Positions 1 through 64,000 of a stretch of DNA of 64,000 nt are shown in pieces. This stretch comes from Paralimibaculum aggregatum (GTDB lineage: Bacteria > Pseudomonadota > Alphaproteobacteria > Rhodobacterales > Rhodobacteraceae): positions 62,001 through 126,000 of the forward strand of contig NZ_BSYI01000003.1 of NCBI RefSeq assembly GCF_030270585.1. The letters run 5' to 3'. The translations under genes and the position numbers were made by a program. The notes beneath the pieces are model-generated. The model had not been told where the DNA came from. It did no database searches and saw nothing but the letters and a program-made list of their open reading frames with translations. Position 1 is the first letter of the stretch, and each line of letters starts with the position of its first letter.

Positions 1-210
1 CTCGCGGAAGCCGAAGCCGGGGGTGATCGCCAGCAGCCCGGCGGCCACCACGGTCAGCGCGATCAGCACCGGGAACAGCGGGTAGCTGCCGAAGAAATAC
101 GCCATCAGCACCGGCACGCCGACGAAGAGCGCCAGCATCTCGCCCCAGAGCCGCAGCCGCGTCGGCCGCGACATCGCGGCGGCGGCGGGCTCGCGCGCGG
201 CTGCATCCAT
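1..210 (-). CDS. CPBP-like intramembrane protease family protein (N-terminal part)
   Basis: Seventy codons of a reverse-strand gene that runs off the left edge of the window. The translation begins MDAAAREP, has a positively charged stretch (SRPTRLRLWGE) and then two hydrophobic segments at about residues 27-43 and 46-63. This charged-then-hydrophobic start resembles the N-termini of CPBP (CAAX/Abi) membrane proteases in Rhodobacterales, but the catalytic Glu-Glu and His motifs lie outside the window, so the family is inferred. The ATG at 210 is preceded by GGAG at 7 nt spacing, which supports this start. Confidence 0.5.
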   Translation of the reverse strand, partial: MDAAAREPAAAAMSRPTRLRLWGEMLALFVGVPVLMAYFFGSYPLFPVLIALTVVAAGLLAITPGFGFRE

Positions 211-338
211 GAATCGCCTCCATCTCGGGTCACGGCGCCCGGCGGAGCGCCCGCAAAGGCCGGGGCCCCGATCACCAGATCGGGACCCCGGGCGGTCATT
301 GCAATGGACGGCCCGCGGCGGATCGCGCCGCGCCGCGG

Positions 339-968
339 TCAGGCCTGGGCCGGGATGATGACGATCTCCACCCGCCGGTTCTCCTGGCGGCCCTGCGGCG
401 TCTCGTTGCTGGCGATCGGCTGGCTCTCGCCCATGCCGAAGGAGGCGACGCGCCCCGGATGCACGCCCTGGCTGCGGAAGAAGTCGGCCACCGCCAGCGC
501 CCGGTCCTCCGAGAGCCGCTGGTTGTACTCGTCGGTGCCGCGGCTGTCGGTGTGGCCGATCAGGTCGATGAAGCTCTCGGGGTATTCCTGCAAGGTGATC
601 GCGATATCGGCCAGCGGGCCCTGGAAGCCCGGCGCGATGCGCGCGCTGTCGGTGGCGAAGGTCACGTTGCCCGGCAGGATCACCACCAGCCGGTCGCCGC
701 GGTTCTCGACATAGGCGCCGGTGCCGGCGAGGTTCTGCTCGAGCGCCGCCTGCTGCTGGTCGAGATAGACCCCGACGGCGGTGCCGGTGAGCAGCCCGAT
801 GCCGGCGCCGACCAGCGCGTTGCGGCGGTCGTCGCCGCCGGCCAGGGTGCCGAGCGCGGCGCCCGCGCCGGTTCCGACCACCGCGCCGCCGGCGGTGTAG
901 GCGCCGGGTGTGTCGCAGCCCGAAAGGGCCAGGGCTGCGGCCCCGGCGATGAGAGTGGTCCGGATCAT
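339..968 (-). CDS. OmpA-family outer-membrane lipoprotein with glycine-zipper region
   Basis: A 209-residue lipoprotein. The signal peptide ends in the lipobox LSGC with the acylated cysteine at residue 18. Residues ~25-80 are a Gly/Ala-rich glycine-zipper stretch (two GxGxGxxxG-like blocks around a short RRNAL linker). Residues ~100-205 form an OmpA C-terminal peptidoglycan-binding domain with the motif GHTDSRGTDEYN and the ending NRRVEI. The layout matches the YiaD/YfiB group, which tethers the outer membrane to peptidoglycan. The ATG at 968 was chosen over an upstream in-frame ATG at 1037 because it follows GAGGGAGA at good spacing and gives a clean lipoprotein signal. It is divergent from rnd. 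Confidence 0.88.
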   Translation of the reverse strand: MIRTTLIAGAAALALSGCDTPGAYTAGGAVVGTGAGAALGTLAGGDDRRNALVGAGIGLLTGTAVGVYLDQQQAALEQNLAGTGAYVENRGDRLVVILPGNVTFATDSARIAPGFQGPLADIAITLQEYPESFIDLIGHTDSRGTDEYNQRLSEDRALAVADFFRSQGVHPGRVASFGMGESQPIASNETPQGRQENRRVEIVIIPAQA

Positions 969-1133
969 GCTGGTCTCCCTCGCAACTTGCGATCTCACTG
1001 CCCGCCCGGCGGAGGCCGGGCGCCTGTGCCCAATCATCTATGGCGATCCGGCGCGGATCAAGGGGCTGCCCCGCCGGCTGCCCCCGCGACAACCTGTGCC
1101 GTCCCGCGGGCGATTCGAGGGCGGTTCAGGCGA

Positions 1134-1162
1134 TTGCACAGCCGTCGGGGTCGGTCTACAAC
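1134..1162 (+). promoter_or_regulatory. Predicted promoter of rnd, possibly giving a leaderless mRNA
   Basis: TTGCAC at 1134-1139, a 17-nt spacer and TACAAC at 1157-1162 form a good sigma-70-type promoter. Transcription would start near 1169-1171, on or beside the rnd ATG at 1171. No Shine-Dalgarno sequence precedes that ATG, which fits a leaderless transcript. Inference from sequence only. Confidence 0.45.
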
Positions 1163-1170
1163 GTGCGACC

Positions 1171-2358
1171 ATGCAGCCAGTGACCGATACGGATACGCTC
1201 GCGGCGCTGTGCCGCGCCTATGCCGACGCCCCCTTCGTGACCGTCGATACCGAGTTCATGCGGGAGCGCACCTATTACGCGCAGCTCTGCCTCGTGCAGA
1301 TGGCCCGGCCCGAGGGCTCGGGCGGCGGCGACGGCCTTGCCGATGCCGTGCTGATCGACCCGCTGGCCGAGGGCATCGACCTCGCGCCGCTGCTCGAGCT
1401 GATGGCGCGGCCGGTGCTCAAGGTGTTCCACGCCGCGCGCCAGGACGTGGAGATCTTCTTCAACCTCGCCGACGAGATCCCGGCGCCGCTGTTCGACACC
1501 CAGATCGCCGCGATGGTCTGCGGCTATGGCGAGCAGGTCGGCTACGAGACCCTGGTGCGCCGCATCGCCAAGGCCGAGCTCGACAAGAGCTCGCGCTTCA
1601 CCGACTGGTCGCACCGCCCGCTCTCGGCCAAGCAGCTCACCTATGCGCTGGCCGATGTCACGCATCTGCGCCCGGTCTACGAGGCGCTGGCGAAGCGGCT
1701 CGACGAGTCGGGCCGCGCCGGCTGGGTCGCCGAGGAGATGGCGGTGCTGACCAGCCCGGAGACCTACCGGACCGATCCGGACGAGGTCTGGCGCCGGGTC
1801 AAGGCGCGCTCCACCAGCCCGCGCTTCCTCGCCGTGGTGCGCAGCCTCGCGCGCTGGCGCGAGCTCACCGCGCAGGCCCGCGACGTGCCGCGCAACCGCA
1901 TCCTCAAGGATGACGCGCTGGTCGAGGTCGCCTCGGCGCGGCCGACCAGCCCGGAGGAGCTGCACAAGCTGCGCCTGCTGCAGCGCGAGGGGCGCAAGGC
2001 CGAGACCTCGGCCGAGATCCTCGCCGCGGTGGCCGAGGGGCTGGCCTGCCCGGAGGACCGGCTGCCGCGGGTGCCGCCGCCGCCCCGGCGCAAGGAGGGC
2101 TCGGCCGCCGTCGCCGATCTGCTGCGGGTGCTGCTGAAGGCGCGCGCCGACCAGCTCGGCATCGCCTCCAAGCTGCTCGCCTCCTCGTCGGATCTCGACG
2201 CGCTGGCGGGCGAGGAGGCGCCGGACCTGCCGGTGCTGCGCGGCTGGCGCTTCGAGAGCTTCGGGCGCGACGCGATGCGGGTGCGCGACGGCGAGGTCGC
2301 GCTCGCGGTCGGCCGCCAGGGCATCGAGCTGATCGAGCACCGCCCCGCCGCCGGCTGA
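1171..2358 (+). CDS. rnd: Ribonuclease D
   Basis: A 395-residue 3'-to-5' exoribonuclease involved in tRNA 3'-end maturation and RNA turnover. The N-terminal DEDDy exonuclease domain shows motif I VDTEFMRE (Asp26, Glu28), motif II with HAARQD, and motif III with YALADVTHL followed by Tyr. Residues ~210-290 form an HRDC domain (SPRFLAVVRSLARWRE, ending in ILKDDAL). Length is typical for the family. The ATG at 1171 was preferred over the much longer upstream open frame because family similarity begins here. There is no Shine-Dalgarno sequence; the promoter-like hexamers just upstream suggest a leaderless start. The gene stands alone, divergent from the OmpA lipoprotein. Confidence 0.93.
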   Translation: MQPVTDTDTLAALCRAYADAPFVTVDTEFMRERTYYAQLCLVQMARPEGSGGGDGLADAVLIDPLAEGIDLAPLLELMARPVLKVFHAARQDVEIFFNLADEIPAPLFDTQIAAMVCGYGEQVGYETLVRRIAKAELDKSSRFTDWSHRPLSAKQLTYALADVTHLRPVYEALAKRLDESGRAGWVAEEMAVLTSPETYRTDPDEVWRRVKARSTSPRFLAVVRSLARWRELTAQARDVPRNRILKDDALVEVASARPTSPEELHKLRLLQREGRKAETSAEILAAVAEGLACPEDRLPRVPPPPRRKEGSAAVADLLRVLLKARADQLGIASKLLASSSDLDALAGEEAPDLPVLRGWRFESFGRDAMRVRDGEVALAVGRQGIELIEHRPAAG

Positions 2359-2562
2359 GCCCGGCGAAGGCCGCGCGGCCGGAGGGCGGCGCCCGGGTTC
2401 CGGCCGTGCCGGCGGCGCGGCTCTCCGGGCGGCGCCGGTCCCGGCAGGTGTCGATGCCGCGGCGGTTCCGCGGTCCGGAGCGGGCCGGGGTCGCCGGGGG
2501 CCTTGTGCGAAGCGTAGGTTGTGCGAAAAAACCCTGCGCCGACACGACACAAGGAGAACGCC

Positions 2563-2811
2563 ATGAAACCCGCCATCATCGCCCTGGTCGCCACGCTGTC
2601 CGCCGCCCTCCCGGCGGCCGCGCAGGACGGTGCGAAGCCGGCCCTGTCCACCGTCATCGCCGGTCTCGAGGCCGACGGCTACCGCGTCACCGAGGTGGAT
2701 GTCGACCGCGACGCCATCGAGGTCGAGGCGGTCACGCCGGACAGCCGCCGCGTCGAGCTCCGCATCGACCCTGCGACCGGCAAGATCCTGAGCGAAACCC
2801 CCGACGACTGA
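2563..2811 (+). CDS. Small secreted PepSY-like protein
   Basis: An 82-residue protein with a signal peptide (MKPAIIALVATLSAALPAAA-Q) followed by a ~60-residue domain. The mature part (ALSTVIAGLEADGYRVTEV ... VELRIDPATGKIL) has the PepSY-like pattern of a helix, a 'Gly-Tyr-x-Val-x-x-Val' strand, and a 'Asp-Pro-x-Thr-Gly-x-Ile/Leu' end. PepSY domains bind or inhibit peptidases or sense small molecules at the cell envelope; the specific role is unknown. The ATG is preceded by AAGGAG at 6-7 nt. A ~55-bp piece of this gene (around 2610-2665, encoding PAAAQDGAKPALSTVIAG) is the recurrent core of the tandem array downstream. Confidence 0.8.
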   Translation: MKPAIIALVATLSAALPAAAQDGAKPALSTVIAGLEADGYRVTEVDVDRDAIEVEAVTPDSRRVELRIDPATGKILSETPDD

Positions 2812-4578
2812 CGCCCGCGCCCGCCACCACCGGCGCACCCGCGGCGGCCCCCGGACCGGACCAGCCAGCGCCCGCGGCCCGTTGCCACCGGCGTGCCCAC
2901 GGCGGTTGCCGGACCGGACCAGCCGGCAATGCCGCGCGCGCGGGCGGTCGGGCACGTCAGCGGAGCGGGTGCGCCAAGCTGGCCGGCGCGCTTGCCCCGT
3001 AGCCCCGCCATGACCGCGGCCAGCGCGGACGGACGGCCGGGCGGCGTCGGGCAGGGCCGGGTTTCAGGGGGCATGGAGGCCGGCAGGGCTCGGCTCCGTC
3101 CTCACTTTCCGGATCGCGGCGACGACAACGGCTGCGGCGGCGACGACAGCAGCGGCGGTGCCGTAGCCCGGGGGCCGACCGCCGCGAAACCAGCCCTGTC
3201 CACCGCAATCGCCGGGCGGCCCGGCCGCCTCCGCGGCGCGGGCGTGCCCTGCCTGTCGGCGCTCTCGCCCCGCGGCCCCGTCAAGACCGCGGGCCGCGCG
3301 GACGGGCTGCCGGGTTGCGCGTGCCGGGCCGACCTTCGGGGGTATGGAGAACGGCAGGGCTCGGCTCCGGCCTCCCGGCGGCTGCGCAGGCAACCGCGAA
3401 ACCGGCCTTCTCTACCGTCATTGCCGGGCGGTCCGGCCGCCTCCGCGGCGCGGGTGCGCAGTGCCTGCCGGCGGGCTTGGCTCGCGGCGCCGGCATGACC
3501 GTAGCCCGCGCGGACGGGCTGCACGGGCAGGGCCGACCTTCGGGGGCATGGAGACCGGCGGGGCTCGGCTCCGGTCTCCCGGCGGCTGCGCAGGACGGTG
3601 CGAAACCGGCCCTGTCCACCGTCGTCGCCGGGCGGTCTGGTCGCCTCCGCGGTGCGGGCGCGCCCTGTCTGCCGGCTGGTTTGCCACGCGGCCCCGGCAT
3701 GGTCGCAGCCCGCGCGGACGGGCGGCCGGCCTGCGCGGGGCAGGGCCGACCTTCGGGGGTATGGAGACCGGGAGGGCTCGGCTCCGGTCTCCCGGCGGCT
3801 GCGCAGGACGGTGCGAAGCCAGCCCTGTCCACCGTCATCGCCGGCCGGCCCGGCCGCCTCCGCGGCGCGGGCGTGCCCTGCCTGTCGGCGCGCTCGCCCC
3901 GCGGCCCCGGCATGACCGCGGCCCGCGCGGCCGGGCTGCGCGGGGCAGGGCCGGCCTTCGGGGGGCATGGAGACCGGCAGGTCTCGGCCCCGCCCTCCTG
4001 GCGGCTGCGCAGGATGCCGTGAAACCGGCCCTGTCTACCGTCATCGCCGGGCGATCTGGTCGCCTCCGAGGTGCGGGCGCGCCGTGCCTGCCGGCGGGCC
4101 GCGGCCCCGTCAAGACCGCGGGCCGCGCGGACGGGCTGCCGGGTTGCGCGTGCCGGACCGACCTTCGGGGGTATGGAGACCGGCAGGGCTCGGCCTCGCC
4201 CTCCCGGCGGCTGCGCGGGATGCCGCGACGCCGGCCCTGTCCACCGTCGTCGCCGGGGGGTCGGGGCGCCTCCACGGTGCGGGCGCGCAGTGGGCTTGCC
4301 CCGCGTCCCCGGCATGATCGCAGCCCGCACGGACGGGAGGCCGGGCTGCGCGGGGCAGGGCCGGTTTTCGGGGGGGATGGAGGCCGGCAGGGCTCGGTTC
4401 CGGCCTGCCTTCCCGGATCGCGGCGGCGACGATGGCTGCGGCCGTGGCGACAGCAGTGGCGGCGGTGGTAGCGGCGGTGCCGTGGCCTGGCGGGCGGCCG
4501 CCGCGGCTCCGGCCGGCCGGGGCGCCGCGGGTAGAGCCGCGGGAACGGGGGTTCGCCGCGGCGCGGTTTCGCCGGCCG
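2812..4578. repeat. Array of ~205-bp degenerate tandem repeats carrying a fragment of the upstream PepSY gene
   Basis: No gene is supported here. Near-copies of a unit that starts with (G)GCCGACCTTCGGGGG begin at about 3331, 3535, 3748, 3953, 4160 and 4363 (spacing 203-213 bp), with a diverged unit from about 3059. Each unit contains a block like GCGCAGGACGGTGCGAAGCC plus CTGTCCACCGTCATCGCCGG, which matches the PepSY gene at ~2610-2665. One forward frame (3315-4022) preserves LPAAAQDGAKPALSTVIAG in successive units, but unit lengths are not all multiples of three. Related GATCGCGGCGACGA-type segments flank the array at ~3110-3168 and ~4410-4486. A separate 60-bp duplication lies at 2822-2924. 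Confidence 0.8.
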
Positions 4579-4710
4579 GGAGGTTCGCGCGAACCTCCGC
4601 CTGCGCGCCCTGGCGCCGCGCGAACCGATGTTCGCGCGAACAGGTGTTCGCTTAGGCCGCGGCCGGGATGCGCAAAAGTTCCGGGGAACGGGGTTTCCGG
4701 GAACGAAGGT
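4579..4710. other. Cluster of GTTC/GAAC palindromes
   Basis: Contains a perfect 20-bp palindrome at 4579-4598 centred on GTTCGCGCGAAC, a second perfect 14-bp palindrome TGTTCGCGCGAACA at 4629-4642, and further GTTC/GAAC inverted pairs near 4678-4714. It lies just past the 3' end of the reverse-strand lipoprotein gene. GTTC spacing does not fit the alphaproteobacterial LexA box (GTTC-N7-GTTC). It may be a protein-binding site, a repeat element or an RNA hairpin cluster. Confidence 0.5.
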
Positions 4711-5166
4711 TCAGAAGAACATCTGCACGCCGCCGACGGTCGCGTGCACGCGCACCCCGCGGGCGGTGCGGGCGGTGTCGATCTGGAGCTCGGCATCGGC
4801 GCGCACGGCGCGGGCCTTCAGCGTGCCCGGCGGCATCGTCAGCCCGCGCGGCGGGGTGTCGACCACGAAGTCGTAGTCCAGCATCCCGTCCGAGGCCGGG
4901 GCGCCGCCGCGCCGCGCCACCAGCCGCGGGTTGGAGAAGCCGAGCCCCGGCGCGGTGCCGTAGGCGGTGAGCATCAGCCCGGCGCGGGTGCGCCCGATCT
5001 CCAGCCGCTGCACCGCCTGCACGTTCTCGGTCTGCACCTCGATCGCGGAGAGCACCTCCGGCGGCGCGGCCTCGCCCTCGGCCTCGTCCGAGCCGAACAG
5101 CGAGCAGCCGCCGAGCGCCGCCAGCGCCGCCGCCGCCGCCATCGTCCAGATCAAACGCAAACGCAT
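4711..5166 (-). CDS. Lipoprotein of unknown function
   Basis: A 151-residue reverse-strand protein. MRLRLIWTMAAAAALAALGG-C is a lipoprotein signal with lipobox LGGC. The mature part starts with an acidic linker (SLFGSDEAEGEAAPP) and continues with a compact domain of alternating strands (LEIGRTRAGLMLTAYG, then LKARAVRADAELQIDT, then RVHATVGGVQMFF). No family is recognised with confidence. ATG 5166 was preferred over a GTG two codons upstream because GAGGGAGG sits at proper distance from the ATG but would overlap the GTG. It is divergent from sufE. Confidence 0.75.
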   Translation of the reverse strand: MRLRLIWTMAAAAALAALGGCSLFGSDEAEGEAAPPEVLSAIEVQTENVQAVQRLEIGRTRAGLMLTAYGTAPGLGFSNPRLVARRGGAPASDGMLDYDFVVDTPPRGLTMPPGTLKARAVRADAELQIDTARTARGVRVHATVGGVQMFF

Positions 5167-5323
5167 CGCCACCTCCCTCGAGCTTTGCCTCTCGATATCA
5201 TCAGCCCGCGCCGATGAAAGGGGAAATCCGCCGCAGCGGTGCCGGATCCGCCATTCCGCCGCCGCCGGACTGGACGGAGCCCGCCGCTGCGCTTAAGTCG
5301 AGGGCACGTTACGGGAGGACCGC

Positions 5324-5752
5324 ATGGCCTCAGAGGCTTTCGAGGACCTGGTCGCGGAGTTCGAACTCTTCGACGACTGGGAGGAGCGCTACCGCTACGT
5401 CATCGAGCTCGGCAAGGCGATGCCGCCGCTCGGCGAGGGCGAGCGCGTGCCGGCGCACAAGGTCGAGGGCTGCGTCAGCCAGGTCTGGCTGGTGCCGGAG
5501 CTGGCCGGCGCCGGCGCCGATGCCCGGCTCGATTTCCGCGGCGACAGCGACGCGATGATCGTGCGCGGGCTGATCGCGGTGCTGCACCGGCTGTTCGCCG
5601 GCCAGCGGCTCGCCGACGTGGCGCGCACCGACGCCCATGCCGAGCTCGCCCGGCTCGGGCTCGACACCGCGCTCTCGGCGCAGCGCTCGAACGGGCTGCG
5701 CGCCATGGTGGCGCGGCTGCAGGGCCTGGCGCGGGCCGCCGCCCCGGCCTGA
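5324..5752 (+). CDS. sufE: SufE family cysteine desulfuration protein
   Basis: A 142-residue cytoplasmic protein that accepts persulfide sulfur from the SufS cysteine desulfurase and passes it to the Suf scaffold during Fe-S cluster assembly. The diagnostic segment KVEGCVSQVW holds the persulfide-accepting cysteine at about residue 50, and the C-terminal half has the conserved RSNGLRAMVARL helix. Length is normal. The ATG at 5324 follows GGGAGG at 7 nt. No other suf genes are in the window. The last codons and stop (CCCGGCCTGAGCGGCC) recur in the repeat array that begins directly after the gene. Confidence 0.93.
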   Translation: MASEAFEDLVAEFELFDDWEERYRYVIELGKAMPPLGEGERVPAHKVEGCVSQVWLVPELAGAGADARLDFRGDSDAMIVRGLIAVLHRLFAGQRLADVARTDAHAELARLGLDTALSAQRSNGLRAMVARLQGLARAAAPA

Positions 5753-6250
5753 GCGGCCCCCGGCTCGCCCGGCCTGACGGCTTCGGCCCGGCCTGACGGC
5801 CCCGGCTCGGCCCTGTCTGACCGGCCCGGTCTGTCCCGGTTGGCCCGACCCCGCGACCTGGCCCGGCCTGACCTGCCCCGGCTCGCCCGAGCTGGCCCCG
5901 CCTGACGGGCCTGACCTGCCCCGGTTGGACCAATCTGGCCCGGCCGGACGGGCCAGATCTGCCCCGGCTCGCCCGAGCTGGCCCGGCCTGACCTGCCTGA
6001 CCTGACCCGGTTCGCCCGACCTGACCTGGCCTGACGGGCCTGACCTGCGCCGGCTCGCCCGTGCTGGCCCGGCCTGAGCGGCCTGTCCTGCCCCGGTTCG
6101 CCCGTGCTGGCCCGGCCTGAGCGGCCTGACCTGCCCCGACTCGACGGACGCGGCACGGCCTGACGGGCCTGACCGGATTGGCCCGACCGGCCCGGCCCGG
6201 TCTGTCCCGGCTGGACCGGCTCGACGCGCCCGGCAGATCGCCCCGGCAGT
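5753..6250. repeat. Degenerate short-unit array after sufE, including copies of the sufE stop context
   Basis: About 500 bp made of variants of 'CCCGGCCTGACCTGCCCCGGCTCGCCCG' with an irregular period near 40-45 bp. The exact sufE 3' end CCCGGCCTGAGCGGCC reappears at about 6069 and 6114. No start-codon/ribosome-site combination or protein family is seen in any frame. Confidence 0.75.
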
Positions 6251-6311
6251 CCGCCCCGCGAGGCCGCCCCGCGAGGCCGCCCCGCGAGGCCGTCCCGCGA
6301 GGCCGCCCCGG
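6251..6311. repeat. 13-bp tandem repeat, four and a half copies
   Basis: CCGCCCCGCGAGG repeats head to tail at 6251, 6264, 6277 and 6290, the fourth copy with one change (CCGT), then a partial copy. The period is not a multiple of three. Confidence 0.85.
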
Positions 6312-6390
6312 CCTGGCCGGCGGTGCCATTTGCGTGACCTTGGCGGCGCCCCTATAGGATGGGGCCACGCGACTCATGGAGGATCCGCAG

Positions 6391-7407
6391 ATGACCGATG
6401 CCCTCACCGCGCTCCTGGCCCGGCGCGACTGGCTGCTGCTCGACGGCGCCACGGGGACCAATCTCTTCGAGATGGGCCTGCAGTCCGGCGAGGCGCCCGA
6501 GCTCTGGAACCTCGACGCGCCGGAGAAGATCCGCGCGCTGCATGACGGCTTCATCGAGGCCGGCTCGGACGTGATCCTGACCAATTCCTTCGGCGGCTCG
6601 CGCTACCGGCTGAAGCTGCACGCCGCCGAGGACCGGGCCTACGAGATCAACCGGGCCGCCGCCGCGATCGCCCGCGGCTGCGCCGACGCCTCGCCGCGCG
6701 AGATCATCGTCGCCGGCTCGGTCGGCCCCACCGGCGAGATCCTGGCGCCGGTCGGCTCGCTCTCCGAGGACGATGCCGCCGCCGCCTTCGCCGAGCAGAT
6801 CCGCGGGCTGATGGATGGCGGCGCCGACGTGATCTGGGCCGAGACGATCAGCTCCGAGGAGGAGATGCGCGCCGTGCACCGCGCGGCGGCCGGGCTCGGC
6901 GCGCCGTTCTGCGGCACGCTCAGCTTCGACACCGCCGGGCGCACCATGATGGGCGTGACCTCCGAGGGCTATGCCGCGCTGGCCGCGGGCCTCGCGCCGC
7001 AGCCGATCGCGATCGGCGCCAATTGCGGCACCGGCGCGCCGGACCTGCTGCGCACCGTGCTCGGCATCACCGCCGCGGCGCCGGAGCGGGTGGTGATCGC
7101 CAAGGGCAATGCCGGCATCCCGAAATATGTCGACGGGCACATCCACTACGACGGTACGCCGGAGCTGATGGCGGATTACGCCCGCCTCGCGCGCGATGCC
7201 GGGGCGCGGCTGATCGGCGGCTGCTGCGGCACCAAGCCCGAGCATCTGCGGGCGATGCGCGCGGCGCTCGAGGCCCATGTGCCGGGCGCCCGGCCCGGGC
7301 TCGAGGCGATCACCGCGCGGGTCGGCGGCTTCACCTCGGCCTCGGACGGCACCGGCGACGACGAGGGCGCCGAGGGCCGCACCCGCCGCCGCCGCCGCCG
7401 GGGCTGA
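6391..7407 (+). CDS. bmt: Betaine/homocysteine S-methyltransferase family protein (homocysteine-binding module of a split methionine synthase)
   Basis: A 338-residue TIM-barrel homocysteine methyltransferase. It begins with WLLLDGATGTNLFEMG and carries the zinc-thiolate ligands in GANCGTG (Cys212) and GGCCGT (Cys278, Cys279). In Rhodobacterales such stand-alone homocysteine-binding proteins act with a separate corrinoid protein, here encoded at 12996, as parts of a B12-dependent methionine synthase; betaine as methyl donor is the alternative. The ATG at 6391 follows GGAGG at 8 nt and was preferred to the ATG at 6376. The protein ends in an unusual Arg-rich tail encoded by a CGC repeat. The final ~45 codons are the source of the repeat array downstream. 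Confidence 0.87.
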   Translation: MTDALTALLARRDWLLLDGATGTNLFEMGLQSGEAPELWNLDAPEKIRALHDGFIEAGSDVILTNSFGGSRYRLKLHAAEDRAYEINRAAAAIARGCADASPREIIVAGSVGPTGEILAPVGSLSEDDAAAAFAEQIRGLMDGGADVIWAETISSEEEMRAVHRAAAGLGAPFCGTLSFDTAGRTMMGVTSEGYAALAAGLAPQPIAIGANCGTGAPDLLRTVLGITAAAPERVVIAKGNAGIPKYVDGHIHYDGTPELMADYARLARDAGARLIGGCCGTKPEHLRAMRAALEAHVPGARPGLEAITARVGGFTSASDGTGDDEGAEGRTRRRRRRG

Positions 7408-8000
7408 CCCGCCGCCCCTGCCGCCTGGGCTGATCCGCCGTCGAGGCGGACGGTGCTCGCGCGCCGCCGCTGCTGCGGCCGGGGCAGGTCCGCCACGGCC
7501 GAGGCAGATCCGCCGCCGCCGCCGCCGCCGGGGCTGACCGGCAGCCGTCGAGGCGGACGGTGCTCGCGCGCCGCCGCTGCTGCGGCCGGGGCAGGTCCGC
7601 CGCGGCCGAGGCAGATCCAACGCCGCTGCCGCCGCTGGGGCCGACCGGCAGCCGTCGAGGCGGACGGTGCTCGCGCGCCGCCGCTGCTGCGGCCGGGGCA
7701 GGTCCGCCACAGCCGAGGCAGATCCGACGCCGCCGCCGCCGCCGGGGCTGACCGGCAGCCGTCGAGGCGGACGGTGCTCGCGCGCCGCCGCCGCTGCGGC
7801 CGAGGCAGGTCCGCCGCGGCCGAGGCAGATCCGCCGCCGCCGCCGCCTGGGCAGATCCGCCGCCGCCGCCGCCTGGGCAGATCCGCCGCCGCCGCCGCCG
7901 GGGCAGATCCGCCGCCGCCGGGGCAGATCCGCCGCCGCTGCCGCCTGGGCTGATCCGCCGCCGCCGCCGAGGCGGACGGGGCTGACCCGCCACCGCTGTC
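7408..8000. repeat. 107-bp exact-period tandem array followed by a CGC/CAGATC microsatellite
   Basis: Units starting TCGAGGCGGACGGTGCTCGC lie at 7441, 7548, 7655 and 7762, spaced exactly 107 bp, with few differences between copies. Each unit contains a block (GCCGCCGCCGGGGCTGACC) that matches the last codons and stop of bmt. From about 7829 to 7970 it degenerates into GCAGATCCGCCGCCGCCGCC units of 20-25 bp. A 107-bp period shifts frame every unit, so it is not a coding repeat. Confidence 0.88.
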
Positions 8001-8040
8001 GGATCACCCCGTCGGCAAACCGCCCGCTCCCCGCCACGCC

Positions 8041-9760
8041 CATCCCGAACCGTTGCAGGCGCCAGCGGACGTGCTCGCGGCCGAGCGGACCGGCGACGTC
8101 ACCGCGGCCCCGGACAAGAGGGCAGCCGGCCTGCGCGCAGCCGCGCGCGCCGGTGCCTTCCCCGCAACCTCGGACGACACCGGCGGCAACAAGGGCGCCC
8201 AAAGCCGCACCCGCCGCCGCCGAGGCAGATCCGCCGCCAGACCGCCCACCCTCCGCCACGCCCATCCCGAACCGTTGCAGGCGCCAGCGGACGTGCTCGC
8301 CGCCGCGCGGACCGGCGACGTCACCGCGGCCCCGGACAAGAGGGCAGCCGGCCTGCGCGCAGCCGCGCGCGCCGGTGCCTTCCCCGCACCCTCGGACGGC
8401 ACCTGCGACAACAAGGGCGCCCAAAGCCACCCGCCGCCGCCGAGGCAGATCCGCCGCCAGACCGCCCACCCTCCGCCACGCCCATGCCGAAACACTGCAG
8501 GCGCCAGCGGGCCTGCTCGCGGCCGCGCGGATGGACGACGTCACCGCGAACCCGGCTAGCCCCGGCGACGCCAGGGGCGCCGAGGCCCGCTTTCACACCG
8601 CCGCCAGGGCTGATCCGCCGCCGCTGCCGGAGCGCCCCGCCGGCAGGCCGCCCGCCCTCCGCCATGCCCATGCCGAAACCTTGCAGGCGCCTGCGGGCGT
8701 GTTCCTGGCAGCACGGGCCGGCGATCCCGCCGCAGCCTCGGACGACACCTGCGACGACGCGAGGCCCGAGGGTCGCACCCGCACCCACCACCGCCCCCGA
8801 GGCCGACGCGCCGCCGCGGGGGTGTCCCGCTACCAGACCGCCCGCATCTCTCCCAGTCCTTGCCGAGGGAAGCCGAGGGCAGCCGCCGTCGTCGTCGCGG
8901 CGCGGGCAGGCGGCTTCACCGCAGCTTCGGTCGGCACCAACGACGACGAGTGTCCCGAGGGCCTCCACCCCCGCCATCGCCGGGGCAGATCCGCCGCCGA
9001 CGCCGGATCACACCGCCGGCAGATCGTTCGCCCCCTTCCCTGTCTTCGCCATGTGATGCCGAGAGCCGCCGGCGTGATCGTGGCAGCGCTGGCCGGCGAC
9101 TTCCCTGCAACCTCGGACGACACCGGCGGCGACGAGCGTCCCGAGGACCGGCACCCCCACCATCGCCGGGGCAGAGCTGACGCCGGCGCCGGATCGCACC
9201 GCCGGCAGATCGTTCGCCGCCTTCCCTGTCCTCGCCAGGTGAAGCCGAGAGCCGCCAGCGTGATCGTGGCAGCGCTGGTCGGCGACATCCCCGCAACCTC
9301 GGACCACACCGGCGACGACGAGGGTCCCGAGGGCCTCCACCCCACCATCGCCGGGGCAGATCTGACGCCGACGCCGGATCGCACCGCCGGCAGATCGTTC
9401 GCCCCCTTCCCTGTCTTCGCCAGGTGAAGCCGAGAGCCGCCGGCGTGATCGTGGCAGTTCTGGTCGGCGACTTCCCGGACCTTGGACGACAGCGGCGACG
9501 CCGAGGGTTCCGCGGACCGCCACCCCCACCATCGCCGGGGCAGATCCGACGCCGACGGCGGAGCGCCCCGCCGGCAGATCGTTCGCACGCCGCCCCGCAC
9601 TCCCCGAGCCTGGCCGAGAGCAGCCGGTGTGCGCGGGTCGGCCGCTGCACCGCGGCTTCGGACAGCACCGGCGGCGGAGCGCACGCCGAGGGCTGGGCCC
9701 GCCGCCGGGGATGATCCGCCGCCGCAGCCGGAGCGCCTCGCCGGCAGGTCGCGGCACCCG
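8041..9760. repeat. Long array of ~220- then 186-bp units derived from the bmt 3' end
   Basis: Phase markers occur at 8041, 8263, 8483 and 8669 (CATCCCGAACC / CATGCCGAAAC), then at 9058, 9244 and 9429 (GCCGAGAGCCGCC). Periods are 222, 220, 186, and later 186 and 185 bp. Every unit carries a diverged copy of the bmt C-terminal coding region: the gene's VGGFTSASDGTGDDEGAEG is matched by, for example, AGGFTAASVGTNDDECPEG near 8910 and VGDIPATSDHTGDDEGPEG near 9275. About nine copies can be traced, centred near 8140, 8375, 8540, 8720, 8905, 9090, 9275, 9465 and 9640. A long open frame crosses the array because the 186-bp period is divisible by three, but it has no start signal. Confidence 0.85.
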
Positions 9761-10448
9761 CCATGCCCGTGCCCGGTGAAGCGGGGGCAGTGGGCGTGCT
9801 GGAGACCGCGCGGCGGGCTGACCGCTGCCGCTGGCAGGGCGCGGACGAGTTGCCTTTCCCCATGGTCCCGCACCGCCGGCCGCGCGGGCGCTGCGGGGCG
9901 GGCGCCGCTCTGGCGGCTTGCCGGGAGCGGTCCGGCGCGGAGGCATGGCAGCCGGCGCGGATCGTCTCCGGGCCGGTCGCGGTCTGCGGCGGCAAGGCCT
10001 CGGAGCCTCCGCCCCCCTATGGCTCGCGGCGCCCGTCCGGCAGCGATCCCGGCGCCCGGCATATCCCCAGCGAGCGCGACGGAAGGTCCGCTGGCGATCC
10101 GGGCGGCGGCGCGGCCGGCGCTGGCGCCATCCGTTCCGGTGTCCGCTTGGGCTCAGGGGAGGTCTGCCGCGAAGCCGGCGCCTGTCCGCGAGAGGATCTC
10201 GCCCGACGGCATTGCCGCCGTTCCGGGTGCGACAAGCCGGGCGAGGCCGGCCGCATGACCGGCACCGCCGGCGGAAGGGTGACGGTTCCCTCCCCGGTGC
10301 CCGGATGGCGGCGCCGCGCGGCTGCCCGGATACCGCCTCGGCCGCGCTCAACGGGGGCGAAGACGGCCGCAGCGCCCCGGCTCGTCCGCAGCGGCCGGGT
10401 TCGCCATTGTCAACGGCCATGGCTCGCGGTCGCGGTGCGGCATGGCTC
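9761..10448. other. Gene-free GC-rich spacer between two repeat arrays
   Basis: No supported gene, RNA or clear repeat period is visible. Open frames exist on both strands but overlap one another, lack ribosome sites and have low-complexity Arg/Pro/Ala composition. Confidence 0.5.
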
Positions 10449-12010
10449 GATGTCCCGACAACGCCGCCGGCGGGCTGCAGGGGATGCGCCTCGGCGCGCC
10501 AGACGATGTGATCAAGACACGGGCCAGCGACACCTCGCCCGAAGGCGCGGCCTGGACCGGCCGAGTGTCCGGATGATGCCGCCGGAAGGGTTGTCCCGAA
10601 TGCGCTTCGGCGGCCCCGAAAGGGGGGCGACAGCCGCGGCGGTCCCGGCTCGACCGCAATGGACGGGTCTGGCAACGGCGGCGGCCATGTGCCGGGGGCC
10701 GTGCCGGGGATGATCGGCGCCATGGCCATGACTGCGACCTCGCCCGGCCCGATGTCCGGACAATCCGCCGGCGGGCAGCAGGGGATGAACCTCGGCGCGC
10801 CAGACAGTGGAACCATGACAGGGGAGACCGACACCTCGTCCGAGGGCGCGGTCTGGCCCGGCCCGGTGTCCGGATGATACCGCCGGAAGGGTTGTCCCGA
10901 ATGCGCTTCGTAGGCACCGAAAGGCGGAATGACAGCCCCGGCTCGACCGGAATGGCCGGGTCTGGCAACGCCGGCGGCCATGGATTGGGGGCGTGGCGCG
11001 GCTGACCGGCGTTCCGCTCGCGGCGGCGATCTGGCCCGGCCCGATGGTCGGACAACGCCGCCGAGGGGTTGCGCCGGATGCGCTTCGGCGCATTGGACAA
11101 TGGGGCAGTGGCGCAGCTCATCGGTGGCTCGCCCGGGGGCGTGGTCCTTCCGCGCATGGTATCTTGGCAGCATCGCCGGAGGGGTCCCGGGGCGCATCCC
11201 GGCCGCACTGGACGTGGGCGACGGGCGATGGCAGCCGCGGCGACCCCGGCTCGTCCGCGGCGGCCGGGTTCGCCATTGCCGGCGGCCGTGGCTCGCGGTC
11301 TTGGTCCTGCCTGGCCCGATGTCGGGACAACACCGCCGGAGGGGCTGCCCGGGATGCGTTTCGGGCGCGCCGAAAGGGGGCGACAGCCGCGGCGGTCCCG
11401 GCTCGACCGCAATGGCCGGGTTTGGCAACGCCGGCGGCCATGTCCGGAGGGCATGGTGTGGGTGACCGGCGCCCCGCTTGCGGCTGCGATCTGGCCCGGC
11501 CCGATGTTCGGAGAGCACGGCCAGCGGGGCAGCTCGGAATGCGGCCTGGCTGCGCTGAACGAGGGTGACGATGGCTGCGGCGGCTCCGGCTCGACGGCGG
11601 CGCGCGGAGTTGCCAACGGCGGCAATGCCCCCGTGGCCGTGGGGCGGGCGATCGACACCTCGAACGACGGCGCGGTCTGGCCCCGCCCGGTATCCGGGCA
11701 CCACCTCCGGAGGGATCCCGGGGCGCATCTCGGCGGCACCGGTTGGGGCGACGGGTGACGGCGGCAGCGGCGGCCCCGGCTGGACCCGGTGGCGGGTTCG
11801 GCAGCTCGGCGGTCATGTCCCGGTGGGCGCGGCGGAGGGGGACGGGGGCCTTGCTCGCGGCCGCGGTCTTGCCGGGCTCGGTGGCGGGGCCATGACCGCC
11901 GAGGGGGTGTGCGGGATGCGGCTCGGCCGTGCTGGCCGGGGTGAGGAGGGCTGCGGCGGTCGGGCCTCGACCGGGGCGGACGGGGGTGCCCTTGACGGCG
12001 GCCATGTGCC
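10449..12010. repeat. Array of alternating ~115- and ~185-bp diverged units
   Basis: A half-unit of the form 'CCGGACAAnnCCGCCGGnGGGnTG...GGATGCGCnTCGGCG' begins near 10449, 10565, 10751, 10866, 11043, 11160, 11319, 11503, 11690 and 11885. Pairs of half-units, followed by 'TGGCAACGnCGGCGGCCATG', give a super-period of about 290-300 bp (10449, 10751, 11043). The parent sequence is not identified; no resemblance to bmt or to the corrinoid gene was seen. Very long overlapping open frames on both strands here are explained by GC content. Confidence 0.7.
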
Positions 12011-12040
12011 GGGGCGGTGGCGCGGGGGATCGGCATCCGG

Positions 12041-12452
12041 CTCCTGGTTGCGGTGTGGCTCGCCCGATGCCCGGTCGGGTGCCGGATTGCGGCATCGCGG
12101 GGGCGGGCGGTTCCGTCGCTGCGCGGCTGGATCGCCTCGGCGCGCTGGGGGGCGTGCTGGCGCATCGCGAGATCTGGCTCTTGGTTGCAGTGTGGTGCGC
12201 CCGATGTTCGGTCGGGTGACGGATTGTGGCATCGCGGGGGGCGGGCAGGTCCGTCCCTGCGCGGCGTGATCACACCGCAGCAATGCGGGGCGTGCTGGCG
12301 CATCGCGAGATCTGGCTCCTGGTTGCGGTGTGGTGCGCCCGATGCCCGGTCGGGTGCCGGATTGCGGCATTGCCGGGGGCGGGTAGGTCCGTTCCTGCGC
12401 GGCGTGATCGCCTCGGCGCACTGGGGAGGCGTGCTGGTGCATCGTGAAGGCC
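12041..12452. repeat. 137-bp tandem repeat, three copies
   Basis: Units begin CTCCTGGTTGCGGTGTGG at 12041, CTCTTGGTTGCAGTGTGG at 12178 and again at 12316 (spacing 137 and 138 bp). Each runs through GCCCGATGCCCGGTCGGGTGC and ends with GCGCATCGCGAGATCTGG. The period is not a multiple of three, arguing against coding. From 12453 to the gene at 12996 there is gene-free, GC-rich sequence with short GCCGGATTGTGGGCTGCCGGC-like echoes. Confidence 0.8.
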
Positions 12453-12995
12453 CGGAGGTGGTTGGCTGCGGCGTGGTGTGCGGCCTGGATTGCGGTTCGG
12501 ACCGGGGCCGGGACTGCGGCGCGATGGGCCGGGCGCTGTCGGCCCCGGGCTGCGCCGGCTTGTGGCTGGCCGGCTTCGGGCCGTTGCGGCGGATTGTAGT
12601 CGTCGGGCTTCGGGCCTCTGCGGCTGCGCCGGATTGTGGGCTGCCGGCTTGGGGCTGCTGCCGTGCCGGCATTCGGCCGGCCGGCCCCGGGCGCCGCTGC
12701 CGCGTCGGCGTCCGGACGGCCGGACCCGGCGGTTTCGGGCCGCTGCGGCCGCTGCGGCTGCTGCGCGGGCGGAGGAGGAGGCGCTGGCGCGGCCGGCGCG
12801 GGGAGCGCCTCGTGTCGCGGCGGCCCGTGGGCGGCCGGGGGCGCCGCGCGCCGTGGCTGCGTCCGAAATGCAACGCCCGGGGCTTGCCGTGGCCGCGTCG
12901 GTTTGGGGCCAGAAAATGCCGCGTTTGTGGGCGGTTTCCGGCCCCGCCTGCTCCAGATTGGGGTAGCAGCGACACCTATCGAAGCGGGAAGCGAG

Positions 12996-13703
12996 ATGTC
13001 AGACGAAGAAGACGATATCGTTCTGTCCGAACTCGACGACGACGAGCTCGTCCAGCAGATGCATGACGACCTCTACGACGGTCTCAAGGAAGAGATCGAG
13101 GAGGCCGTGAACATCCTGCTCGAGCGCGGCTGGATGCCCTACGACATCCTGACCAAGGCCCTGGTCGAGGGCATGCGCATCGTCGGGATCGACTTCCGCG
13201 ACGGCATCCTCTTCGTGCCCGAGGTGCTCCTCGCGGCGAACGCGATGAAGGCCGGCATGTTCATCCTGAAGCCGCTGCTCGCCGAGACCGGCGCGCCGAA
13301 GCTCGGCTCGATGGTGATCGGCACCGTGAAGGGCGACATCCACGACATCGGCAAGAACCTCGTCTCGATGATGATGGAGGGCGCCGGCTTCGACGTCTAC
13401 GACCTCGGCATCAACAACCCGGTCGAGAACTACATCGAGGCGCTGGAGCGGCACGAGCCCGACATCCTCGGCATGTCGGCGCTGCTGACCACCACCATGC
13501 CCTACATGAAGGTGGTGATCGACACGCTGAAGGAGAAGGGCATCCGCGACGACTACATCGTGCTGGTCGGCGGCGCCCCGCTCAACGAGGAGTTCGGCAA
13601 GGCGATCGGCGCCGATGCCTATTGCCGCGACGCCGCGGTGGCGGTCGAGACCGCCAAGACCTACGTGACGCGCAAGCACAACCTGCTCGCCGCCGGCGGC
13701 TGA
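12996..13703 (+). CDS. Corrinoid (B12-binding) protein, MtbC/MetH-like
   Basis: A 235-residue methyl-carrier protein. Residues ~10-95 form the four-helix cap domain of methionine synthase-type corrinoid proteins (LLERGWMPYDILTKALVEGM, IDFRDGILFVPEVLL). Residues ~100-230 form the Rossmann-like B12-binding domain with GDIHDIGKNLV, His116 being the lower axial cobalt ligand, then MSALLTTTMPYMK and LVGGAPL. It would carry the methyl group between a pterin or other donor and the homocysteine methyltransferase at 6391. The ATG at 12996 starts the conserved acidic N-terminus MSDEEDDIVLSELDDDELVQQ. 5.6 kb of repeats separate it from bmt. Its 3' end is duplicated downstream. Confidence 0.92.
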   Translation: MSDEEDDIVLSELDDDELVQQMHDDLYDGLKEEIEEAVNILLERGWMPYDILTKALVEGMRIVGIDFRDGILFVPEVLLAANAMKAGMFILKPLLAETGAPKLGSMVIGTVKGDIHDIGKNLVSMMMEGAGFDVYDLGINNPVENYIEALERHEPDILGMSALLTTTMPYMKVVIDTLKEKGIRDDYIVLVGGAPLNEEFGKAIGADAYCRDAAVAVETAKTYVTRKHNLLAAGG

Positions 13704-13729
13704 GCCGCGCGGAGCGCCGCGTTTCCCGG

Positions 13730-13753
13730 GGGCCCTGCCGGAAGGCGGGGCCC
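13730..13753 (+). terminator. Hairpin downstream of the corrinoid gene
   Basis: GGGCCCTGCC-GGAA-GGCGGGGCCC forms a 10-bp GC-rich stem (one G-U pair) 26 nt past the stop codon. There is no U-tract. A diverged copy with a better T-run occurs at 14332. Confidence 0.4.
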
Positions 13754-14178
13754 GCCCGCGTTGCGCGGAGGGGCGCATCGCGGGGCGTGGGGAGGCCGGG
13801 CGGGCGCTCGGCGGACCTCCGCCCCTCGGCCAGAGCGGCAGCGAATGGCCGGGCATCCCCGACACACGGGCGCGCGGCCCCTGCGGACGGCCGCCCGCCG
13901 CGGGCGAACGGTTCCTGCGGACGAGCGACCCATGTGCGCGAACGGCCCGTCCGGGCAAGCGAGCGCCCGCTGCGGCCGAGCCTCATCGCGCCGCGGCTCC
14001 CCGCCGGGCCCTGCCGGATGCCGGGGCCCTGCCGCGTTGCGCGGAGGGGCATCGCGCCGCCGCAGGAAGGCGGGGCGGGCGCCCGACGGCGCTCCGGCCT
14101 CCCGGCCGGACCAACCGTGCAGGGCCGGCATCCCCGCTGCGAGGGCGCGCGGCCCCTGTATCCTGCCGGCCCACGACG
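13754..14178. repeat. Diverged repeat sequence between the corrinoid gene and its 3'-end copy
   Basis: Gene-free. Contains another terminator-like copy (GGGCCCTGCCGGATGCCGGGGCCCTGCCG near 14007) and repeats of GCGTTGCGCGGAGGGGC(G)CATCGCG at about 13758 and 14034, showing that sequence around the corrinoid gene terminator was duplicated more than once. Confidence 0.6.
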
Positions 14179-14331
14179 CTCCGCTAGATGCGGAGTTCGG
14201 CAAGGCGATCGGCGCCGATGCCTATTGCCGCGACGCCGCGGCGGCGGTCGGGACCGCCAGACCCTACGTGTCGCGCAGGCACCACCTGCCCGCCGCGGGC
14301 GGCCGAGCCGCAACGCGCCGCGGCCCCCCGC
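14179..14331 (+). pseudogene. Duplicated 3' end of the corrinoid gene (degenerate)
   Basis: Near-identical to 13575-13727, the last ~40 codons and stop region of the corrinoid gene. GAGTTCGGCAAGGCGATCGG and GATGCCTATTGCCGCGACGC are conserved exactly. The copy has a TAG where the parent has CTCAAC, and the parent stop TGA has become CGA, so it cannot encode the same C-terminus. It includes the following terminator, placing the duplication at DNA level. Confidence 0.85.
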
Positions 14332-14359
14332 AGGGCCCTGCCGGACGGCGGGGCCCTTT
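14332..14359 (+). terminator. Intrinsic-terminator-like hairpin (copy of the corrinoid gene terminator)
   Basis: AGGGCCCTGCCG-GA-CGGCGGGGCCCT forms a stem of 11-12 bp with one G-U pair, followed by TTTCGCGTTT. It ends the duplicated segment that began at 14179. Confidence 0.5.
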
Positions 14360-14403
14360 CGCGTTTCCGAGGGAGGTTGACGGAGGTCAAGGCCGGGTCC
14401 GGA

Positions 14404-14440
14404 GGCCGGTTTATATATAATGACATTCATATGTGTTGCT
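14404..14440 (+). promoter_or_regulatory. AT-rich promoter/operator-like region of the DsrE-rhodanese operon
   Basis: A short AT-rich island in very GC-rich surroundings with TATAAT at 14416-14421 and the partial inverted repeat ACAT-TCAT-ATGT at 14423-14434. It lies ~65 nt before the start at 14485. The -35 is unclear. Sulfur-responsive ArsR-family repressors (BigR/SqrR type) use AT-rich operators upstream of comparable genes, but assignment here is a guess. Confidence 0.4.
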
Positions 14441-14484
14441 GTTTCACGCGCAACCGGCAGCACAGGCCAAGGAGGACCTTCCGC

Positions 14485-14934
14485 ATGAACAAGACCCTCT
14501 CCCGCATCGGCGCCGCGCTGGCGCTCGCCACCGGCCTCGCCGCCGCCCCGGGTGCCGTCGCCGGCGAGCGCACGTCGCTCGTCACGGTTCTCACCGCCGC
14601 CGATCCGCAGACCCAGCTCATGAGCATGGTGCTCTCGATGCAGGCGCTGATGGCCGGCGCGCCGGTGCATGTCCTGCTCTGCGGCCCGGCCGGGGATCTC
14701 GCGCTTGCCGAGCCGCCGGCCGGCGCCACCGCGCCGCAGAAGCCGAAGGGCATGAGCCCGCAGGGGCTGATGCGGACGATCATGGCCAAGGGCGGCACGG
14801 TGGAGGTCTGCGCGCTCTACCTGCCCAACAGGGGCGTCGGCCCGGAGGCGCTGATCGCGGGCGTCGCGGCGGCCCGGCCCGGCCCGATGGCGGCGCGGCT
14901 GCTGGCCGACGACACGCGCATCATGTCGTTCTGA
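14485..14934 (+). CDS. Periplasmic DsrE-family protein
   Basis: A 149-residue protein with a signal peptide (MNKTLSRIGAALALATGLAAAPGAVA-G) and a DsrE/F-like sulfur-relay domain: SLVTVLTAADPQTQLMSMVLSMQ, then VHVLLCGPAGDLAL with a conserved Cys, then GGTVEVCALYLPN with a second Cys, and LLADDTRIMSF at the end. DsrE-type proteins carry or sense sulfane sulfur; here probably in the periplasm. ATG 14485 follows AAGGAGG at ~9 nt. It lies 12 bp upstream of a periplasmic rhodanese, almost certainly in one operon, suggesting joint handling of thiosulfate, sulfide or persulfides. Confidence 0.82.
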   Translation: MNKTLSRIGAALALATGLAAAPGAVAGERTSLVTVLTAADPQTQLMSMVLSMQALMAGAPVHVLLCGPAGDLALAEPPAGATAPQKPKGMSPQGLMRTIMAKGGTVEVCALYLPNRGVGPEALIAGVAAARPGPMAARLLADDTRIMSF

Positions 14935-14946
14935 GGAGGAAACCCG

Positions 14947-15540
14947 ATGCGATTCGCACCGCTGGCCGCGCTTGCGGCCGCCATCCTGCTCGCCGCGCCG
15001 GTCATCGCCGCGCCCGAGCCGGAAGACCCGAAGATGCAGACCGCCTGGGGGCTCTACCTCACCGCGCGGGAGGCCTACGAGATGAAGATGGCGGAGGGCG
15101 ACGGCGTGCTCTTCGTCGATGTCCGCGAGCCGGTCGAGATCATGTTCACCGGCTTCACGGATGTGGTCGATGTGAACCTGCCCTACCTGCTGGTGAACCC
15201 GGCGAAGTGGAACCCGGAGAAACCGGTGCTCGCCATGGAGCGGAACCCGGACTTTGCGGCGGGCGTCATGGCGGCGCTGGCGGCACGGGGGCTCGGGCCG
15301 GAGACGCCGGTGATCCTGATGTGCCGCTCGGGCGGGACCCGCGGCGCGCCCTCGGCACGGGCGCTCGAGGGGCAGGGGCTCGCGAAGGTCTATGTGGTGG
15401 TGGACGGCTTCGAGGGCGCCGCCGTGAAGGACCACCCCAACGGCCCGTGGCGGCTCAGGAACGGCTGGAAGAACTCGGGCCTGCCCTGGGGTTACAGCCT
15501 CAACCCGGACAAGATCCACCTCCGTGCGGCGGGGTTCTGA
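14947..15540 (+). CDS. Periplasmic rhodanese-like sulfurtransferase
   Basis: A 197-residue exported protein. Signal peptide MRFAPLAALAAAILLAAPVIA-A is followed by one rhodanese domain: VLFVDVREPVEI near the start and the active-site loop CRSGGTRG with Cys126. Rhodaneses bind and move sulfane sulfur; the six-residue loop is the single-domain type. The C-terminal segment with NGWKNSGLPW resembles rhodaneses found in sulfur or c-type cytochrome loci. GAGGAGG precedes the ATG. The gene is co-transcribed with the DsrE protein at 14485. Confidence 0.87.
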   Translation: MRFAPLAALAAAILLAAPVIAAPEPEDPKMQTAWGLYLTAREAYEMKMAEGDGVLFVDVREPVEIMFTGFTDVVDVNLPYLLVNPAKWNPEKPVLAMERNPDFAAGVMAALAARGLGPETPVILMCRSGGTRGAPSARALEGQGLAKVYVVVDGFEGAAVKDHPNGPWRLRNGWKNSGLPWGYSLNPDKIHLRAAGF

Positions 15541-15624
15541 GCGCCGGCCACGAGGTCGCCTGCGGGCTGCGGGATGCCGGTCCGGGTGCTGTGGCGCGCG
15601 GGCCGGCTGCCTATATTCGCTGGC

Positions 15625-16446
15625 ATGAGACGTGGAAGAACAGCCAGACACGGTCGCACGGGGGCGTTGCCCGACGCGTTGCCCGACGCGCTGCCCGGGG
15701 CGCTGCCCGGGGCGCTTCCCCCGGCACCGCCGGCGGCCGGGCCGCTGGACGATGCGACGCTGACCGAGCTGGGCGCCGAACTGGGGGCCGAACTGGGGGC
15801 CGTTTCAGGGACCGGACCGGGCGCCGAGCTTGCCACCCCGCGGGCGGGGCCGGGCTCGGTGCTGGTGATCGCCTGCGGCGCGCTGGCGCGCGAGGTGCTG
15901 GCGCTGCAGCGGGCGAACGGGCTGGAGACGCTGACGCTGGCCTGCCTGCCGGCGAAGCTGCACAACCGGCCCGAGCAGATCCCCGAGGCGGTGCGCGCGC
16001 GCATCCGCCGGGGCCGCGCCGAGGGCTTCGGCCGGATCTTCGTGCTCTATGCCGATTGCGGCACCGGCGGGCAGCTCGACGCGGTCTGCGCCGCGGAGGG
16101 GGTCGAGCGCATCGCCGGCCCGCATTGCTACAGCTTCTTCGAGGGCAACGAGAGCTTCGCCGCGCGCCACGAGGCCGGCGAGATCACCGCCTTCTACCTG
16201 ACCGATTTCCTCGCCCGCCAGTTCGACACGCTGATGTGGAAGGGGATGGGGCTCGACCGCCACCCCGAGCTGCTGCCGATGATCTTCGGCGGCTATGACC
16301 GGCTGGTCTACCTGGCCCAGACCGACGACCCGGCGCTGACCGCCCGGGCCGAGGCCGCGGCGGCGCGGCTCGGGCTCGCCTTCGAGCGGCGCTTCACCGG
16401 CTATGGCGAGCTCGGCGATGCGCTGGCCCGCGCCGCGGCGCCCTGA
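15625..16446 (+). CDS. DUF1638 family protein
   Basis: A 273-residue cytoplasmic protein. The DUF1638 domain (about residues 75-265) opens with SVLVIACGALAREVLAL and includes LPAKLHNRPEQI, VLYADCGTGG, the HCYSFFEGNE block and GYDRLVYLAQ. The function is unknown, but in Rhodobacterales this family sits beside stand-alone homocysteine methyltransferase and corrinoid genes, as here. The N-terminal ~70 residues are non-conserved and contain an LP(D/G)A repeat encoded by 15-bp DNA units at ~15664-15720. ATG 15625 was chosen: no Shine-Dalgarno, but TATATT at 15612 places a transcript start near the ATG. ATG 15574 is an alternative. Confidence 0.82.
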   Translation: MRRGRTARHGRTGALPDALPDALPGALPGALPPAPPAAGPLDDATLTELGAELGAELGAVSGTGPGAELATPRAGPGSVLVIACGALAREVLALQRANGLETLTLACLPAKLHNRPEQIPEAVRARIRRGRAEGFGRIFVLYADCGTGGQLDAVCAAEGVERIAGPHCYSFFEGNESFAARHEAGEITAFYLTDFLARQFDTLMWKGMGLDRHPELLPMIFGGYDRLVYLAQTDDPALTARAEAAAARLGLAFERRFTGYGELGDALARAAAP

Positions 16447-16556
16447 GCCGGGGCTGCGGGGCAACGGGGCAGCGGGGCAGCGGAGGGCAACCGGGGCGAG
16501 CTGCGGCCGGCCGGGATCATCCGGGATCGGCAGCGGCTATCCGGGCTCGGGCGGGG

Positions 16557-17249
16557 TCAGTCGTCCTTCACCACGCGCAGATGGGTGCGCGGCAGGCGGC
16601 GCGGCGCCGGCGGGTTCTCGGCCTCGGAGCGGCCGCCCTCGATCGCCGTGAGACGGCCCGGCCCGCCGACCGGCCGCGGGCCGGCGAAGGCCTGCTGGCC
16701 GCCCTCGGCGAAGCCGGCCACCGGCACCGGCGCGCGGAACGGCGCGGCCTCCGGCGCGGCGTCGCGCACCGGCCTGATCGTCATGTCCTCGATGCGGAAG
16801 CGCAGGCGCTCATCGCCCGCCGGCGCCGGCTTGCCCGAGACCGGGACCAGCGCGCCGAGCACCCGGTCGACCGCGCCGAAATCCGAGCGCAGCGGCAGCA
16901 GCAGGATCTCCCAGGTCTCGCCCCCGCCGATCACCGAGGAGAGGCGGGCATAGCCGATGCCGGGCTCGGCCAGGGTCTCCTCGATCAGCGCCGCGAAGGA
17001 CTCGCGCGCCCGGCCCTCCATCAGCGTGCGCGCCGACATGCCGCGCAGCTCCATGCCGAAGGCCTCGACCAGCGCGGTGCCGGCCAGGCGGAAGCGCAGG
17101 TTGCCGCCGCCGAGATCCTCGAGGATGAAGAGGTTGCGGGCGTTGCAGGCCATGTCCCGCGGATCGACCTCTGCACGATACGGCACCGGGCGACCGGCAC
17201 GCAGCGATTCCCAGTAGTCGTGAAGCGACCGGATCTCAGGGTGGATCAT
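16557..17249 (-). CDS. PAS domain protein (PAS_5 family)
   Basis: A 230-residue reverse-strand protein. Residues 1-~150 match the PAS_5 family common in Alphaproteobacteria: HPEIRSLHDYWESLRAGR, then PYRAEVDPRD, NLFILEDLGGGNLRFRLAG, and a later ETWEILLLPL strand. The C-terminal ~80 residues are low complexity, ending RTHLRVVKDD. These proteins are presumed sensory or regulatory but have no output domain. ATG 17249 follows AAGGA; an in-frame ATG at 17321 preceded by AAGGGA would add 24 residues and is a real alternative. Divergent from gmk. Confidence 0.82.
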   Translation of the reverse strand: MIHPEIRSLHDYWESLRAGRPVPYRAEVDPRDMACNARNLFILEDLGGGNLRFRLAGTALVEAFGMELRGMSARTLMEGRARESFAALIEETLAEPGIGYARLSSVIGGGETWEILLLPLRSDFGAVDRVLGALVPVSGKPAPAGDERLRFRIEDMTIRPVRDAAPEAAPFRAPVPVAGFAEGGQQAFAGPRPVGGPGRLTAIEGGRSEAENPPAPRRLPRTHLRVVKDD

Positions 17250-17489
17250 GTCCTTGTTCCTCCGGAGCCGCGCCTGAGTCAGGTCGAGGCAACTGTCACG
17301 CCGGTCCCCTTCGTTGTGCATCGCTTTCCCTTTTCTTAACAGGTTGCTGGACCGACTTCCACTTCGGCGTTCGGTTGCCCGGGACCGAGCAAGCCGCGTG
17401 CCAAGGCCGCGCGGATCGGGCTTGTCTGGGCAATTGACCCGGGCAGCACTTCCGAGCAGGTTGCGCCCAAACCAGCGAGAGGGCGGTAC

Positions 17490-18218
17490 ATGGGTGGCGG
17501 CGGAGAGATGTCGGAAGGCTCGGCGGCACGGGGGCCTGGGGGCGATGCGCCAGTGCGGCGCCGGCGGGGCATCCTGTTCGTGCTGTCCTCGCCCTCGGGC
17601 GCGGGCAAGTCGACGCTGACCCGCCGCCTGCTCGACACCGACCCGGATTTCGAGCTGTCGATCTCGGCCACCACCCGGGCCAGGCGCGCGGGCGAGATCG
17701 AGGGCAAGCACTATTTCTTCGTCAGCCGTCCCGAATTCGAACGCATGGTGGCCCAGGACGAGATGCTGGAACATGCCGAGGTGTTCGACAACCGCTACGG
17801 CACCCCGCGCGCGCCGGTCGAGAACGCCATCCGCAGCGGCCGCGACGTGCTCTTCGATGTCGACTGGCAGGGCGCGCAGCAGCTCCGCGCCTCCGATCTC
17901 GGGCAGTCGGTGGTGCAGGTCTTCATCCTGCCGCCCTCGATCGCCGAGCTGGAGCGGCGCCTGCGCGCCCGCGCCCAGGACAGCGAGGCGGTGATCGCGC
18001 GGCGCATGGCCAAGGCCCGCGACGAGATCAGCCACTGGGCCGAGTATCCCTATGTGCTGGTCAACGACGACATGGACCGCTGCTTCGAGCAGATGACGAC
18101 GATCATTGCGGCCGAGCGGCTCCGCTGGGAGCGCCAGTCCTGGGTGTTTCCCAAGGTGAACGCGCTCTACGAGGAGTTCGGCCGTCGACACGGGCAGGAC
18201 AACGGAGGGTGCCGATGA
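17490..18218 (+). CDS. gmk: Guanylate kinase
   Basis: A 242-residue enzyme that phosphorylates GMP to GDP with ATP. The P-loop [10 protein letters not shown] lies at residues 33-42. Further family marks are [18 protein letters not shown] (GMP binding), [22 protein letters not shown] and a LID region with [13 protein letters not shown]. It has ~25 extra N-terminal residues compared with most GMKs. The start at 17490 has AGGG upstream; an in-frame ATG at 17508 is possible. Its stop overlaps the start of the gamma-carbonic-anhydrase gene as ATGA, so translation is probably coupled. Confidence 0.95.
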
Positions 18219-18745
18219 GTCTCTATGCCTTGGGGGAGGATGCGCCCCGACTGCCGGACGGGCCGCACTACATCGCGCCGGGGGCGGCGCTGATCGGGGA
18301 CGTGACGATCGCACCGGACGTCTCGATCTGGTTCAACGCCGTGCTGCGCGGGGACAACGAGCCGATCACCATCGGGCGCGGCTCCAACATCCAGGACGGC
18401 GCGGTCTGCCACACCGATCCGGGCTTCCCGCTGGTGGTCGGCGCCGATGTCACGGTGGGCCATCTGGCGATCCTGCATGGCTGCACGGTGGGCGACGGCT
18501 GCCTGATCGGCATGGGCGCCGTGGTGATGAACGGCGCGCGGGTCGGCAGGGGCTGCCTGATCGGCGCCAAGGCGCTGGTGCCCGAGGGCCGCGAGATCCC
18601 GGACGGCGCGATGGTGCTCGGCAGCCCCGGCAAGGTGGTGCGCGTCCTCGATGCCGAGGCGCAGGCCGGGCTGCTGCGCGCCGCCGAGGCCTATCGCGAG
18701 AAGCTGGCGCGCTATTCCGCCGGGCTCAGGCCGGCCGGCGGCTGA
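18215..18745 (+). CDS. Gamma-carbonic anhydrase family protein
   Basis: A 176-residue left-handed beta-helix protein of the YrdA/gamma-CA family. Hexapeptide repeats run through [21 protein letters not shown], then [10 protein letters not shown], then [15 protein letters not shown]. The three histidines in CHTD, VGHLA and LHG fit the metal-binding triad. Activity (carbonic anhydrase or acyl-group enzyme) cannot be told. ATG 18215 follows GGAGGG and overlaps the gmk stop. The C-terminus (GLRPAGG and stop) converges on the chpT 3' end, and this junction has been amplified downstream. Confidence 0.9.
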
Positions 18746-18885
18746 GCGCTCAGGCCGCCCGCAGGCAGAGCGCCGCGCCGGCGGCGACCAGCGCGGGCCC
18801 GAGCAGGTGAAACCCGATCAGCCGCGGGTCGATCCGCCCGGGCTCCGCGCCCGTGTCTTCGCCGGGGGCCGCGGCGGCTGAGCGC

Positions 18886-19200
18886 TCAGGCCGCCAGCAG
18901 GCAGAGCGCCGCGCCCTCGGCCGCGGTCTCGAGCGCCAGCGCGGCGCCGGCGGCGGTGACCGCGGGGCCGAGCAGGTGGAACCCGATCAGCCGCGGGTCG
19001 ATCCGGTCAGGCTCCGCGCCCCGGTTCGCGCCCGTGGCCGCGCCCGTGCCCGCACCCGTGTCCACGCCGGAGGTCGCGGCGGCCGCGCCGGCGAGCAGCG
19101 CCAGCCGCGCGGCGCGATGCGCCAGGGCGGCGCCCTCGGCGGCGATCCGCGCCGGCCAGGCGCCGTCGGCCGGGATCGTCAGCATCAGCCGGCCCCGCAT
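18886..19200 (-). pseudogene. Copy of the chpT C-terminal 100 residues
   Basis: An open 104-codon frame starting MRGRLMLTIPADGAWPARIA and ending with the chpT C-terminus. It is clearly homologous to residues ~140-254 of the intact protein at 19664-20428, with in-frame indels in the Gly/Thr/Asp-rich insertion. It has no Shine-Dalgarno sequence and lacks the phosphorylatable histidine domain, so it is treated as a gene fragment. The frame has stayed open, so translation is not excluded. Confidence 0.75.
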
Positions 19201-19230
19201 CCGGGCTCGGGCCGGCCGGCGGCTGAGCGC

Positions 19231-19545
19231 TCAGGCCGCCCGCAGGCAGAGCGCCGCGCCGTCGGCCGCGGTCTCCAGCGCCAGCGCGGCGCCGGCGGCG
19301 GTGACCGCGGGGCCGAGCAGGTGGAATTCGATCAGGCGCGGGTCGATCCGCCCAGGCTCCGCGCCTTGGCTCTCGCCCGTGGCCTCGCCCGTGCTCGCAC
19401 CCGTGTCCTCGCCGGAGGTCGCGGCGGCCGCGCCGGCGAGCAGCGCCAGCCGCGCCGCGCAATGCGCCGGGGCGGCGCCCTCGGCGGCGATCCGCGCAGG
19501 CCACGCGGCCTCTGCCGGGTTCGTCTGCATCAGCCGGACCTGCAT
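19231..19545 (-). pseudogene. Second copy of the chpT C-terminal 100 residues
   Basis: A 104-codon frame (MQVRLMQTNPAEAAWPARIA ... GAALCLRAA) homologous to the chpT C-terminal half and ~85-90% alike to the copy at 18886-19200 by eye. No ribosome site is seen. The junction to the next copy carries the last codons and stop of the gamma-CA gene. Confidence 0.75.
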
Positions 19546-19663
19546 TCGGGCACAGGCTGGCCGGCGGCTGAGCGCTCGGGCCGCCCGCAGGCAGAGCGCC
19601 GCGCCGGCGGCGGCGACCGCGGGGCCGAGCAGGTGGAAACCGATGAGCCGCGGGTCGATCCGC

Positions 19664-20428
19664 TCAGGCCGCCCGCAGGCAGAGCGCTGCGCCGTCGGCC
19701 GCGGTCTCGAGCGCCAGCGCGGCGCCGGCGGCGGCGACCGCGGGGCCGAGCAGGTGGAACTCGATCAGCCGCGGGTCGATCCGCCCGGGCTCTGCGCCCG
19801 GGTTCTCGCCCGGGTTCTCGCCCGTGGCCGCGGCCTTGTCCGCGCCCTTGTCCGCGCCCGTGCCCGCACCCGTGTCCTCGCCGGGAGCCGCGGCGGCCGC
19901 CCGGGCGAGCAGCGCCAGCCGTGCCGCGCGATGCGCCGGGGCGGCGCCCTCGGCGGCGATCCGTGCCGGCCAGGCGCCGCCTGCCGGGATCGTCAGCATC
20001 AGCCGGCCCTGCATGCCGAGCAGCCCGCGCGCGCAGAGCGTTGCCAGCGCGACGGCGCGGGCCGCGGGCCGGGGCAGCGCCGGGCCCCCGGCGCCGTCGA
20101 GATCGACCCGCACCCGGCTGCCCGCCAGCATGTCGCTCAGCAGCGCCGCCAGCGCCGGCCGGGCCATCGGCGGCGCATCGGCGCCGGCGGCGCCGAAGGC
20201 GAGCCGGTGGAAGGCCAGCATGGTCGCGGCCCGCGCCGCGCTCTGGCCGATCATCGCGATCTCCTCGGCGCCGGCGGAGCCGAGCTCCTGCACCAGGTCG
20301 ACGCCGTTGGTGATCGCGCCGACCGGGCTGACCAGATCGTGGCAGATCCGGCTCGCCAGCGCTTGTGCAAGGGCCGCGGAGCCGTCTAGGCTCGCCGGAG
20401 GCGCGGCGGTAATGGGGGACTCCTGCAT
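19664..20428 (-). CDS. chpT: Histidine phosphotransferase ChpT-like protein
   Basis: A 254-residue alphaproteobacterial histidine phosphotransferase. The N-terminal dimerisation domain has LASRICHDLVSPVGAITNG with phospho-acceptor His30, then a second helix and GQSAARAATMLAFHRLAFGAAG. The degenerate ATPase-like C-terminal domain follows. ChpT passes phosphate from CckA to CtrA and CpdR in cell-cycle or motility control; in Rhodobacterales it governs CtrA-dependent traits. The C-terminal domain carries an unusual insertion of ~35 residues rich in Gly/Ala/Thr/Asp (GEDTGAGTGADKGADKAA...) also present, in varied length, in the downstream copies. Its ATG (reverse of 20426-20428) overlaps the ATG of the divergent DUF3553 gene by two bases. 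Confidence 0.87.
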   Translation of the reverse strand: MQESPITAAPPASLDGSAALAQALASRICHDLVSPVGAITNGVDLVQELGSAGAEEIAMIGQSAARAATMLAFHRLAFGAAGADAPPMARPALAALLSDMLAGSRVRVDLDGAGGPALPRPAARAVALATLCARGLLGMQGRLMLTIPAGGAWPARIAAEGAAPAHRAARLALLARAAAAAPGEDTGAGTGADKGADKAAATGENPGENPGAEPGRIDPRLIEFHLLGPAVAAAGAALALETAADGAALCLRAA

Positions 20429-20606
20429 GACGTCGTATTTCCTCGAGGTCGGCGCGCTGGTGCGCCATCGGGACCGGCCGGATTGGGGACTCGGGCAGAT
20501 CCAGTCGATCGTCGGCGCCCGGGTCACGGTGAACTTCGAGAACGAAGGCAAGGTCGTGATGCTGAACGCCGCGGCGTTGGACCTCGTCTCGCTCGACAGT
20601 TACTGA
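20427..20606 (+). CDS. DUF3553 family small protein
   Basis: A 59-residue protein, the whole of which matches DUF3553: FLEVGALVRHRDRPDWGLGQ, then RVTVNFENEGKVVM and DLVSL. This SH3-like fold resembles the RNAP-binding/CarD-type or UvrD C-terminal 'PDWGxGxV' modules, so nucleic-acid or RNA polymerase interaction is possible but unproven. GGGGGA lies 8 nt before the ATG. Its start codon overlaps that of chpT on the opposite strand (the tetranucleotide CATG at 20426-20429). Confidence 0.9.
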   Translation: MTSYFLEVGALVRHRDRPDWGLGQIQSIVGARVTVNFENEGKVVMLNAAALDLVSLDSY

Positions 20607-20825
20607 GATGCCAACGCAAGATTAACAAACTGTCAACCGTGGCATGCCCTTCGGGGCGGCCGCTCCACCGCTGGCAGGGGGCCGGCAGGCGCGCGGCAGG
20701 GGCCGGTCGGTCGGCGGAAGGCCATCCGCCGGTTGCGCCGTCACGCTGCTGTCAATATGGTCGCGCCGATCGGTGCCGGGTGCGAGAGGCAAGCGCGGCG
20801 CCAGTGCTCGGGAAGGGATTGCTGC

Positions 20826-21629
20826 ATGCAGATCGACGCTGGCCGGTTCAGGGTGAGGCTGGCCGAGAGCGATCAGGACGTTCGCGCGGCGCAGCGCCTG
20901 CGCTATCGCGTGTTCGTCGAGGAGATGGGCGCCAAGGCGGGCCCCGAGGCCGTTGCCGAGCGGCGCGAATCCGACCGTTTCGACCCCTATTTCGAGCATC
21001 TGCTGCTGATCGACCGGGAATGCGAGGACCCGGACAAGGAAGGCGGCGTCGTCGGCGTCTACCGGCTGATGCGCGGCGACCGGGCGCGCGAGGGCATCGG
21101 CTTCTACGGCGCCGGCGAATACGACCTGGCGCGGCTCTCCGAGCATCCGCGCGAGGTGCTCGAGCTCGGCCGCTCCTGCGTCGATGCCGACTATCGCGGC
21201 GGCGCCGGCATGCACCTGCTCTGGGCCGGGCTCGGCGGCTACGTGACCGAGAACGACATCGGGCTGCTGTTCGGCGTGGCGAGCTTCCACGGCACCGACC
21301 CCTCGGCGTTCTCGCAGGCGCTGAGCTATCTGCACCATTTCCACCTCGCGCCGGAGGAGCTGCGGGTCCGCGCCGTGCCGGAGAACTACACCGACATGGC
21401 GATCCTGTCGAAGGACGAGGTCGACAAGGCGGCGGCGATGCGCCAGCTGCCGGCCCTGATCAAGGGCTATATCCGGATCGGCGGGCATGTCGGCGACGGC
21501 GCCTTCATCGACCGGGATTTCAACACGATCGATGTTTGCCTCTTGATGGACACCGCCCTTATGAAGCAGAGCGTGCGCAAGTTCTACTCGCGCAAGCGCG
21601 GCGGCTCGGTGGACCGTATCCTCGGCTGA
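20826..21629 (+). CDS. olsB: L-ornithine N(alpha)-acyltransferase (ornithine lipid synthesis)
   Basis: A 267-residue GNAT-fold acyltransferase that transfers a 3-hydroxyacyl group from ACP to the alpha-amino group of ornithine, the first step of ornithine lipid synthesis. Family marks are QRLRYRVFVEEMGA, FDPYFEHLLLID, VVGVYRLM, the GRSCVDADYRGG block and LFGVASFHGTDP. Start ATG 20826 follows GGAAGGGA. olsA follows 36 bp later on the same strand, the usual order of the two ornithine-lipid genes, so they are likely one transcript. Confidence 0.92.
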   Translation: MQIDAGRFRVRLAESDQDVRAAQRLRYRVFVEEMGAKAGPEAVAERRESDRFDPYFEHLLLIDRECEDPDKEGGVVGVYRLMRGDRAREGIGFYGAGEYDLARLSEHPREVLELGRSCVDADYRGGAGMHLLWAGLGGYVTENDIGLLFGVASFHGTDPSAFSQALSYLHHFHLAPEELRVRAVPENYTDMAILSKDEVDKAAAMRQLPALIKGYIRIGGHVGDGAFIDRDFNTIDVCLLMDTALMKQSVRKFYSRKRGGSVDRILG

Positions 21630-21665
21630 CCCCGCCCGCGCCGTGCCCCGGATGATCGAACCGCG

Positions 21666-22535
21666 ATGACCGACACCACCTGGAACGAGGCCGATCCGCC
21701 GGAACTCGCGCCGCTGACGCTGGCGCAGAAGCTCCGCGGCGGCCTGCGCGTGCTCGGCCTGGTGGCGGTGACGCTGGTCTGCCTCGGGCTGTTCCTGCTC
21801 GGGCACAACCTGCGCCGGGCGCTCGGCCGCAAGGGGATGGGGCGCTGGATCGTCTTCCATTTCGGCGCCGCGCGGGCCTGGAGCCGGCTCGGCCTCGCGC
21901 TGCTCGGCCTGCGCCACCGGGTCGAGGGCACGCCGATCGGGCGCGGCGCGATGGTGGCCAACCACTGCTCCTGGATCGACATCCTCACCCTGCGCGCCTG
22001 CCGGCTGGTGTATTTCGTCTCGAAGGCGGATGTGGCGGAATGGCCCGGCGTCGGCTTCATCACGCGGGTCACCGGCACCGTCTTCATCGAGCGCAAGCGC
22101 ACCGAGGCGAAGCGGCAGGAGGCGGTGCTGCTGGAGCGAATCGCCGCCGACCAGGTGCTCTGCTTCTTCCCGGAGGGCACCTCGACCGACGGCCTGCGCG
22201 TGCTGCCGTTCAAGAGCTCGCTGTTCTCCGCCTTCTTCCACGATGGCCATGCCGAGCCGGTGCTCGTGCAGCCGGTCTCGGTGCGCTACCATCCCGGGCC
22301 GGGCTTGCCGGCGGCGCTCTATGGCTGGTGGGGCAGCATGGGCTTCGAGGAGCATATCTGGCAGATCGCCTGCCGCTCGCGCGGGGGGCTTGCCGAGGTG
22401 ATCTTCCACGCGCCGGTGCGGCCCGACGATTTTGCAAATCGCAAAGCGCTCGCTGCAGCCTGCCATGCTGCGGTTGCAAAGGGCCATGCCGAGGCCGGCC
22501 GGCGGCAGGCCGGCGCCGCCCCGGTCGACGCCTGA
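21666..22535 (+). CDS. olsA: Lysophospholipid/lyso-ornithine lipid O-acyltransferase
   Basis: A 289-residue membrane-associated PlsC-type acyltransferase that adds the second fatty acid to lyso-ornithine lipid (and possibly to lysophosphatidic acid). One N-terminal membrane segment (VLGLVAVTLVCLGLFLLG) is followed by the catalytic NHCSWID (Asn99-His100, Asp104) and the FPEGTSTDG motif near residue 171. It directly follows olsB. The 3' end and stop (GCCTGAGCC) recur in the short repeat that follows. Confidence 0.92.
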   Translation: MTDTTWNEADPPELAPLTLAQKLRGGLRVLGLVAVTLVCLGLFLLGHNLRRALGRKGMGRWIVFHFGAARAWSRLGLALLGLRHRVEGTPIGRGAMVANHCSWIDILTLRACRLVYFVSKADVAEWPGVGFITRVTGTVFIERKRTEAKRQEAVLLERIAADQVLCFFPEGTSTDGLRVLPFKSSLFSAFFHDGHAEPVLVQPVSVRYHPGPGLPAALYGWWGSMGFEEHIWQIACRSRGGLAEVIFHAPVRPDDFANRKALAAACHAAVAKGHAEAGRRQAGAAPVDA

Positions 22536-22539
22536 GCCC

Positions 22540-22660
22540 GGCCCGAGCCGGGCCTGGCCGAGACCCGAGCCGGGCCTGAGCCGAGCTTTAGTCGAGACCC
22601 GCGCCGAGCCTTTGCCGAGACCCGCGCCGGGCCTGAGCCGAGGCCCGCGCCGGGGCCGGA
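22540..22660. repeat. Short GCCGAGACCCGCGCCGGGCCTGA-like array after olsA
   Basis: GCCGAGACCCG-type units start at 22557, 22591, 22614 and 22637 (23-34 bp apart). The olsA stop context GCCTGAGCC recurs at about 22575 and 22631. Gene-free. Confidence 0.75.
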
Positions 22661-22757
22661 GACCCGGCGGCCGACATCGCCGATGTCGGCTTTGGTTGCG
22701 CCGGCCGCCCCGCGGCGTGCTAGGTAGTTGGGATTGCAGCAACCTGCGCGAGGCGTC

Positions 22758-24194
22758 ATGTACGATCCCCTCTCCATCTCCCATACCGGCATCCGGCGGC
22801 CGCAATCCGGGCCCGAGATCAGCCTCGACGTCTCGCCGAACGCCTCGGTGCGCTCCGAGGCGGCGCTGTCGGCCTGGCTGCGCGAGCACGGGGTCGAGGA
22901 GGTCGAATGCGTCGCGCCCGACTTTGCCGGGATCGGCCGCGGCAAGGTGATGCCGGCGGGCAAGTTCGCGCAGTTCCGCCCGATCTACCTGCCGACCTCG
23001 CTGTTCTTCCTGACCATCACCGGGGACTATCCCGACCTGACCGACTTCTCGGCCTATGACATCGACGCCGATCTCGAGCTGCGCCCCGATCTCTCCACCA
23101 CCCGCGCCGTGCCCTGGGCCAACGACCGCTCGGTGCAGGTGATCCACGACGTGACCGACCGCGAGGGCAACCTGGTCGGCTTCGCGCCGCGCTCGGTGCT
23201 GCGCCGGGTGCTCGGGCTCTATGCCGAGCGCGGCTGGCGCCCGGTGGTGGCGCCGGAGATGGAGTTCTACCTGACCAAGCCGAACACCGATCCCGACTAT
23301 CCGCTCGAGCCGCCGGTCGGCCGCTCCGGGCGCCGGGCGCAGAAGGCGCAGGCCTATTCGATCGCCGCGGTCGACGAATACGACGTGATCGTCGAGCACA
23401 TCTACGACTATGCCGATGCGCTGGGGCTCGACATCGACACGGTGATCCAGGAGGGCGGCGCGGCGCAGCTCGAGATCAACCTGCGCCACGGCGACCCGCT
23501 CGACCTCGCCGACCAGGTGTTCTTCTTCAAGCGGCTGATCCGCGAGGCGGCGCTGCGCTGCGGCTGCTACGCCACCTTCATGGCCAAGCCGATGGAGGGC
23601 CAGCCGGGCTCGGCGATGCACATCCACCAGTCGATCGTCTCGGAGGAGACCGGGCTGTCGCTGTTCTCGGCGCCGGACGGCGCGCCCTCGGCGCAGTTCT
23701 TCAACTTCATCGGCGGCCAGCAGGCCTATTTCCGCGCCGCCTGCTGCCTCGTGGCGCCCTATGTGAACTCGTATCGCCGGCTGGTGCCGCAGCTCACCGC
23801 GCCGATCAACCTCGACTGGGGGCGCGACAACCGCACCACCGGCCTGCGGGTGCCGATCTCCGAGCCCGAGGCCCGGCGCGTCGAGAACCGCGTGGTCGGG
23901 GCCGATGCCAACCCCTATCTGGCGATCGCGGCGACGCTGGCCTGCGGCTATCTCGGCATGGTCGAGGGGCTGAGCCCGCGCCCCGAGGTCACCACCGACA
24001 GCTACGACCGGCCGCGCGAGCTGCCCTATTCGCTGCTCGACGCGGTCGCCGAGTTCCGCGCCCAGCCGGCGCTGCGCGAGGTGCTCGGGCCGGAGTTCTG
24101 CGCGCTCTACGCCACGGTGAAGGAGCACGAATACGACGAGTTCATGCGGGTGATCAGCCCCTGGGAACGCGAGCACCTGCTGCTCAACGTCTGA
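22758..24194 (+). CDS. Glutamine synthetase family protein (gamma-glutamyl-polyamine synthetase-like)
   Basis: A 478-residue member of the glutamine synthetase superfamily. It has the N-terminal beta-grasp part with VECVAPDFAGIGRGKVMPAG and the catalytic domain with EMEFYLTKPN, QLEINLRHGD, GSAMHIHQS and RRLVPQLTAP ... RTTGLRVP. The pattern and length fit the gamma-glutamylputrescine synthetase (PuuA)-like branch, which ligates glutamate to amines, rather than housekeeping GlnA. No other putrescine genes are nearby, so the amine substrate is unknown. The start at 22758 has only a weak ribosome site (GCGAGGCG). Confidence 0.87.
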   Translation: MYDPLSISHTGIRRPQSGPEISLDVSPNASVRSEAALSAWLREHGVEEVECVAPDFAGIGRGKVMPAGKFAQFRPIYLPTSLFFLTITGDYPDLTDFSAYDIDADLELRPDLSTTRAVPWANDRSVQVIHDVTDREGNLVGFAPRSVLRRVLGLYAERGWRPVVAPEMEFYLTKPNTDPDYPLEPPVGRSGRRAQKAQAYSIAAVDEYDVIVEHIYDYADALGLDIDTVIQEGGAAQLEINLRHGDPLDLADQVFFFKRLIREAALRCGCYATFMAKPMEGQPGSAMHIHQSIVSEETGLSLFSAPDGAPSAQFFNFIGGQQAYFRAACCLVAPYVNSYRRLVPQLTAPINLDWGRDNRTTGLRVPISEPEARRVENRVVGADANPYLAIAATLACGYLGMVEGLSPRPEVTTDSYDRPRELPYSLLDAVAEFRAQPALREVLGPEFCALYATVKEHEYDEFMRVISPWEREHLLLNV

Positions 24195-24239
24195 GCCCCG
24201 GCGCCGGGGCCCCGGCGTGCGGGCCAAGTGCCCGGGCCT

Positions 24240-24775
24240 CGACGCAGGGACCTCCCCCGACGCCGGGCCCCCGGCGCCCGGGGTCAGGTGCCCGAAGCTC
24301 GGCCTCCGGACCTCAACGTCCGAACCCTGGCGTCCGAACCCTGGCGTCCGGGGCCATGTCTCCGGACCTCAGCCTCCGGACCACGGTGTCCGGTCCTCAA
24401 CCTCCGAACCGCAGCCTCCGGGCCCCGCCTCCGGGCCTCAGCCGCTGGACCTCAGCATCCGGGCCTCAGCCGCCAGACCTTAGCGCCTGAACCTTGGCGT
24501 CCGGGGCTCGGTGTTCAGGCCTCAGGCTCCGGGTCCCGGCGTCCGAGCCTCAGCCTCTGGACCTCGGCGTCCGGACCTCAGCCTTTGGGCCCCAGTGTCC
24601 GGGCCTCAATCGTTGGACCTCAGCATCCCGGCCTCAATCTTTCGACCTCAGCGTCCGGCCTCAGCCTATGGGCGTCAGCGTTCGGGCCGTAGCGTCCGGG
24701 GCCTTGTGTCCGGGCCTCGGCCTCTGGACGTCAAGCGCCCGGCCCCAGGCGTCCGGGCCGGCGGCAGCGGGGCGC
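24240..24775. repeat. Degenerate CCTCAGCGTCCGG-type minisatellite
   Basis: Over 500 bp of variants of 'GGACCTCAGCGTCCGGGCCTCAGCC' with a basic step of ~16-19 bp. The motif CCTCAG appears more than a dozen times, followed by variants of CNTCCGG. No gene or clear parent sequence is seen. The 24195-24240 stretch links it to the glutamine-synthetase-like gene and also contains no gene. Confidence 0.75.
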
Positions 24776-24824
24776 GGGGCGCGGGCGGGGCGCCCCGGCC
24801 GGGTGCCGGGGCCGCGCCCTGGCG

Positions 24825-25442
24825 TCAGGAGATCGCCTCGACATAGGCGGCGAGCGCCGCGGCCGGGTCTTCGGCGGTCCAGACCCCGGCGCCGGGCACG
24901 AGGAAATCGGTGATGCCGGCGAGCCGCGCCGCATCCTCCGGCGTCAGCCCGCCTTCGGCGACCACCGGCACCTCGATCATCTCCGACCACCAGGCGAAGA
25001 GCTCGTCGGTCGCCGCATCCGGCCCGTGCAGCGGCCCGAGCGCCACGTAGTCCGCACCGGCCTCGGCCAGCGACATCGCCCGGTGCCGCTCCGAGCCGCC
25101 GAAGCCGCCGAGGATCGCATCCTTGCCGAGCCGCTTGCGCAGCGGCCCGAGCGCCGCGCCGCCGGGCCCGAGATGCACGCCGTCGAGCCCGAGCTGTTCC
25201 ACCAGCTCGGGCCGGTCTGCCGCGACCAGCGGGACATCCGCCGCATGCGCCAGCGGCAGCAGCAGATTGGCCGCGCGCAGCCAGGCATCCGCCCCGGCGG
25301 CGCCGAGATCGAGCCGCAGGCAGGCCACCGCGCCGCCGGCGAGCAGGCGCTCCGCCGCCGCCGCCAGCTGCTCCGGCGCGAGATCGTGGGGGGTGACGAG
25401 ATAGAGGCGGGGGGCGGCCTCCGGCGCGGTCTCTGCGCTCAT
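24825..25442 (-). CDS. ThiE/TenI-like (thiamine phosphate synthase family) protein
   Basis: A 205-residue TIM-barrel protein of the TMP-TENI family: PRLYLVTPHDLAPEQL at the start, VAADRPELVEQLGLDGVHLG, AEAGADYVALGPLHG, and VVAEGGLTPEDAARLAGI. Compared with active thiamine phosphate synthases, the usual QLREK is CLRLDL, the NDR motif lacks its Asn (ADR), and the HLGQxD pyrophosphate-binding segment is HLGPGG. It may therefore be a divergent homologue rather than a true ThiE. It lies 3 bp downstream of the small gene at 25446 and is probably translationally coupled to it. Confidence 0.75.
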   Translation of the reverse strand: MSAETAPEAAPRLYLVTPHDLAPEQLAAAAERLLAGGAVACLRLDLGAAGADAWLRAANLLLPLAHAADVPLVAADRPELVEQLGLDGVHLGPGGAALGPLRKRLGKDAILGGFGGSERHRAMSLAEAGADYVALGPLHGPDAATDELFAWWSEMIEVPVVAEGGLTPEDAARLAGITDFLVPGAGVWTAEDPAAALAAYVEAIS

Positions 25443-25445
25443 CGC

Positions 25446-25769
25446 TCAGCTCGCGCGCGGGCGGATCTTCATCGGCTCGCGCGCCGGGCGGGGCTGCGAT
25501 GCCGGCGGTGCCGACGGTGCCGGCGGCGCCTCGGCCGATGCACCGAGCCGGCGGCCGGTCTGGCTCTCATAGGCCGCCATGTGCTGGTTGAAGAAGCCCA
25601 CGAGCTGCGCGAAATCCGCCTCGCGCATCACCACGCTGGCGACATCCTCCGGCGGCAGCGGCCGGGCCTGCCCGCCCTGGGTCGCCACCGCCTGATCCTG
25701 CAGGGTGAAGCTGACCATGCCCCCCTGGATCATGAAATTCGCCATCGAGTTCACGTAGTATCTTGGCAT
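25446..25769 (-). CDS. Conserved hypothetical protein
   Basis: A 107-residue protein that I do not assign to a named family. It begins MPRYYVNSMANFMIQGGMVSFTLQDQ; the central part (LPPEDVASVVMREADFAQLVGFFNQHM) is probably alpha-helical; the last ~35 residues are Ala/Pro-rich and likely disordered. No signal peptide or membrane segment is seen. AAGGGA stands ~9 nt before the ATG at 25769. It ends 3 bp before the ThiE-like gene, suggesting an operon. Confidence 0.7.
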   Translation of the reverse strand: MPRYYVNSMANFMIQGGMVSFTLQDQAVATQGGQARPLPPEDVASVVMREADFAQLVGFFNQHMAAYESQTGRRLGASAEAPPAPSAPPASQPRPAREPMKIRPRAS

Positions 25770-25873
25770 CGGCTGGGTTCCCTTCGGCTGCGGCGCGGCT
25801 CCGGTCCGGACCGGCTCCGGTCTGGCGCGGGGCGGCGCGGCTTGTCAACCGCGGCGGCGCGCGGGCGCGGGTT

Positions 25874-26605
25874 TCAGGCGCCGTCCCAGGGCGGGGCGCC
25901 GGTGTCCCTGCGGGCGAGCAGCCGCGGCGGGCGGCGCCGGGCGGCCTCGGCGAACATCGGGCCGACATTGCGCCCGAAGCTCGAGACGTTGTCGACCATC
26001 CGGACATGGCGCGCGAGGGCAGGGGTGTCCGCCGCCTCGAACAGCTCCGGCAGCAGCGCCGGGTCGTCGAACTCCGGCAGCAGATAGGCCAGCGGATCGC
26101 CGCGGCGGATCACCCAGTCGCGGTCGCGGTCCTGCCATTCCAGCACCGCGTTGAGCGCCCGCGGCCAGTGCGTGAGCGGGAAGCGCCCGCAGGTCAGCGT
26201 GCCGGGCCAGCCCCTGAAGCTCTCGGCCAGGAAGGGCGGCAGCAGGCTCAGCGTGCAGGGCCGGTCGGTGACCAGGTGGAGGTTGAGCGAGAGCTGGAGC
26301 GCCGGGTGGTCCGGGCCGCGCTGGGCGGCCGGCAGGACATGCGTGGCGAGCCCCTGGAAGCCCGCCTCCGAGAGCCCGCCGGGCTCCGCCACCCGCATGA
26401 AGCGCACCGGCCGCACCGCCGGCGGCGAGATCCGCACCCGCAGGTCGAAACCGGCGCGGGCCTGGATCAGCCGCGCGCCGAGCCCGCCGGCCAGCGCCGC
26501 GACCGCCGGCGGCAGCGGCTCCGGCGGCAGGAAGGCGAGCGCGGCCTGCGGCGACTGCATGCGCCAGCCGATCGGCGCACGCGGGGCGGCGCGATCAGGC
26601 GACAT
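25874..26605 (-). CDS. Conserved hypothetical protein, paralogue of the upstream gene product
   Basis: A 243-residue protein related along its length to residues ~20-250 of the product of 26595-27785. Both share a LVTDxPCxxSLxPPFL block, then RxWPGxxxxxRxPLxxWPxxL, then an E-W segment and RxGxPLAYxLxEFxxP. No catalytic motif or export signal is recognised; DUF6065 is a possible family, unverified. ATG 26605 was chosen: it overlaps the stop of the upstream paralogue by 11 bp (ATGTCGCCTGA) and begins just before the shared GW motif. The long in-frame extension upstream is read from the repeat tract in another frame and is not believed. Confidence 0.7.
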   Translation of the reverse strand: MSPDRAAPRAPIGWRMQSPQAALAFLPPEPLPPAVAALAGGLGARLIQARAGFDLRVRISPPAVRPVRFMRVAEPGGLSEAGFQGLATHVLPAAQRGPDHPALQLSLNLHLVTDRPCTLSLLPPFLAESFRGWPGTLTCGRFPLTHWPRALNAVLEWQDRDRDWVIRRGDPLAYLLPEFDDPALLPELFEAADTPALARHVRMVDNVSSFGRNVGPMFAEAARRRPPRLLARRDTGAPPWDGA

Positions 26606-27785
26606 CGGCCCGCGCCTTGTCGGCCCCTGCGGCATTGGTCCGTGCGGTATCGGCCCGTGCGCCATCGGCCCGCGCGGCGTCGGCCTGTACGGCGTCGGTC
26701 CGCCCGGCATCGGCCGGTACGGTATCAGCCTGCGCGGCGTCGGCCCGCGCGGCGTCGGCCCGCGCGGCATCGGCCCGCGCATCATCGACCCCTGTGGCAT
26801 CGGCCTGTGCGGGATCGGCCCGCGCAGCATCGGTCCGTGCGCCATCGGCCCTTGCGGTATCAACCCGCGCGGCGTCGGCAAGCGCGGCGTCCGCCCGCGG
26901 GACATCGGACCCCGCAGCATCGGCCCGTGCGCCATCGGCCCGCGCGGCGTCGGCCTGTGCGGCGTCGGTCCGCCCGGCATCGGCCGGTGCGGTATCTGCC
27001 CGCGCGGCATCGGCCCGTGCGCCATCGGCCCCCGCGGCATCGGCCTGCGCGGCGGCGGTCTCGCGCGGCACCAGCAGGCGGCGCGGGCGGCGGGCGCCGG
27101 CGGCGGCCCAGATCGCCTCGAGATCGCCGGTGATGTGGTGGATGCCCTGCATCCCGGCGCGGTAGTCCGCCAGCTCCGGGGTCAGCTCGGCCTCGACGAG
27201 GCGCGGGCGCTTCTGCGGGTGGTTGAACTCGAGCAGCGCATAGGCCAGCGGCTCGCCCTGGCGCAGCGTCAGCTGCTCGCCCGGCCGGTCCCACTCGAAG
27301 GCCCAGACCAGGGTCTGCGGCCAGAGCCAGAGCGGCCAGCGCGCGGCCACCATGCTGCCCGGCCAGCGCCGCATCGGCGCGCCGAGGAAGGGCGGCACCA
27401 GCGAGACGCAGCAGGGCGTGTCGGTCACCAGGAACAGCGGCAGGGTCAGCGTCAGCACCGGCTTTTTCGGGTGGCGCCAGCGCGCCGGCGGCTCGAGCGC
27501 GAGCATCTCGCCGATCCGCTCCGGCTGCACGAAGGTGCCCTGGTCGATCACCGCGAGCGCCGGGCCGCCGGCCTCCTCCTCGAGCGCCAGGCGCAGCGTG
27601 ACCGGCGAGGGGATCTCGACGATCTGCCGCTCCAGCGCGTTCACCGCCGGGCAGTTCTGGATCGCCCGCGCGCCGAGCGGCCGGCTGCGCGTCGAGAACA
27701 CGGTGCGCGGCGGCGCGAAGGCGAAGCCGCCCTCCGGATCGGTCAGGCACCAGCCGATGTCGCAATGGGTGATCTCGCCGAACAT
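26595..27785 (-). CDS. Conserved hypothetical protein with a ~150-residue Ala/Asp pentapeptide-repeat tail
   Basis: A 396-residue protein. Residues 1-~245 form a domain shared with its downstream paralogue (MFGEITHCDIGWCLTDPEGG; RTVFSTRSRPLGARAIQNCP; LVTDTPCCVSLVPPFLG; GEPLAYALLEFNHP). From about residue 245 to the stop it consists of A-D-(A/G/T)-A-R-type five-residue units (ADAARADGARADTA...). The middle residue is Ala or Gly rather than Leu/Phe, so this is not the right-handed beta-helix pentapeptide-repeat family. GGAG precedes the ATG at 27785 by 6 nt. The tail is encoded by a DNA tandem repeat and may be a repeat expansion at the gene's end. Confidence 0.75.
   Translation of the reverse strand: MFGEITHCDIGWCLTDPEGGFAFAPPRTVFSTRSRPLGARAIQNCPAVNALERQIVEIPSPVTLRLALEEEAGGPALAVIDQGTFVQPERIGEMLALEPPARWRHPKKPVLTLTLPLFLVTDTPCCVSLVPPFLGAPMRRWPGSMVAARWPLWLWPQTLVWAFEWDRPGEQLTLRQGEPLAYALLEFNHPQKRPRLVEAELTPELADYRAGMQGIHHITGDLEAIWAAAGARRPRRLLVPRETAAAQADAAGADGARADAARADTAPADAGRTDAAQADAARADGARADAAGSDVPRADAALADAARVDTARADGARTDAARADPAQADATGVDDARADAARADAARADAAQADTVPADAGRTDAVQADAARADGARADTARTNAAGADKARADVA
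26600..27058 (-). repeat. 15-bp coding repeat with a 270-bp higher-order repeat
   Basis: Units such as GCGTCGGCCCGCGCG (reverse strand: Ala-Asp-Ala-Ala-Arg type) repeat every 15 bp. A longer segment, CGGCCCGCGCGGCGTCGGCC followed by the CGCCCGGCATCGGCCGGT block, occurs at 26667 and again at 26937, exactly 270 bp (18 units) apart. All steps preserve the reading frame. Confidence 0.85.
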
Positions 27786-27947
27786 GGGCGGCTCCGTCGT
27801 TGCCGCGGCCCCGGGGCGGGGCGCGCGCCGGGGCGACCATAGCCATCCCGCGCCGGCCGCGCACATGCCTGCCCGTGAATTTCGCTTGAAGATTTGGTGA
27901 CGGATCCTAATCTGCCACCGGATAATCGTGGGCGTTGGGAGTGTGTC

Positions 27948-28490
27948 TTGGATTTGCGCAGGTTTTCCGCGGCTGCTGCCGTGGCGGGTCTCGCCCTTGC
28001 CGGATCGGCACAGGCGGCGACCTATAACGAATCGACCGACGGCGATGTCAGCAATGCCTTCGGCGCGCCGACCGCGATCCCGGCCGGGATCGACCTGATC
28101 ACCGGCACGATCTTCGGCGGGGACAGCGACTATTTCGTCTTTCCCGACCTGCCGGACGGCGTGCAGACCCTCACCGTGACCTTCACCGCGCCGAATTTCG
28201 ACGGCAGCCTGAACGTGCTCGCCAAGGACTCGCCCTTCACCGGCGCCTTCGACGGCTTCCTGGCCTCGGCCAACCCGCAGAACAACGTGCCGCTGGTGAT
28301 CAATATTCCCACCACCGCGGGGTTCACCGCGCCGCTCTATGTCGGCTTCGTCGGCAATTCGGGCAGCGCGAGCTATTCCTTCGCCGTGCCCTCCAACCCG
28401 GCGGCCTCCGGCGACGTGCCGCTGCCGGCAGGCGGGCTGCTGCTGGTCTCCGGCATCCTGCTGCTCGGCAGCCGGCGCCGGCGGGGCTGA
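27948..28490 (+). CDS. Exported protein with VPLPA-CTERM sorting signal
   Basis: A 180-residue secreted protein. A TTG start at 27948 follows GGGAG by 6 nt and yields the signal peptide MDLRRFSAAAAVAGLALAGSAQA-A; an upstream GTG at 27897 would add 17 residues. The mature part is Ser/Asn/Pro-rich and beta-type (SDYFVFPDLPDGVQTLTVTF). The C-terminus VPLPAGGLLLVSGILLLGSRRRRG has the VPLPA motif, a hydrophobic segment and an Arg cluster, the tripartite signal handled by an exosortase in Rhodobacterales. The role is probably envelope or extracellular matrix. No exosortase is encoded in the window. Confidence 0.8.
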   Translation: MDLRRFSAAAAVAGLALAGSAQAATYNESTDGDVSNAFGAPTAIPAGIDLITGTIFGGDSDYFVFPDLPDGVQTLTVTFTAPNFDGSLNVLAKDSPFTGAFDGFLASANPQNNVPLVINIPTTAGFTAPLYVGFVGNSGSASYSFAVPSNPAASGDVPLPAGGLLLVSGILLLGSRRRRG

Positions 28491-28494
28491 GCCC

Positions 28495-28929
28495 TCAGCC
28501 CGGCGCGCGGGGGGTCGGCCGCCAGTCCGGCGGGGCCATCTCGAAGCCGGAGAACTCGAAGCCCGGCGCGACGGTGCAGCCGACCAGGGTGAAGGCGCCG
28601 AGCGAGGCCGCGGTCTGCCACCAGCCCTTCGGCACGCAGAGCTGCGGGCGCTGGCCGGCGAGGATCTCCGGCCCGAGGCGGTGGCTCTCGGCGTCGTGCC
28701 CGTCCGGCGAGAGGGTGAGCGCGAGCGGCCCGCCGGCATACCAGTGCCAGATCTCCGCGGCATCGACCCGGTGCCAGTGCGAATGGTCGCCGCCTTCGAG
28801 CAGGTAGTAGATCGCGGTGCCGGCGGCGCGGCTGCCCTCCGGCGCCTCGGCGCGCCAGGTCTCGCGATACCAGCCGCCCTCGGGATGGCGCTCGAGGCCG
28901 AGAACCCGGATCAGCTCCGCTGCGGTCAT
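28495..28929 (-). CDS. Cupin domain protein (DUF985/Cupin_5)
   Basis: A 144-residue cupin. It opens with LIRVLGLERHPEGGWYRETW and continues with AIYYLLEGGDHSHWHRVDAAEIWHWYAG, the metal/ligand-binding cupin strands, then VPKGWWQTA and LVGCTVAPGFEFSGFEM, all standard for the Cupin_5 (DUF985) family. The substrate is unknown. ATG 28929 follows GGAGGG at 8 nt. Its stop converges on the VPLPA-CTERM gene 4 bp away. Confidence 0.88.
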   Translation of the reverse strand: MTAAELIRVLGLERHPEGGWYRETWRAEAPEGSRAAGTAIYYLLEGGDHSHWHRVDAAEIWHWYAGGPLALTLSPDGHDAESHRLGPEILAGQRPQLCVPKGWWQTAASLGAFTLVGCTVAPGFEFSGFEMAPPDWRPTPRAPG

Positions 28930-29046
28930 GCATGTCCCTCCGCCGTCCGGCCGCGCTGCGGCGCGGCGCCCGCGGGCTTGTTCCAGGTCAATGCCGCGCA
29001 CCCCGTCCGGGGCCATTGCCGGAGCAGCAAACAGGAGGCTGCATCC

Positions 29047-29439
29047 ATGCTCACCATTCCCCTCGAGACCATCGGCTGGATCATCGTCAAGGCCCGCGAG
29101 CTCGATGTAAAGGATGTCGACACCGCCGGCGCGGAGGCCGAGGAGGACGACGCGATGGGCGTGCTGGAGGACCGCGGCAACGACCCCTCCGCCGAGGAGC
29201 TGACCAACTGGATCCAGGATCTCAACCTCGACCAGCAGGCCGAGCTGGTCGCCGTGTTCTGGATCGGGCGCGAGGGGGCCGGCGCCGACGAGTTAGCCGA
29301 CTATGTCGCCGAGGCGCAGGCCCGGCGGGCCGGGCCGACCGCGCGCTACCTGCTCGGCTCGCCGCTGCTGGCCGATCACCTCGAGGCCGGCCTCGAGACG
29401 CTGGGCATCAATGTCAACGATCTGGAGAGCAGACTCTGA
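29047..29439 (+). CDS. DUF3775 family protein
   Basis: A 130-residue acidic cytoplasmic protein matching DUF3775: LETIGWIIVKARELDVKDVD, a variable acidic loop (AEAEEDDAMGVLEDRGNDPS), then LTNWIQDLNLDQQAELVAVFWIGRE and ARYLLGSPLLADHLEAGL. The function is unknown. AGGAGG lies 9 nt before the ATG. It is followed by a short gap and the DUF1127-like gene on the same strand. Confidence 0.87.
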   Translation: MLTIPLETIGWIIVKARELDVKDVDTAGAEAEEDDAMGVLEDRGNDPSAEELTNWIQDLNLDQQAELVAVFWIGREGAGADELADYVAEAQARRAGPTARYLLGSPLLADHLEAGLETLGINVNDLESRL

Positions 29440-29610
29440 GCAGCGGCGCCGGTCTGCCGCCGCTCGAGGCAGGCCCGCTGCCCAAGAGCCATGCATCCGG
29501 CGAAAGGCGGCTTCTCATTGGGCAGTCTTGCTGCGGCGCAATATAATACCGATTATCAGGACATGGAAACGCGGGACGGGTGCCCGGCCTAATCGAACAG
29601 GAGCACTCCC

Positions 29611-29898
29611 ATGACGATCAAGAGCACAATCACAGGCAGCATGTTTCACCAGGCACCGGCCGTTGGCGGACAGGGCGACGGCAGGTCGATCCCGCTCCGC
29701 GTCTGGCAGGGGGTTCTCGCGGCCCTCTCCGGGATCGGCCGGATCTTCGTCGCGATGTCGGCGATCCCGCAGGTCAACCGCGCGATGCGGGAATACGAGT
29801 GGCTCTCGCGGATGAGCGACGAGCAGCTCGAGAAGCGCGGCTACCGCCGCGAGACCCTGATCGAGGACGTCGTCCTGCGCAACCTGCCGCCGATCTGA
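29611..29898 (+). CDS. DUF1127 (YjiS-like) domain protein
   Basis: A 95-residue protein. The C-terminal ~45 residues (REYEWLSRMSDEQLEKRGYRR, then ETLIEDV) are a DUF1127 domain, an Arg-rich short helix-turn-helix-like module found in small alphaproteobacterial proteins linked with RNA binding and phosphate or stress responses. The N-terminal half contains a hydrophobic stretch (VWQGVLAALSGIGRIFVAMS). AGGAG precedes the ATG. A hairpin that may end the transcript lies at 29934. Confidence 0.83.
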   Translation: MTIKSTITGSMFHQAPAVGGQGDGRSIPLRVWQGVLAALSGIGRIFVAMSAIPQVNRAMREYEWLSRMSDEQLEKRGYRRETLIEDVVLRNLPPI

Positions 29899-29933
29899 GG
29901 CGGGCGCGGACGACCGACCCGGGGCTGCACGGA

Positions 29934-29957
29934 CACCCCGCCGCGAGCGGCGGGGTG
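29934..29957. terminator. Hairpin between convergent genes
   Basis: CACCCCGCCGC-GA-GCGGCGGGGTG is a perfect 11-bp inverted repeat between the DUF1127 gene and the converging fba gene. No U-tract is present on either side. Confidence 0.45.
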
Positions 29958-29982
29958 GCGGGCAGCGCGGCGCGGCCGGCGA

Positions 29983-30912
29983 TCAGGCCTTGCCGCGATA
30001 GATGTCGACCAGCTTGCCCAGCATGTCGAGCGCGTCCTCGCGCGGGCGCTGGAAGGTGTTGCGCCCGATGATCGAGCCGTTGCCGCCGCCGTCGCGGATC
30101 GCGCGGGCATCGTCATAGACGCTGTCGGCGCCCTTCTTGGAGCCGCCGGAGAAGACGATGATGCGCCGGCCGTTGAAGGCCGATTTCACGCAGTCCGCCA
30201 CCCGCGCCGCCTGGGTGGAGATGTCGATCTTCTCGCCCTCGTAGACCTTCCTGGCCTCCTTCAGCTCGAGATGGTCGGTGGAGAGCTTCACCTTGATGAC
30301 ATGCGCGCCGAGCAGCGCCGCGATCTGCGTCGCATAGGCCGCGATGTCGATCGCCGTCTCGCCGTCCTTGGTGAGCGCCTCGCCGCGCGGATAGGACCAG
30401 ATCACCGTGGCGACGCCCTTGGCCGCGGCCTCCTCGCGCATCTGCGAGATCTCCTCGAACATCTCGAGGCCGGCCGAGGAGCCGGGATAGATCGTGAAGC
30501 CGATCGCCGAGCAGCCGAGGCGCAGCGCGTCGTCGACGCTTGCGGTGATCGCCTGGTCCTTCGGCGCCTCGCTCGGGATCAGCGAGTTCGCCGAGTTCGC
30601 CTTCAGGATGGTCGGGATCTGCCCGGCGAAGGTGTCGGCGCCGGCCTCCAACATGCCGAGCGGCGCGGCGAAGGCGTTGAGCCCGGCATCGATCGCGAGC
30701 TGGTAGTGGTAGTGCGGGTCATAAGCCGCCGGGTTGGGGGCGAAGCTGCGCGCCGGGCCATGCTCGAAGCCCTGGTCGACCGGCAGGATGATCATCTTGC
30801 CGGTGCCGCCGAGCTTGCCGGTCATCAGCATGCGGCAGAGATTGCCCTTCACGCCGGGATTGTCGGCTTCGTAGTTGCTCAGGATCCGCTGAACGGCGCG
30901 GGTTGCCTTCAT
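29983..30912 (-). CDS. fbaB: Class I fructose-bisphosphate aldolase (DhnA/FbaB type)
   Basis: A 309-residue Schiff-base aldolase that interconverts fructose 1,6-bisphosphate with dihydroxyacetone phosphate and glyceraldehyde 3-phosphate. Family marks include MIILPVDQGFEHGPARSF, AFAAPLGMLEAGAD, GFTIYPGSSAGLEMFEE, VIWSYPRGE, HVIKVKLSTD and IVFSGGSKKG. ATG 30912 was preferred to the ATG two codons upstream because GAGGG lies 7 nt before it. It belongs to the reverse-strand carbon-metabolism block fba-pgk-gap-tkt, with unrelated genes interleaved. Confidence 0.93.
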   Translation of the reverse strand: MKATRAVQRILSNYEADNPGVKGNLCRMLMTGKLGGTGKMIILPVDQGFEHGPARSFAPNPAAYDPHYHYQLAIDAGLNAFAAPLGMLEAGADTFAGQIPTILKANSANSLIPSEAPKDQAITASVDDALRLGCSAIGFTIYPGSSAGLEMFEEISQMREEAAAKGVATVIWSYPRGEALTKDGETAIDIAAYATQIAALLGAHVIKVKLSTDHLELKEARKVYEGEKIDISTQAARVADCVKSAFNGRRIIVFSGGSKKGADSVYDDARAIRDGGGNGSIIGRNTFQRPREDALDMLGKLVDIYRGKA

Positions 30913-31055
30913 CGCCATGCCCTCAATTCTGCCTCGGTCGAAGATCTGCCTTCGAGGTATCCGGGGCGGGCTGGCCGGTCAAGCGGGCGTGGGCCCGCAG
31001 GGGGTTCCGGGGCCCTCGAGCCCCGGAACGATGCTGTCGGCGCTGCCGCCGGGCG

Positions 31056-32672
31056 TTACTGGACGCCGTAGCGGGTCATCACCTGGTTGGCGATGCCGCC
31101 GGTCCAGGCGCCCAGCGCGGCCGAGGCGGCGGCGTTGCCGGCCTCGACCCAGGCGGCCTCGCGGGTGCCGGTCACGTCGGTGAAGCGGGTGTCGATCCGG
31201 TCACGCAGCGCGGCGGCGCCGCTGTCGCCCCCGGCCGCCGCGAGCGCCGCGAGGTAATAGGCCTCGCGATAGCTGCGGGGCATGCCGCGGCCGGCGCTGG
31301 CGGCGAAGGCGAGCCGGCGCAGCTCGGCGATGTCGCCGGTCGACTGGGCCGCCTCCTTGGCGTTGATCCAGCCGGCCAGCGCCGGCCAGCTCTCCAGCGC
31401 GCCGGCCTGCGCGGCCAGCACCTCGGCGGCGCCGAGCCGGGCCTCCAGCGCATCCGCCGCACCGGTGGCGCCGGCAGCACCGCCGGCCGCCGCCTTCAGC
31501 GCCATGTCATAGGCTTCGGCGGTCTGGCCGCTCGCCGCCAGCGCGTCGGCGACCAGCTTGGCGGCCTCGGCGTTCCAGGCATTGGCCATCGGCGCCAGCA
31601 GCGCGATGCCGTCGGCCTGGGCCTTGGGCGCGCCGATGCCGGTGATCAGCGCCGCGCCGGCCTTCAGGCGGGTCGCCTCGTCGAGACCGCCGCCGCCGGA
31701 CATCGCCGCCGAGAGCTCGCTCGGCGAGAGCATCCGCGAGATGCCGATCGGGGCGCCGGAGAGCCGCGGCTGCAGCGCCGCGAGGGTCGATTGCGGGGTG
31801 TCGAAGATGTCGTCGGAGAGCCAGAGCCCGCCCTCGGGCTCGATGCTCAGCACCAGCCGGTCGCCGTTCTCGATGAAGCGGGCGAGCTCGCTGGAGAGGT
31901 TGTCGATGAAGGCCTGGGCATCGGCGCCGGGCGCCTGGCCGGGCTCGGCGAGCATCTGGCCGAGCATCGGGCCGACCATCGCCGGGATCTGGTTGAGATC
32001 GCCGAACTGCTGGCCGAGCATCGGCGAGACACGCTCCCACAGCCCGGCATTCTCGAGCACCAGCTCGGCCGAGGCGAGCTTGGCCACCGGCTCGGGGTCG
32101 TCGCCCTCGAGCAGCCCGGTGAACCAGACATAGTCGAAATCGGCCGAGACGGTGATGTCCGCGGCATCGGGAATGTCGGCCGAGACAAGCATATGCGCGC
32201 CGGAGCTCGGGACGTCGTAGGCGATGGTGATGGCGGCGCGGTCGACGCCGAGGGTCGGGTAGCCGAAGCTCGAGAGCATCGCGCCGGTGCCCGGGTCGAA
32301 GCAGGCGGCCGGAACGCTGACGCCGCTCAGCTCGATGACGCTCTCGAGAACCTCGAGGCTGGGCGAGCTGGTGGCCGCGACCCGGTCGATGGCGATCGCG
32401 CAGGCGCCCTCGGTATCCCAGTCGAGATCCGGGCGCAGCACCAGCCCGTTGATGACGGTCTCCTGGCCGCCGGTGTCGATGGTCAGGCTGTCATAGGTGA
32501 GATCGACGGCGGCGCGCGCGATCAGCACCACATAGGTGGCCGCGAGGCGCTGGACGAAATTCAGAGCGGCCTCGGCGCTGGCGATATCCGCCGGGCTCTG
32601 GGCGCGGGCCGGGGCGGAGCCGACGGCGAGCGCGAGCGCTGATGCGAGGCAAAGGGAGCGCTGGAGTTTCAT
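31056..32672 (-). CDS. Secreted hypothetical protein
   Basis: A 538-residue protein with signal peptide MKLQRSLCLASALALAVGSAPARA-Q. The first ~200 mature residues look beta-rich (VVLIARAAVDLTYDSLTIDT; ADITVSADFDYVWFTGLLEG); the C-terminal ~200 residues are Ala-rich helices of tetratricopeptide/Sel1-like spacing (AALITGIGAPKAQADGIALL; RGMPRSYREAYYLAALAAAG). No named family is recognised. GGAGGAG precedes the ATG. It lies between fba and pgk on the same strand; it is probably an envelope protein in Rhodobacterales. The gaps on either side (143 and 166 bp) hold no gene. Confidence 0.78.
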   Translation of the reverse strand: MKLQRSLCLASALALAVGSAPARAQSPADIASAEAALNFVQRLAATYVVLIARAAVDLTYDSLTIDTGGQETVINGLVLRPDLDWDTEGACAIAIDRVAATSSPSLEVLESVIELSGVSVPAACFDPGTGAMLSSFGYPTLGVDRAAITIAYDVPSSGAHMLVSADIPDAADITVSADFDYVWFTGLLEGDDPEPVAKLASAELVLENAGLWERVSPMLGQQFGDLNQIPAMVGPMLGQMLAEPGQAPGADAQAFIDNLSSELARFIENGDRLVLSIEPEGGLWLSDDIFDTPQSTLAALQPRLSGAPIGISRMLSPSELSAAMSGGGGLDEATRLKAGAALITGIGAPKAQADGIALLAPMANAWNAEAAKLVADALAASGQTAEAYDMALKAAAGGAAGATGAADALEARLGAAEVLAAQAGALESWPALAGWINAKEAAQSTGDIAELRRLAFAASAGRGMPRSYREAYYLAALAAAGGDSGAAALRDRIDTRFTDVTGTREAAWVEAGNAAASAALGAWTGGIANQVMTRYGVQ

Positions 32673-32838
32673 GTATTCTCCTCCGGGTCATGCTTGGCGG
32701 AGAATGCCTAGCACGATTCGCCGCCCGACAATGCGAGAATCTGCCCATGCGTCAAATGCTTCGCCGCCGGCCGGGCGGCGGCGGCCGGCTGGCGGGGGGC
32801 GGCGCGGCCGCTGCGCGCGGCCGGCGCCATGCCCGGGC

Positions 32839-34029
32839 TCAGGCCTCGAGCGCCGCGACCCCGGGCAGCGTCTTGCCCTCGAGCCATTCGAGGAAGGCCC
32901 CGCCGGCGGTCGAGACATAGGAGAACCGCGCCGCCGCGCCGGAGACGTTGAGCGCCGCCACCGTGTCGCCGCCGCCGGCGACCGAGAGCAGCCGCCCGGC
33001 CTCGGTCAGCGCCGCGACCGTCTTCGCCGCCGCATCGGTCGCGGCGTTGAACGGGGGCAGCTCGAAGGCGCCGAGCGGGCCGTTCCACACCACCGTCCGG
33101 GCCGCCTCGAAGCGCGCGGCGAGGGCGGCGACGGTCTCCGGCCCGGCATCGAGGATCATCGCATCCTCCGGGCAGGCATCGGCGGGCAGGGTCTCGTGCG
33201 GGGCGTTCGCCTCGAAGGCGCGGGCCACCACGATGTCCTTCGGCAGATGGATGGCGCAGCCCGCGGCGGCGGCCTTGCCGAGGATCTCGCGCGCGGTGCC
33301 GCCCATCTCGTGCTCGCAGAGCGAGCGGCCCACGGGCAGGCCCTGCGCGGCGAGGAAGGTGTTGGCCATGCCGCCGCCGATCACGATCTCGTCGACCTTG
33401 TGGATGAGGTTGCCGAGCAGGTCGAGCTTGGTCGAGACCTTGGCGCCGCCGACGATGGCGACCACCGGCCGCTCCGGCGCGGTCAGCGCGCGCTCCAGCG
33501 CCGAGAGCTCCGCCGCCATCAGCCGCCCGGCATAGGCGGGCAGGGCGCGGGCCAGCCCCTCGGTCGAGGCATGGGCGCGGTGCGCGGCCGAGAATGCGTC
33601 GTTGACATAGGCATCGCCGAGCGCCGCCAGCTTGGCGACGAAGGCCGGATCGTTGGCCTCCTCGCCGGGATGCATGCGGATGTTCTCCAGCAGCATGACG
33701 TCGCCATCGGACATCGAGGCGATCCGCTGGGCGACGTCGAAGGCGCCGCTCTCCTCGGCGAACATCACGCTGAGGCCGGTGGCGCCGACCAGCGCCGGCA
33801 CCACCTGGGCCAGCGAGAGCGCCTCCACGACCTTGCCCTTGGGCCGCCCGAAATGCGCCAGCAGGATGACCCGGGCGCCGGCCTCGGCGAGCGCGCGGAT
33901 GGTCGGGGCATGGGCCTCGATGCGGGTCGCGTCGGTCACCCGGCCTTTGCTGACCGGCACGTTGAGATCGACGCGCACGAGGACGCGTTTGCCGTGGGGA
34001 TCGAAGTCGTCGAGTGTGCGGAAGGGCAT
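32839..34029 (-). CDS. pgk: Phosphoglycerate kinase
   Basis: A 396-residue enzyme catalysing 1,3-bisphosphoglycerate + ADP to 3-phosphoglycerate + ATP (reversible). It shows [58 protein letters not shown], the GGGMANTFL block, [11 protein letters not shown] and the C-terminal [11 protein letters not shown]. Length is normal. It is part of the reverse-strand glycolysis/Calvin-cycle set with fba, gap and tkt. Confidence 0.96.
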
Positions 34030-34193
34030 CGGGGTTCTCCGGGACAGGGGTCTCGTCGCACCCCCACGCTTTGGCTTTCCCGGCGCGCCAATGCAAGGGG
34101 AGAGGCCGGCGGGAGAGGGGGGCGGGGCAACTGGCGCGGCGGCGGGCGGCCGCGCCAGGGCGGGCCGGGCGGGCCGCGGATGCGCCTGCCGCG

Positions 34194-34322
34194 TCAGCTC
34201 AGCCCGAAGGCCGCGAGAACCTTGCGGAAGGCCGGGAACTCGCCGGCCAGCCAGGTGATCGCGAAGAGCGTGCCGAACACCAGCCCGAGGATGGCGAGGC
34301 CCGATGGAAGCCTGGTACCCAT
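34194..34322 (-). CDS. Small single-span membrane protein
   Basis: A 42-residue protein, [20 protein letters not shown] followed by [22 protein letters not shown]. It has one membrane helix after a short positively charged N-terminus. GGGGGAGAAG precedes the ATG at ~9 nt. It lies between gap and pgk on the same strand. No known function; the good ribosome site and hydrophobic profile are the only support. Confidence 0.55.
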
Positions 34323-34371
34323 GGGGCTTCTCCCCCTGGTTGTTTCCGTCAGGTCATCCTGCCATACGGTT

Positions 34372-34404
34372 GAAGGGCTGCAACCCGGCAGGTTGCAACC
34401 CTTC
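34372..34404 (-). terminator. Hairpin downstream of gap
   Basis: GAAGGGCTGCAACC-CGGCA-GGTTGCAACCCTTC gives a 14-bp stem with one mismatch, ~34 nt beyond the gap stop codon on the reverse strand. It is not followed by a clear U-tract, so it could be a processing or attenuator structure. Confidence 0.5.
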
Positions 34405-34437
34405 GCAATGGCTCCGGCGATGTCGGGCGCGGGCGCC

Positions 34438-35439
34438 TCAGATATGCGCGGCCATGGCCACCGCGGTGTCGGCCATGCGGTTGGAGAAGCCCCACTCGTT
34501 GTCATACCACGACAGCACCGAGACGAGGGTGCCCTCGAGCACCTTGGTCTGGTCGCAGTGGAACACGCTGGAATGCGGGTCGTGGTTGAAATCGGAGCTC
34601 ACCAGCTTCTCGTCGGTGAAGCCCAGCACGCCCTTCAGCGACTGGCCGGCGGCGGCGCGGATCGCGTCGTTGATCTCCTCGGCGCTGGTCTCGCGGCTGG
34701 CGACGAACTTGAGATCCACCAGCGAGACGTTCGGCGTCGGCACGCGGATCGCGAAGCCGTCGAGCTTGCCGTTGAGCTCGGGCAGCACCAGGCCCACCGC
34801 CTTGGCGGCGCCGGTCGAGGTCGGGATCATGCTCATCGCCGCGGCGCGGCCGCGGTAGAGATCCTTGTGCATGGTGTCGAGCGTCGGCTGGTCGCCGGTA
34901 TAGGAGTGCACCGTGGTCATCACGCCGCGCTCGATGCCGATCGCGCTGTGCAGCACATGCGCCACCGGGGCGAGGCAGTTGGTGGTGCAGGAGGCGTTGG
35001 AGATCACCCGGTCGTCGGCGGTGATCGCGGTGTGGTTCACGCCGTAGACGATGGTCTTGTCGGCGCCCGAGGCCGGGGCCGAGACCAGCACGCGCTTGGA
35101 GCCGTTCTCGAGATGCGCGGCGGCCTTCTCCTTCGAGGCGAACACGCCGGTGCACTCCATCGCGATGTCGACATCGCCCCAGGGCAGCTCGGCCGGGTTG
35201 CGCACCGCGGTGACGCGGATCGGGCCGCGGCCGACATCCATGGTGTCGCCATCCACCGTCACGGTGCCGGGGAAGCGGCCATGCACGCTGTCATAGCGCA
35301 TCAGGTGGGCATTGGTCTCGACCGGGCCGAGATCGTTGATCGCCACCACCTCGATATCGGTCCGGCCCGACTCCACGATGGCGCGCAGCACGTTGCGCCC
35401 GATGCGTCCGAACCCGTTGATCGCGACCTTCACCGCCAT
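34438..35439 (-). CDS. gap: Type I glyceraldehyde-3-phosphate dehydrogenase
   Basis: A 333-residue enzyme oxidising glyceraldehyde 3-phosphate to 1,3-bisphosphoglycerate. It has NAD(P)-binding [14 protein letters not shown], the catalytic [12 protein letters not shown] with its active-site Cys near residue 150, [39 protein letters not shown] and the closing [12 protein letters not shown]. Asp32-like residue context (AINDLGP) is ambiguous for NAD versus NADP. It is in the reverse-strand carbon block. Confidence 0.96.
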
Positions 35440-35667
35440 GGCATCCTCCGGTTTATGGGACAGGGGCGGTCTCGCCGCCCTTTGACGGGCTCTCCTAGCC
35501 CGCGGCCGCCCACATGGTCAATCGCCGCGGCAGGGCGCGCGACCGGGTTTCGCGGGAATGCAAGGCTCCGTCGCCCGATGCGGGGCCCGATGCGGGGCCC
35601 TATGCGGCGCCCGGAAGGCCGGGTGCCGGCCGCGGGAAGGGCCGGCGCGGGGCGGGAGCGGCGGCGC

Positions 35668-36639
35668 TCAGGCCGCCGCCTTGCGCCGGCGCATGGCGGC
35701 GAGCCCGCCCAGCCCGCCGAGCGCGGTGAGCAGCAGCGGCAGCGCGCCGGGAACCGGCAGCTCCATCACGTCGTCGCCGCCGAAGCAGAAGGCCGAGCCG
35801 CCCTCGGAGACGCAGCTCCGCCGCAGCCACTGGTCCGGGCCGCCGGATTCGAGGCTGTCGGTCCAGGTGAACTGCAGCGTGTCGTTGCCGGTGAAGATGC
35901 CGGTGTTGTTGGCGTTCTGGTCCTGCGCGGCGCGCACGAAGGCGCCGACCGGTACATAGACCGCGATGTCCGTCGCGGTGCCGAGCAGCGAGTTCTGGCC
36001 GCCGGAGTTGTCGTTGACCACGAGGATGTCGTCGGTGATCTGGAAGACGTTGATGGTCTGGTTGGTCTGGGTCAGCACGTCGATCCGCAGATCCGCCACC
36101 AGGCCGTTGATGACCGCGGTCCCGGTCTCGTTGTTGGTCTCGTTGAAATCGAGCGCGAACTCGAAATAGCCGAGCGGGTCCTCCATGACGTTGGGGTCCT
36201 CGACCCCGTTCTCGTCATAGATCACCGGCCGCGTCACCACCGGGATCAGGCCGAGCGAGACCGTGTCGGTGGTGCTCGCGGAGGCCGGGAAGGGGCCGCC
36301 GGGGTTCACCTTGGCGAACTCGTTCTGCGAGTTGTAGAGGCTCTGCTGCCCCGAGAGGCCGGCGCTGACGAGTGCCGTTTCCGATGCCGTGCCGCCACCG
36401 TTCAGGTCGCGCGTGCCCGCCGCCGTGCCGGAGAGATCCCCGGTCTCGGTGGACGGAACCGGCGTGGTGTTGATCGACGTTCCGACCGGCGAGAGGACGA
36501 GATCCCCGACGGTCAGGGTATAGAGATCGTTCGGCTCGTCATAGGTTACCGCAACGGCGCTTCCGGCGGCGGCGAAAACACCGCAGAAGCCCGCAACCGA
36601 CGCGATCGTCAAACGACGCAAGCTGGTCGACTGTGCCAT
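35668..36639 (-). CDS. Exported protein with VPLPA-CTERM-like sorting signal
   Basis: A 323-residue secreted protein. Start ATG 36639 (MAQSTSLRRLTIASVAGFCG...) gives a signal peptide ending GSAVA-V; GGGGGTGAG lies upstream. The mature chain is Asn/Thr/Asp-rich and acidic (FALDFNETNNETGTAVINGL; SGGQNSLLGTATDIAVYVP). The C-terminus MELPVPGALPLLLTALGGLG...MRRRKAAA is a VPLPA-CTERM-like tail. Two cysteines (RRSCVSEGGSAFCFGG) near the end may pair. Function unknown. It lies between gap and a divergent second VPLPA-CTERM gene. Confidence 0.78.
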   Translation of the reverse strand: MAQSTSLRRLTIASVAGFCGVFAAAGSAVAVTYDEPNDLYTLTVGDLVLSPVGTSINTTPVPSTETGDLSGTAAGTRDLNGGGTASETALVSAGLSGQQSLYNSQNEFAKVNPGGPFPASASTTDTVSLGLIPVVTRPVIYDENGVEDPNVMEDPLGYFEFALDFNETNNETGTAVINGLVADLRIDVLTQTNQTINVFQITDDILVVNDNSGGQNSLLGTATDIAVYVPVGAFVRAAQDQNANNTGIFTGNDTLQFTWTDSLESGGPDQWLRRSCVSEGGSAFCFGGDDVMELPVPGALPLLLTALGGLGGLAAMRRRKAAA

Positions 36640-36939
36640 GCACTCACCCCCAAAAATAAACACCTTACCCATGCCTGATCCTAGAGCTTGCGATCCCGGG
36701 CCGCAAATCAATTTACGCGTGCGTCTTTCGATTGTGACATTAATTCGCAGAATGCATGTCTTTTTTGCACAGATCTGACCGGATCGGCGCGATGGTGCCG
36801 GGGCGGCGGCGATGCAGGCAGCGAATCGGGGGCATCGGCCCTTGCGGGGGCGATGCGGCCGGGTCGGCGCAGCCGGCGCGCCTCCGGCCTGGTGCCGAGA
36901 TTGTCATCGCCCGGGAAAACGGTTGCAGCGGCAAATTTC
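36640..36939. other. Divergent intergenic region between two VPLPA-CTERM genes
   Basis: No gene is supported. The 36640-36780 part is unusually AT-rich for this window (ATTTACGCG, GACATTAATTCG, TTTTTTGC) and probably holds the reverse-strand gene's promoter; the rest is GC-rich without recognisable motifs. Confidence 0.45.
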
Positions 36940-36968
36940 TTGTGTGTCGGTTGCCAGTCCTGTATCAC
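36940..36968 (+). promoter_or_regulatory. Predicted promoter of the VPLPA-CTERM gene at 36998
   Basis: TTGTGT at 36940-36945, 17-nt spacer, TATCAC at 36963-36968. The transcript would start ~23 nt before the GTG start codon. Confidence 0.35.
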
Positions 36969-36997
36969 CTTATGCGTGTGGGTGAGGGAGAAGTGAC

Positions 36998-37810
36998 GTG
37001 CGGTATGTCAAGCGCGTTGTCATGGCTGCGGTGTCCGCAGGCGTGATGTGGTCGGCGGGGCCGGCCGGTGCGGTGGTCTTCGACTTCGACTATGGCGAGT
37101 TCCCGGACATACCGGGGCAGGACGTGATGGATTCACCGTCCTCGAGCCGGATCGGCGTGATCGAGCTGCTCGACCCCGATGGTCTCTCCGTGCGATTCGG
37201 CCTCTCGGCGCTGCAGGGCACGACGGCGCGCGACGTGACGCTGTTCGTCCCCTCGCTCGACAGCCCGGCGCAGGACCCGGACCTGGTGCCGGTCGCCATC
37301 GACACCGACCCGATCGTCAACCTGGCGCTGAACGGCGTCGAGGATATCAATCCGCTCTTCAACGTGTCGGAAAACTCGCTGGTGGTGCAGGACAGCGGCA
37401 GCTCGGTGCCGAACGATCTCGCGGCCACCACGCTGCTCACCTTCACGCTGCTCAGCGACATGCCCGTGCGCCTCGACCGGCTGACCTTCATCGACGATGT
37501 CGACGCGACGGTGATCGTCAACGGCGTCGCATGGGGCGAGATCGAGATCGACGGCGTCGCCGGGGGCGACGGCTCGTGCAACCCGGCGCCGCCGAGCACC
37601 GGCACGGCGGGCGACAACTGCGTGGCAGGCCTCGCCTTCACCGATGCCTTCATCCAGCCGAACCAGAATTTCTCGGTGCTGTTCAACGGCTCCGGCGGCG
37701 TGCTCGGCTTCGAGGTCGTCGAGCTGCCGGTGCCGGCGGCGCTGCCGATGATGTTGGCAGGGCTGGCCGGCCTCGGCCTCGCCGCGCGGCGCCGGCGCCG
37801 GGCCGCCTGA
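36998..37810 (+). CDS. Exported protein with VPLPA-CTERM-like sorting signal
   Basis: A 270-residue secreted protein with a GTG start at 36998, GGGAG 7 nt upstream, and signal peptide MRYVKRVVMAAVSAGVMWSA...AGA-V. The mature part is acidic and beta-rich (FDFDYGEFPDIPGQD; RDVTLFVPSLDSPAQD; RLDRLTFIDDVDATVIVNGV). The tail VVELPVPAALPMMLAGLAGL...AARRRRRAA is a clear sorting signal. It is the third such protein within ~10 kb. Function unknown. A strong bidirectional terminator separates it from tkt. Confidence 0.8.
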   Translation: MRYVKRVVMAAVSAGVMWSAGPAGAVVFDFDYGEFPDIPGQDVMDSPSSSRIGVIELLDPDGLSVRFGLSALQGTTARDVTLFVPSLDSPAQDPDLVPVAIDTDPIVNLALNGVEDINPLFNVSENSLVVQDSGSSVPNDLAATTLLTFTLLSDMPVRLDRLTFIDDVDATVIVNGVAWGEIEIDGVAGGDGSCNPAPPSTGTAGDNCVAGLAFTDAFIQPNQNFSVLFNGSGGVLGFEVVELPVPAALPMMLAGLAGLGLAARRRRRAA

Positions 37811-37864
37811 GCGGACGGCGCGCCGCGGCGGCAGGCCCGCCCGGCGGCGGGAGCGGAGAGACGA

Positions 37865-37890
37865 AAAGGGCGCCCCGCGGGGCGCCCTTT
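37865..37890. terminator. Bidirectional intrinsic terminator
   Basis: A perfect 26-bp palindrome with the half-site AAAGGGCGCCCCG, flanked by A-run on one side and TTT on the other, between the convergent VPLPA-CTERM gene (ends 37810) and tkt (ends 37911). It suits termination from both directions. Confidence 0.8.
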
Positions 37891-37910
37891 CGCGTTGCGG
37901 CAGGGCCGGC

Positions 37911-39941
37911 TCAGAGCAGGCGGCGCACCTCGGCGGCGACCGCCTCGGCGGTGATCCCGAACGACTTGTAGAGCTCCTGATAGGGCGCCGAGGCGCCGAA
38001 GCCCTCCATCCCGACGAAGCCCGCCTTCTTGGCCGAGCCGCGCTCGCCGCAGAGCCAGCGGTCCCAGCCGGTGCGGACCGCCGCCTCGACACCGACGCGC
38101 ACCGGCCCCGGCGGCAGGACGCGCCGGCGATAGGTCTCGTCCTGCGCCTCGAAGAGCTCCCAGCAGGGCATCGAGACGACCCGCGTGCCGATCTCCTCGG
38201 CCTCGAGCATCGCCTTGGCGGCCATCGCGATCTCGACCTCCGAGCCGGTGGCGACGATGACCGCCGCGCGCTTCGCCTCGGCCTCGGCGAGGATGTAGGC
38301 GCCGCGGCCGACCTCGTTGCGGTTGACATGGGCGGTGCGCACCGCCGGCAGGTTCTGCCGGGTCAGCGCCAGCACCGAGGGGCCGGCGGCGGAGAGCGCC
38401 AGCTCCCAGGCCTCCGCGGTCTCCACCGCATCGGCCGGGCGGAACACGTTGAGCCCCGGCGTCGCGCGCAGCATCGCCAGATGCTCGACCGGCTGGTGCG
38501 TCGGGCCGTCCTCGCCGAGGCCGATCGAGTCGTGCGTCATCACGTAGACCGTGCGCACGCCCATCAGCGCCGAGAGCCGGATCGAGGGCCGGGCATAATC
38601 GGCAAAGCAGAGGAAGGTGCCGCCATAGGGCGCCAGCCCGCCATGCAGCGCGATGCCGTTCATCGCCGCCGCCATGCCGTGCTCGCGGATGCCGTAATGG
38701 ATGTAGCGGCCCTTGCGGTCGGCGGCCGAGAACACGCCGAGATCGGCGGTGCGGGTGTTGTTGGAGCCGGTCAGGTCGGCCGAGCCGCCGATGGTCTCGC
38801 GCATCACCGGGTTGATCTCGGCCAGCGCCACCTCGGAGGCCTTGCGGGTGGCCATCTTCGGCGCCTCCTCGGCGAGGCGGCGCTTCAGCTTGCGCACCGC
38901 CGAGGCGAGCTTCTTCGGCGCCTCGCCGGCCATCACGCGGTCGATCTCGGCCTGGCGGGCGGGGGTGAGCGCGGCGAAGCGGGCCTGCCACTCGGCGCGG
39001 GCCTCGGCGCCGCGGGCGGCGGCGCGGGCCCAGTCGGCGCGGATCGCGGCGGGGATCTCGAAGGGCGCCTTGCCCTCCCAGCCGATCGCCGCCTTGGCGC
39101 CGGCGATCTCGTCGGCCCCGGTGATCGCGCCATGCGCCTTGGCGGTGTCCTGCAGGGTCGGCGCGCCGAAGCCGATATGCGACTTGCAGGCCAGCATCAC
39201 CGGCTGCTTCTGCGCCTTGGCCCAGGCGAGCGCCGCCTCGATATCGGCATGGTCATGGGCGTTGACCGCGCGGGTCACCCAGCCCGAGGCCTCGAAGCGG
39301 GCGCGCTGGTCGGTGCTGTCGGTCAGCGAGACCTTGCCGTCGATCGAGATGCCGTTGTCGTCCCAGAGCACGATCAGGCGCGAGAGCGCGAGATGGCCGG
39401 CGAGGGTGATCGCCTCCTGGCTGACGCCCTCCATCAGGCAGCCGTCGCCGGCGATCACCCAGGTGTGGTGGTCGAACACCCTGGCGCCGAAGCGCGCCCG
39501 CAGCGCCTCCTCGGCGATCGCCATGCCGACGGCATTGGCCAGGCCCTGGCCGAGCGGGCCGGTGGTGGTCTCGATCCCGGCGGCATGGCCGAACTCGGGA
39601 TGCCCGGCGGTGCGGCTGCCGAGCTGGCGGAAGGCGCGGATCTGGTCCTCGCCCATGTCCTCGTAGCCGGTCAGGTGCAGCAGGCCGTAGAGCAGCATCG
39701 AGCCGTGGCCGGCCGAGAGCACGAAACGGTCGCGGTCGTGCCAGCGCGGCGCCTTGGGATCGAAGCGCAGATGGCTGTCGAACAGCACGGTGGCGACATC
39801 CGCCATCCCCATCGGCATGCCGGAATGCCCGGAATTCGCGGCCGCCACCGCGTCGAGCGCCAGCACGCGGAGCGCGTTGGCCATCGCGAAACGGCGCGCG
39901 TCCGTGCGGGCCTCCGCCGGTATCTCGGTTGTCGTGTTCAC
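37911..39941 (-). CDS. tkt: Transketolase
   Basis: A 676-residue thiamine-diphosphate enzyme of the pentose phosphate/Calvin pathways. N-terminal motifs are [29 protein letters not shown] and the ThDP-binding [13 protein letters not shown]...DDNGISIDG. The middle domain has [23 protein letters not shown], and [20 protein letters not shown]. The C-terminal domain ends with [17 protein letters not shown]. The start is a GTG at 39941, preceded by GGGGAC. It is upstream of gap/pgk/fba on the same strand but separated by VPLPA-CTERM genes. Confidence 0.96.
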
Positions 39942-40403
39942 GCTCGGTCCCCGTATGTCTCAGTGCGCCGGTCCCACGGCGCCGGTTGCTGCCGCCAGAG
40001 CGCCCCGCGAGGGGGCCCTTCCTGCCGCGCGCGACAATGCTCGGGGCCATCCCTGCGGTCAACCCCGGCCGGACCGGCGGATGCGGCCTTCGGCAGGGCG
40101 CGCCGCGATCGTCCCTCCGGCTGCGCCCGCTGCCGCCATGCATGTTACGGGTGTGCATGTTGCCGGTGTGCGGGATGCCGGACCGCTGGATGGCGGGGCG
40201 CCGGGCGACGGGCGCCGGATGCCGGGCGCGCCGCGATTGCATTGTCCGGCGCTTGCGATATCGTCGGGACCGAAGGGTCGCGCGGCGGGGTGCCGGGCGG
40301 CGCCCGCCCGTGCAGGCGGGCCGGCGCGGCCGCGGCGAGCAGCAACGGGGCGGAAACGGGACGGCATGACGGGCAGCGACCCCATCTCGGAATTGGCGTG
40401 CGG
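39942..40403. other. Divergent intergenic region between tkt and the zapA operon
   Basis: 462 bp without a supported gene. The only structure noticed is a 15-bp direct repeat, GCATGTTACGGGTGT (40140) and GCATGTTGCCGGTGT (40155), followed by a weaker third copy. Promoters for the flanking genes must lie here but no convincing hexamers were identified. Confidence 0.4.
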
Positions 40404-40733
40404 ATGATGCGGGCGGAAGAGAGCCAGGACGGCGAGACCGGCGCGGGAGACCGTGTCGCGGCGGCGCTCGGGCGGCTCTGCTCGGCGATCGACGGGCTCG
40501 AGGGCGCGCTGATGGCAGCGCTGCGCAGCGGGCCCGACCGTGAGGAGAGTGCGGCGCTGGCGGCCGATCTGGCCAGCGCCGAGGCCGAGCGCGACCGGCT
40601 TGCCGCCGAGGTCGAGGCGCTGAAGGCGGCGGCGCTGCGCGATGCGGAGCTGCGCAACGAGGCGACGGCGGCGGTGAAGGCGGCGCTCGAGGATCTCAAG
40701 GGGCTCATGCCCGAGGGGGAGACCCATGTCTGA
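40404..40733 (+). CDS. Short coiled-coil protein upstream of zapA (DUF4164-like)
   Basis: A 109-residue protein, almost entirely helical and predicted coiled coil: RVAAALGRLCSAIDGLEGAL, then LAADLASAEAERDRLAAEVEALKAAAL and AVKAALEDLKGLM. Small coiled-coil proteins of this kind commonly precede zapA in Alphaproteobacteria. ATG 40404 (or 40407) lacks a good ribosome site. The stop overlaps the zapA start by 8 bp, so the two are translationally coupled, suggesting a joint role at the division site. Confidence 0.75.
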   Translation: MMRAEESQDGETGAGDRVAAALGRLCSAIDGLEGALMAALRSGPDREESAALAADLASAEAERDRLAAEVEALKAAALRDAELRNEATAAVKAALEDLKGLMPEGETHV

Positions 40734-41418
40734 CGTGACCGTGGAAGTGGCCGGCCGGGCCTATCGTCTCGGCTGCGCGGATGGCGAGGAGGGGCATCTG
40801 CGCGGGCTCGCCCAGGCGGTGGACGGCGAGGCCCGCCGGCTGCTGCGCCAGCTCCAGACCCAGCCCGACGAGGGGCGGCTGCTGCTGATGGTCGCGCTGA
40901 CCCTCGCCGATCGGATGGTCGAGCTCGATGCCGGCTCGGAGGCGGAGACCGCGCGAATCGCCGAGGCGGAGGCGGCGGCCGCCGCCCATGCCGAGGCGAT
41001 GGCGGCCGCGGAGGCGCGGATCGCCGAGCTCGAGGCCGCGCTTGCCGAGGGCGGCGAGCGGCATGCCGAGGCGGCCGAAGCCGAGATCGAGGCGGCGGAG
41101 GCGGCGGCCGAGGCCGCCCGCGCCGCGGCCGCCGAGGCCGGGCGCCGGGCCGAGGCGGAGGCCGCCGCGCGCAAGGAGGCGGAGGGCCGTGTCTCGGCGC
41201 TCGAAGGCGCGGTGGCGGCGGCGCTCACCGAGACCGCGGAGCTGCGCCGGGCGCTCGAGGAGGCGCGTTCGGGCGCGCTCGGCGACGGCGAGGCGGCCCC
41301 CGATCTCTTCGCCGGCGACGCGGCGCAGGGCGACGAGCGGGCGGAGCGCATCGAGCAGCTCGCCAACCGCATCGAGCACCTGACCGAGCAGATCTCGCTG
41401 CATCTCGGCGACCGCTAG
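40726..41418 (+). CDS. zapA: Cell division protein ZapA (long form)
   Basis: A 230-residue protein whose first ~70 residues are the ZapA domain (VTVEVAGRAYRLGCADGEEG, LAQAVDGEARRL, LLMVALTLADRM), which binds and bundles FtsZ. Residues ~75-195 are a very Ala/Glu-rich coiled coil, and the C-terminus IEQLANRIEHLTEQISLHLG resembles the end of ordinary ZapA. The protein is about twice the usual length because of the coiled-coil expansion. GGGGAG precedes ATG 40726, inside the preceding gene. Confidence 0.87.
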   Translation: MSDVTVEVAGRAYRLGCADGEEGHLRGLAQAVDGEARRLLRQLQTQPDEGRLLLMVALTLADRMVELDAGSEAETARIAEAEAAAAAHAEAMAAAEARIAELEAALAEGGERHAEAAEAEIEAAEAAAEAARAAAAEAGRRAEAEAAARKEAEGRVSALEGAVAAALTETAELRRALEEARSGALGDGEAAPDLFAGDAAQGDERAERIEQLANRIEHLTEQISLHLGDR

Positions 41419-41464
41419 GGCGGTGCGAGGGCGGCGCCGGCCGCCCCCAGCCGCCCCCCGCCGC

Positions 41465-42784
41465 TCAGTGCTTGGTGTAGAGGTTGCCCCAGGCGCGGCG
41501 CAGATAGTCCTCGCGCAGCGCCGGCTTGGTCCCCTCATAGGTGCAGATCGCCAGGATCTGGTCGATCAGGAAGCGCGGGTGGAAGGCCTGCACCTTGGCG
41601 CCCTCCTCCTTCTCGTAGAGCTCGAACATCACGAAGCTGAGGATCTCCTCGGTGAGCTCGAGCCCCGCACGCTTGGCGGCGCGGTGGAAGATGTCGACGA
41701 AGGTCTCGATATCCGGGCTGTCCACCAGGATCTTGTAGCGCAGCCGGCGCAGCGCCGCGCCATCGACCAGCTCCTTCGGGTTGATGTTGGTCGAGAACAC
41801 CACCAGCGCGTCGAAGATGATCTGGAACTTGCGCCCGGTCTGCAGCGACAGGAAGTCCTTGTTCGCCTCGAGCGGGATGATCATGCGGTTGACCAGCGCC
41901 TGCGGGCTCTCGCGCTGGCGGCCGAAATCGTCGATCACGAACACCCCGCCGCAGGCCTTCAGCTGGATCGGCGCCTCGTAGATCTTGGAGATCGGCGAGT
42001 AGGAGAGATCGAGCATGTCGAGGTTGAGCTCGCCGCCGGTGATGATCACCGGCCGCCGGGTGCGGATGAAGCGCTCGTCGAAGGCGCGCTCGTGGCGGAT
42101 GCTGCCGGGGTCGCGGTTGTCCTCGACCATCAGCCGGTGCACGGTGGGGTCGTAGAGCGTGATGACCTGGCCGTCGACCTCGAGCGCATGGGGGATGAAG
42201 ATGTAGTCCTCATAGGCCGCGGCCACCGCCTCGGCGATCGAGGACTTGCCGTTGCCCGGCGGGCCGTAGAGCAGGATCGACTGGCCGGAGTTCACCGCCG
42301 GGCCGATCTGCTCGGTCATCCAGTCAGGCATGGTGAGATGCGAGAACTGCCGCTCCAGCGCCTCGCGGGTCAGCACCTCGGAGCGGATCGACTGCTTGCG
42401 CACCTGGGCGGTGAACATGTCCACCGGCACCGGCGCCGGGCCGATATACTCCGACTGCGCCAGCGCCTCGAGCGCCCAGGCCTTGCCGGCGGAGGGCAGC
42501 TGGTAGCGCATCTCCGCGGTCAGCGAGGCGCCGAGCTGGCCCTTCACCTCGATCAGCCGCTTCTCCGAGAGGATCTGGATCAGCTTGTCGATCAGCGGGA
42601 TCGGCAGCTTGGTCGCCTTCGACATCTCCGAGGGGAGCTGCAGGTTCTGCCGGTAGATCGTCTTGATCAGCAGATCCGCCATCCACTCGGGGTCGAGCCC
42701 GGTTTCCTTCAGCGTCATCGGCGGCTTCGGGTGCGGGATGATCCGCTTGCCCGGCTTGGTCGGATTGTCCAGTCTCAGATTCAT
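41465..42784 (-). CDS. AAA+ ATPase of unknown role
   Basis: A 439-residue cytoplasmic ATPase. An N-terminal winged-helix-like part (MADLLIKTIYRQNLQLPSEM, then LIDKLIQILSEKRLIEVKGQ) is followed by an AAA+ domain with Walker A GPPGNGKSS, Walker B VFVIDDFGRQ and sensor-like VVFSTNINP. The C-terminal lid contains YEKEEGAKVQAFHPRFLIDQ. This conserved alphaproteobacterial ATPase is often near pilus or secretion genes; none is here. ATG 42784 was preferred over the longer open frame because family similarity starts there and GGTGGGA lies upstream. Confidence 0.85.
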   Translation of the reverse strand: MNLRLDNPTKPGKRIIPHPKPPMTLKETGLDPEWMADLLIKTIYRQNLQLPSEMSKATKLPIPLIDKLIQILSEKRLIEVKGQLGASLTAEMRYQLPSAGKAWALEALAQSEYIGPAPVPVDMFTAQVRKQSIRSEVLTREALERQFSHLTMPDWMTEQIGPAVNSGQSILLYGPPGNGKSSIAEAVAAAYEDYIFIPHALEVDGQVITLYDPTVHRLMVEDNRDPGSIRHERAFDERFIRTRRPVIITGGELNLDMLDLSYSPISKIYEAPIQLKACGGVFVIDDFGRQRESPQALVNRMIIPLEANKDFLSLQTGRKFQIIFDALVVFSTNINPKELVDGAALRRLRYKILVDSPDIETFVDIFHRAAKRAGLELTEEILSFVMFELYEKEEGAKVQAFHPRFLIDQILAICTYEGTKPALREDYLRRAWGNLYTKH

Positions 42785-42921
42785 GGTCCCACCCTGAATT
42801 GACGCCTGGCAGAGTAGCAAACTAATCGTCAGGCGGAAACGCACGGATGCCAAGCACTTGGCCCGGCAGGCTGCGAGATCGCTTCGACCGGGACCGGATG
42901 ATGATTGCACAAGGGGGGTTA

Positions 42922-43830
42922 ATGAACAACGGCAAGGAGCTTCGGGCGAAGATCGCGACGCTGTTCGGCGGCGCGGTCTGGGGGGCGTTCTGGGTTCCGG
43001 TGCGCTGGCTCGAGGCGGCGGGCATCGCCGGGATCTGGCCGGTGGCGCTGCTCTACGGCGTCGGCGCGCTGGCGCTCCTGCCGCTGGCCGCCTGGCGCTG
43101 GCGCCAGCTCCGGGCGGGGGGCTGGCGGCTGCACCTGGCCGGGCTGATGCTCGGCTCGGCGATGGCGGTCTATGCCACCGCCTTCCTGTTCACCGAGGTG
43201 GTGCCGGCGGTGCTGCTCTATTATCTCAGCCCGGTCTGGGGGTTCCTGCTGGCCTGGCTGGTGCTGGGCGACCGCATGACGCCGCCGCGCTGGGCGGCGC
43301 TGGTCCTTGCGCTGGCCGGGGCGGCGCTGGCGCTCGGGCCCGAGAGCTGGCCGCCGATGCCGCGCAACATCGGCGACTGGATGGCGCTCAGCTCCGGCAT
43401 GCTCTGGGTGCTGGGCTCGATGCTGATGCTGGCGCGGCCGGTGGCGGGCAGCCTCGACTACGGGATCTCGTTCTTCCTCTGGGGCGCCTTCGTGATGTGC
43501 CTCGCGGCGGTGATCGTCGGCCCGCTGCCGGAGGCCGGGGCGGTGACCGGGGCGCTGCCCTGGCTGGTGCCGCTGGTGATCGTGCTGGTGCTGCCGGGCT
43601 GCATGGCGGCGATCCACGGCGCCTCGGTGCTCAATCCCGGGCTCGTCGGTATCCTCTTCATGGCGGAGATCGGGGTCAGCCTGGTGCTCGCCTGGCACCT
43701 CACCGACGAGCATATCGGCATGCCGCAGCTCGCCGGCGTGGCGCTGATCGCGCTGGCCGGAGCGGCGGAGGGGCTGTGGTCGATCGGCCGCGGGCGGGTG
43801 CTGCGGCGGCGGGCGCGGCAACTCGAGTGA
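42922..43830 (+). CDS. DMT (EamA) superfamily transporter
   Basis: A 302-residue inner-membrane protein with about ten hydrophobic helices in two EamA repeats (IATLFGGAVWGAFWVPVRWL; VVPAVLLYYLSPVWGFLLAW; then SSGMLWVLGSMLMLARP; GILFMAEIGVSLVLAWHL). Such transporters export metabolites, often amino acids or nucleosides; the substrate is unknown. ATG 42922 follows AAGGGGGG. Its stop codon lies inside a perfect inverted repeat (43828-43849). Confidence 0.85.
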   Translation: MNNGKELRAKIATLFGGAVWGAFWVPVRWLEAAGIAGIWPVALLYGVGALALLPLAAWRWRQLRAGGWRLHLAGLMLGSAMAVYATAFLFTEVVPAVLLYYLSPVWGFLLAWLVLGDRMTPPRWAALVLALAGAALALGPESWPPMPRNIGDWMALSSGMLWVLGSMLMLARPVAGSLDYGISFFLWGAFVMCLAAVIVGPLPEAGAVTGALPWLVPLVIVLVLPGCMAAIHGASVLNPGLVGILFMAEIGVSLVLAWHLTDEHIGMPQLAGVALIALAGAAEGLWSIGRGRVLRRRARQLE

Positions 43831-43849
43831 ATTTTTCTCGAAAAATTCA
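43828..43849 (+). terminator. Perfect AT-rich inverted repeat containing the transporter stop codon
   Basis: TGAATTTTT-CTCG-AAAAATTCA: a 9-bp perfect inverted repeat with a 4-nt loop. The first TGA is the stop of the DMT transporter. It could be a weak terminator or an operator for the following MMPL operon, whose -35 begins 10 bp later. AT-rich elements are rare in this window. Confidence 0.4.
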
Positions 43850-43859
43850 CAGATCCGTG

Positions 43860-43888
43860 TTGACACCACGGCAGGCGGGCTGAATAAA
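43860..43888 (+). promoter_or_regulatory. Predicted promoter of the MMPL operon
   Basis: A consensus TTGACA at 43860-43865, 17-nt spacer, and AATAAA at 43883-43888, ~34 nt before the ATG at 43922. The flanking GAATAAAAAC ... GTTCATTC (43882-43904) is a loose inverted repeat that might bind the TetR regulator encoded at 48537. Confidence 0.45.
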
Positions 43889-43921
43889 AACATCATCGTT
43901 CATTCTTCGCCGAGGAGTCCC

Positions 43922-46900
43922 ATGCCCCCCGATGCCTCGCACCATGCGCCCGACGCGCCGCCGGCCAATGGCGGCCGGGCGCTCGCGGCGCGCGCCGCCG
44001 GCTTCATCGTCGCCAACCGCTGGCTGTGGGTGCTGAGCACCCTGGCGCTGATCGCCTTCTCCGCCGCCCGGATCGACCAGATCTGGCCGCCCGACCCCTC
44101 GGCCCGCATCTTCTTCGCCCCCGAGAACCCCGACCGGCAGGCGCTCGACCAGTTCGAGGCGCGCTTCGCCAAGGACGACAACCTGATGATGGTGGTGGTG
44201 CCGGAGGGCGGCGACGTCTTCACCCCGGAGACGCTCGCCGCCATCGGCGCGCTCACCGAGGCCTCGTGGCAGCTGCCGCTGGTGCGCCGCGTCGACAGCC
44301 TCACCAACTTCCAGCACACCTATGCCGAGGGCGACGAGCTGATCGTCCGCGATCTGGTGCCCGACCCGGGCAGCGTCACGCCCGCCGAGGCCGAGGCGGC
44401 GCGCGCCGTCGCGCTCGACCGCATCGAGCTGCTCGACCGGATGGTGTCGGCGGATGGCGCGGTGACGCAGGTCCTGGTGCGCTTCATGCTGCCGGGGGCC
44501 GATCCGCAGCAGGAGGTGCCGCTGATCGTCGCCGAGACCCGCGAGATGCTCGAACGGGTGCTCGCCGGGCATCCCGGCATCGAAGTCCGCCTCACCGGCT
44601 CGGTAATGATCAACAACCAGTTCGCCACCTCCGGCAAGGAGGACAGCGCCAACCTGCTCGGCCCGATGTTCCTGGTGATCCTGGTGATCGTCGGGCTGGC
44701 GCTGCGCTCGGTCTTCGCGACGCTGGCGGTCTTCGTGGTGATCAGCCTCTCGGCCTTCGCCGGGCTCGGCGCGCTCGGCTGGATGGGCATCCCGCTCAAC
44801 TCGGTGACGGTGCTGGCGCCGCTCTACATCATGACGCTGGCGGTGGCCTCGACCGTGCACATCCTCGCCGCGGCGCGCCAGACCATGCCCGAGACCGCCG
44901 ACCGCAAGGAGTGGATGCGCCGCGCCCTCACCGACCATCTCGGCGCCATCATCGTCGCCTGCGTGACCACCGCCATCGGCTTCTTCTCGCTCAACTTCTC
45001 GATCTCGCCGCCGTTCCGCCAGCTCGGCAACATCGTCGGCTGCGGCGTTCTGGCGGCGCTGGTGCTGACGCTGACGCTGCTGCCGACGCTGGTCACCGTG
45101 CTGCCGATCCGCCGCCGTACCGAGCCGCCGGCCACCGGCGTCGCGATGGGCCGGCTGGGCGACTGGGTGGTGCGCCGCTGGCGCCTGCTGCTGCCGGGGA
45201 TGACGGTGTTCGCCATCATCTGCGCCGGCGGCATCACCCGCATCGCGCTCGAGGACGATTTCCTGCGCTATTTCGACGAGCGCTACGAGTTCCGCCAGGA
45301 CACCGACTTCACCGAGGCCAGGCTCACCGGCGTCAACGCGCTCGAGTTCGCGCTGCCGGCCGGCGAGGCGCAGGGCATCAACGACCCGGCCTATCTGCGC
45401 GAGGTGGAAGCCTTCTCCGCCTACATGCGCGGCCAGCCCGGCGTCACCTCGGTGGCGACGCTGACCGACACGATCGCCCGGCTCAACATGGACATGCATG
45501 CCGACGATCCGGCCTATCACCGCCTGCCGGAGAACCGCGACGAGGCCAGCCAGTACCTCTTCCTCTACGAGCTCTCGCTCGGCTACGGCATGGACCTGAC
45601 CGACCAGATCGACATCGACCGCTCGGCGATGCGCGTGACCGTGGCGCTGGCCCATGTCACCACCGCCGACATGCGCGCCGTCACCGCCGATGCCGCGGCA
45701 TGGCTCGACGCCAACGCCCCGATCATCGCCGCCGCCTGGAAGGAGAGCCATCCCGGCCTGCCGCAGGTCACCCCGACGGGCGTGACGCATGTCTTCAACA
45801 TCATCTCGCACCGCGACGTGCGGGCCATGCTCACCGGCACCTCGGTGGCGCTGGTGCTGATCTCCGGCGTCATCATGCTGGCGCTGCGCGACGTGCGGAT
45901 CGGGCTGATCTCGCTGGTGCCCAACCTGCTGCCGGCGGCCATGGGCTTCGGCCTCTGGGGCTATGGCGTCGGCGCGGTGACGCTGGCCATCGCGGTGGTG
46001 ATCGCCGGCACGCTCGGCATCGTGGTGGACGACACGGTGCATTTCCTCTCGAAATACGCCCGCGGCCGGCGCCAGGGGATGAGCGCCGAGGATGCCGTGC
46101 GCTACGCCTTCCGCTCGGTGGGCATGGCGCTGCTCGTCACCACCATCGGGCTGTTCGGCGGCTTCGCCGTGCTGGCCCAGTCCGGTTTCGCGGTCAACGG
46201 CGACCTCGCCAAGCTCACCGCGATCACCATCGTCCTCGCGCTGGTGGCGGATTTCCTGCTGCTGCCGGCCCTGCTGATCTGGCTCGACAAGAGGAGCACC
46301 ACCATGACGACCCGCACCGCCGCCGTCACCGCCGCCCTCGTCCTGGTCCTCGCCGGCGCCGCCACGCTGCCGGCGCTGGCCGAGACGCCCGAGGAGAAGG
46401 GGCTCGCCATCGCCGAGGCGGCCGACCGCCGGGATCTCGGCTGGGGCTCCTACACCGTCGAGGGCGAGATGGTCCTGCGCGACAGCGCCGGCAACGAGAG
46501 CCGCCGCGCCTTCGAGAACTTCACCTACGAGCGCGAGGACCCGAGCCTCGGCGACATGGGCATCATCGTGTTCCAGCGCCCGCGCGACATCCGCGGCACC
46601 GGCCTGCTGACCCATTCCAACATCGAGCCGCAGGACGACGACCAGTGGCTCTACCTGCCGGCGATCAAGCGGGTGAAGCGGATCTCCTCCTCGAACCGCA
46701 CCGGCAAGTTCGTCTCCTCGGAGTTCTCCTACGAGGATCTCGGCAGCCAGGAGGTGCCGGACTACACCTACAGATGGCTCGCCGACGAGCCGTGCCCGAC
46801 CGATGCCGGGCTGACCTGCCATGTCGTCGAGAGCTATCCGAAGAACCCGAAATCCGGCTACTCCAAGCGGGCCGCCTGGATCGATACTGCCGAATACCGG

Positions 46901-47125
46901 GTGCAGAAGATCGATTTCTACAATCGCCGCGGCGATCTTGAGAAAACCCTGACCTATGCCGGCTACAAAGAGTATAAGGGTCAGTACTGGCGGCCGGATT
47001 TCATGCGCATGGTCAACCATCAGACCCGGAAGGAGACCGATCTGGTGTGGTCGGCCTACGACTTCTCGGCGCCGCTCGGCGAGAGCGATTTCGACCAGAG
47101 CCGGCTGCCGCGGCTGGCGCGCTGA
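43922..47125 (+). CDS. MMPL/RND transporter fused in frame to a LolA-like outer-membrane-lipoprotein-sorting domain
   Basis: A single 1067-residue open frame. Residues 1-~790 are an MMPL-type RND exporter: one helix near 30-50, a periplasmic domain, a helix bundle at ~240-400 (LGPMFLVILVIVGLALRSVF; LAPLYIMTLAVASTVHIL), a second periplasmic domain and a second bundle at ~640-790 (GTLGIVVDDTVHFLSKYARG). From Met795 (46304) the sequence is a typical signal peptide (MTTRTAAVTAALVLVLAGAA...LA) and a LolA/DUF4292-like domain with WLYLPAIKRVKRISSSNRTG. In relatives these are usually two genes. An outer-membrane protein and TetR gene follow. GAGGAG precedes ATG 43922. Confidence 0.85.
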   Translation: MPPDASHHAPDAPPANGGRALAARAAGFIVANRWLWVLSTLALIAFSAARIDQIWPPDPSARIFFAPENPDRQALDQFEARFAKDDNLMMVVVPEGGDVFTPETLAAIGALTEASWQLPLVRRVDSLTNFQHTYAEGDELIVRDLVPDPGSVTPAEAEAARAVALDRIELLDRMVSADGAVTQVLVRFMLPGADPQQEVPLIVAETREMLERVLAGHPGIEVRLTGSVMINNQFATSGKEDSANLLGPMFLVILVIVGLALRSVFATLAVFVVISLSAFAGLGALGWMGIPLNSVTVLAPLYIMTLAVASTVHILAAARQTMPETADRKEWMRRALTDHLGAIIVACVTTAIGFFSLNFSISPPFRQLGNIVGCGVLAALVLTLTLLPTLVTVLPIRRRTEPPATGVAMGRLGDWVVRRWRLLLPGMTVFAIICAGGITRIALEDDFLRYFDERYEFRQDTDFTEARLTGVNALEFALPAGEAQGINDPAYLREVEAFSAYMRGQPGVTSVATLTDTIARLNMDMHADDPAYHRLPENRDEASQYLFLYELSLGYGMDLTDQIDIDRSAMRVTVALAHVTTADMRAVTADAAAWLDANAPIIAAAWKESHPGLPQVTPTGVTHVFNIISHRDVRAMLTGTSVALVLISGVIMLALRDVRIGLISLVPNLLPAAMGFGLWGYGVGAVTLAIAVVIAGTLGIVVDDTVHFLSKYARGRRQGMSAEDAVRYAFRSVGMALLVTTIGLFGGFAVLAQSGFAVNGDLAKLTAITIVLALVADFLLLPALLIWLDKRSTTMTTRTAAVTAALVLVLAGAATLPALAETPEEKGLAIAEAADRRDLGWGSYTVEGEMVLRDSAGNESRRAFENFTYEREDPSLGDMGIIVFQRPRDIRGTGLLTHSNIEPQDDDQWLYLPAIKRVKRISSSNRTGKFVSSEFSYEDLGSQEVPDYTYRWLADEPCPTDAGLTCHVVESYPKNPKSGYSKRAAWIDTAEYRVQKIDFYNRRGDLEKTLTYAGYKEYKGQYWRPDFMRMVNHQTRKETDLVWSAYDFSAPLGESDFDQSRLPRLAR
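46304..47125 (+). CDS. Possible separate outer-membrane lipoprotein-sorting protein from an internal start
   Basis: The ATG at 46304 is preceded by AAGAGGAG at ~8 nt and opens a 273-residue product with its own signal peptide, in the same frame as the MMPL transporter and with no stop codon between them. In the protein, YTVEGEMVLRDSAGNESRRA, then EDPSLGDMGIIVFQRPRDIRGTG and AWIDTAEYRVQKIDFYNRRG match LolA-like lipoprotein-sorting factors that pair with MMPL pumps. Whether it is made alone, as the fusion tail, or both is unknown. Confidence 0.4.
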   Translation: MTTRTAAVTAALVLVLAGAATLPALAETPEEKGLAIAEAADRRDLGWGSYTVEGEMVLRDSAGNESRRAFENFTYEREDPSLGDMGIIVFQRPRDIRGTGLLTHSNIEPQDDDQWLYLPAIKRVKRISSSNRTGKFVSSEFSYEDLGSQEVPDYTYRWLADEPCPTDAGLTCHVVESYPKNPKSGYSKRAAWIDTAEYRVQKIDFYNRRGDLEKTLTYAGYKEYKGQYWRPDFMRMVNHQTRKETDLVWSAYDFSAPLGESDFDQSRLPRLAR

Positions 47126-47208
47126 GCCGGCAGGCCGACAAGCCGGCAGGCTGAAGGGGCAGGGTGAGGAACCCGCGTGAAAGGGGCCCGAGAGAAAGGG
47201 GAATGCAG

Positions 47209-48492
47209 ATGGTGATGCGACATCGCAGACCGGAGGCGACGCGCTTTGCCGCCGGCGTCTTCTGCGCGCTGGCCGGGATCGCGGCGCTGATCGCCCTGGT
47301 CTCGCCGGCACCGGCCGGGGCGGAGGAGGCGAACCGCCTCGCCTTCCTCGAGCCGGAGCATGCCGAGATCTACGGCAATGTGGAACTTGAGGGCACGCTG
47401 TTCTTCCAGCCGCCGCAGTTCGACGACCAGCGGCGCGACGACGTCTCGATGGCGATCGAGCCGACGCTGCTGCTGGAGTGGAACGACGGCGACACCGTGT
47501 TCACCTTCACCCCCTTCACCCGCTTCGACAGCCAGGACGACCACCGCACGCATTTCGACATCCGCGACATGAAGATCGAGCAGGTCTCGGGCGACTGGGC
47601 CGTCACCTTCGGCGTCGACCGCGAGTTCTGGGGCCGCACCGAGGCGGTGCATCTCGTCGACATCGTCAACCAGACCGACCTGGTGGAGGGCATCGACGGC
47701 GAGGAGAAGCTCGGCCAGCCGCTGCTCAAGCTCTCGCGGCTGACCGGGATCGGCGAGTTCTCGGCCTACTACTTCCCCTATTTCCGCAAGCGCACCCTGC
47801 CGGGGCCGGAGGGGCGGCTGCGCCTGCCGCTGCCCTATGCCACCGAGCGCGCCGAGTTCGAGACCGGCGCCGAGGAATGGACCCCGGCCTTCGCCGGCCG
47901 CTACACCGGCGTCTTCGGCGATGTCGATCTCGGGCTGCACGGCTACTGGGGGCTCTCGCGCGATCCCTCGTTCCGGGTGAGCCGGGGCCGGCTGCTGCCG
48001 GTCTACAGCCGCATCGCGCAGGCCGGCATCGACGCGCAGTACACCTTCGGCGCGACGCTCTGGAAGGGCGAGGCGATCCTGCGCCAGGGCCAGCGCAACG
48101 CCAGCTTCGAGCGCGAGCTCTATGTCGCCGCCACCGGCGGGCTCGAGCACACGCTCTACCAGATCGGCGGCACCGATGCCGATCTCGGGCTGCTGCTCGA
48201 GGGCGCCTATGACAGCCGCGGCGACGAGGCGCTGACCGCCTTCGACAACGAGGTGGTGGGCGGCCTGCGGCTCACCCTCAACGACACCCAGGACACCGCG
48301 GTGCTGCTCACCGGCGCGGTGGACGTGACCGACGGCTCCGCCTCGGTCCGCCTCGAGGCCGAGCGCCGCCTCACCCCGCACATCACCGCCGCGGTCGAGG
48401 CGCAGGGCTTCTTCAACACGGCGGACGACTTCGTGAACCGCGGCTTCGCCGACGACAGCTTCGTGCGCCTCAAGATCAAGTACTACTTCTGA
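47209..48492 (+). CDS. Outer-membrane beta-barrel protein of an MMPL/LolA-like operon
   Basis: A 427-residue exported protein: signal peptide with FAAGVFCALAGIAALIALVS...AGA-E, then many amphipathic strands (GNVELEGTLFFQPPQFDDQR; TLLLEWNDGDTVFTFTPFTR; EFSAYYFPYFRKRTL) and a final strand SFVRLKIKYYF ending in an aromatic residue, as in outer-membrane barrels. It resembles the DUF1302-like proteins that accompany MMPL and LolA-like genes. ATG 47209 is ~7 nt after AAGGGG; ATGs at 47203 and 47215 are alternatives. It is 83 bp after the fusion gene, so probably the same operon. Confidence 0.8.
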   Translation: MVMRHRRPEATRFAAGVFCALAGIAALIALVSPAPAGAEEANRLAFLEPEHAEIYGNVELEGTLFFQPPQFDDQRRDDVSMAIEPTLLLEWNDGDTVFTFTPFTRFDSQDDHRTHFDIRDMKIEQVSGDWAVTFGVDREFWGRTEAVHLVDIVNQTDLVEGIDGEEKLGQPLLKLSRLTGIGEFSAYYFPYFRKRTLPGPEGRLRLPLPYATERAEFETGAEEWTPAFAGRYTGVFGDVDLGLHGYWGLSRDPSFRVSRGRLLPVYSRIAQAGIDAQYTFGATLWKGEAILRQGQRNASFERELYVAATGGLEHTLYQIGGTDADLGLLLEGAYDSRGDEALTAFDNEVVGGLRLTLNDTQDTAVLLTGAVDVTDGSASVRLEAERRLTPHITAAVEAQGFFNTADDFVNRGFADDSFVRLKIKYYF

Positions 48493-48536
48493 GCCGGGAT
48501 CACCGCTTCAAACCACCCGGGAGACCGTTCCGAACC

Positions 48537-49178
48537 ATGACCAGTGCGAAATCCGAGCCGCTGCCCTCCGCCAACGACGAGGCCCACAGCCGCATCCGCG
48601 GCGAGATCCTCGACGAGGCGGAGGCGCTGTTCTGCCATTACGGCTTCTGGAAGACCAACATGAGCGACATCGCCCGCGCCTGCGGCATGTCGACGGCCAA
48701 TCTCTATCGCTACTTCCGCAACAAGCAGGCGATCGGGCTGGCCGCGGTGGGCCGCCATTTCTCCGCCGAGGAGGCGGTCGGCGCGGCGGCCATCGCCGAG
48801 GCGGGGCCGGACCCCGAGGCGCGCATCCGGGCGCTGCTGCGCGCGGTGGTGCGCCACACGGTCGAGGCGATGGACACCTATCCGAAGATGATCGAGATGG
48901 CGGAGTTCGTCTGCGGCGACGAGGAGGGCTATTCGCTGCTCGAGGCGCATATCCGCTGGCGGCGCGAGCAGATCGCGGCGGCGCTGGCCGAGGGCGCGGC
49001 CGCCGGCGCCTTCGATGTCGACGACGCGGAGCGCACCGCCATCGCGCTGCAGCACGCGGTCAAGGCGTTCTGCATGCCGTTCTCGCTGGCGCAGTGGCGC
49101 GACCGCACGACCGTGATGCCCGAGCTCGAGGCGGTGCTCGACCTCGCCTTCAGGGGCATCCGGCGCGCCGGCGGCTGA
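48537..49178 (+). CDS. TetR/AcrR family transcriptional regulator
   Basis: A 213-residue regulator. Residues ~22-70 are the TetR DNA-binding domain (ILDEAEALFCHYGFWKTNMS, DIARACGMSTANLYRYFRNK). The C-terminal domain is helical with IRALLRAVVRHTVEAMDTYP and ALQHAVKAFCMPFSLAQWRD. It lies 44 bp after the outer-membrane protein gene in the same direction, and probably controls the MMPL-containing operon. Confidence 0.9.
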   Translation: MTSAKSEPLPSANDEAHSRIRGEILDEAEALFCHYGFWKTNMSDIARACGMSTANLYRYFRNKQAIGLAAVGRHFSAEEAVGAAAIAEAGPDPEARIRALLRAVVRHTVEAMDTYPKMIEMAEFVCGDEEGYSLLEAHIRWRREQIAAALAEGAAAGAFDVDDAERTAIALQHAVKAFCMPFSLAQWRDRTTVMPELEAVLDLAFRGIRRAGG

Positions 49179-49239
49179 TCCGCGCGCCATCGCGCCCGGG
49201 GCTCTGGCCTCGGCGCCCGCGGCGGGCTATAGCGCGCCG

Positions 49240-50091
49240 ATGAGCGATCAGGATGACATCACCGAGGCCGATCTCGACGCACTCGCGGAGGCCTACAATG
49301 CCGGCCTCGCGCATGAGCGCGCGGGCGACATCGCCGCTGCCGTCGCCGCCTTTCGGCGGGCGCTGGAGATCGACCCGGCCGACCGGGGCGGCGTCGCCGT
49401 GCGGCTCGCCGCGCTCGGCGAGGGGCCGGTGCCCGAGACCGCGCCGCCGGCCTATGTCGCGACGCTGTTCGACCAGACCGCGCCGCGCTTCGACGAGATC
49501 CTGGTGGAGCAGCTCGGCTATGCGGTGCCGATGATGCTGCGCGAGATGCTGGAGGCCCGCGGCATCGGCCCGGTCGGGCGGCTGCTCGATCTCGGCTGCG
49601 GCACCGGGCTCGCCGGGGTCGCGCTCTCCGACCGGGCGGCGGAGATCGTCGGCGTCGATCTCTCCGAGGCGATGCTCGACGAGGCGGCCGAGCGCGACTG
49701 CTACGACGCGCTCTATATCGGCGACGCGGTGGCCTTCCTCACCGGCGAGGAGGAAGGGCAGGAGGAAGACGACAGCCGCTTCGACATGATCGTGGCGACC
49801 GACATGCTGCCCTATCTCGGCGCCGTCGAGGCGCTCTTCGCCGGCGCGGCGGCCTGCCTGGTGCCGGGCGGGCGCCTTGCCTTCTCGACCGAGCGGCTGC
49901 CGGCCGATGCGGCGCCGCCCGAAGGCTATGCCGTGGGCCCGGCGCACCGCTTCGCGCACAGCCTCGCCTATCTCGAGGCGCAGCTCGCGGCGGCCGGGTT
50001 CGCGCTCGAGGCGGCGGAGCCGATCACCGTGCGCTTCAACGAGGGCGAGCCCGTGCCGGGGCATCTGATCCTCGCGCGCCACACCGGCTGA
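49240..50091 (+). CDS. Class I SAM-dependent methyltransferase with N-terminal TPR-like region
   Basis: A 283-residue protein. Residues ~10-50 resemble a tetratricopeptide unit (YNAGLAHERAGDIAAAVAAFRRALEIDP). The core linker PPAYVATLFDQTAPRFDEIL leads into a Rossmann methyltransferase domain with motif I LLDLGCGTGLAG and motif II VGVDLSEAMLDEA, ending EPVPGHLILAR. The substrate is unknown. There is no ribosome site; TATAGC at 49228-49233 is placed so that transcription would start at the ATG, suggesting a leaderless mRNA. A close paralogue follows at 50163. Confidence 0.85.
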   Translation: MSDQDDITEADLDALAEAYNAGLAHERAGDIAAAVAAFRRALEIDPADRGGVAVRLAALGEGPVPETAPPAYVATLFDQTAPRFDEILVEQLGYAVPMMLREMLEARGIGPVGRLLDLGCGTGLAGVALSDRAAEIVGVDLSEAMLDEAAERDCYDALYIGDAVAFLTGEEEGQEEDDSRFDMIVATDMLPYLGAVEALFAGAAACLVPGGRLAFSTERLPADAAPPEGYAVGPAHRFAHSLAYLEAQLAAAGFALEAAEPITVRFNEGEPVPGHLILARHTG

Positions 50092-50162
50092 GGCGGCTTT
50101 CCCGGCCGGGTTTCCTTGGGGTCAGGGTTTCGCTATGATCGCCCGGACTTCAGGTGATCGCC

Positions 50163-51017
50163 ATGGCTCGACACGGTTCTGGAACCGGGTCTTCCGGCCC
50201 GGATATCGACACGCTCGCAAGGACATTCGAGGCCGCCTATCGCGCCGAGGCCGGCGGCGATCTGGATGCCGCGGTGGCGGCCTATCGCGCGGCGCTGGCG
50301 CTCGACCCCGAGGACCGCGGCGGCGCGCTGCTGCGTCTCGCGGCGATGGGGCTGGCGCCGACGCCGGACCGGGCGCCGCCGGCCTATGTCGCCACGCTGT
50401 TCGACGAGAATGCCGAGGAGTTCGACACCCGCCTCGTCGACGATCTTGGCTACCGCGTGCCGGAGCAGCTGGCGGCGTCGGTCGCCGAGCAGGGCCTGCC
50501 GGCAGCGGCGCGGGCGCTCGACCTCGGCTGCGGCACCGGGCTGGTCGGCCGGGCGGTGCGCGGCATGGTCGGCCATCTGACGGGGGTCGATCTCTCCGCC
50601 GAGATGCTGCTGCAGGCCAAGCGGCGCCAGATCTACGACCGGCTGATGCTCGGCGATGTGGTGGCGGCGCTCGAGGCCATCGCGGCGCGCGGAGAGCCGC
50701 CGGCCGACCTGATCCTCGGCGCCGATCTCCTGATCTATATCGGCCGGGTCGAGCCGCTCTTCGAGGCGGCGGCGGCGGTGCTGGCGCCCGGCGGGCTGCT
50801 CGCGGTCTCGACCGAGACCCTGCGCCGGCCGCCGCCGGGAACCTGGCGCTGGCGCGTCGGCGAGGGCTCGCGCTTTTCCCATGCGCCGGACTATGTGGCG
50901 GATGCGGCCCGCGGCGCCGGGCTCTCGGTGGAGCGGCTCGAGCCGATCACCGTCCGCCAGCAGGCCGACCACCCGGTGCCCGGCCATCTGCTGCTGGCGC
51001 GGCGCCCGGGGGCCTGA
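50163..51017 (+). CDS. Class I SAM-dependent methyltransferase, tandem paralogue
   Basis: A 284-residue protein with the same plan as its neighbour at 49240: TPR-like segment (FEAAYRAEAGGDLDAAVAAYRAALALDPEDRGG), PPAYVATLFDENAEEFDTRL, motif I ALDLGCGTGLVG, LTGVDLSAEMLLQAK, LILGADLLIYIG, and HPVPGHLLLARRPG. The two are roughly 45-50% alike by eye and probably arose by duplication. ATG 50163 follows AGGTGA by 5 nt. It ends 9 bp before the stop of the convergent tamB gene. Confidence 0.85.
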   Translation: MARHGSGTGSSGPDIDTLARTFEAAYRAEAGGDLDAAVAAYRAALALDPEDRGGALLRLAAMGLAPTPDRAPPAYVATLFDENAEEFDTRLVDDLGYRVPEQLAASVAEQGLPAAARALDLGCGTGLVGRAVRGMVGHLTGVDLSAEMLLQAKRRQIYDRLMLGDVVAALEAIAARGEPPADLILGADLLIYIGRVEPLFEAAAAVLAPGGLLAVSTETLRRPPPGTWRWRVGEGSRFSHAPDYVADAARGAGLSVERLEPITVRQQADHPVPGHLLLARRPGA

Positions 51018-51026
51018 GCCGCGGGC

Positions 51027-54000
51027 TCAGAAATCGGTCTTCCAGTTGATGCCGACGGAGGTGTTGCCCTCCTGATCGACCTCGCTGTCGACGATGATGT
51101 CCTCATAGACCTCGACCTCGACGCTGAGCCGGGTCTCGGCGCCGTCGAGCGACTGCTTGGCCCCGACATAGACGGTGTCGGTGACGTTCTTGCCGATGGA
51201 GATCTCGGCGCTGTCGTCGGTCGGATCGATCGCCAGCGTGTCGAGCCCGACGCTGGAGCGCACGTCGTCGACCAGCCCGCCGGAGCCGTCGAGCAGGGTG
51301 GCGAGGCCGGAGGCCAGCCGGATCGCCTGGCTCGCGCTCAGCGACTGCGAGGAGGTGCCGAAGAGGATCCGGGGCAGCACCTCGTCCTCCGGCAGCCCCT
51401 GCTGGGAGTAGAAGGTGATCTCCGGGTCCGAGGCCGAGCCGTCGACCGCGATGCCGCCGGTGACGTCGTTCTCGTCGGCCTGCAGCCGCACCTCGATGCG
51501 CGGGTCGATCTCCCGCCCGCCGGTGAAGCTGATGGTGCCGGTCTCCAGCTCGAAATTCGTGCCGATCAGCGAGAGCCGGCCGCGGATGCGCTCCACCGAG
51601 CCGGTGAGCCGCGGCGCCGCCGCGGTGCCGCCGACATCGATGCTGGCCCGCCATTCGCTGTCGAGCCCGCGGCCGCGGACGAAGATGTCGCGCGGCGCGC
51701 GGATCTTGACGTCGAGCGCCACGGTGCTGCCGGCGGCCTCCTCCTTGGGCTCCACCGGCGCGCCCTTGATGCGCACGTCGCCGAGGGTGACCACCGAGGG
51801 CGGGGTCGCGCTCACCAACCGGATCTCGGCGCGGTCGATGGTGACGGTGCCGGAGATGTCCGGCCCGTCGAGCGGGCCGGCGGCGAGGATGTCGAGGCTG
51901 ATCGCGGCGGTGGCGTCGTCGCGGCGCACCAGCACCGCGCCCCGGCTCTTCAGCGTCGCCTCGACCGCCTCGGGCGAGACCGTCGCCGTGGCCTCGAGCC
52001 GACCCTCGGCGCCGTCGCGGGCATCGAGGTCGAGCCGGATGCGGTCGCCGCCGAGCAGCTCCGAGCGGAGGTTGATACTGGTGAGGATGGTCCCGGTGTC
52101 GAGGTTTTCGTAGCGCCCCTCGGTCATCGCCACCCGGCCGGTCAGCTTCGGCGCGTCGAGGGTGCCGTCGATGCCGAGATCGATCTCGAGCGGGCCGTCG
52201 AGCACATGGCCCGGCGCCGGCACCAGCGCCCAGAGCCGTCCGATATCGCCCGACCAGACCACCCGGCCCGAGAGCGGCGCCGATGCCGGCACCCGGGGCA
52301 GGGGGCCGCCGGAGGCGCGCAGCGGCACCGCCGCGGTCACCCGGAACGGGTCGCCGAACGGCCCGGCGAGCGCGGCGTCGAGATCCGCCTGCCGCCCGTC
52401 CCAGTCGCCGCGGGCGCTGATGCCGAGCTGGCCGATATCCGTCACGCCCTCGTCGAAGCGCAGCCCGTCGAGGCTGAGCTGCATCTGCCCGCGGGCGCGG
52501 CCGGGGCGGGTGTCGATGCCGAGCCTGAGATCGAGCGAACCCTCGGCGATCGGCGCATCCGCCAACCGCCTGGCGATGCCGAGATCGGCGAGCGCCAGCG
52601 CCAGCTCCGCCGAGAGGCCGGCGGGGTGCAGCGCGGCCTCGCCGGTGAGCCCGCCGCCGGGCAGCGCGAGGTCGATGCCGTCGAGCCGGATGCTGTCGCC
52701 CGCGGTGATGCGCAGCGGCGCGCGCAGCGCGGCCTGCTCCTCCTTGTAGCGCGCGGTCAGCTCGGTCACGCGGATCAGCGGCGCCTCGCGCGCGGCGTCG
52801 ATCTCGGCCCTGACGGAGAGCGCGACCGGCTCGCCGTCCGCCGCGCCCTGCGTGGCGACCTGCGCCACCAGCCGCGACAGCACGCCGTTCACCGTCGCCT
52901 CGATGCGCTCGAGCCGGGCGCTGCCGGCGGTGACCGCGCCGCTCTCGAGCCGGGCGGCGATCCGCGGATCGGTGGCCGGGTCCTCGACCCGGGCGGTCAG
53001 GCGGACGGCCTCCACGGTCGCGCCCTCGGCGGCGATCCGCGGTGCGGTGAGGCGGGCCTCCGCGCGGGCGCCGGCGCCGAGCAGGTCGGTCCCGCTGGCG
53101 TCGATCCGCGCCGAGGGGATCCTGGCGCCGCCCGCGGCGAGCCCGCCGAGCGCGATCTCGGCCTCCGCATTGGCGCGCCCGGCATCCGGGGTCAGCCGGG
53201 CCGTCACCTCAGCCGTGTCCAGGGTGACGCCGGAGGCGGCGATGCCGCCGGCGCTGGCCGTGATCCGCCCGCCGGGCAGGTCGGAGAGCGCGTTGACGGC
53301 GACGATCTGGGCCGTCAGCCGGGCGATGCGGGCACCGGCCGCGGCATAGCCGAGCCCCTCGGCCTCGAGCTCCGCGCCGACCGCATCGAGGTTCTCCACA
53401 TCGTCGATCCGCGAGGTCAGGCGGGCGCGCTCGGCGGTGGCGCCGAAGCCGTCCACGCCGTCGAGCGCGAGGTCGAGCCGCAGGCCCTGCGTGCCGTCCT
53501 CGCCGGTGAGCCCCACCGAGCCGCTCGCCGCGCCCCGGACCGGGGCACCCGCGAAGGCGGCGAGCGGCGCGAGGTCCGGCGCGTCGAGCTTCACCGTTCC
53601 GGTGGCGAGGCCCGAGGCGAGATCATAGGCCACCACCCCGTCGATCCGCGCGCCGAGCGCGGTCGCCTCGAGCCGCGCGAGGTCCAGCACCTCGTCCGCC
53701 AGCGCGAAGTCGAGATCCGCCGTCAGCGGGCCATAGGGCGAGCCGGTGGCGTCGAGATCCAGCGTGCCGGAGACGGTCTCGCCCGCCGTCACGTCATGGT
53801 CGAGCCGCACCGTGCCGTAGCGCTCGCCGGCATAGCTCAGCCCCTCGGCGGCGAGCTGCCCGGTGACACGGATCGCCGCCAGCGGGCCCGCGGCATGGCC
53901 GGTGATGCGCGCCGCGCCGCCGGCCATGACACCATAGGCCGCCGCGAAGGGGCCGAGCTCCGGCGTCGCCAGGCGATAGTCGAGCGCCGCGGTCTCGGCG

Positions 54001-55406
54001 CCGAGATCGAGCCCCCCGGAGGCCGCGAGATGCAGCGGGTTGCTGTCGAGCGTCAGGCCCGAGAGCACCAGGCGCTGGTTCTCGAAGCTGCCGCGGATGT
54101 CGAGCAGCGCCGCGCCGAGCAGCTGCGCCCCGATGCGGTCGAGCCGCAGCGCCTCGGCATTGCCGTTGACCGCGAAGTCGATGCGCTCGCCCATGCGGGT
54201 GACCTCGGTCTGCAGCCGCGCGCGGCCGATATCGGCCGGGTCGGTGGTCAGCCCGTCGAGGCGCAGGAGGCCGGTGGCGGCGAGATCCTCCACCGTGCCG
54301 CGGACCTGGCCCTCGAAGCCGAAGCCGTCGAACGCCACCCCCTCGGCGAGCTTCGCGAGATCCGCCTTGCCGTCGAGCAGGATGTCGAGATCCGCCGCGC
54401 CCGTGGCCTTGTCGTAGGAGCCGGCGGCGTCCAGCGTCAGCGCCGGCGAGCGCACCGCGCCCTTGCGGATCGCGATCACCCCGGCGGCATCCTCGGCGAT
54501 GTCGATGTCGATCCGTGCCTCCGCGCCGAGCAGCGCGGCCGCCGTCGGGTGGATCGCCGGGCCGGGCGCCACGCGGAAGGCCGCGCGCACCGCGAGCGGA
54601 CCCTCGATATCGACCCGCGCGGTGCCGTCGGCCTCGAAGACCCGCTCGGTGGCGGCGGCGAAATCCATCGCCCAGTCGGTCAGCGGGCCGTCGGCCTTGA
54701 GGGTGACGCGGCTGGCGCTGTCGTCCGGGAAACCGGCCAGCGCCGCGACCAGCCCGCCGGCGGCCTCCTCGGCCTCGAGATTGGCCTTCAGCCGGTTGCT
54801 GGAGAACTGGCGCACATAGTCCACCGCGATGCGCCCGGAGATCGCGTCGGTGCGGGTCAGGGTGAGCTGGAGCGACTGCTCGTCGCCCTCGTCGCGGGCG
54901 CTGCCGGTGGCGTCGAACGCCAGCGACTGGTCGGCGATCACCCCCTCGGCGATGAACACGCGGGTCAGCTCCAGCACCTCGACGCGGGTGGTGATCGGCG
55001 AGCGCGGCCAGTCGAACGGCTCGCCGTCCTGCTCCGCGATCTCGGCGCCTTCCTTGACCTCGACCTCGCCCTCGGGCGCGCGCAGCACCCGCACGCCGGA
55101 GGCGGCCAGCCGGTTGATCTCCAGCTCGCCCGAGAGGATCCGCCGGGCGTTCCATTGCAGCCCCATGCGCTCGGCCTCGAACCAGACGCCGCGCCGGTCG
55201 GAGATCTGCACCCCGACGAGATCGGTCACCCCGTCGCCGGGGCTCTCCACGTTCTCGGCGGTGATCGAGAAATCCTCGGTGGAGATCTGCTCCAGCGCGA
55301 ACTGGATCAGCGAGTTCTTAAGGTTGAAGAGGTCCAGCGCCGGCGCCGGCAGCACCGCGGCGAGCCAGATCGCGAGGGCGAGGGTGAGGCGCAGCAGGGA
55401 TCGCAT
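51027..55406 (-). CDS. tamB: TamB, translocation and assembly module / intermembrane lipid bridge
   Basis: A 1459-residue envelope protein. The N-terminus MRSLLRLTLALAIWLAAVLP...ALD is a signal anchor; then follow >1000 residues of repetitive beta strands forming an AsmA/TamB-type groove; the C-terminal DUF490 domain includes ASIDVGGTAAAPRLTGSVER, then GRLSLIGTNFELETGTISFT and QGLPEDEVLPRILFGTSSQS, ending SVGINWKTDF with terminal Phe. TamB works with TamA in outer-membrane protein insertion and phospholipid transport. Its ATG overlaps the tamA stop by 1 nt (TGATG on the coding strand). Length is in the normal range. Confidence 0.93.
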   Translation of the reverse strand: MRSLLRLTLALAIWLAAVLPAPALDLFNLKNSLIQFALEQISTEDFSITAENVESPGDGVTDLVGVQISDRRGVWFEAERMGLQWNARRILSGELEINRLAASGVRVLRAPEGEVEVKEGAEIAEQDGEPFDWPRSPITTRVEVLELTRVFIAEGVIADQSLAFDATGSARDEGDEQSLQLTLTRTDAISGRIAVDYVRQFSSNRLKANLEAEEAAGGLVAALAGFPDDSASRVTLKADGPLTDWAMDFAAATERVFEADGTARVDIEGPLAVRAAFRVAPGPAIHPTAAALLGAEARIDIDIAEDAAGVIAIRKGAVRSPALTLDAAGSYDKATGAADLDILLDGKADLAKLAEGVAFDGFGFEGQVRGTVEDLAATGLLRLDGLTTDPADIGRARLQTEVTRMGERIDFAVNGNAEALRLDRIGAQLLGAALLDIRGSFENQRLVLSGLTLDSNPLHLAASGGLDLGAETAALDYRLATPELGPFAAAYGVMAGGAARITGHAAGPLAAIRVTGQLAAEGLSYAGERYGTVRLDHDVTAGETVSGTLDLDATGSPYGPLTADLDFALADEVLDLARLEATALGARIDGVVAYDLASGLATGTVKLDAPDLAPLAAFAGAPVRGAASGSVGLTGEDGTQGLRLDLALDGVDGFGATAERARLTSRIDDVENLDAVGAELEAEGLGYAAAGARIARLTAQIVAVNALSDLPGGRITASAGGIAASGVTLDTAEVTARLTPDAGRANAEAEIALGGLAAGGARIPSARIDASGTDLLGAGARAEARLTAPRIAAEGATVEAVRLTARVEDPATDPRIAARLESGAVTAGSARLERIEATVNGVLSRLVAQVATQGAADGEPVALSVRAEIDAAREAPLIRVTELTARYKEEQAALRAPLRITAGDSIRLDGIDLALPGGGLTGEAALHPAGLSAELALALADLGIARRLADAPIAEGSLDLRLGIDTRPGRARGQMQLSLDGLRFDEGVTDIGQLGISARGDWDGRQADLDAALAGPFGDPFRVTAAVPLRASGGPLPRVPASAPLSGRVVWSGDIGRLWALVPAPGHVLDGPLEIDLGIDGTLDAPKLTGRVAMTEGRYENLDTGTILTSINLRSELLGGDRIRLDLDARDGAEGRLEATATVSPEAVEATLKSRGAVLVRRDDATAAISLDILAAGPLDGPDISGTVTIDRAEIRLVSATPPSVVTLGDVRIKGAPVEPKEEAAGSTVALDVKIRAPRDIFVRGRGLDSEWRASIDVGGTAAAPRLTGSVERIRGRLSLIGTNFELETGTISFTGGREIDPRIEVRLQADENDVTGGIAVDGSASDPEITFYSQQGLPEDEVLPRILFGTSSQSLSASQAIRLASGLATLLDGSGGLVDDVRSSVGLDTLAIDPTDDSAEISIGKNVTDTVYVGAKQSLDGAETRLSVEVEVYEDIIVDSEVDQEGNTSVGINWKTDF

Positions 55407-57310
55407 CAGAATGCCTGTCCGACTGAGAGATAGGCCTGGAAGCTGTCGTCGACATCGCGGCCGTTGATCGGGAAGGCGATGTCGATCCGCACCGGGCCGA
55501 TCGGGGAATAGTAGCGCACGCCGAAGCCGGCGGCGACCTGGAGGCGGTCGGAAAAGTCCGGCAGCGTGTCCTCGGAGATCGCGCCGGCATCGGCGAAGAC
55601 CACGACGCCGAAATCGCCGTAGACCCTGGCGCGGAGCTCGGCGCCGAACTCGATCACCGAGAGCCCGCCGATCGGGTCGTTGGTGCTGTCGAGCGGGCCG
55701 ATGAAGTCCTCCTGGTAGCCGCGCACCGAGCCGCCGCCGCCGGAATAGAAGCGCCGCGTCGCCGGCACCTTCGAGAGCCCCTCGGTGACGATCGAGCCGA
55801 TCCGGCCGCGTTCGGCCAGCACGAAGCGCTCGTCGCCGAGGATGTCCTGATAGGCCGAGGCCCGCGCCGAGACCCTGAAGAAATTGGTGCTCTCGCCGGC
55901 GAACAGGCCGGTGAAGGGGGTCGCCTGCACGCGCAGCCGGTAGCCCTTGGTGGCGTCGAGCAGGTCGTCGGTGCTGTCGTATTCCACGAAGCCCGGCACG
56001 CCGAACAGCAGCACCTCCTCGTCGCCGAAGCCCTCGTCGACCCGGCTCGCCTCGATCAGCCCGCCGAGGCCGATCTTCCAGCGCTCGGTGAGGCGGCGGT
56101 TGATGCCGATGCTGAGCGTGGCGCCGACCTCCTGATAGGCGTCCTCGTCGACATGGCGCAGCTCGAGCCCGCCGACCAGGTCCTGCCCGTGGCGCAGCAG
56201 GAACTGCGGCTTGAGGAAGGTGGCCGCGGCAATCTGCTCGTCGAAGCTGATCTCGGTGGCGAGGCCGATCCGCTCGCCGGCACCGAAGACGTTGCGGTGC
56301 TCGAAGCTGCCGCGGAAGGCCGGGCCGTCATCGGTGCTGATCCGCGCGCCGAGGGCGACGGTGCGCGGCGGCGCCTCGTCGAGCTCCATGATCACCGGCG
56401 CGGTGGCGCCCTCGGGCGGGGTCTCCGGCGGGTGCAGGCTGGCGCCCGAGAACAGGCCGGTGGAGAACAGCCGCTTCTGGTATTCCTTGAGCTCGGCGCT
56501 GGAATAGAGCCCGTCGGCCTTCCAGGGGCGGTAGCTCAGCAGGTAGTCGTTGTCGATGTCGGGCGCGCCCTCGATGACGATCTCGCCATAGCGGTAGACC
56601 GGGCCGGTGGCGATGAAGCTCTCGACCTCCAGCGTGCCGGCCTCGAGATCGGCCACCGCGTCGCGGTCGCGGAACTGGGCATAGGGCCGCCCCGCGTTGC
56701 GCAGCCGGGTGACCGCCGCGCCCTCGGCGCCGACGATCCCGGCCGCCAGCGCCGGGCCGCCCACCGGCGAGCCGAGCGCCGCCGCCGAGAGCGGCTCGGG
56801 CGGCGTGCCGCCGGTGTCGATCAGCTGCATCCGGTGCTCGGCCAGCGTGAGCTGCGGCCCGGGCGCGATCTCGAAATGCGCGGTTGCCCGCATCTTCGGC
56901 GGTTCCGCATCCGGGTCGGCATCCCCCGGCGGCGGGGGCGGGGTCTCATCGACCTCGATCCGGGTCTCGATCTCGGCCTGGTAGTAGCCGCGCGAGCGCA
57001 GGATCTTCTGCGCCGTCTCGATGTCGCCCTCGGCCCGGCGGCGCAGGAAGGCGGCGCTGTTGGCGCCCTTCTCCTGCTGGCGATAGAGCGCCAGCGAGCG
57101 CTCCATCAGGTCGGCGATCTCCTCGCTCGGCGCGCCGGTCACCACGACCTCGTAGTCCAGCGCGGTCTCGGGCTCGGAGAACAGGGCGAACGGCTCGTCC
57201 TCGCCATTGCTGCAGGCGGTGAGCAGCAGGCCGCAGGCCGCGACGAGGGCACGGGCCAGACGCCCGAAGCGGGGGGAAGCGTGGTTCATGGGTGTCCGGC
57301 GTTCTGTCAT
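55406..57310 (-). CDS. tamA: TamA-like Omp85 family outer-membrane protein
   Basis: A 634-residue Omp85-family protein. POTRA-like domains occupy ~50-300 (DYEVVVTGAPSEEIADLMER; ILRSRGYYQAEIETRIEV; GEIVIEGAPDIDNDYLLSYR). The 16-strand barrel follows (VALGARISTDDGPAFRGSFE), with the L6-like motif GGGGSVRGYQ and final strand DDSFQAYLSVGQAF. The N-terminal signal contains LLLTAC, which fits a lipobox and predicts an N-terminally lipidated TamA, unusual for the family. The ATG at 57310 is very close to GAGGGAG; an internal ATG at 57289 is possible. Operon with tamB. Confidence 0.92.
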   Translation of the reverse strand: MTERRTPMNHASPRFGRLARALVAACGLLLTACSNGEDEPFALFSEPETALDYEVVVTGAPSEEIADLMERSLALYRQQEKGANSAAFLRRRAEGDIETAQKILRSRGYYQAEIETRIEVDETPPPPPGDADPDAEPPKMRATAHFEIAPGPQLTLAEHRMQLIDTGGTPPEPLSAAALGSPVGGPALAAGIVGAEGAAVTRLRNAGRPYAQFRDRDAVADLEAGTLEVESFIATGPVYRYGEIVIEGAPDIDNDYLLSYRPWKADGLYSSAELKEYQKRLFSTGLFSGASLHPPETPPEGATAPVIMELDEAPPRTVALGARISTDDGPAFRGSFEHRNVFGAGERIGLATEISFDEQIAAATFLKPQFLLRHGQDLVGGLELRHVDEDAYQEVGATLSIGINRRLTERWKIGLGGLIEASRVDEGFGDEEVLLFGVPGFVEYDSTDDLLDATKGYRLRVQATPFTGLFAGESTNFFRVSARASAYQDILGDERFVLAERGRIGSIVTEGLSKVPATRRFYSGGGGSVRGYQEDFIGPLDSTNDPIGGLSVIEFGAELRARVYGDFGVVVFADAGAISEDTLPDFSDRLQVAAGFGVRYYSPIGPVRIDIAFPINGRDVDDSFQAYLSVGQAF

Positions 57311-57797
57311 CTCCCTCGGTGGTCGCCGCTGGGCAGGCGCGAGTCAAGGCCGGCCGGGGCGGCGGCGGCCCGCCACGCGATATCGGCTTCTGCCGGATGG
57401 AGCCGTGCAGTGCGCCGGCCTGCCGGAACGGTGCGTCCCTGCGCCCGCCCCGCGGCGGAATCTGCCGCCCTGGCCAGCCATTCCGGCCGGCGGCGGCCGG
57501 AATTTCCGCGCCCGGCCCCCGCGGCGGGCGGCGTGCCCTTCCCGGTCCCGAACTGCAATCCACTGTCACGAATATTACACCGGCCCGTCGCATCCCTGAG
57601 ATCAACGATCCCTAACCGGAACCGGTCCGACGGGGTGGCCATGCCGCCCCCGCCGGGCTGTGCCGGTGTTGCCGTCTGTGCGGCCGGCGGCGGGGGGCCG
57701 AACGAGGCGGCCGGCCTGCGTGTTGCGGCTCCCGAGCGGGAGCGGCTGGGCCATGCGGCGCGCCTTCGGGTGCGCGAACAGGAAACGGGGACGTGAG
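57311..57797. other. Divergent intergenic region between tamA and the 1768-residue protein gene
   Basis: 487 bp with no supported gene. An AT-richer patch (CACGAATATTACACC at ~57568-57582) includes TATTAC and may be a -10 region; no convincing -35 was found. Small Arg/Pro-rich open frames here lack other support. Confidence 0.4.
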
Positions 57798-60700
57798 ATG
57801 GCTTTCACTCTGCAAATTCTACATGCGTCGGATCTGGAGGGCGGTGTCGACGCCATCTCCAACGCGCCGAACTTCGCGACCATCGTCGAGGCGCTCGAGG
57901 CCGAGGCGGCCGATGCCGGGCATCCCTCGATCCTGCTCTCCGCGGGCGACAACTACATCCCCGGCCCGTTCTTCAACGCCGGCGGCGATTTCAGCCTGAG
58001 CAACACCTATGAGGGCTTCTACAACGCGCTCTTCGGCCTGATCGACGAGAGCGCGCTGGATGCCGCCGACGACACCGACGGCAACGGCTTCTTCGACAAT
58101 GCCGAGATCGAGGCGGCGATCCGCGCCGGCACCGCGAGCTTCGACGCGGTCTACACCACCGACATCAACGGCGACGGCTTCAGGGACTATTTCGAGGAGA
58201 TCGACACCCAGGAGGGCCGCGTCGACATCGCGATCATGAACGCGCTCGGCTTCGATGCCTCGGCCGTGGGCAACCACGAGTTCGACGCCGGCACCGACTA
58301 CTTCGAGAACATCATCAACTACGACAGCGAGGAGGGCAACGGCCTCTCCGGCAGCCGCTACGACGATGCCGCGCTGGTCCCGGGCCATGTCAACTATCTC
58401 CAGGAGATCGACACCCCCGGCGCGCAGTTCCCCTATCTCTCGGCCAACCTCGACTTCTCCGGGGATTTCGATGTCGGCCCGCTGTTCTCGGGCGCGATCC
58501 AGCCCGCCTCCGCCTTCGCCTCCGACCTGCTGAGCGCCCGCGTCAATCCCGATGACCCGGCCGAGACCGGCGCCGACAGCAACGACATCAAGGGCGCGCC
58601 GGCGACCGTGCTGACCGTCGATGGCGAGCGGATCGGCGTGGTCGGCGCGACCACCCAGCTGGTCTCGCAGATCTCCTCCACCGGCGCCGTCGCCGACGCC
58701 ACCTCGCCGGGCGTCAACGACATGGCGGCGCTGGCCGCCGCGCTGCAGCCCTTCGTCGACGAGCTGACCGCCAGCGGCATCGACAAGATCGTCATCGTCA
58801 GCCACCTGCAGCAGTTCGCGCTGGAGCAGGAGCTGGCCTCGCTGATGACCGGCGTCGACGTGATCATCGCCGGCGGCTCGGACACCATCTCCGCCGATGC
58901 GCAGGACCGCCTGCGCGAGGGCGCCGCGGCCGAGCAGCCCTATCCGCTGATTGTCGAGGATGCCGAGGGCAACCCGACCGCGGTGGTCTCCACCGATGGC
59001 GAGTACCGCTATGTCGGCCGCCTAGTGGTCACGTTCGACGAGGACGGCAACATCGTTCCCGGCTCGATCGACGAGGACGTCTCCGGCGCCTTCGCCACCG
59101 ATGAGCAGGGCGTGCTCGACGTCACCGGCGCCGACAGCCTCGAGGCGGCCATCGCCGGCTCCGAAGCGGGCGCCGACGTCGCCGCGCTGACCGGCGCCGT
59201 CACCGATGTGGTGATCGCCGCCGACAGCACCGCCTTCGGCGAGAGCACCGTCTATATCGAGGGCAGCCGCTCGGCCGTGCGCACCGAGGAGACCACCCTC
59301 GGCAACCTCACCGCCGATGCCAACATCTTCGCCGCCCAGGCGGTGGACCCGGCGATCACCGTCTCGATCAAGAACGGCGGCGGCATCCGCGCCTCGATCG
59401 GCGAGGTCGACAGCGAGGGCAACGAGCTGCCGACCCAGGCCAACCCGGTCTCGGGCAAGGAGGAGGGCGAGATCTCGCTCCTCGACATCCAGAACGCGCT
59501 GCGTTTCGACAACGGCCTGGTGGCGGTGGAGACCACCCCCGAAGGGCTGAAGATCGTGCTCGAGCACGCGGTGGCCGCCACCGCCGAGGGCGCGACCCCC
59601 GGCCAGTTCGCCCAGGTCGGGGGCCTGCGCTTCTCCTTCGACCCGGAGGCCCCGGCGCAGGAGCTGACGGTGATCGACGGCACGCTGGTCACCCTGCAGC
59701 AGGGCGAGCGCATCCGGAGCGTCGAGATCGACCTGCCGGACGGCTCCAGCTTGGTGATCGTCGAGAACGGCGAGGTCGACGACGACGCGCCGGAGAGCAT
59801 CAAGGTGGTCACGCTCGACTTCCTCGCCGGCGGCGAGGGCGACCTGCTCGGTGGCGACGGCTACCCCTGGCGCGGCGTCGGCACGGTGACCGATCTCGAG
59901 ATCGGCGAGCAGGACGCGCTGGCCGACTATCTCGCCGCGACCTTCCCCGTGGATGGCGACGACGCCTTCTCCGAGGCCGAGACCGGCCCCGAGGCGGACA
60001 GCCGGATCCAGAACCTCGGCCTGCGCGAGGACGACATCTCCGAGCCCGGGCCGGTCGAGCCGGTCGACGTGCCGGTGGTGCCGCCCTTCGAGGCGGTGCT
60101 CGGCTCTGGCGAGCTCGCCATCACCCCGGTGGTGACCTTCCAGGGCGCCTTCGAGACCGATGGCGACGCCGAGGGCGCCTCGGAGGTGGTGAACACCATC
60201 GACGGCATGCTCTACGTCACCAACGGCAACATCCAGACCATCGACATCTTCGACATCGCCGCCGGCGAGACCGCGGGGCGCATCCAGCTCTCCGACCTGC
60301 CCGGCTTCGACGGCGTGCAGTCGGTCGCGGTGAACGAGGAGGTGATCGTTGCGGTGGTCGATGTCGAGCCGACCGACGGCGTGCCCAACAACGGCATGGC
60401 GGCGATCTACGACCGCGACAGCCTCGAGCTGATCACCACCGTCGAGACCGGCAACCTGCCCGATTCGGTGACCTTCACCCATGACGGCAGCCGCGCGCTG
60501 ATCGCCAACGAGGGCGAGTTCAACTCCGAGAGCGATCTCGTGGTCGATGCGCCGGGCGGCGTCACCGTGGTCGACCTCTCCGATCTCGGCGCCGTCACCG
60601 CCACCACCGTCGACTTCTCCGGCGCCGCCGACCTGATCGCCGCCGCCGCGACCCAGGGACTGCGCCTCAACCCGGAATACGACCCGGTGACCGATCTCGA

Positions 60701-63104
60701 GCCGGAGTACATCGCCGTCGCGCCGGACGACAGCCATGCCTATGTCTCGCTGCAGGAGGCCAACGCCTTCGCGGTGCTGGACCTCGAGACCCTCGCTTTC
60801 ACCGACATCATCACCCAGGGCACCCGCAACCACTGGCTGGGCGACCCGGAGCTGACCACCGTCGCGTTCACCGACCTGCCGCTGCTCGGCACCGATGCCA
60901 ACGGGCTCGACATCGATCTCGGCGGCTTCTCGGGCCTCTGGTTCGACGGTGCCGAGGCGGACGGCACGCTCAACTTCCTCACCGTGCCGGATCGCGGCCC
61001 GAACGGCTCCGAGGTGGTCGAGGGCGCGCGCACCTTCAACCTGCCGGACTACCAGGCCCGCGTGGTCGCGTTCTCGGTCGATCCGAGCACCGGCGAGGCG
61101 ACCATCGGGAACCAGATCTTCTTCACCGATGGCGCCGGCAACCCGATCACCGGCCTGCCCAACCACCCGGCACTGGACGAGACCCCGGTGGATGCCGCCG
61201 GCAACCCGCTGGACTACGACCCGCTCGGCGCCGACATGGAGGGCATCGTGCGCGCCGGCGACGGCACCTTCTGGACCGTCGACGAGTACCGCCCGGCGAT
61301 CTACCACTTCGACACCGACGGCACGCTGATAGACCGCTTCGTCCCGGCCGGCACCGCCGCCGCCGCCGGCGAGGAGGTGGGCAGCTTCGGCACCGAGAGC
61401 CTGCCGGAGGCGTATTTCTCGCGCGTGCCGAACCGCGGCTTCGAGGCGATGGCGATCGACGAGGCCAGCGGCATCCTCTACGCCTTCATCCAGACCCCGC
61501 TGGCCAACCCGGACAAGGCGGCCTCGGATGCCTCCGGCGTGATCCGCATCCTCGGCATCGACATCGCCACCGGCGAGCCGGTCGCCGAGCATGTCTACCT
61601 GCTCGAGGATCCGAGCGCGGCGATCCGGGCCGGCGGCCGGGTCGACAAGATCGGCGATGCGGTGTTCCGCGACCTCGGCGACGGCACCGGCGAGATCCTC
61701 GTGATCGAGCGCGACGGCAATTTCGGCTCGGATGCCGACAAGAACGTGTTCTCGATCATCCTCGACCAGGCCACCAACCTGATCGCCGACCAGGTGGCGC
61801 TGCCGGCGGGCGAGACCCTCGAGCAGCAGTCGGCCGCCGATCTCGCGGCGCTCGGCATCGAGCCGGTGGCCAAGAGCAAGCTCTTCGGCGTGCCGGAGAT
61901 CGGCTACACCCCCTCCGACAAGACCGAGGGCCTGGCGCTGATCCAGACCGCGGAGGGCGAGGCCATCGCGCTGCTCAACGACAACGATTTCGGCATCGAG
62001 GACAGCGCCGGGCTGGTGCCGCAGCTCGGCATCGTCACCGCCGCCTTCAATGCCGGCTTCGACGCCACCGACGACGGGGTGATCGACATCGTGCCGCGCC
62101 AGGTCCTCGGCCTGCGCATGGCCGATGCCATCGCCGCGGCGGAGATCGGCGGCATCACCTACCTGCTCTCGGCCAACGAGGGCGACGGCCGCGGCGATGC
62201 CTTCGACGACGGCGAGGCGGTGCCCTTCGGCGACGAGGCCCGGGTCGGCGATCTGCTCGAGCTCGGCCTGATCGACGAGGCGGTCAACACCGACGGGCTG
62301 GAGCGGCTGGTGGTCTCGACCATCGACGGCGACACCGACGGCGACGGCGACATCGACGTGCTGCACAGCTTCGGCTCGCGCAGCTTCACGATCTTCGACA
62401 GCGCCGGCAACGTGGTCTTCGACTCGGGCTCCGAGTTCGAGCGCTACATCGCCGCCAACTTCCCCGAGCGCTTCAACGACGATGACGGCGGCCTCGGCCA
62501 GAACCGCTCCGACGCCAAGGGCCCCGAGCCGGAGGCGCTGGCGGTCGGCGAGGTCGATGGCCGGACCTATGCCTTCATCGGCGCGGAGCGCGATTCGGGC
62601 GTCTTCGTCTACAATGTGAGCGAGCCGGAGAACGCTTATCTCGTCGACTACATCGACGGGTTCGGCGCCGGCAACATCGCGCCGGAGACCATCGCCTTCA
62701 TCCCGGCCGACGAGAGCAGCTCGGGCAAGGCGCAGATCGCGGTGGCCTACGAGATCTCGGGCACCACGGCGGTGTTCGATCTCGACCTCGACACCGGCGT
62801 GGCGACGGTCGAGGACTTCTACGATGTCGCGCTCGGCCGCCAGTTCGACGCCGCCGGCCTCAACTTCTGGTCGGAGGTCTACGAGACCGCCTCGATCGAG
62901 TTCGTCTCGGAGGCCTTCGACCTCTCGACCGAGTTCAACGCCGCGATCGACGGGCTGAGCGATCTCGAGGGGCTGAACCTCGTCGCCAACAACGCGCTCG
63001 GCCGCGATGCCACCGAGGCCGAGCAGGAAGCATTCCTGCCGATCATCGCCGAGGACGGCTACGACCAGGTCTTCCTGGCCTTCATCGAGCCGGACCTGGC
63101 CTGA
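57798..63104 (+). CDS. Giant mosaic phosphoesterase: 5'-nucleotidase + choice-of-anchor I + phytase-like esterase + DUF4214-like end
   Basis: A 1768-residue acidic protein. Residues 1-~330: metallophosphatase (FTLQILHASDLEGG; SAGDNYIPGPF; GNHEFDAGTDYF) with an inserted pair of EF-hand-like loops (DDTDGNGFFDNAE, DINGDGFRDYFEE). Residues ~480-720: 5'-nucleotidase C-terminal domain (GNLTADANIF; IKNGGGIRASIG; LLDIQNALRFDNGL). Residues ~770-1000 and ~1330-1680: beta-propeller-like choice-of-anchor I halves, split by an 'esterase-like activity of phytase' domain (GGFSGLWFDGAEADGTLNFL; VPDRGPNGSE). The last ~90 residues (FYDVALGRQFDAAGLNFWSE) resemble DUF4214. No Sec signal is present; type I secretion is likely. 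Role: extracellular phosphate scavenging. Confidence 0.87.
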   Translation: MAFTLQILHASDLEGGVDAISNAPNFATIVEALEAEAADAGHPSILLSAGDNYIPGPFFNAGGDFSLSNTYEGFYNALFGLIDESALDAADDTDGNGFFDNAEIEAAIRAGTASFDAVYTTDINGDGFRDYFEEIDTQEGRVDIAIMNALGFDASAVGNHEFDAGTDYFENIINYDSEEGNGLSGSRYDDAALVPGHVNYLQEIDTPGAQFPYLSANLDFSGDFDVGPLFSGAIQPASAFASDLLSARVNPDDPAETGADSNDIKGAPATVLTVDGERIGVVGATTQLVSQISSTGAVADATSPGVNDMAALAAALQPFVDELTASGIDKIVIVSHLQQFALEQELASLMTGVDVIIAGGSDTISADAQDRLREGAAAEQPYPLIVEDAEGNPTAVVSTDGEYRYVGRLVVTFDEDGNIVPGSIDEDVSGAFATDEQGVLDVTGADSLEAAIAGSEAGADVAALTGAVTDVVIAADSTAFGESTVYIEGSRSAVRTEETTLGNLTADANIFAAQAVDPAITVSIKNGGGIRASIGEVDSEGNELPTQANPVSGKEEGEISLLDIQNALRFDNGLVAVETTPEGLKIVLEHAVAATAEGATPGQFAQVGGLRFSFDPEAPAQELTVIDGTLVTLQQGERIRSVEIDLPDGSSLVIVENGEVDDDAPESIKVVTLDFLAGGEGDLLGGDGYPWRGVGTVTDLEIGEQDALADYLAATFPVDGDDAFSEAETGPEADSRIQNLGLREDDISEPGPVEPVDVPVVPPFEAVLGSGELAITPVVTFQGAFETDGDAEGASEVVNTIDGMLYVTNGNIQTIDIFDIAAGETAGRIQLSDLPGFDGVQSVAVNEEVIVAVVDVEPTDGVPNNGMAAIYDRDSLELITTVETGNLPDSVTFTHDGSRALIANEGEFNSESDLVVDAPGGVTVVDLSDLGAVTATTVDFSGAADLIAAAATQGLRLNPEYDPVTDLEPEYIAVAPDDSHAYVSLQEANAFAVLDLETLAFTDIITQGTRNHWLGDPELTTVAFTDLPLLGTDANGLDIDLGGFSGLWFDGAEADGTLNFLTVPDRGPNGSEVVEGARTFNLPDYQARVVAFSVDPSTGEATIGNQIFFTDGAGNPITGLPNHPALDETPVDAAGNPLDYDPLGADMEGIVRAGDGTFWTVDEYRPAIYHFDTDGTLIDRFVPAGTAAAAGEEVGSFGTESLPEAYFSRVPNRGFEAMAIDEASGILYAFIQTPLANPDKAASDASGVIRILGIDIATGEPVAEHVYLLEDPSAAIRAGGRVDKIGDAVFRDLGDGTGEILVIERDGNFGSDADKNVFSIILDQATNLIADQVALPAGETLEQQSAADLAALGIEPVAKSKLFGVPEIGYTPSDKTEGLALIQTAEGEAIALLNDNDFGIEDSAGLVPQLGIVTAAFNAGFDATDDGVIDIVPRQVLGLRMADAIAAAEIGGITYLLSANEGDGRGDAFDDGEAVPFGDEARVGDLLELGLIDEAVNTDGLERLVVSTIDGDTDGDGDIDVLHSFGSRSFTIFDSAGNVVFDSGSEFERYIAANFPERFNDDDGGLGQNRSDAKGPEPEALAVGEVDGRTYAFIGAERDSGVFVYNVSEPENAYLVDYIDGFGAGNIAPETIAFIPADESSSGKAQIAVAYEISGTTAVFDLDLDTGVATVEDFYDVALGRQFDAAGLNFWSEVYETASIEFVSEAFDLSTEFNAAIDGLSDLEGLNLVANNALGRDATEAEQEAFLPIIAEDGYDQVFLAFIEPDLA

Positions 63105-63151
63105 TGCGCCGCGCCCGGCCCCGCGCGGGCCGGGCATCGCCAGAAACCGGG

Positions 63152-63174
63152 AGGGCCCCCAGGCGGGGCCCTTT
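63152..63174 (+). terminator. Intrinsic terminator after the giant phosphoesterase gene
   Basis: AGGGCCCC-CAGGC-GGGGCCCTTT: an 8-bp perfect GC stem followed by TTTCGATT, 48 nt after the stop codon. Confidence 0.7.
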
Positions 63175-63340
63175 CGATTCGGAGGCGCCCGATGCCGGCG
63201 CTCCCCGCTTGTGCGCGGCCCCCGATTCGCGGGAGACTTCGCCGGCCCGAGGGGGCGGGCGCAAGACCGCTCCCGGCCCGGCCATTGCAGGAAACCGAGA
63301 CCACGGGCCGCCGCCGCCGCTGCCCGACCGGGAGGGACCG

Positions 63341-63895
63341 ATGAGACCAGCCGCCGAGATCACCGCCGCCGGGATTGCCGGGGCCGCCGCGCTCCTGCTG
63401 CTGGCGCTGGCCTCCGGGCCCGGCACGCCGATGGCGCGGGCCGATGCGGCGGCCGCTGCCGCGGCCGATCCGGCGGATACCCCGGGACCCGCCGCGGCGG
63501 CGCAGGAGCAGCCCGCCTTCCGCACCGCGCCGCCCGCGCCGCAAACCCCGCTCAGCCTTTTCCAGTGGGCGCTGAAGGCCGAGGGCCGGCTTCTGCTGGT
63601 GCCGCTCGAGGGCCATCTCTGGCCGGCCGAGCGCGCCGGCACCGGCATCATCGAGACCCTGCCGCCGAAGATCGCCGTGCGTCTGCACCATGACGGGCGC
63701 GAGATCAGCCTGCCGCTCGCGGCGGTGCTGGCGCCGCAGGAGCTGGCGCCGGGCTATGTGCTGGAGCGCCGCGAGGGCTCTGCCTGGCAGCCGCTCGACG
63801 CCGCGCATTTCGACGACATGACCTTCTATGGCCGGCGCGGGACCGGCGCCTTCGAGCCGCTCGGGCTCGGGGAGATCCGCATCCGCCCGCGCTGA
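63341..63895 (+). CDS. Exported hypothetical protein
   Basis: A 184-residue protein with an N-terminal hydrophobic segment (ITAAGIAGAAALLLLALASG) that is a signal peptide or anchor, an Ala/Pro-rich linker, and a C-terminal ~110-residue domain (SLFQWALKAEGRLLLVPLEG; KIAVRLHHDGREISLPLAAV; FYGRRGTGAFEPLGLGEI). No family is recognised. GGGAGGGA lies before ATG 63341. Located 236 bp after the giant phosphoesterase and 50 bp before another exported protein gene. Confidence 0.72.
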   Translation: MRPAAEITAAGIAGAAALLLLALASGPGTPMARADAAAAAAADPADTPGPAAAAQEQPAFRTAPPAPQTPLSLFQWALKAEGRLLLVPLEGHLWPAERAGTGIIETLPPKIAVRLHHDGREISLPLAAVLAPQELAPGYVLERREGSAWQPLDAAHFDDMTFYGRRGTGAFEPLGLGEIRIRPR

Positions 63896-63945
63896 GCCCG
63901 CAGCGCCGCCCGAGCCCGCAGAGCTTACTGATGAGGAGACCGCGC

Positions 63946-64000
63946 ATGACCCGCCCCGCTTCGCGCCGCCTGTCCGCCGCGCTCGCCCTTGCCGTCGCCG
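63946..64000 (+). CDS. Start of an exported protein gene (cut by the window edge)
   Basis: Eighteen codons are visible (MTRPASRRLSAALALAVA), the beginning of a signal peptide, after GAGGAG at ~7 nt. The product cannot be identified. It is probably in one operon with the gene at 63341. Confidence 0.6.
   Translation, partial: MTRPASRRLSAALALAVA

Follow-up and report, generated by a model that had tools for sequence, protein, structure and literature searches.

Repeats that carry the end of a gene have been described in E. coli, where those downstream of tyrT (rtT) and rnpB follow stable-RNA genes and each contain that gene's 3' end. The MIRU elements of Mycobacterium tuberculosis form arrays in spacers, with units of tens of base pairs that can touch stop and start codons and that make up one dispersed family. 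Deletion bias and selection are generally considered to keep bacterial spacers short. Among the open-access PMC papers listed in our searches we found no earlier report of gene-tail arrays behind bacterial protein genes. The sections consulted of a survey of prokaryotic satellites report some species with more than 4 satellites per Mb, and 36 long-repeat satellites in M. ruminantium that are mutually unrelated, scattered and at least half non-coding (PMC6749651). Borgs, which are archaeal elements, are described in the part of the study consulted as carrying many independently arisen arrays that are virtually absent from host genomes, with perfect, recently formed and A-enriched repeats (PMC9879509).

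To this picture we add an array behind bmt in Paralimibaculum aggregatum (G000), found in a stretch of 64,000 nucleotides that we call the window (Table 1). Comparison of the window with itself by blastn led to the identification of nine head-to-tail, diverged copies of the final ~100 bp of bmt at 8141-9730, which are 73.9-79.4% identical to positions 7313-7416. This bears out the preliminary description of the locus, according to which the end of bmt recurs about nine times downstream. Each unit scored 54-89 against the bmt tail and exceeded all of its 200 dinucleotide shuffles (means 19-22, top shuffle 38), which places the nine units 9-23 standard deviations above shuffled sequence; with its arginine run removed, the tail still scored 73, and no shuffle exceeded 34. 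The spacing first given, 222, 220 and then 186 bp, was only roughly right, the in-register spacings derived from self-blastn being about 222, 160, 186, 189, 186, 186, 185 and 174 bp. Identity between units ranges from 62 to 96%. The gene caller placed no gene in the spacer that holds the array. This spacer is the longest of all those in our genome sample (1.664 Mb, 30% of the genome) and measures 186 and 265 bp in two congeners against 5,651 bp here.

Table 1. Features of the bmt locus and of other repeat-bearing loci in the window.
Feature	Position	Strand	Remarks
PepSY gene (2563-2811), arrays behind it	2812..4406	+	period 58 at 2812-2924, period 206 at 3180-4406
sufE-like gene (5324-5752), period-43/86 array behind it	5801..6174	+	NCBIfam scores of the gene under cut-off
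bmt, betaine--homocysteine S-methyltransferase (betaine-homocysteine methyltransferase)	6391..7407	+	NCBIfam NF005718, E=1.1e-156, 521 bits, cut-off 338; intact source gene; alternative start at 6376
Recurring bmt segment	7313..7416	+	last 95 bp including stop, plus 9 bp of spacer; window self-blastn
Sub-array A	7389..7998	+	TRF period 107, 5.8 copies; unit combines the terminal ~20-25 bp of bmt, stop region included, with ~80 bp of spacer
bmt-mtgC spacer	7408..13058	+	5,651 bp
586-aa open frame	7667..9427	+	noted earlier; not taken as a gene
Sub-array B	8019..8555	+	TRF period 222, 2.4 copies; tail units 1 (8141-8238) and 2 (8363-8458), mutually 96% alike
Tail units 3 and 4	8523..8815	+	8523-8629 and 8711-8815; 62% alike
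Sub-array D	8869..9586	+	TRF period 186, 3.9 copies; tail units 5 (8900-8998), 6 (9086-9184), 7 (9272-9369) and 8 (9462-9553)
Tail unit 9	9631..9730	+	farthest unit; most gene-like (83%)
Further degenerate direct repeats	10320..12035	+	bmt-mtgC spacer; several spacings, about 150-460 bp; no match to bmt
Period-138 array	12035..12444	+	bmt-mtgC spacer; 3 copies; TRF
mtgC-like corrinoid protein gene	13059..13703	+	best NCBIfam score under its cut-off; Pfam B12-binding
Repeats from the 3' end of gene 19664-20428 (minus strand; weak HPTransfase match)	18720..20014	-	overlap the 3' part of the gene

In four relatives (G001, G002, G003 and G008) the product of bmt ends in a similar tail (RPSLDEIRARLGEFSSASDGT...EGRRRRRRG in the case of G003), and in the stretches examined none of them carries a tandem array or a tail copy behind the gene. 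Since these relatives have the tail without the array, sequence comparison identifies the 3' end of bmt as the source of the units, as had been proposed. At bmt and at other genes the copies extend beyond the stop codon into the spacer; they are therefore copies of DNA segments and not of coding sequences.

As at tyrT/rtT, the nine units each carry the 3' end of the upstream gene, here bmt, but the source is a protein gene instead of a stable-RNA gene and nine such loci occur in 30% of the genome. The bmt array thus resembles these gene-end repeats without being a member of them. Unlike MIRU units, the bmt units have no match in the other spacers sampled from that 30%. With head-to-tail units above chance and a non-coding location, the array has the properties of bacterial non-coding tandem repeats (minisatellites or satellites), and it shares long head-to-tail units with prokaryotic satellites, minisatellites and VNTRs. 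It differs from the satellites described in the consulted sections of the survey in that its units begin in the 3' end of the neighbouring gene and are strongly decayed, and in that the arrays of this genome lie almost only behind gene ends; the density found here, ~47 arrays per Mb by TRF, and those of the survey rest on different criteria and are not directly comparable (PMC6749651). Many independently arisen arrays in one group are common to this genome and to Borgs as presented in the part of that study consulted, but here the units are diverged, not near-perfect, GC-rich and on a bacterial genome (PMC9879509).

The preliminary description, though right about the array at bmt, was silent on the same event behind other genes of the window and of the genome. 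The last 147 bp of the mtgC-like gene and 59 bp of its spacer are copied at 14160-14365 (82% identity overall, 85% for the 147 coding bp alone), and the repeats derived from the minus-strand gene include a TRF array of period 345 at 18872-19615. The PepSY arrays contain five copies of a gene-internal piece (2603-2663) and not of the tail, which counts against duplication debris as the explanation. Across the 1.664 Mb we identified 83 intergenic tandem arrays with a median period of 99; with the window excluded, 75 remain in 1.6 Mb (47/Mb) and cover 11.3% of non-coding bases. Copies of the adjacent gene (at least 60 bits) were present in 10 of 642 gene/3'-spacer pairs and in 2 of 822 5'-spacer pairs, the ten 3' pairs representing 9 loci with several different functions. 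Without the window the figures are 5/611 for 3' tails and 1/783 for 5' heads (P=0.09), and this too weakens the duplication explanation.

Run with the same settings on 800 kb from five relatives, the search gave 2 intergenic arrays, one in G003 (200 kb) and one in G009 (120 kb), and none in G001 (200 kb), G008 (160 kb) or G011 (120 kb). Genes of G009 and G011 were called with relaxed settings (74.8% and 80.6% coding), and their 38 and 50 3' pairs respectively contained no tail copies. A survey of bmt loci, covering the best 80 of 555 confirmed loci (961 kb), yielded 8 arrays in total, coding ones counted; among the 78 loci with sufficient downstream sequence there were two in which the tail matched over a short length, 16 and 28 bp, neither of them an array. 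We also compared spacers between conserved neighbours. Against G003, 20 pairs sum to 9,532 bp in G000 and 2,035 bp in the relative, with 8 longer by more than 100 bp in G000 and none shorter; against G001, 43 pairs sum to 11,120 and 3,748 bp (8 longer, 2 shorter); and against G008, 26 pairs sum to 2,993 and 2,560 bp (3 longer, 4 shorter). The bmt-mtgC spacer alone contributes 5,651 bp to the G000 totals in the G003 and G001 comparisons. This comparison indicates that growth is concentrated in certain spacers; it is not general, as the 26 pairs with G008 illustrate, a point against duplication debris. Spacer swelling behind gene ends is common in G000 and rare among the relatives sampled.

It had also been suggested that the array grew outward from the gene, with the older and more diverged units farther away. 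Identity to bmt is 80, 80, 76, 78, 80, 74, 77, 74 and 83% for units 1 to 9; it shows no trend with distance, and the farthest unit is the closest to the gene. A tree of the units and the bmt end is roughly star-like, with bmt on a short branch and two younger local groups (units 1-2 and 6-8). We therefore abandoned outward growth. Unit-to-gene divergence is 0.22 (176/784 sites), and since it lies below the third-position divergence of bmt from the four relatives (0.27-0.43), the sequences are consistent with formation of the array after the split from them, the two measures not being strictly alike.

We consider it likely that local tandem duplication produced the array and that it is now non-coding, decaying debris, neutral and specific to this lineage. 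Segments of ~100-220 bp, reaching from within the final ~100 bp of bmt into the spacer, would have been duplicated head to tail. A duplication spanning the stop codon would leave the first copy, which is the real gene, intact and add a 3' fragment without a promoter downstream of it. In further rounds parts of the array would have been copied again, which would account for the sub-arrays of period 107, 222 and 186 bp; the copies would then have drifted free of constraint. The same process may have acted behind other, unrelated genes of the genome and left some 3'-side spacers swollen. From these data we infer that the array is selectively neutral.

The long open frame reported earlier, partly conserved with respect to bmt, does exist, and units 3-7 lie within it mainly in the bmt frame; together with the periods of 222 and 186, divisible by three, this would suit an array that is or recently was protein, either as a repeat extension of the Bmt C-terminus or as an independent repeat protein built from bmt tails. 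Units 1 and 2 are read in it mainly in another frame. The period of 107 is not divisible by three, and among the 83 array periods multiples of three are modestly overrepresented (remainders 0, 1 and 2 occur 37, 23 and 23 times). The frame length is within chance: frames of at least 585 codons arose in 30 of 200 shuffles, and the observed 587 codons (stop counted) were matched in 120 of 1000. Substitution rates at codon positions 1, 2 and 3 are 0.237, 0.265 and 0.171 between gene and units, against 0.14-0.17, 0.15-0.16 and 0.27-0.43 between bmt orthologues; the third-position excess of the orthologues is absent from the units, which show no coding signature and no constraint in frame with bmt. 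The frame has no NCBIfam match and was not picked by the gene caller, and bmt itself stops at its own stop codon with a length similar to that of its orthologues. On the shuffles, the codon-position rates and the lack of a family match we rejected a coding array, to which we give hardly any credence; length by itself is not sufficient ground for annotating as genes the open reading frames predicted in such GC-rich tail arrays. A function as RNA or DNA (3' UTR, terminator, small RNA or protein-binding site) maintained by selection appears improbable, if somewhat less so. RNA roles for such arrays are proposed by the authors of a Bacillus tandem-repeat survey, in the portion consulted (PMC8161180), and 33 of 170 columns are invariant among the units and the gene tail; but the DNA has a GC content of 72-83%, and 32 of these 33 columns are G or C. 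On the sense strand the units show no covarying fold (covariation term +0.53 kcal/mol, 1 of 13 pairs compensated), the array has no Rfam match, and terminator-like sites (1 against 1.2 expected) and promoter-like sites (0 against 0.1 expected) are not in excess. Moreover, the array is missing in congeners that share the gene order. Some spacers of the genome do carry dispersed elements, about 70-230 bp long, as would suit a mobile or dispersed repeat that chanced to capture the bmt end. The bmt spacer had no match at E<1e-6 among the other 589 sampled spacers of at least 100 bp (30% of the genome), and this also speaks against a function. In a whole-genome search with bmt (40 of 1,333 candidates scored), the nine matches listed outside contig C3 fall in the gene body (query 141-952; 42.8-60.8 bits) and not in the tail. 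We therefore discarded a mobile element, which is very unlikely; because its spacer matches no other one sampled, the bmt array was probably made in place.

Neutral debris could accumulate wherever it is tolerated, or duplication could be aimed at gene ends. Arrays occur in 22 of the 94 spacers between convergent genes, in 28 of the 454 between co-directional genes and in 1 of the 184 between divergent genes (without the window 20/88, 25/435 and 1/174; P=2.9e-5); when the replicate contigs are taken by themselves, the shortage in divergent spacers does not reach significance (1/41 against 10/122, P=0.29), which counts against the debris explanation. A simple model in which arrays are filtered out of promoters, with a 200-bp buffer, predicts 18.9 arrays in convergent, 21.4 in co-directional and 10.7 in divergent spacers where 22, 28 and 1 are seen, and fails on the divergent class. 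Because this deficit exceeds what promoter avoidance predicts, neutrality plus a promoter filter may be an incomplete account. It is possible, although we think it doubtful, that mutation is directed to 3' ends: transcription would leave positive supercoiling or stalled complexes behind genes, most severely between convergent ones, and forks would stall at these places and re-copy a stretch. This concerns the origin of the duplications and is compatible with neutral units. In its favour, arrays are more frequent the more 3' ends a spacer has, by 3.8-fold from one end to two and so more than in proportion, and the divergent deficit persists with 200 bp allowed for promoters on each side. The order of the classes also agrees with a published supercoiling map for E. 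coli and yeast which, in the part consulted, places positive supercoiling at 3' ends, highest between convergent genes and depleted at 5' ends (PMC8360656). Yet arrays in co-directional spacers are not clearly nearer the end of the upstream gene (15 of 28; median 122 against 215 bp), and regulatory regions longer than assumed could yield the same deficit. We also considered loss of a repair gene as the cause. However, mutS, mutL, recJ, mfd, a gene for an RNase H domain protein and radA are all present in G000, G001, G002, G003 and G008 (mutS of G001 being read as two pieces under cut-off), and therefore none of these six explains the lineage specificity.

Under the duplication-debris explanation this lineage would have gained intergenic DNA by recurrent local duplication, the products of which mark the 3' ends of genes. 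If the bias is mutational, the arrays would be a fossil record of disturbance between transcription and replication, and G000 with its compact congeners offers a ready comparison; if it is selective, they would show directly at which places inserted DNA is accepted in bacterial spacers and at which it is not. The molecular step would be slippage or a switch of template during replication, or else unequal exchange among the copies. Breakpoints were inspected for microhomology in 21 near-identical tandem duplications, 5 of which lie in coding sequence; the repeat overruns one period by 1-105 bp, an overrun that in arrays of more than two copies is indistinguishable from a further copy.

Behind bmt, the intact betaine--homocysteine methyltransferase gene, we found nine copies (u1 to u9, numbered outward from the gene) of its final ~100 bp together with the stop codon and a few bases beyond, at 74-79% identity. 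The preliminary description of about nine repeats of the gene's tail was thus borne out, and comparison with dinucleotide-shuffled sequence placed all nine units far above the shuffles (z 9.2-22.7, 200 shuffles each). Other repeats flank the units.

Features of the bmt locus and of other repeat-bearing or duplicated loci in the window
Feature	Position	Strand	Description
bmt	6391-7407	+	intact gene; profile match
107-bp array	7389-7998		in front of the nine units; unit includes just the final ~20-25 bases of bmt
Nine tail units	8141-9730
Further degenerate repeats	10320-12655		3' of the nine units, same bmt-mtgC spacer; no match with bmt as query
Two small genes	14485-15540		one with weak Rhodanese match; between mtgC-like gene and next syntenic gene, which in congeners lies almost directly 3' of mtgC-like gene
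Repeats, TRF period 345	18720-20014		behind and inside end of minus-strand gene 19664-20428; two 105-codon ORFs of the gene caller (18886-19200, 19231-19545) are copies of its C-terminal end
15-bp repeats	26599-27070		~31 copies, keeping the reading frame; C-terminal part of minus-strand gene 26595-27785, at its 3' end
Adjacent genes	49240-50091, 50163-51017		~66% DNA identity across 800 bp; apparently a tandem gene duplication of the ordinary sort

The units had also been described as lying in a long open frame that partly conserves that of bmt. Such a frame exists (586 amino acids; 587 codons with the stop) and u3 to u7 lie within it mainly in the bmt frame, but u1 and u2 mainly do not and its length is within chance, since 120 of 1000 shuffled versions of 7408-9800 contain a frame at least as long. 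Longer frames, of 730 and 906 amino acids, overlap the array region on the opposite strand. Substitutions between gene and units at codon positions 1, 2 and 3 (61/257, 70/264 and 45/263) speak against a conserved frame; they indicate that the units drift as non-coding DNA because they show no third-position excess, unlike the bmt orthologues of four relatives, where third positions are the most variable (0.27-0.43 vs 0.14-0.17). Nor did the proposed outward growth of the array, with distant units more diverged, find support: identity to bmt from u1 to u9 is 80, 80, 76, 78, 80, 74, 77, 74 and 83%, with no fall with distance. The unit tree has a roughly star-like background in which the branch of bmt itself is short, and this is how a gene under constraint should look beside copies that drift freely. 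Local secondary expansions are visible in the tree (u1-u2 at 96%; u6-u8 at 86-90%).

The order rnd, a minus-strand gene (lipoprotein-like, judged by eye), sufE-like, bmt, mtgC-like and the gene ending at 16446 is kept compactly in three congeners (G001, G002 and G003); in a further relative, G008, the sufE-bmt part was examined. The bmt-mtgC spacer, at 5,651 bp the longest in our sample of the genome (G000; 5.5 Mb in 201 contigs, the window being C3:62001-126000), measures 186 bp in G001 and 265 bp in G003, and the region bounded by rnd and the 20853-21629 gene covers ~20.4 kb in the window vs ~9.0-9.1 kb in G002 (L010) and G003 (L012). Because the C-terminal tail of bmt is present in G001, G002, G003 and G008, the array derives from the gene. 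No tail array was found behind bmt at the 80 best of 555 bmt loci in other genomes (961 kb in all), among which the Limibaculum sediminis gene is the most alike of those listed (77%); isolated tail matches of 16 and 28 bp occur at 2 of 78 testable loci. Spacer growth in G000 is not general: 26 conserved spacers total 2,993 bp, hardly longer than the 2,560 bp in G008.

Arrays were then counted with TRF (period at least 30, score at least 100) on stretches of G000, using gene calls from a home-made caller with a periodic Markov model that recovers the rnd, bmt, sufE-like, mtgC-like and OmpA-like genes of the window. In a first sample of 1.264 Mb, 13.1% of non-coding bases lie in intergenic arrays, of which there are 66; a second sample, 400 kb of other contigs, added 17, giving 83. 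Without the window there are 75 in 1.6 Mb (46.9/Mb; 11.3% of non-coding bases), vs two in 800 kb of five relatives at the same settings (G001 0/200 kb, G003 1/200 kb, G008 0/160 kb, G009 1/120 kb, G011 0/120 kb). The arrays of G000 cluster along the sequence: counts per 20-kb bin have a mean of 1.0 and a variance of 3.0, and 50 of the 83 bins hold no array. Array density correlates weakly with local coding GC (rho 0.37).

Among spacers of at least 60 bp, arrays occur in 22/94 convergent, 28/454 co-directional and 1/184 divergent ones (divergent vs rest, P=6e-6). The bias persists with the window excluded (20/88, 25/435 and 1/174; P=2.9e-5; convergent vs co-directional, P=4e-6). In the 400-kb replicate alone convergent spacers again exceed co-directional ones (6/18 vs 4/104, P=7e-4), and divergent spacers (1/41) are not significantly low (P=0.29). 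Counting matches of 60 bits or more, genes have copies in their own 3' spacer in 10 of 642 pairs (nine loci, one array accounting for two pairs) and in their own 5' spacer in 2 of 822, namely one inside that same minus-strand array and the gene at C2:209983-210609. Antisense matches to the adjacent gene number 0/642 (3') and 0/822 (5'), and ~632,000 non-adjacent pairs gave 17 sense and 4 antisense matches; with the window excluded, 3' and 5' copies stand at 5/611 vs 1/783 (P=0.09). The sources are bmt, the mtgC-like gene, LpxK-family, Sua5-family, 4-alpha-glucanotransferase-family and PepSY genes, one gene with a weak HPTransfase match and two without a Pfam match (one scanned over its first 115 residues); no common function is visible among the nine. 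At other loci, as at bmt, copies cross the stop codon into the spacer. Behind the gene at C2:19656-20888 its last 149 bp recur with 98.7% identity (L096, L097), the offsets being 201, 431 and 632, and judged on sequence this is the youngest tail duplication seen in G000.

Gene-end repeats occur behind E. coli tyrT and rnpB. Long non-coding tandem arrays are a known kind in prokaryotes (excerpts of PMC6749651 and PMC8161180), and Borg arrays may begin within the end of an ORF (excerpt of PMC9879509). Open PMC text yielded no earlier report of protein-gene-end arrays like those of G000, which is weak evidence of absence; decayed arrays that were seeded by the ends of several protein genes, and that gather behind gene ends within a single bacterial genome, look like a new form of such tandem arrays. 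This genome-wide pattern is the finding, and the bmt array itself is probably debris of neutral duplication, irrespective of what causes the bias.

The best explanation of the bmt array is random local duplication with a filter at starts and stops. A tandem duplication across a stop codon would leave the upstream copy whole and create a fragment without promoter or start, and would be harmless by construction, whereas one across a start codon would give truncated products and a disturbed promoter; copies of tails downstream of genes, and seldom of heads upstream of them, are therefore predicted. Divergent spacers are nevertheless emptier than a promoter filter predicts: with starting spacer lengths from G001, G003 and G008 and 200 bp free before every gene start, 10.7 divergent arrays were expected vs 1 observed. 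The leading rival, a 3'-directed duplication process, seems to us rather unlikely, although the order of arrays by spacer class resembles that of transcription-driven positive supercoiling, which in E. coli and yeast is ordered in the same way (excerpt of PMC8360656). Loss of a repair or conflict-resolution gene as the cause of the lineage-specific arrays was rejected for the six sought (mutS, mutL, recJ, mfd, an RNase H and radA), all present in G000. The mutS of G000 is in one piece, and that of G001 (G001:C33:148880-151487) reads as two abutting frames, by frameshift or assembly error.

Spacers of G000 on C2, C6, C9, C10 and C11 (L096-L101, L153-L156, L165-L168, L209-L218) also carry dispersed elements of ~70-230 bp in both orientations (73-98% identity in best pairs; 162 spacer pairs at E<1e-6), which are probably families of interspersed repeats.
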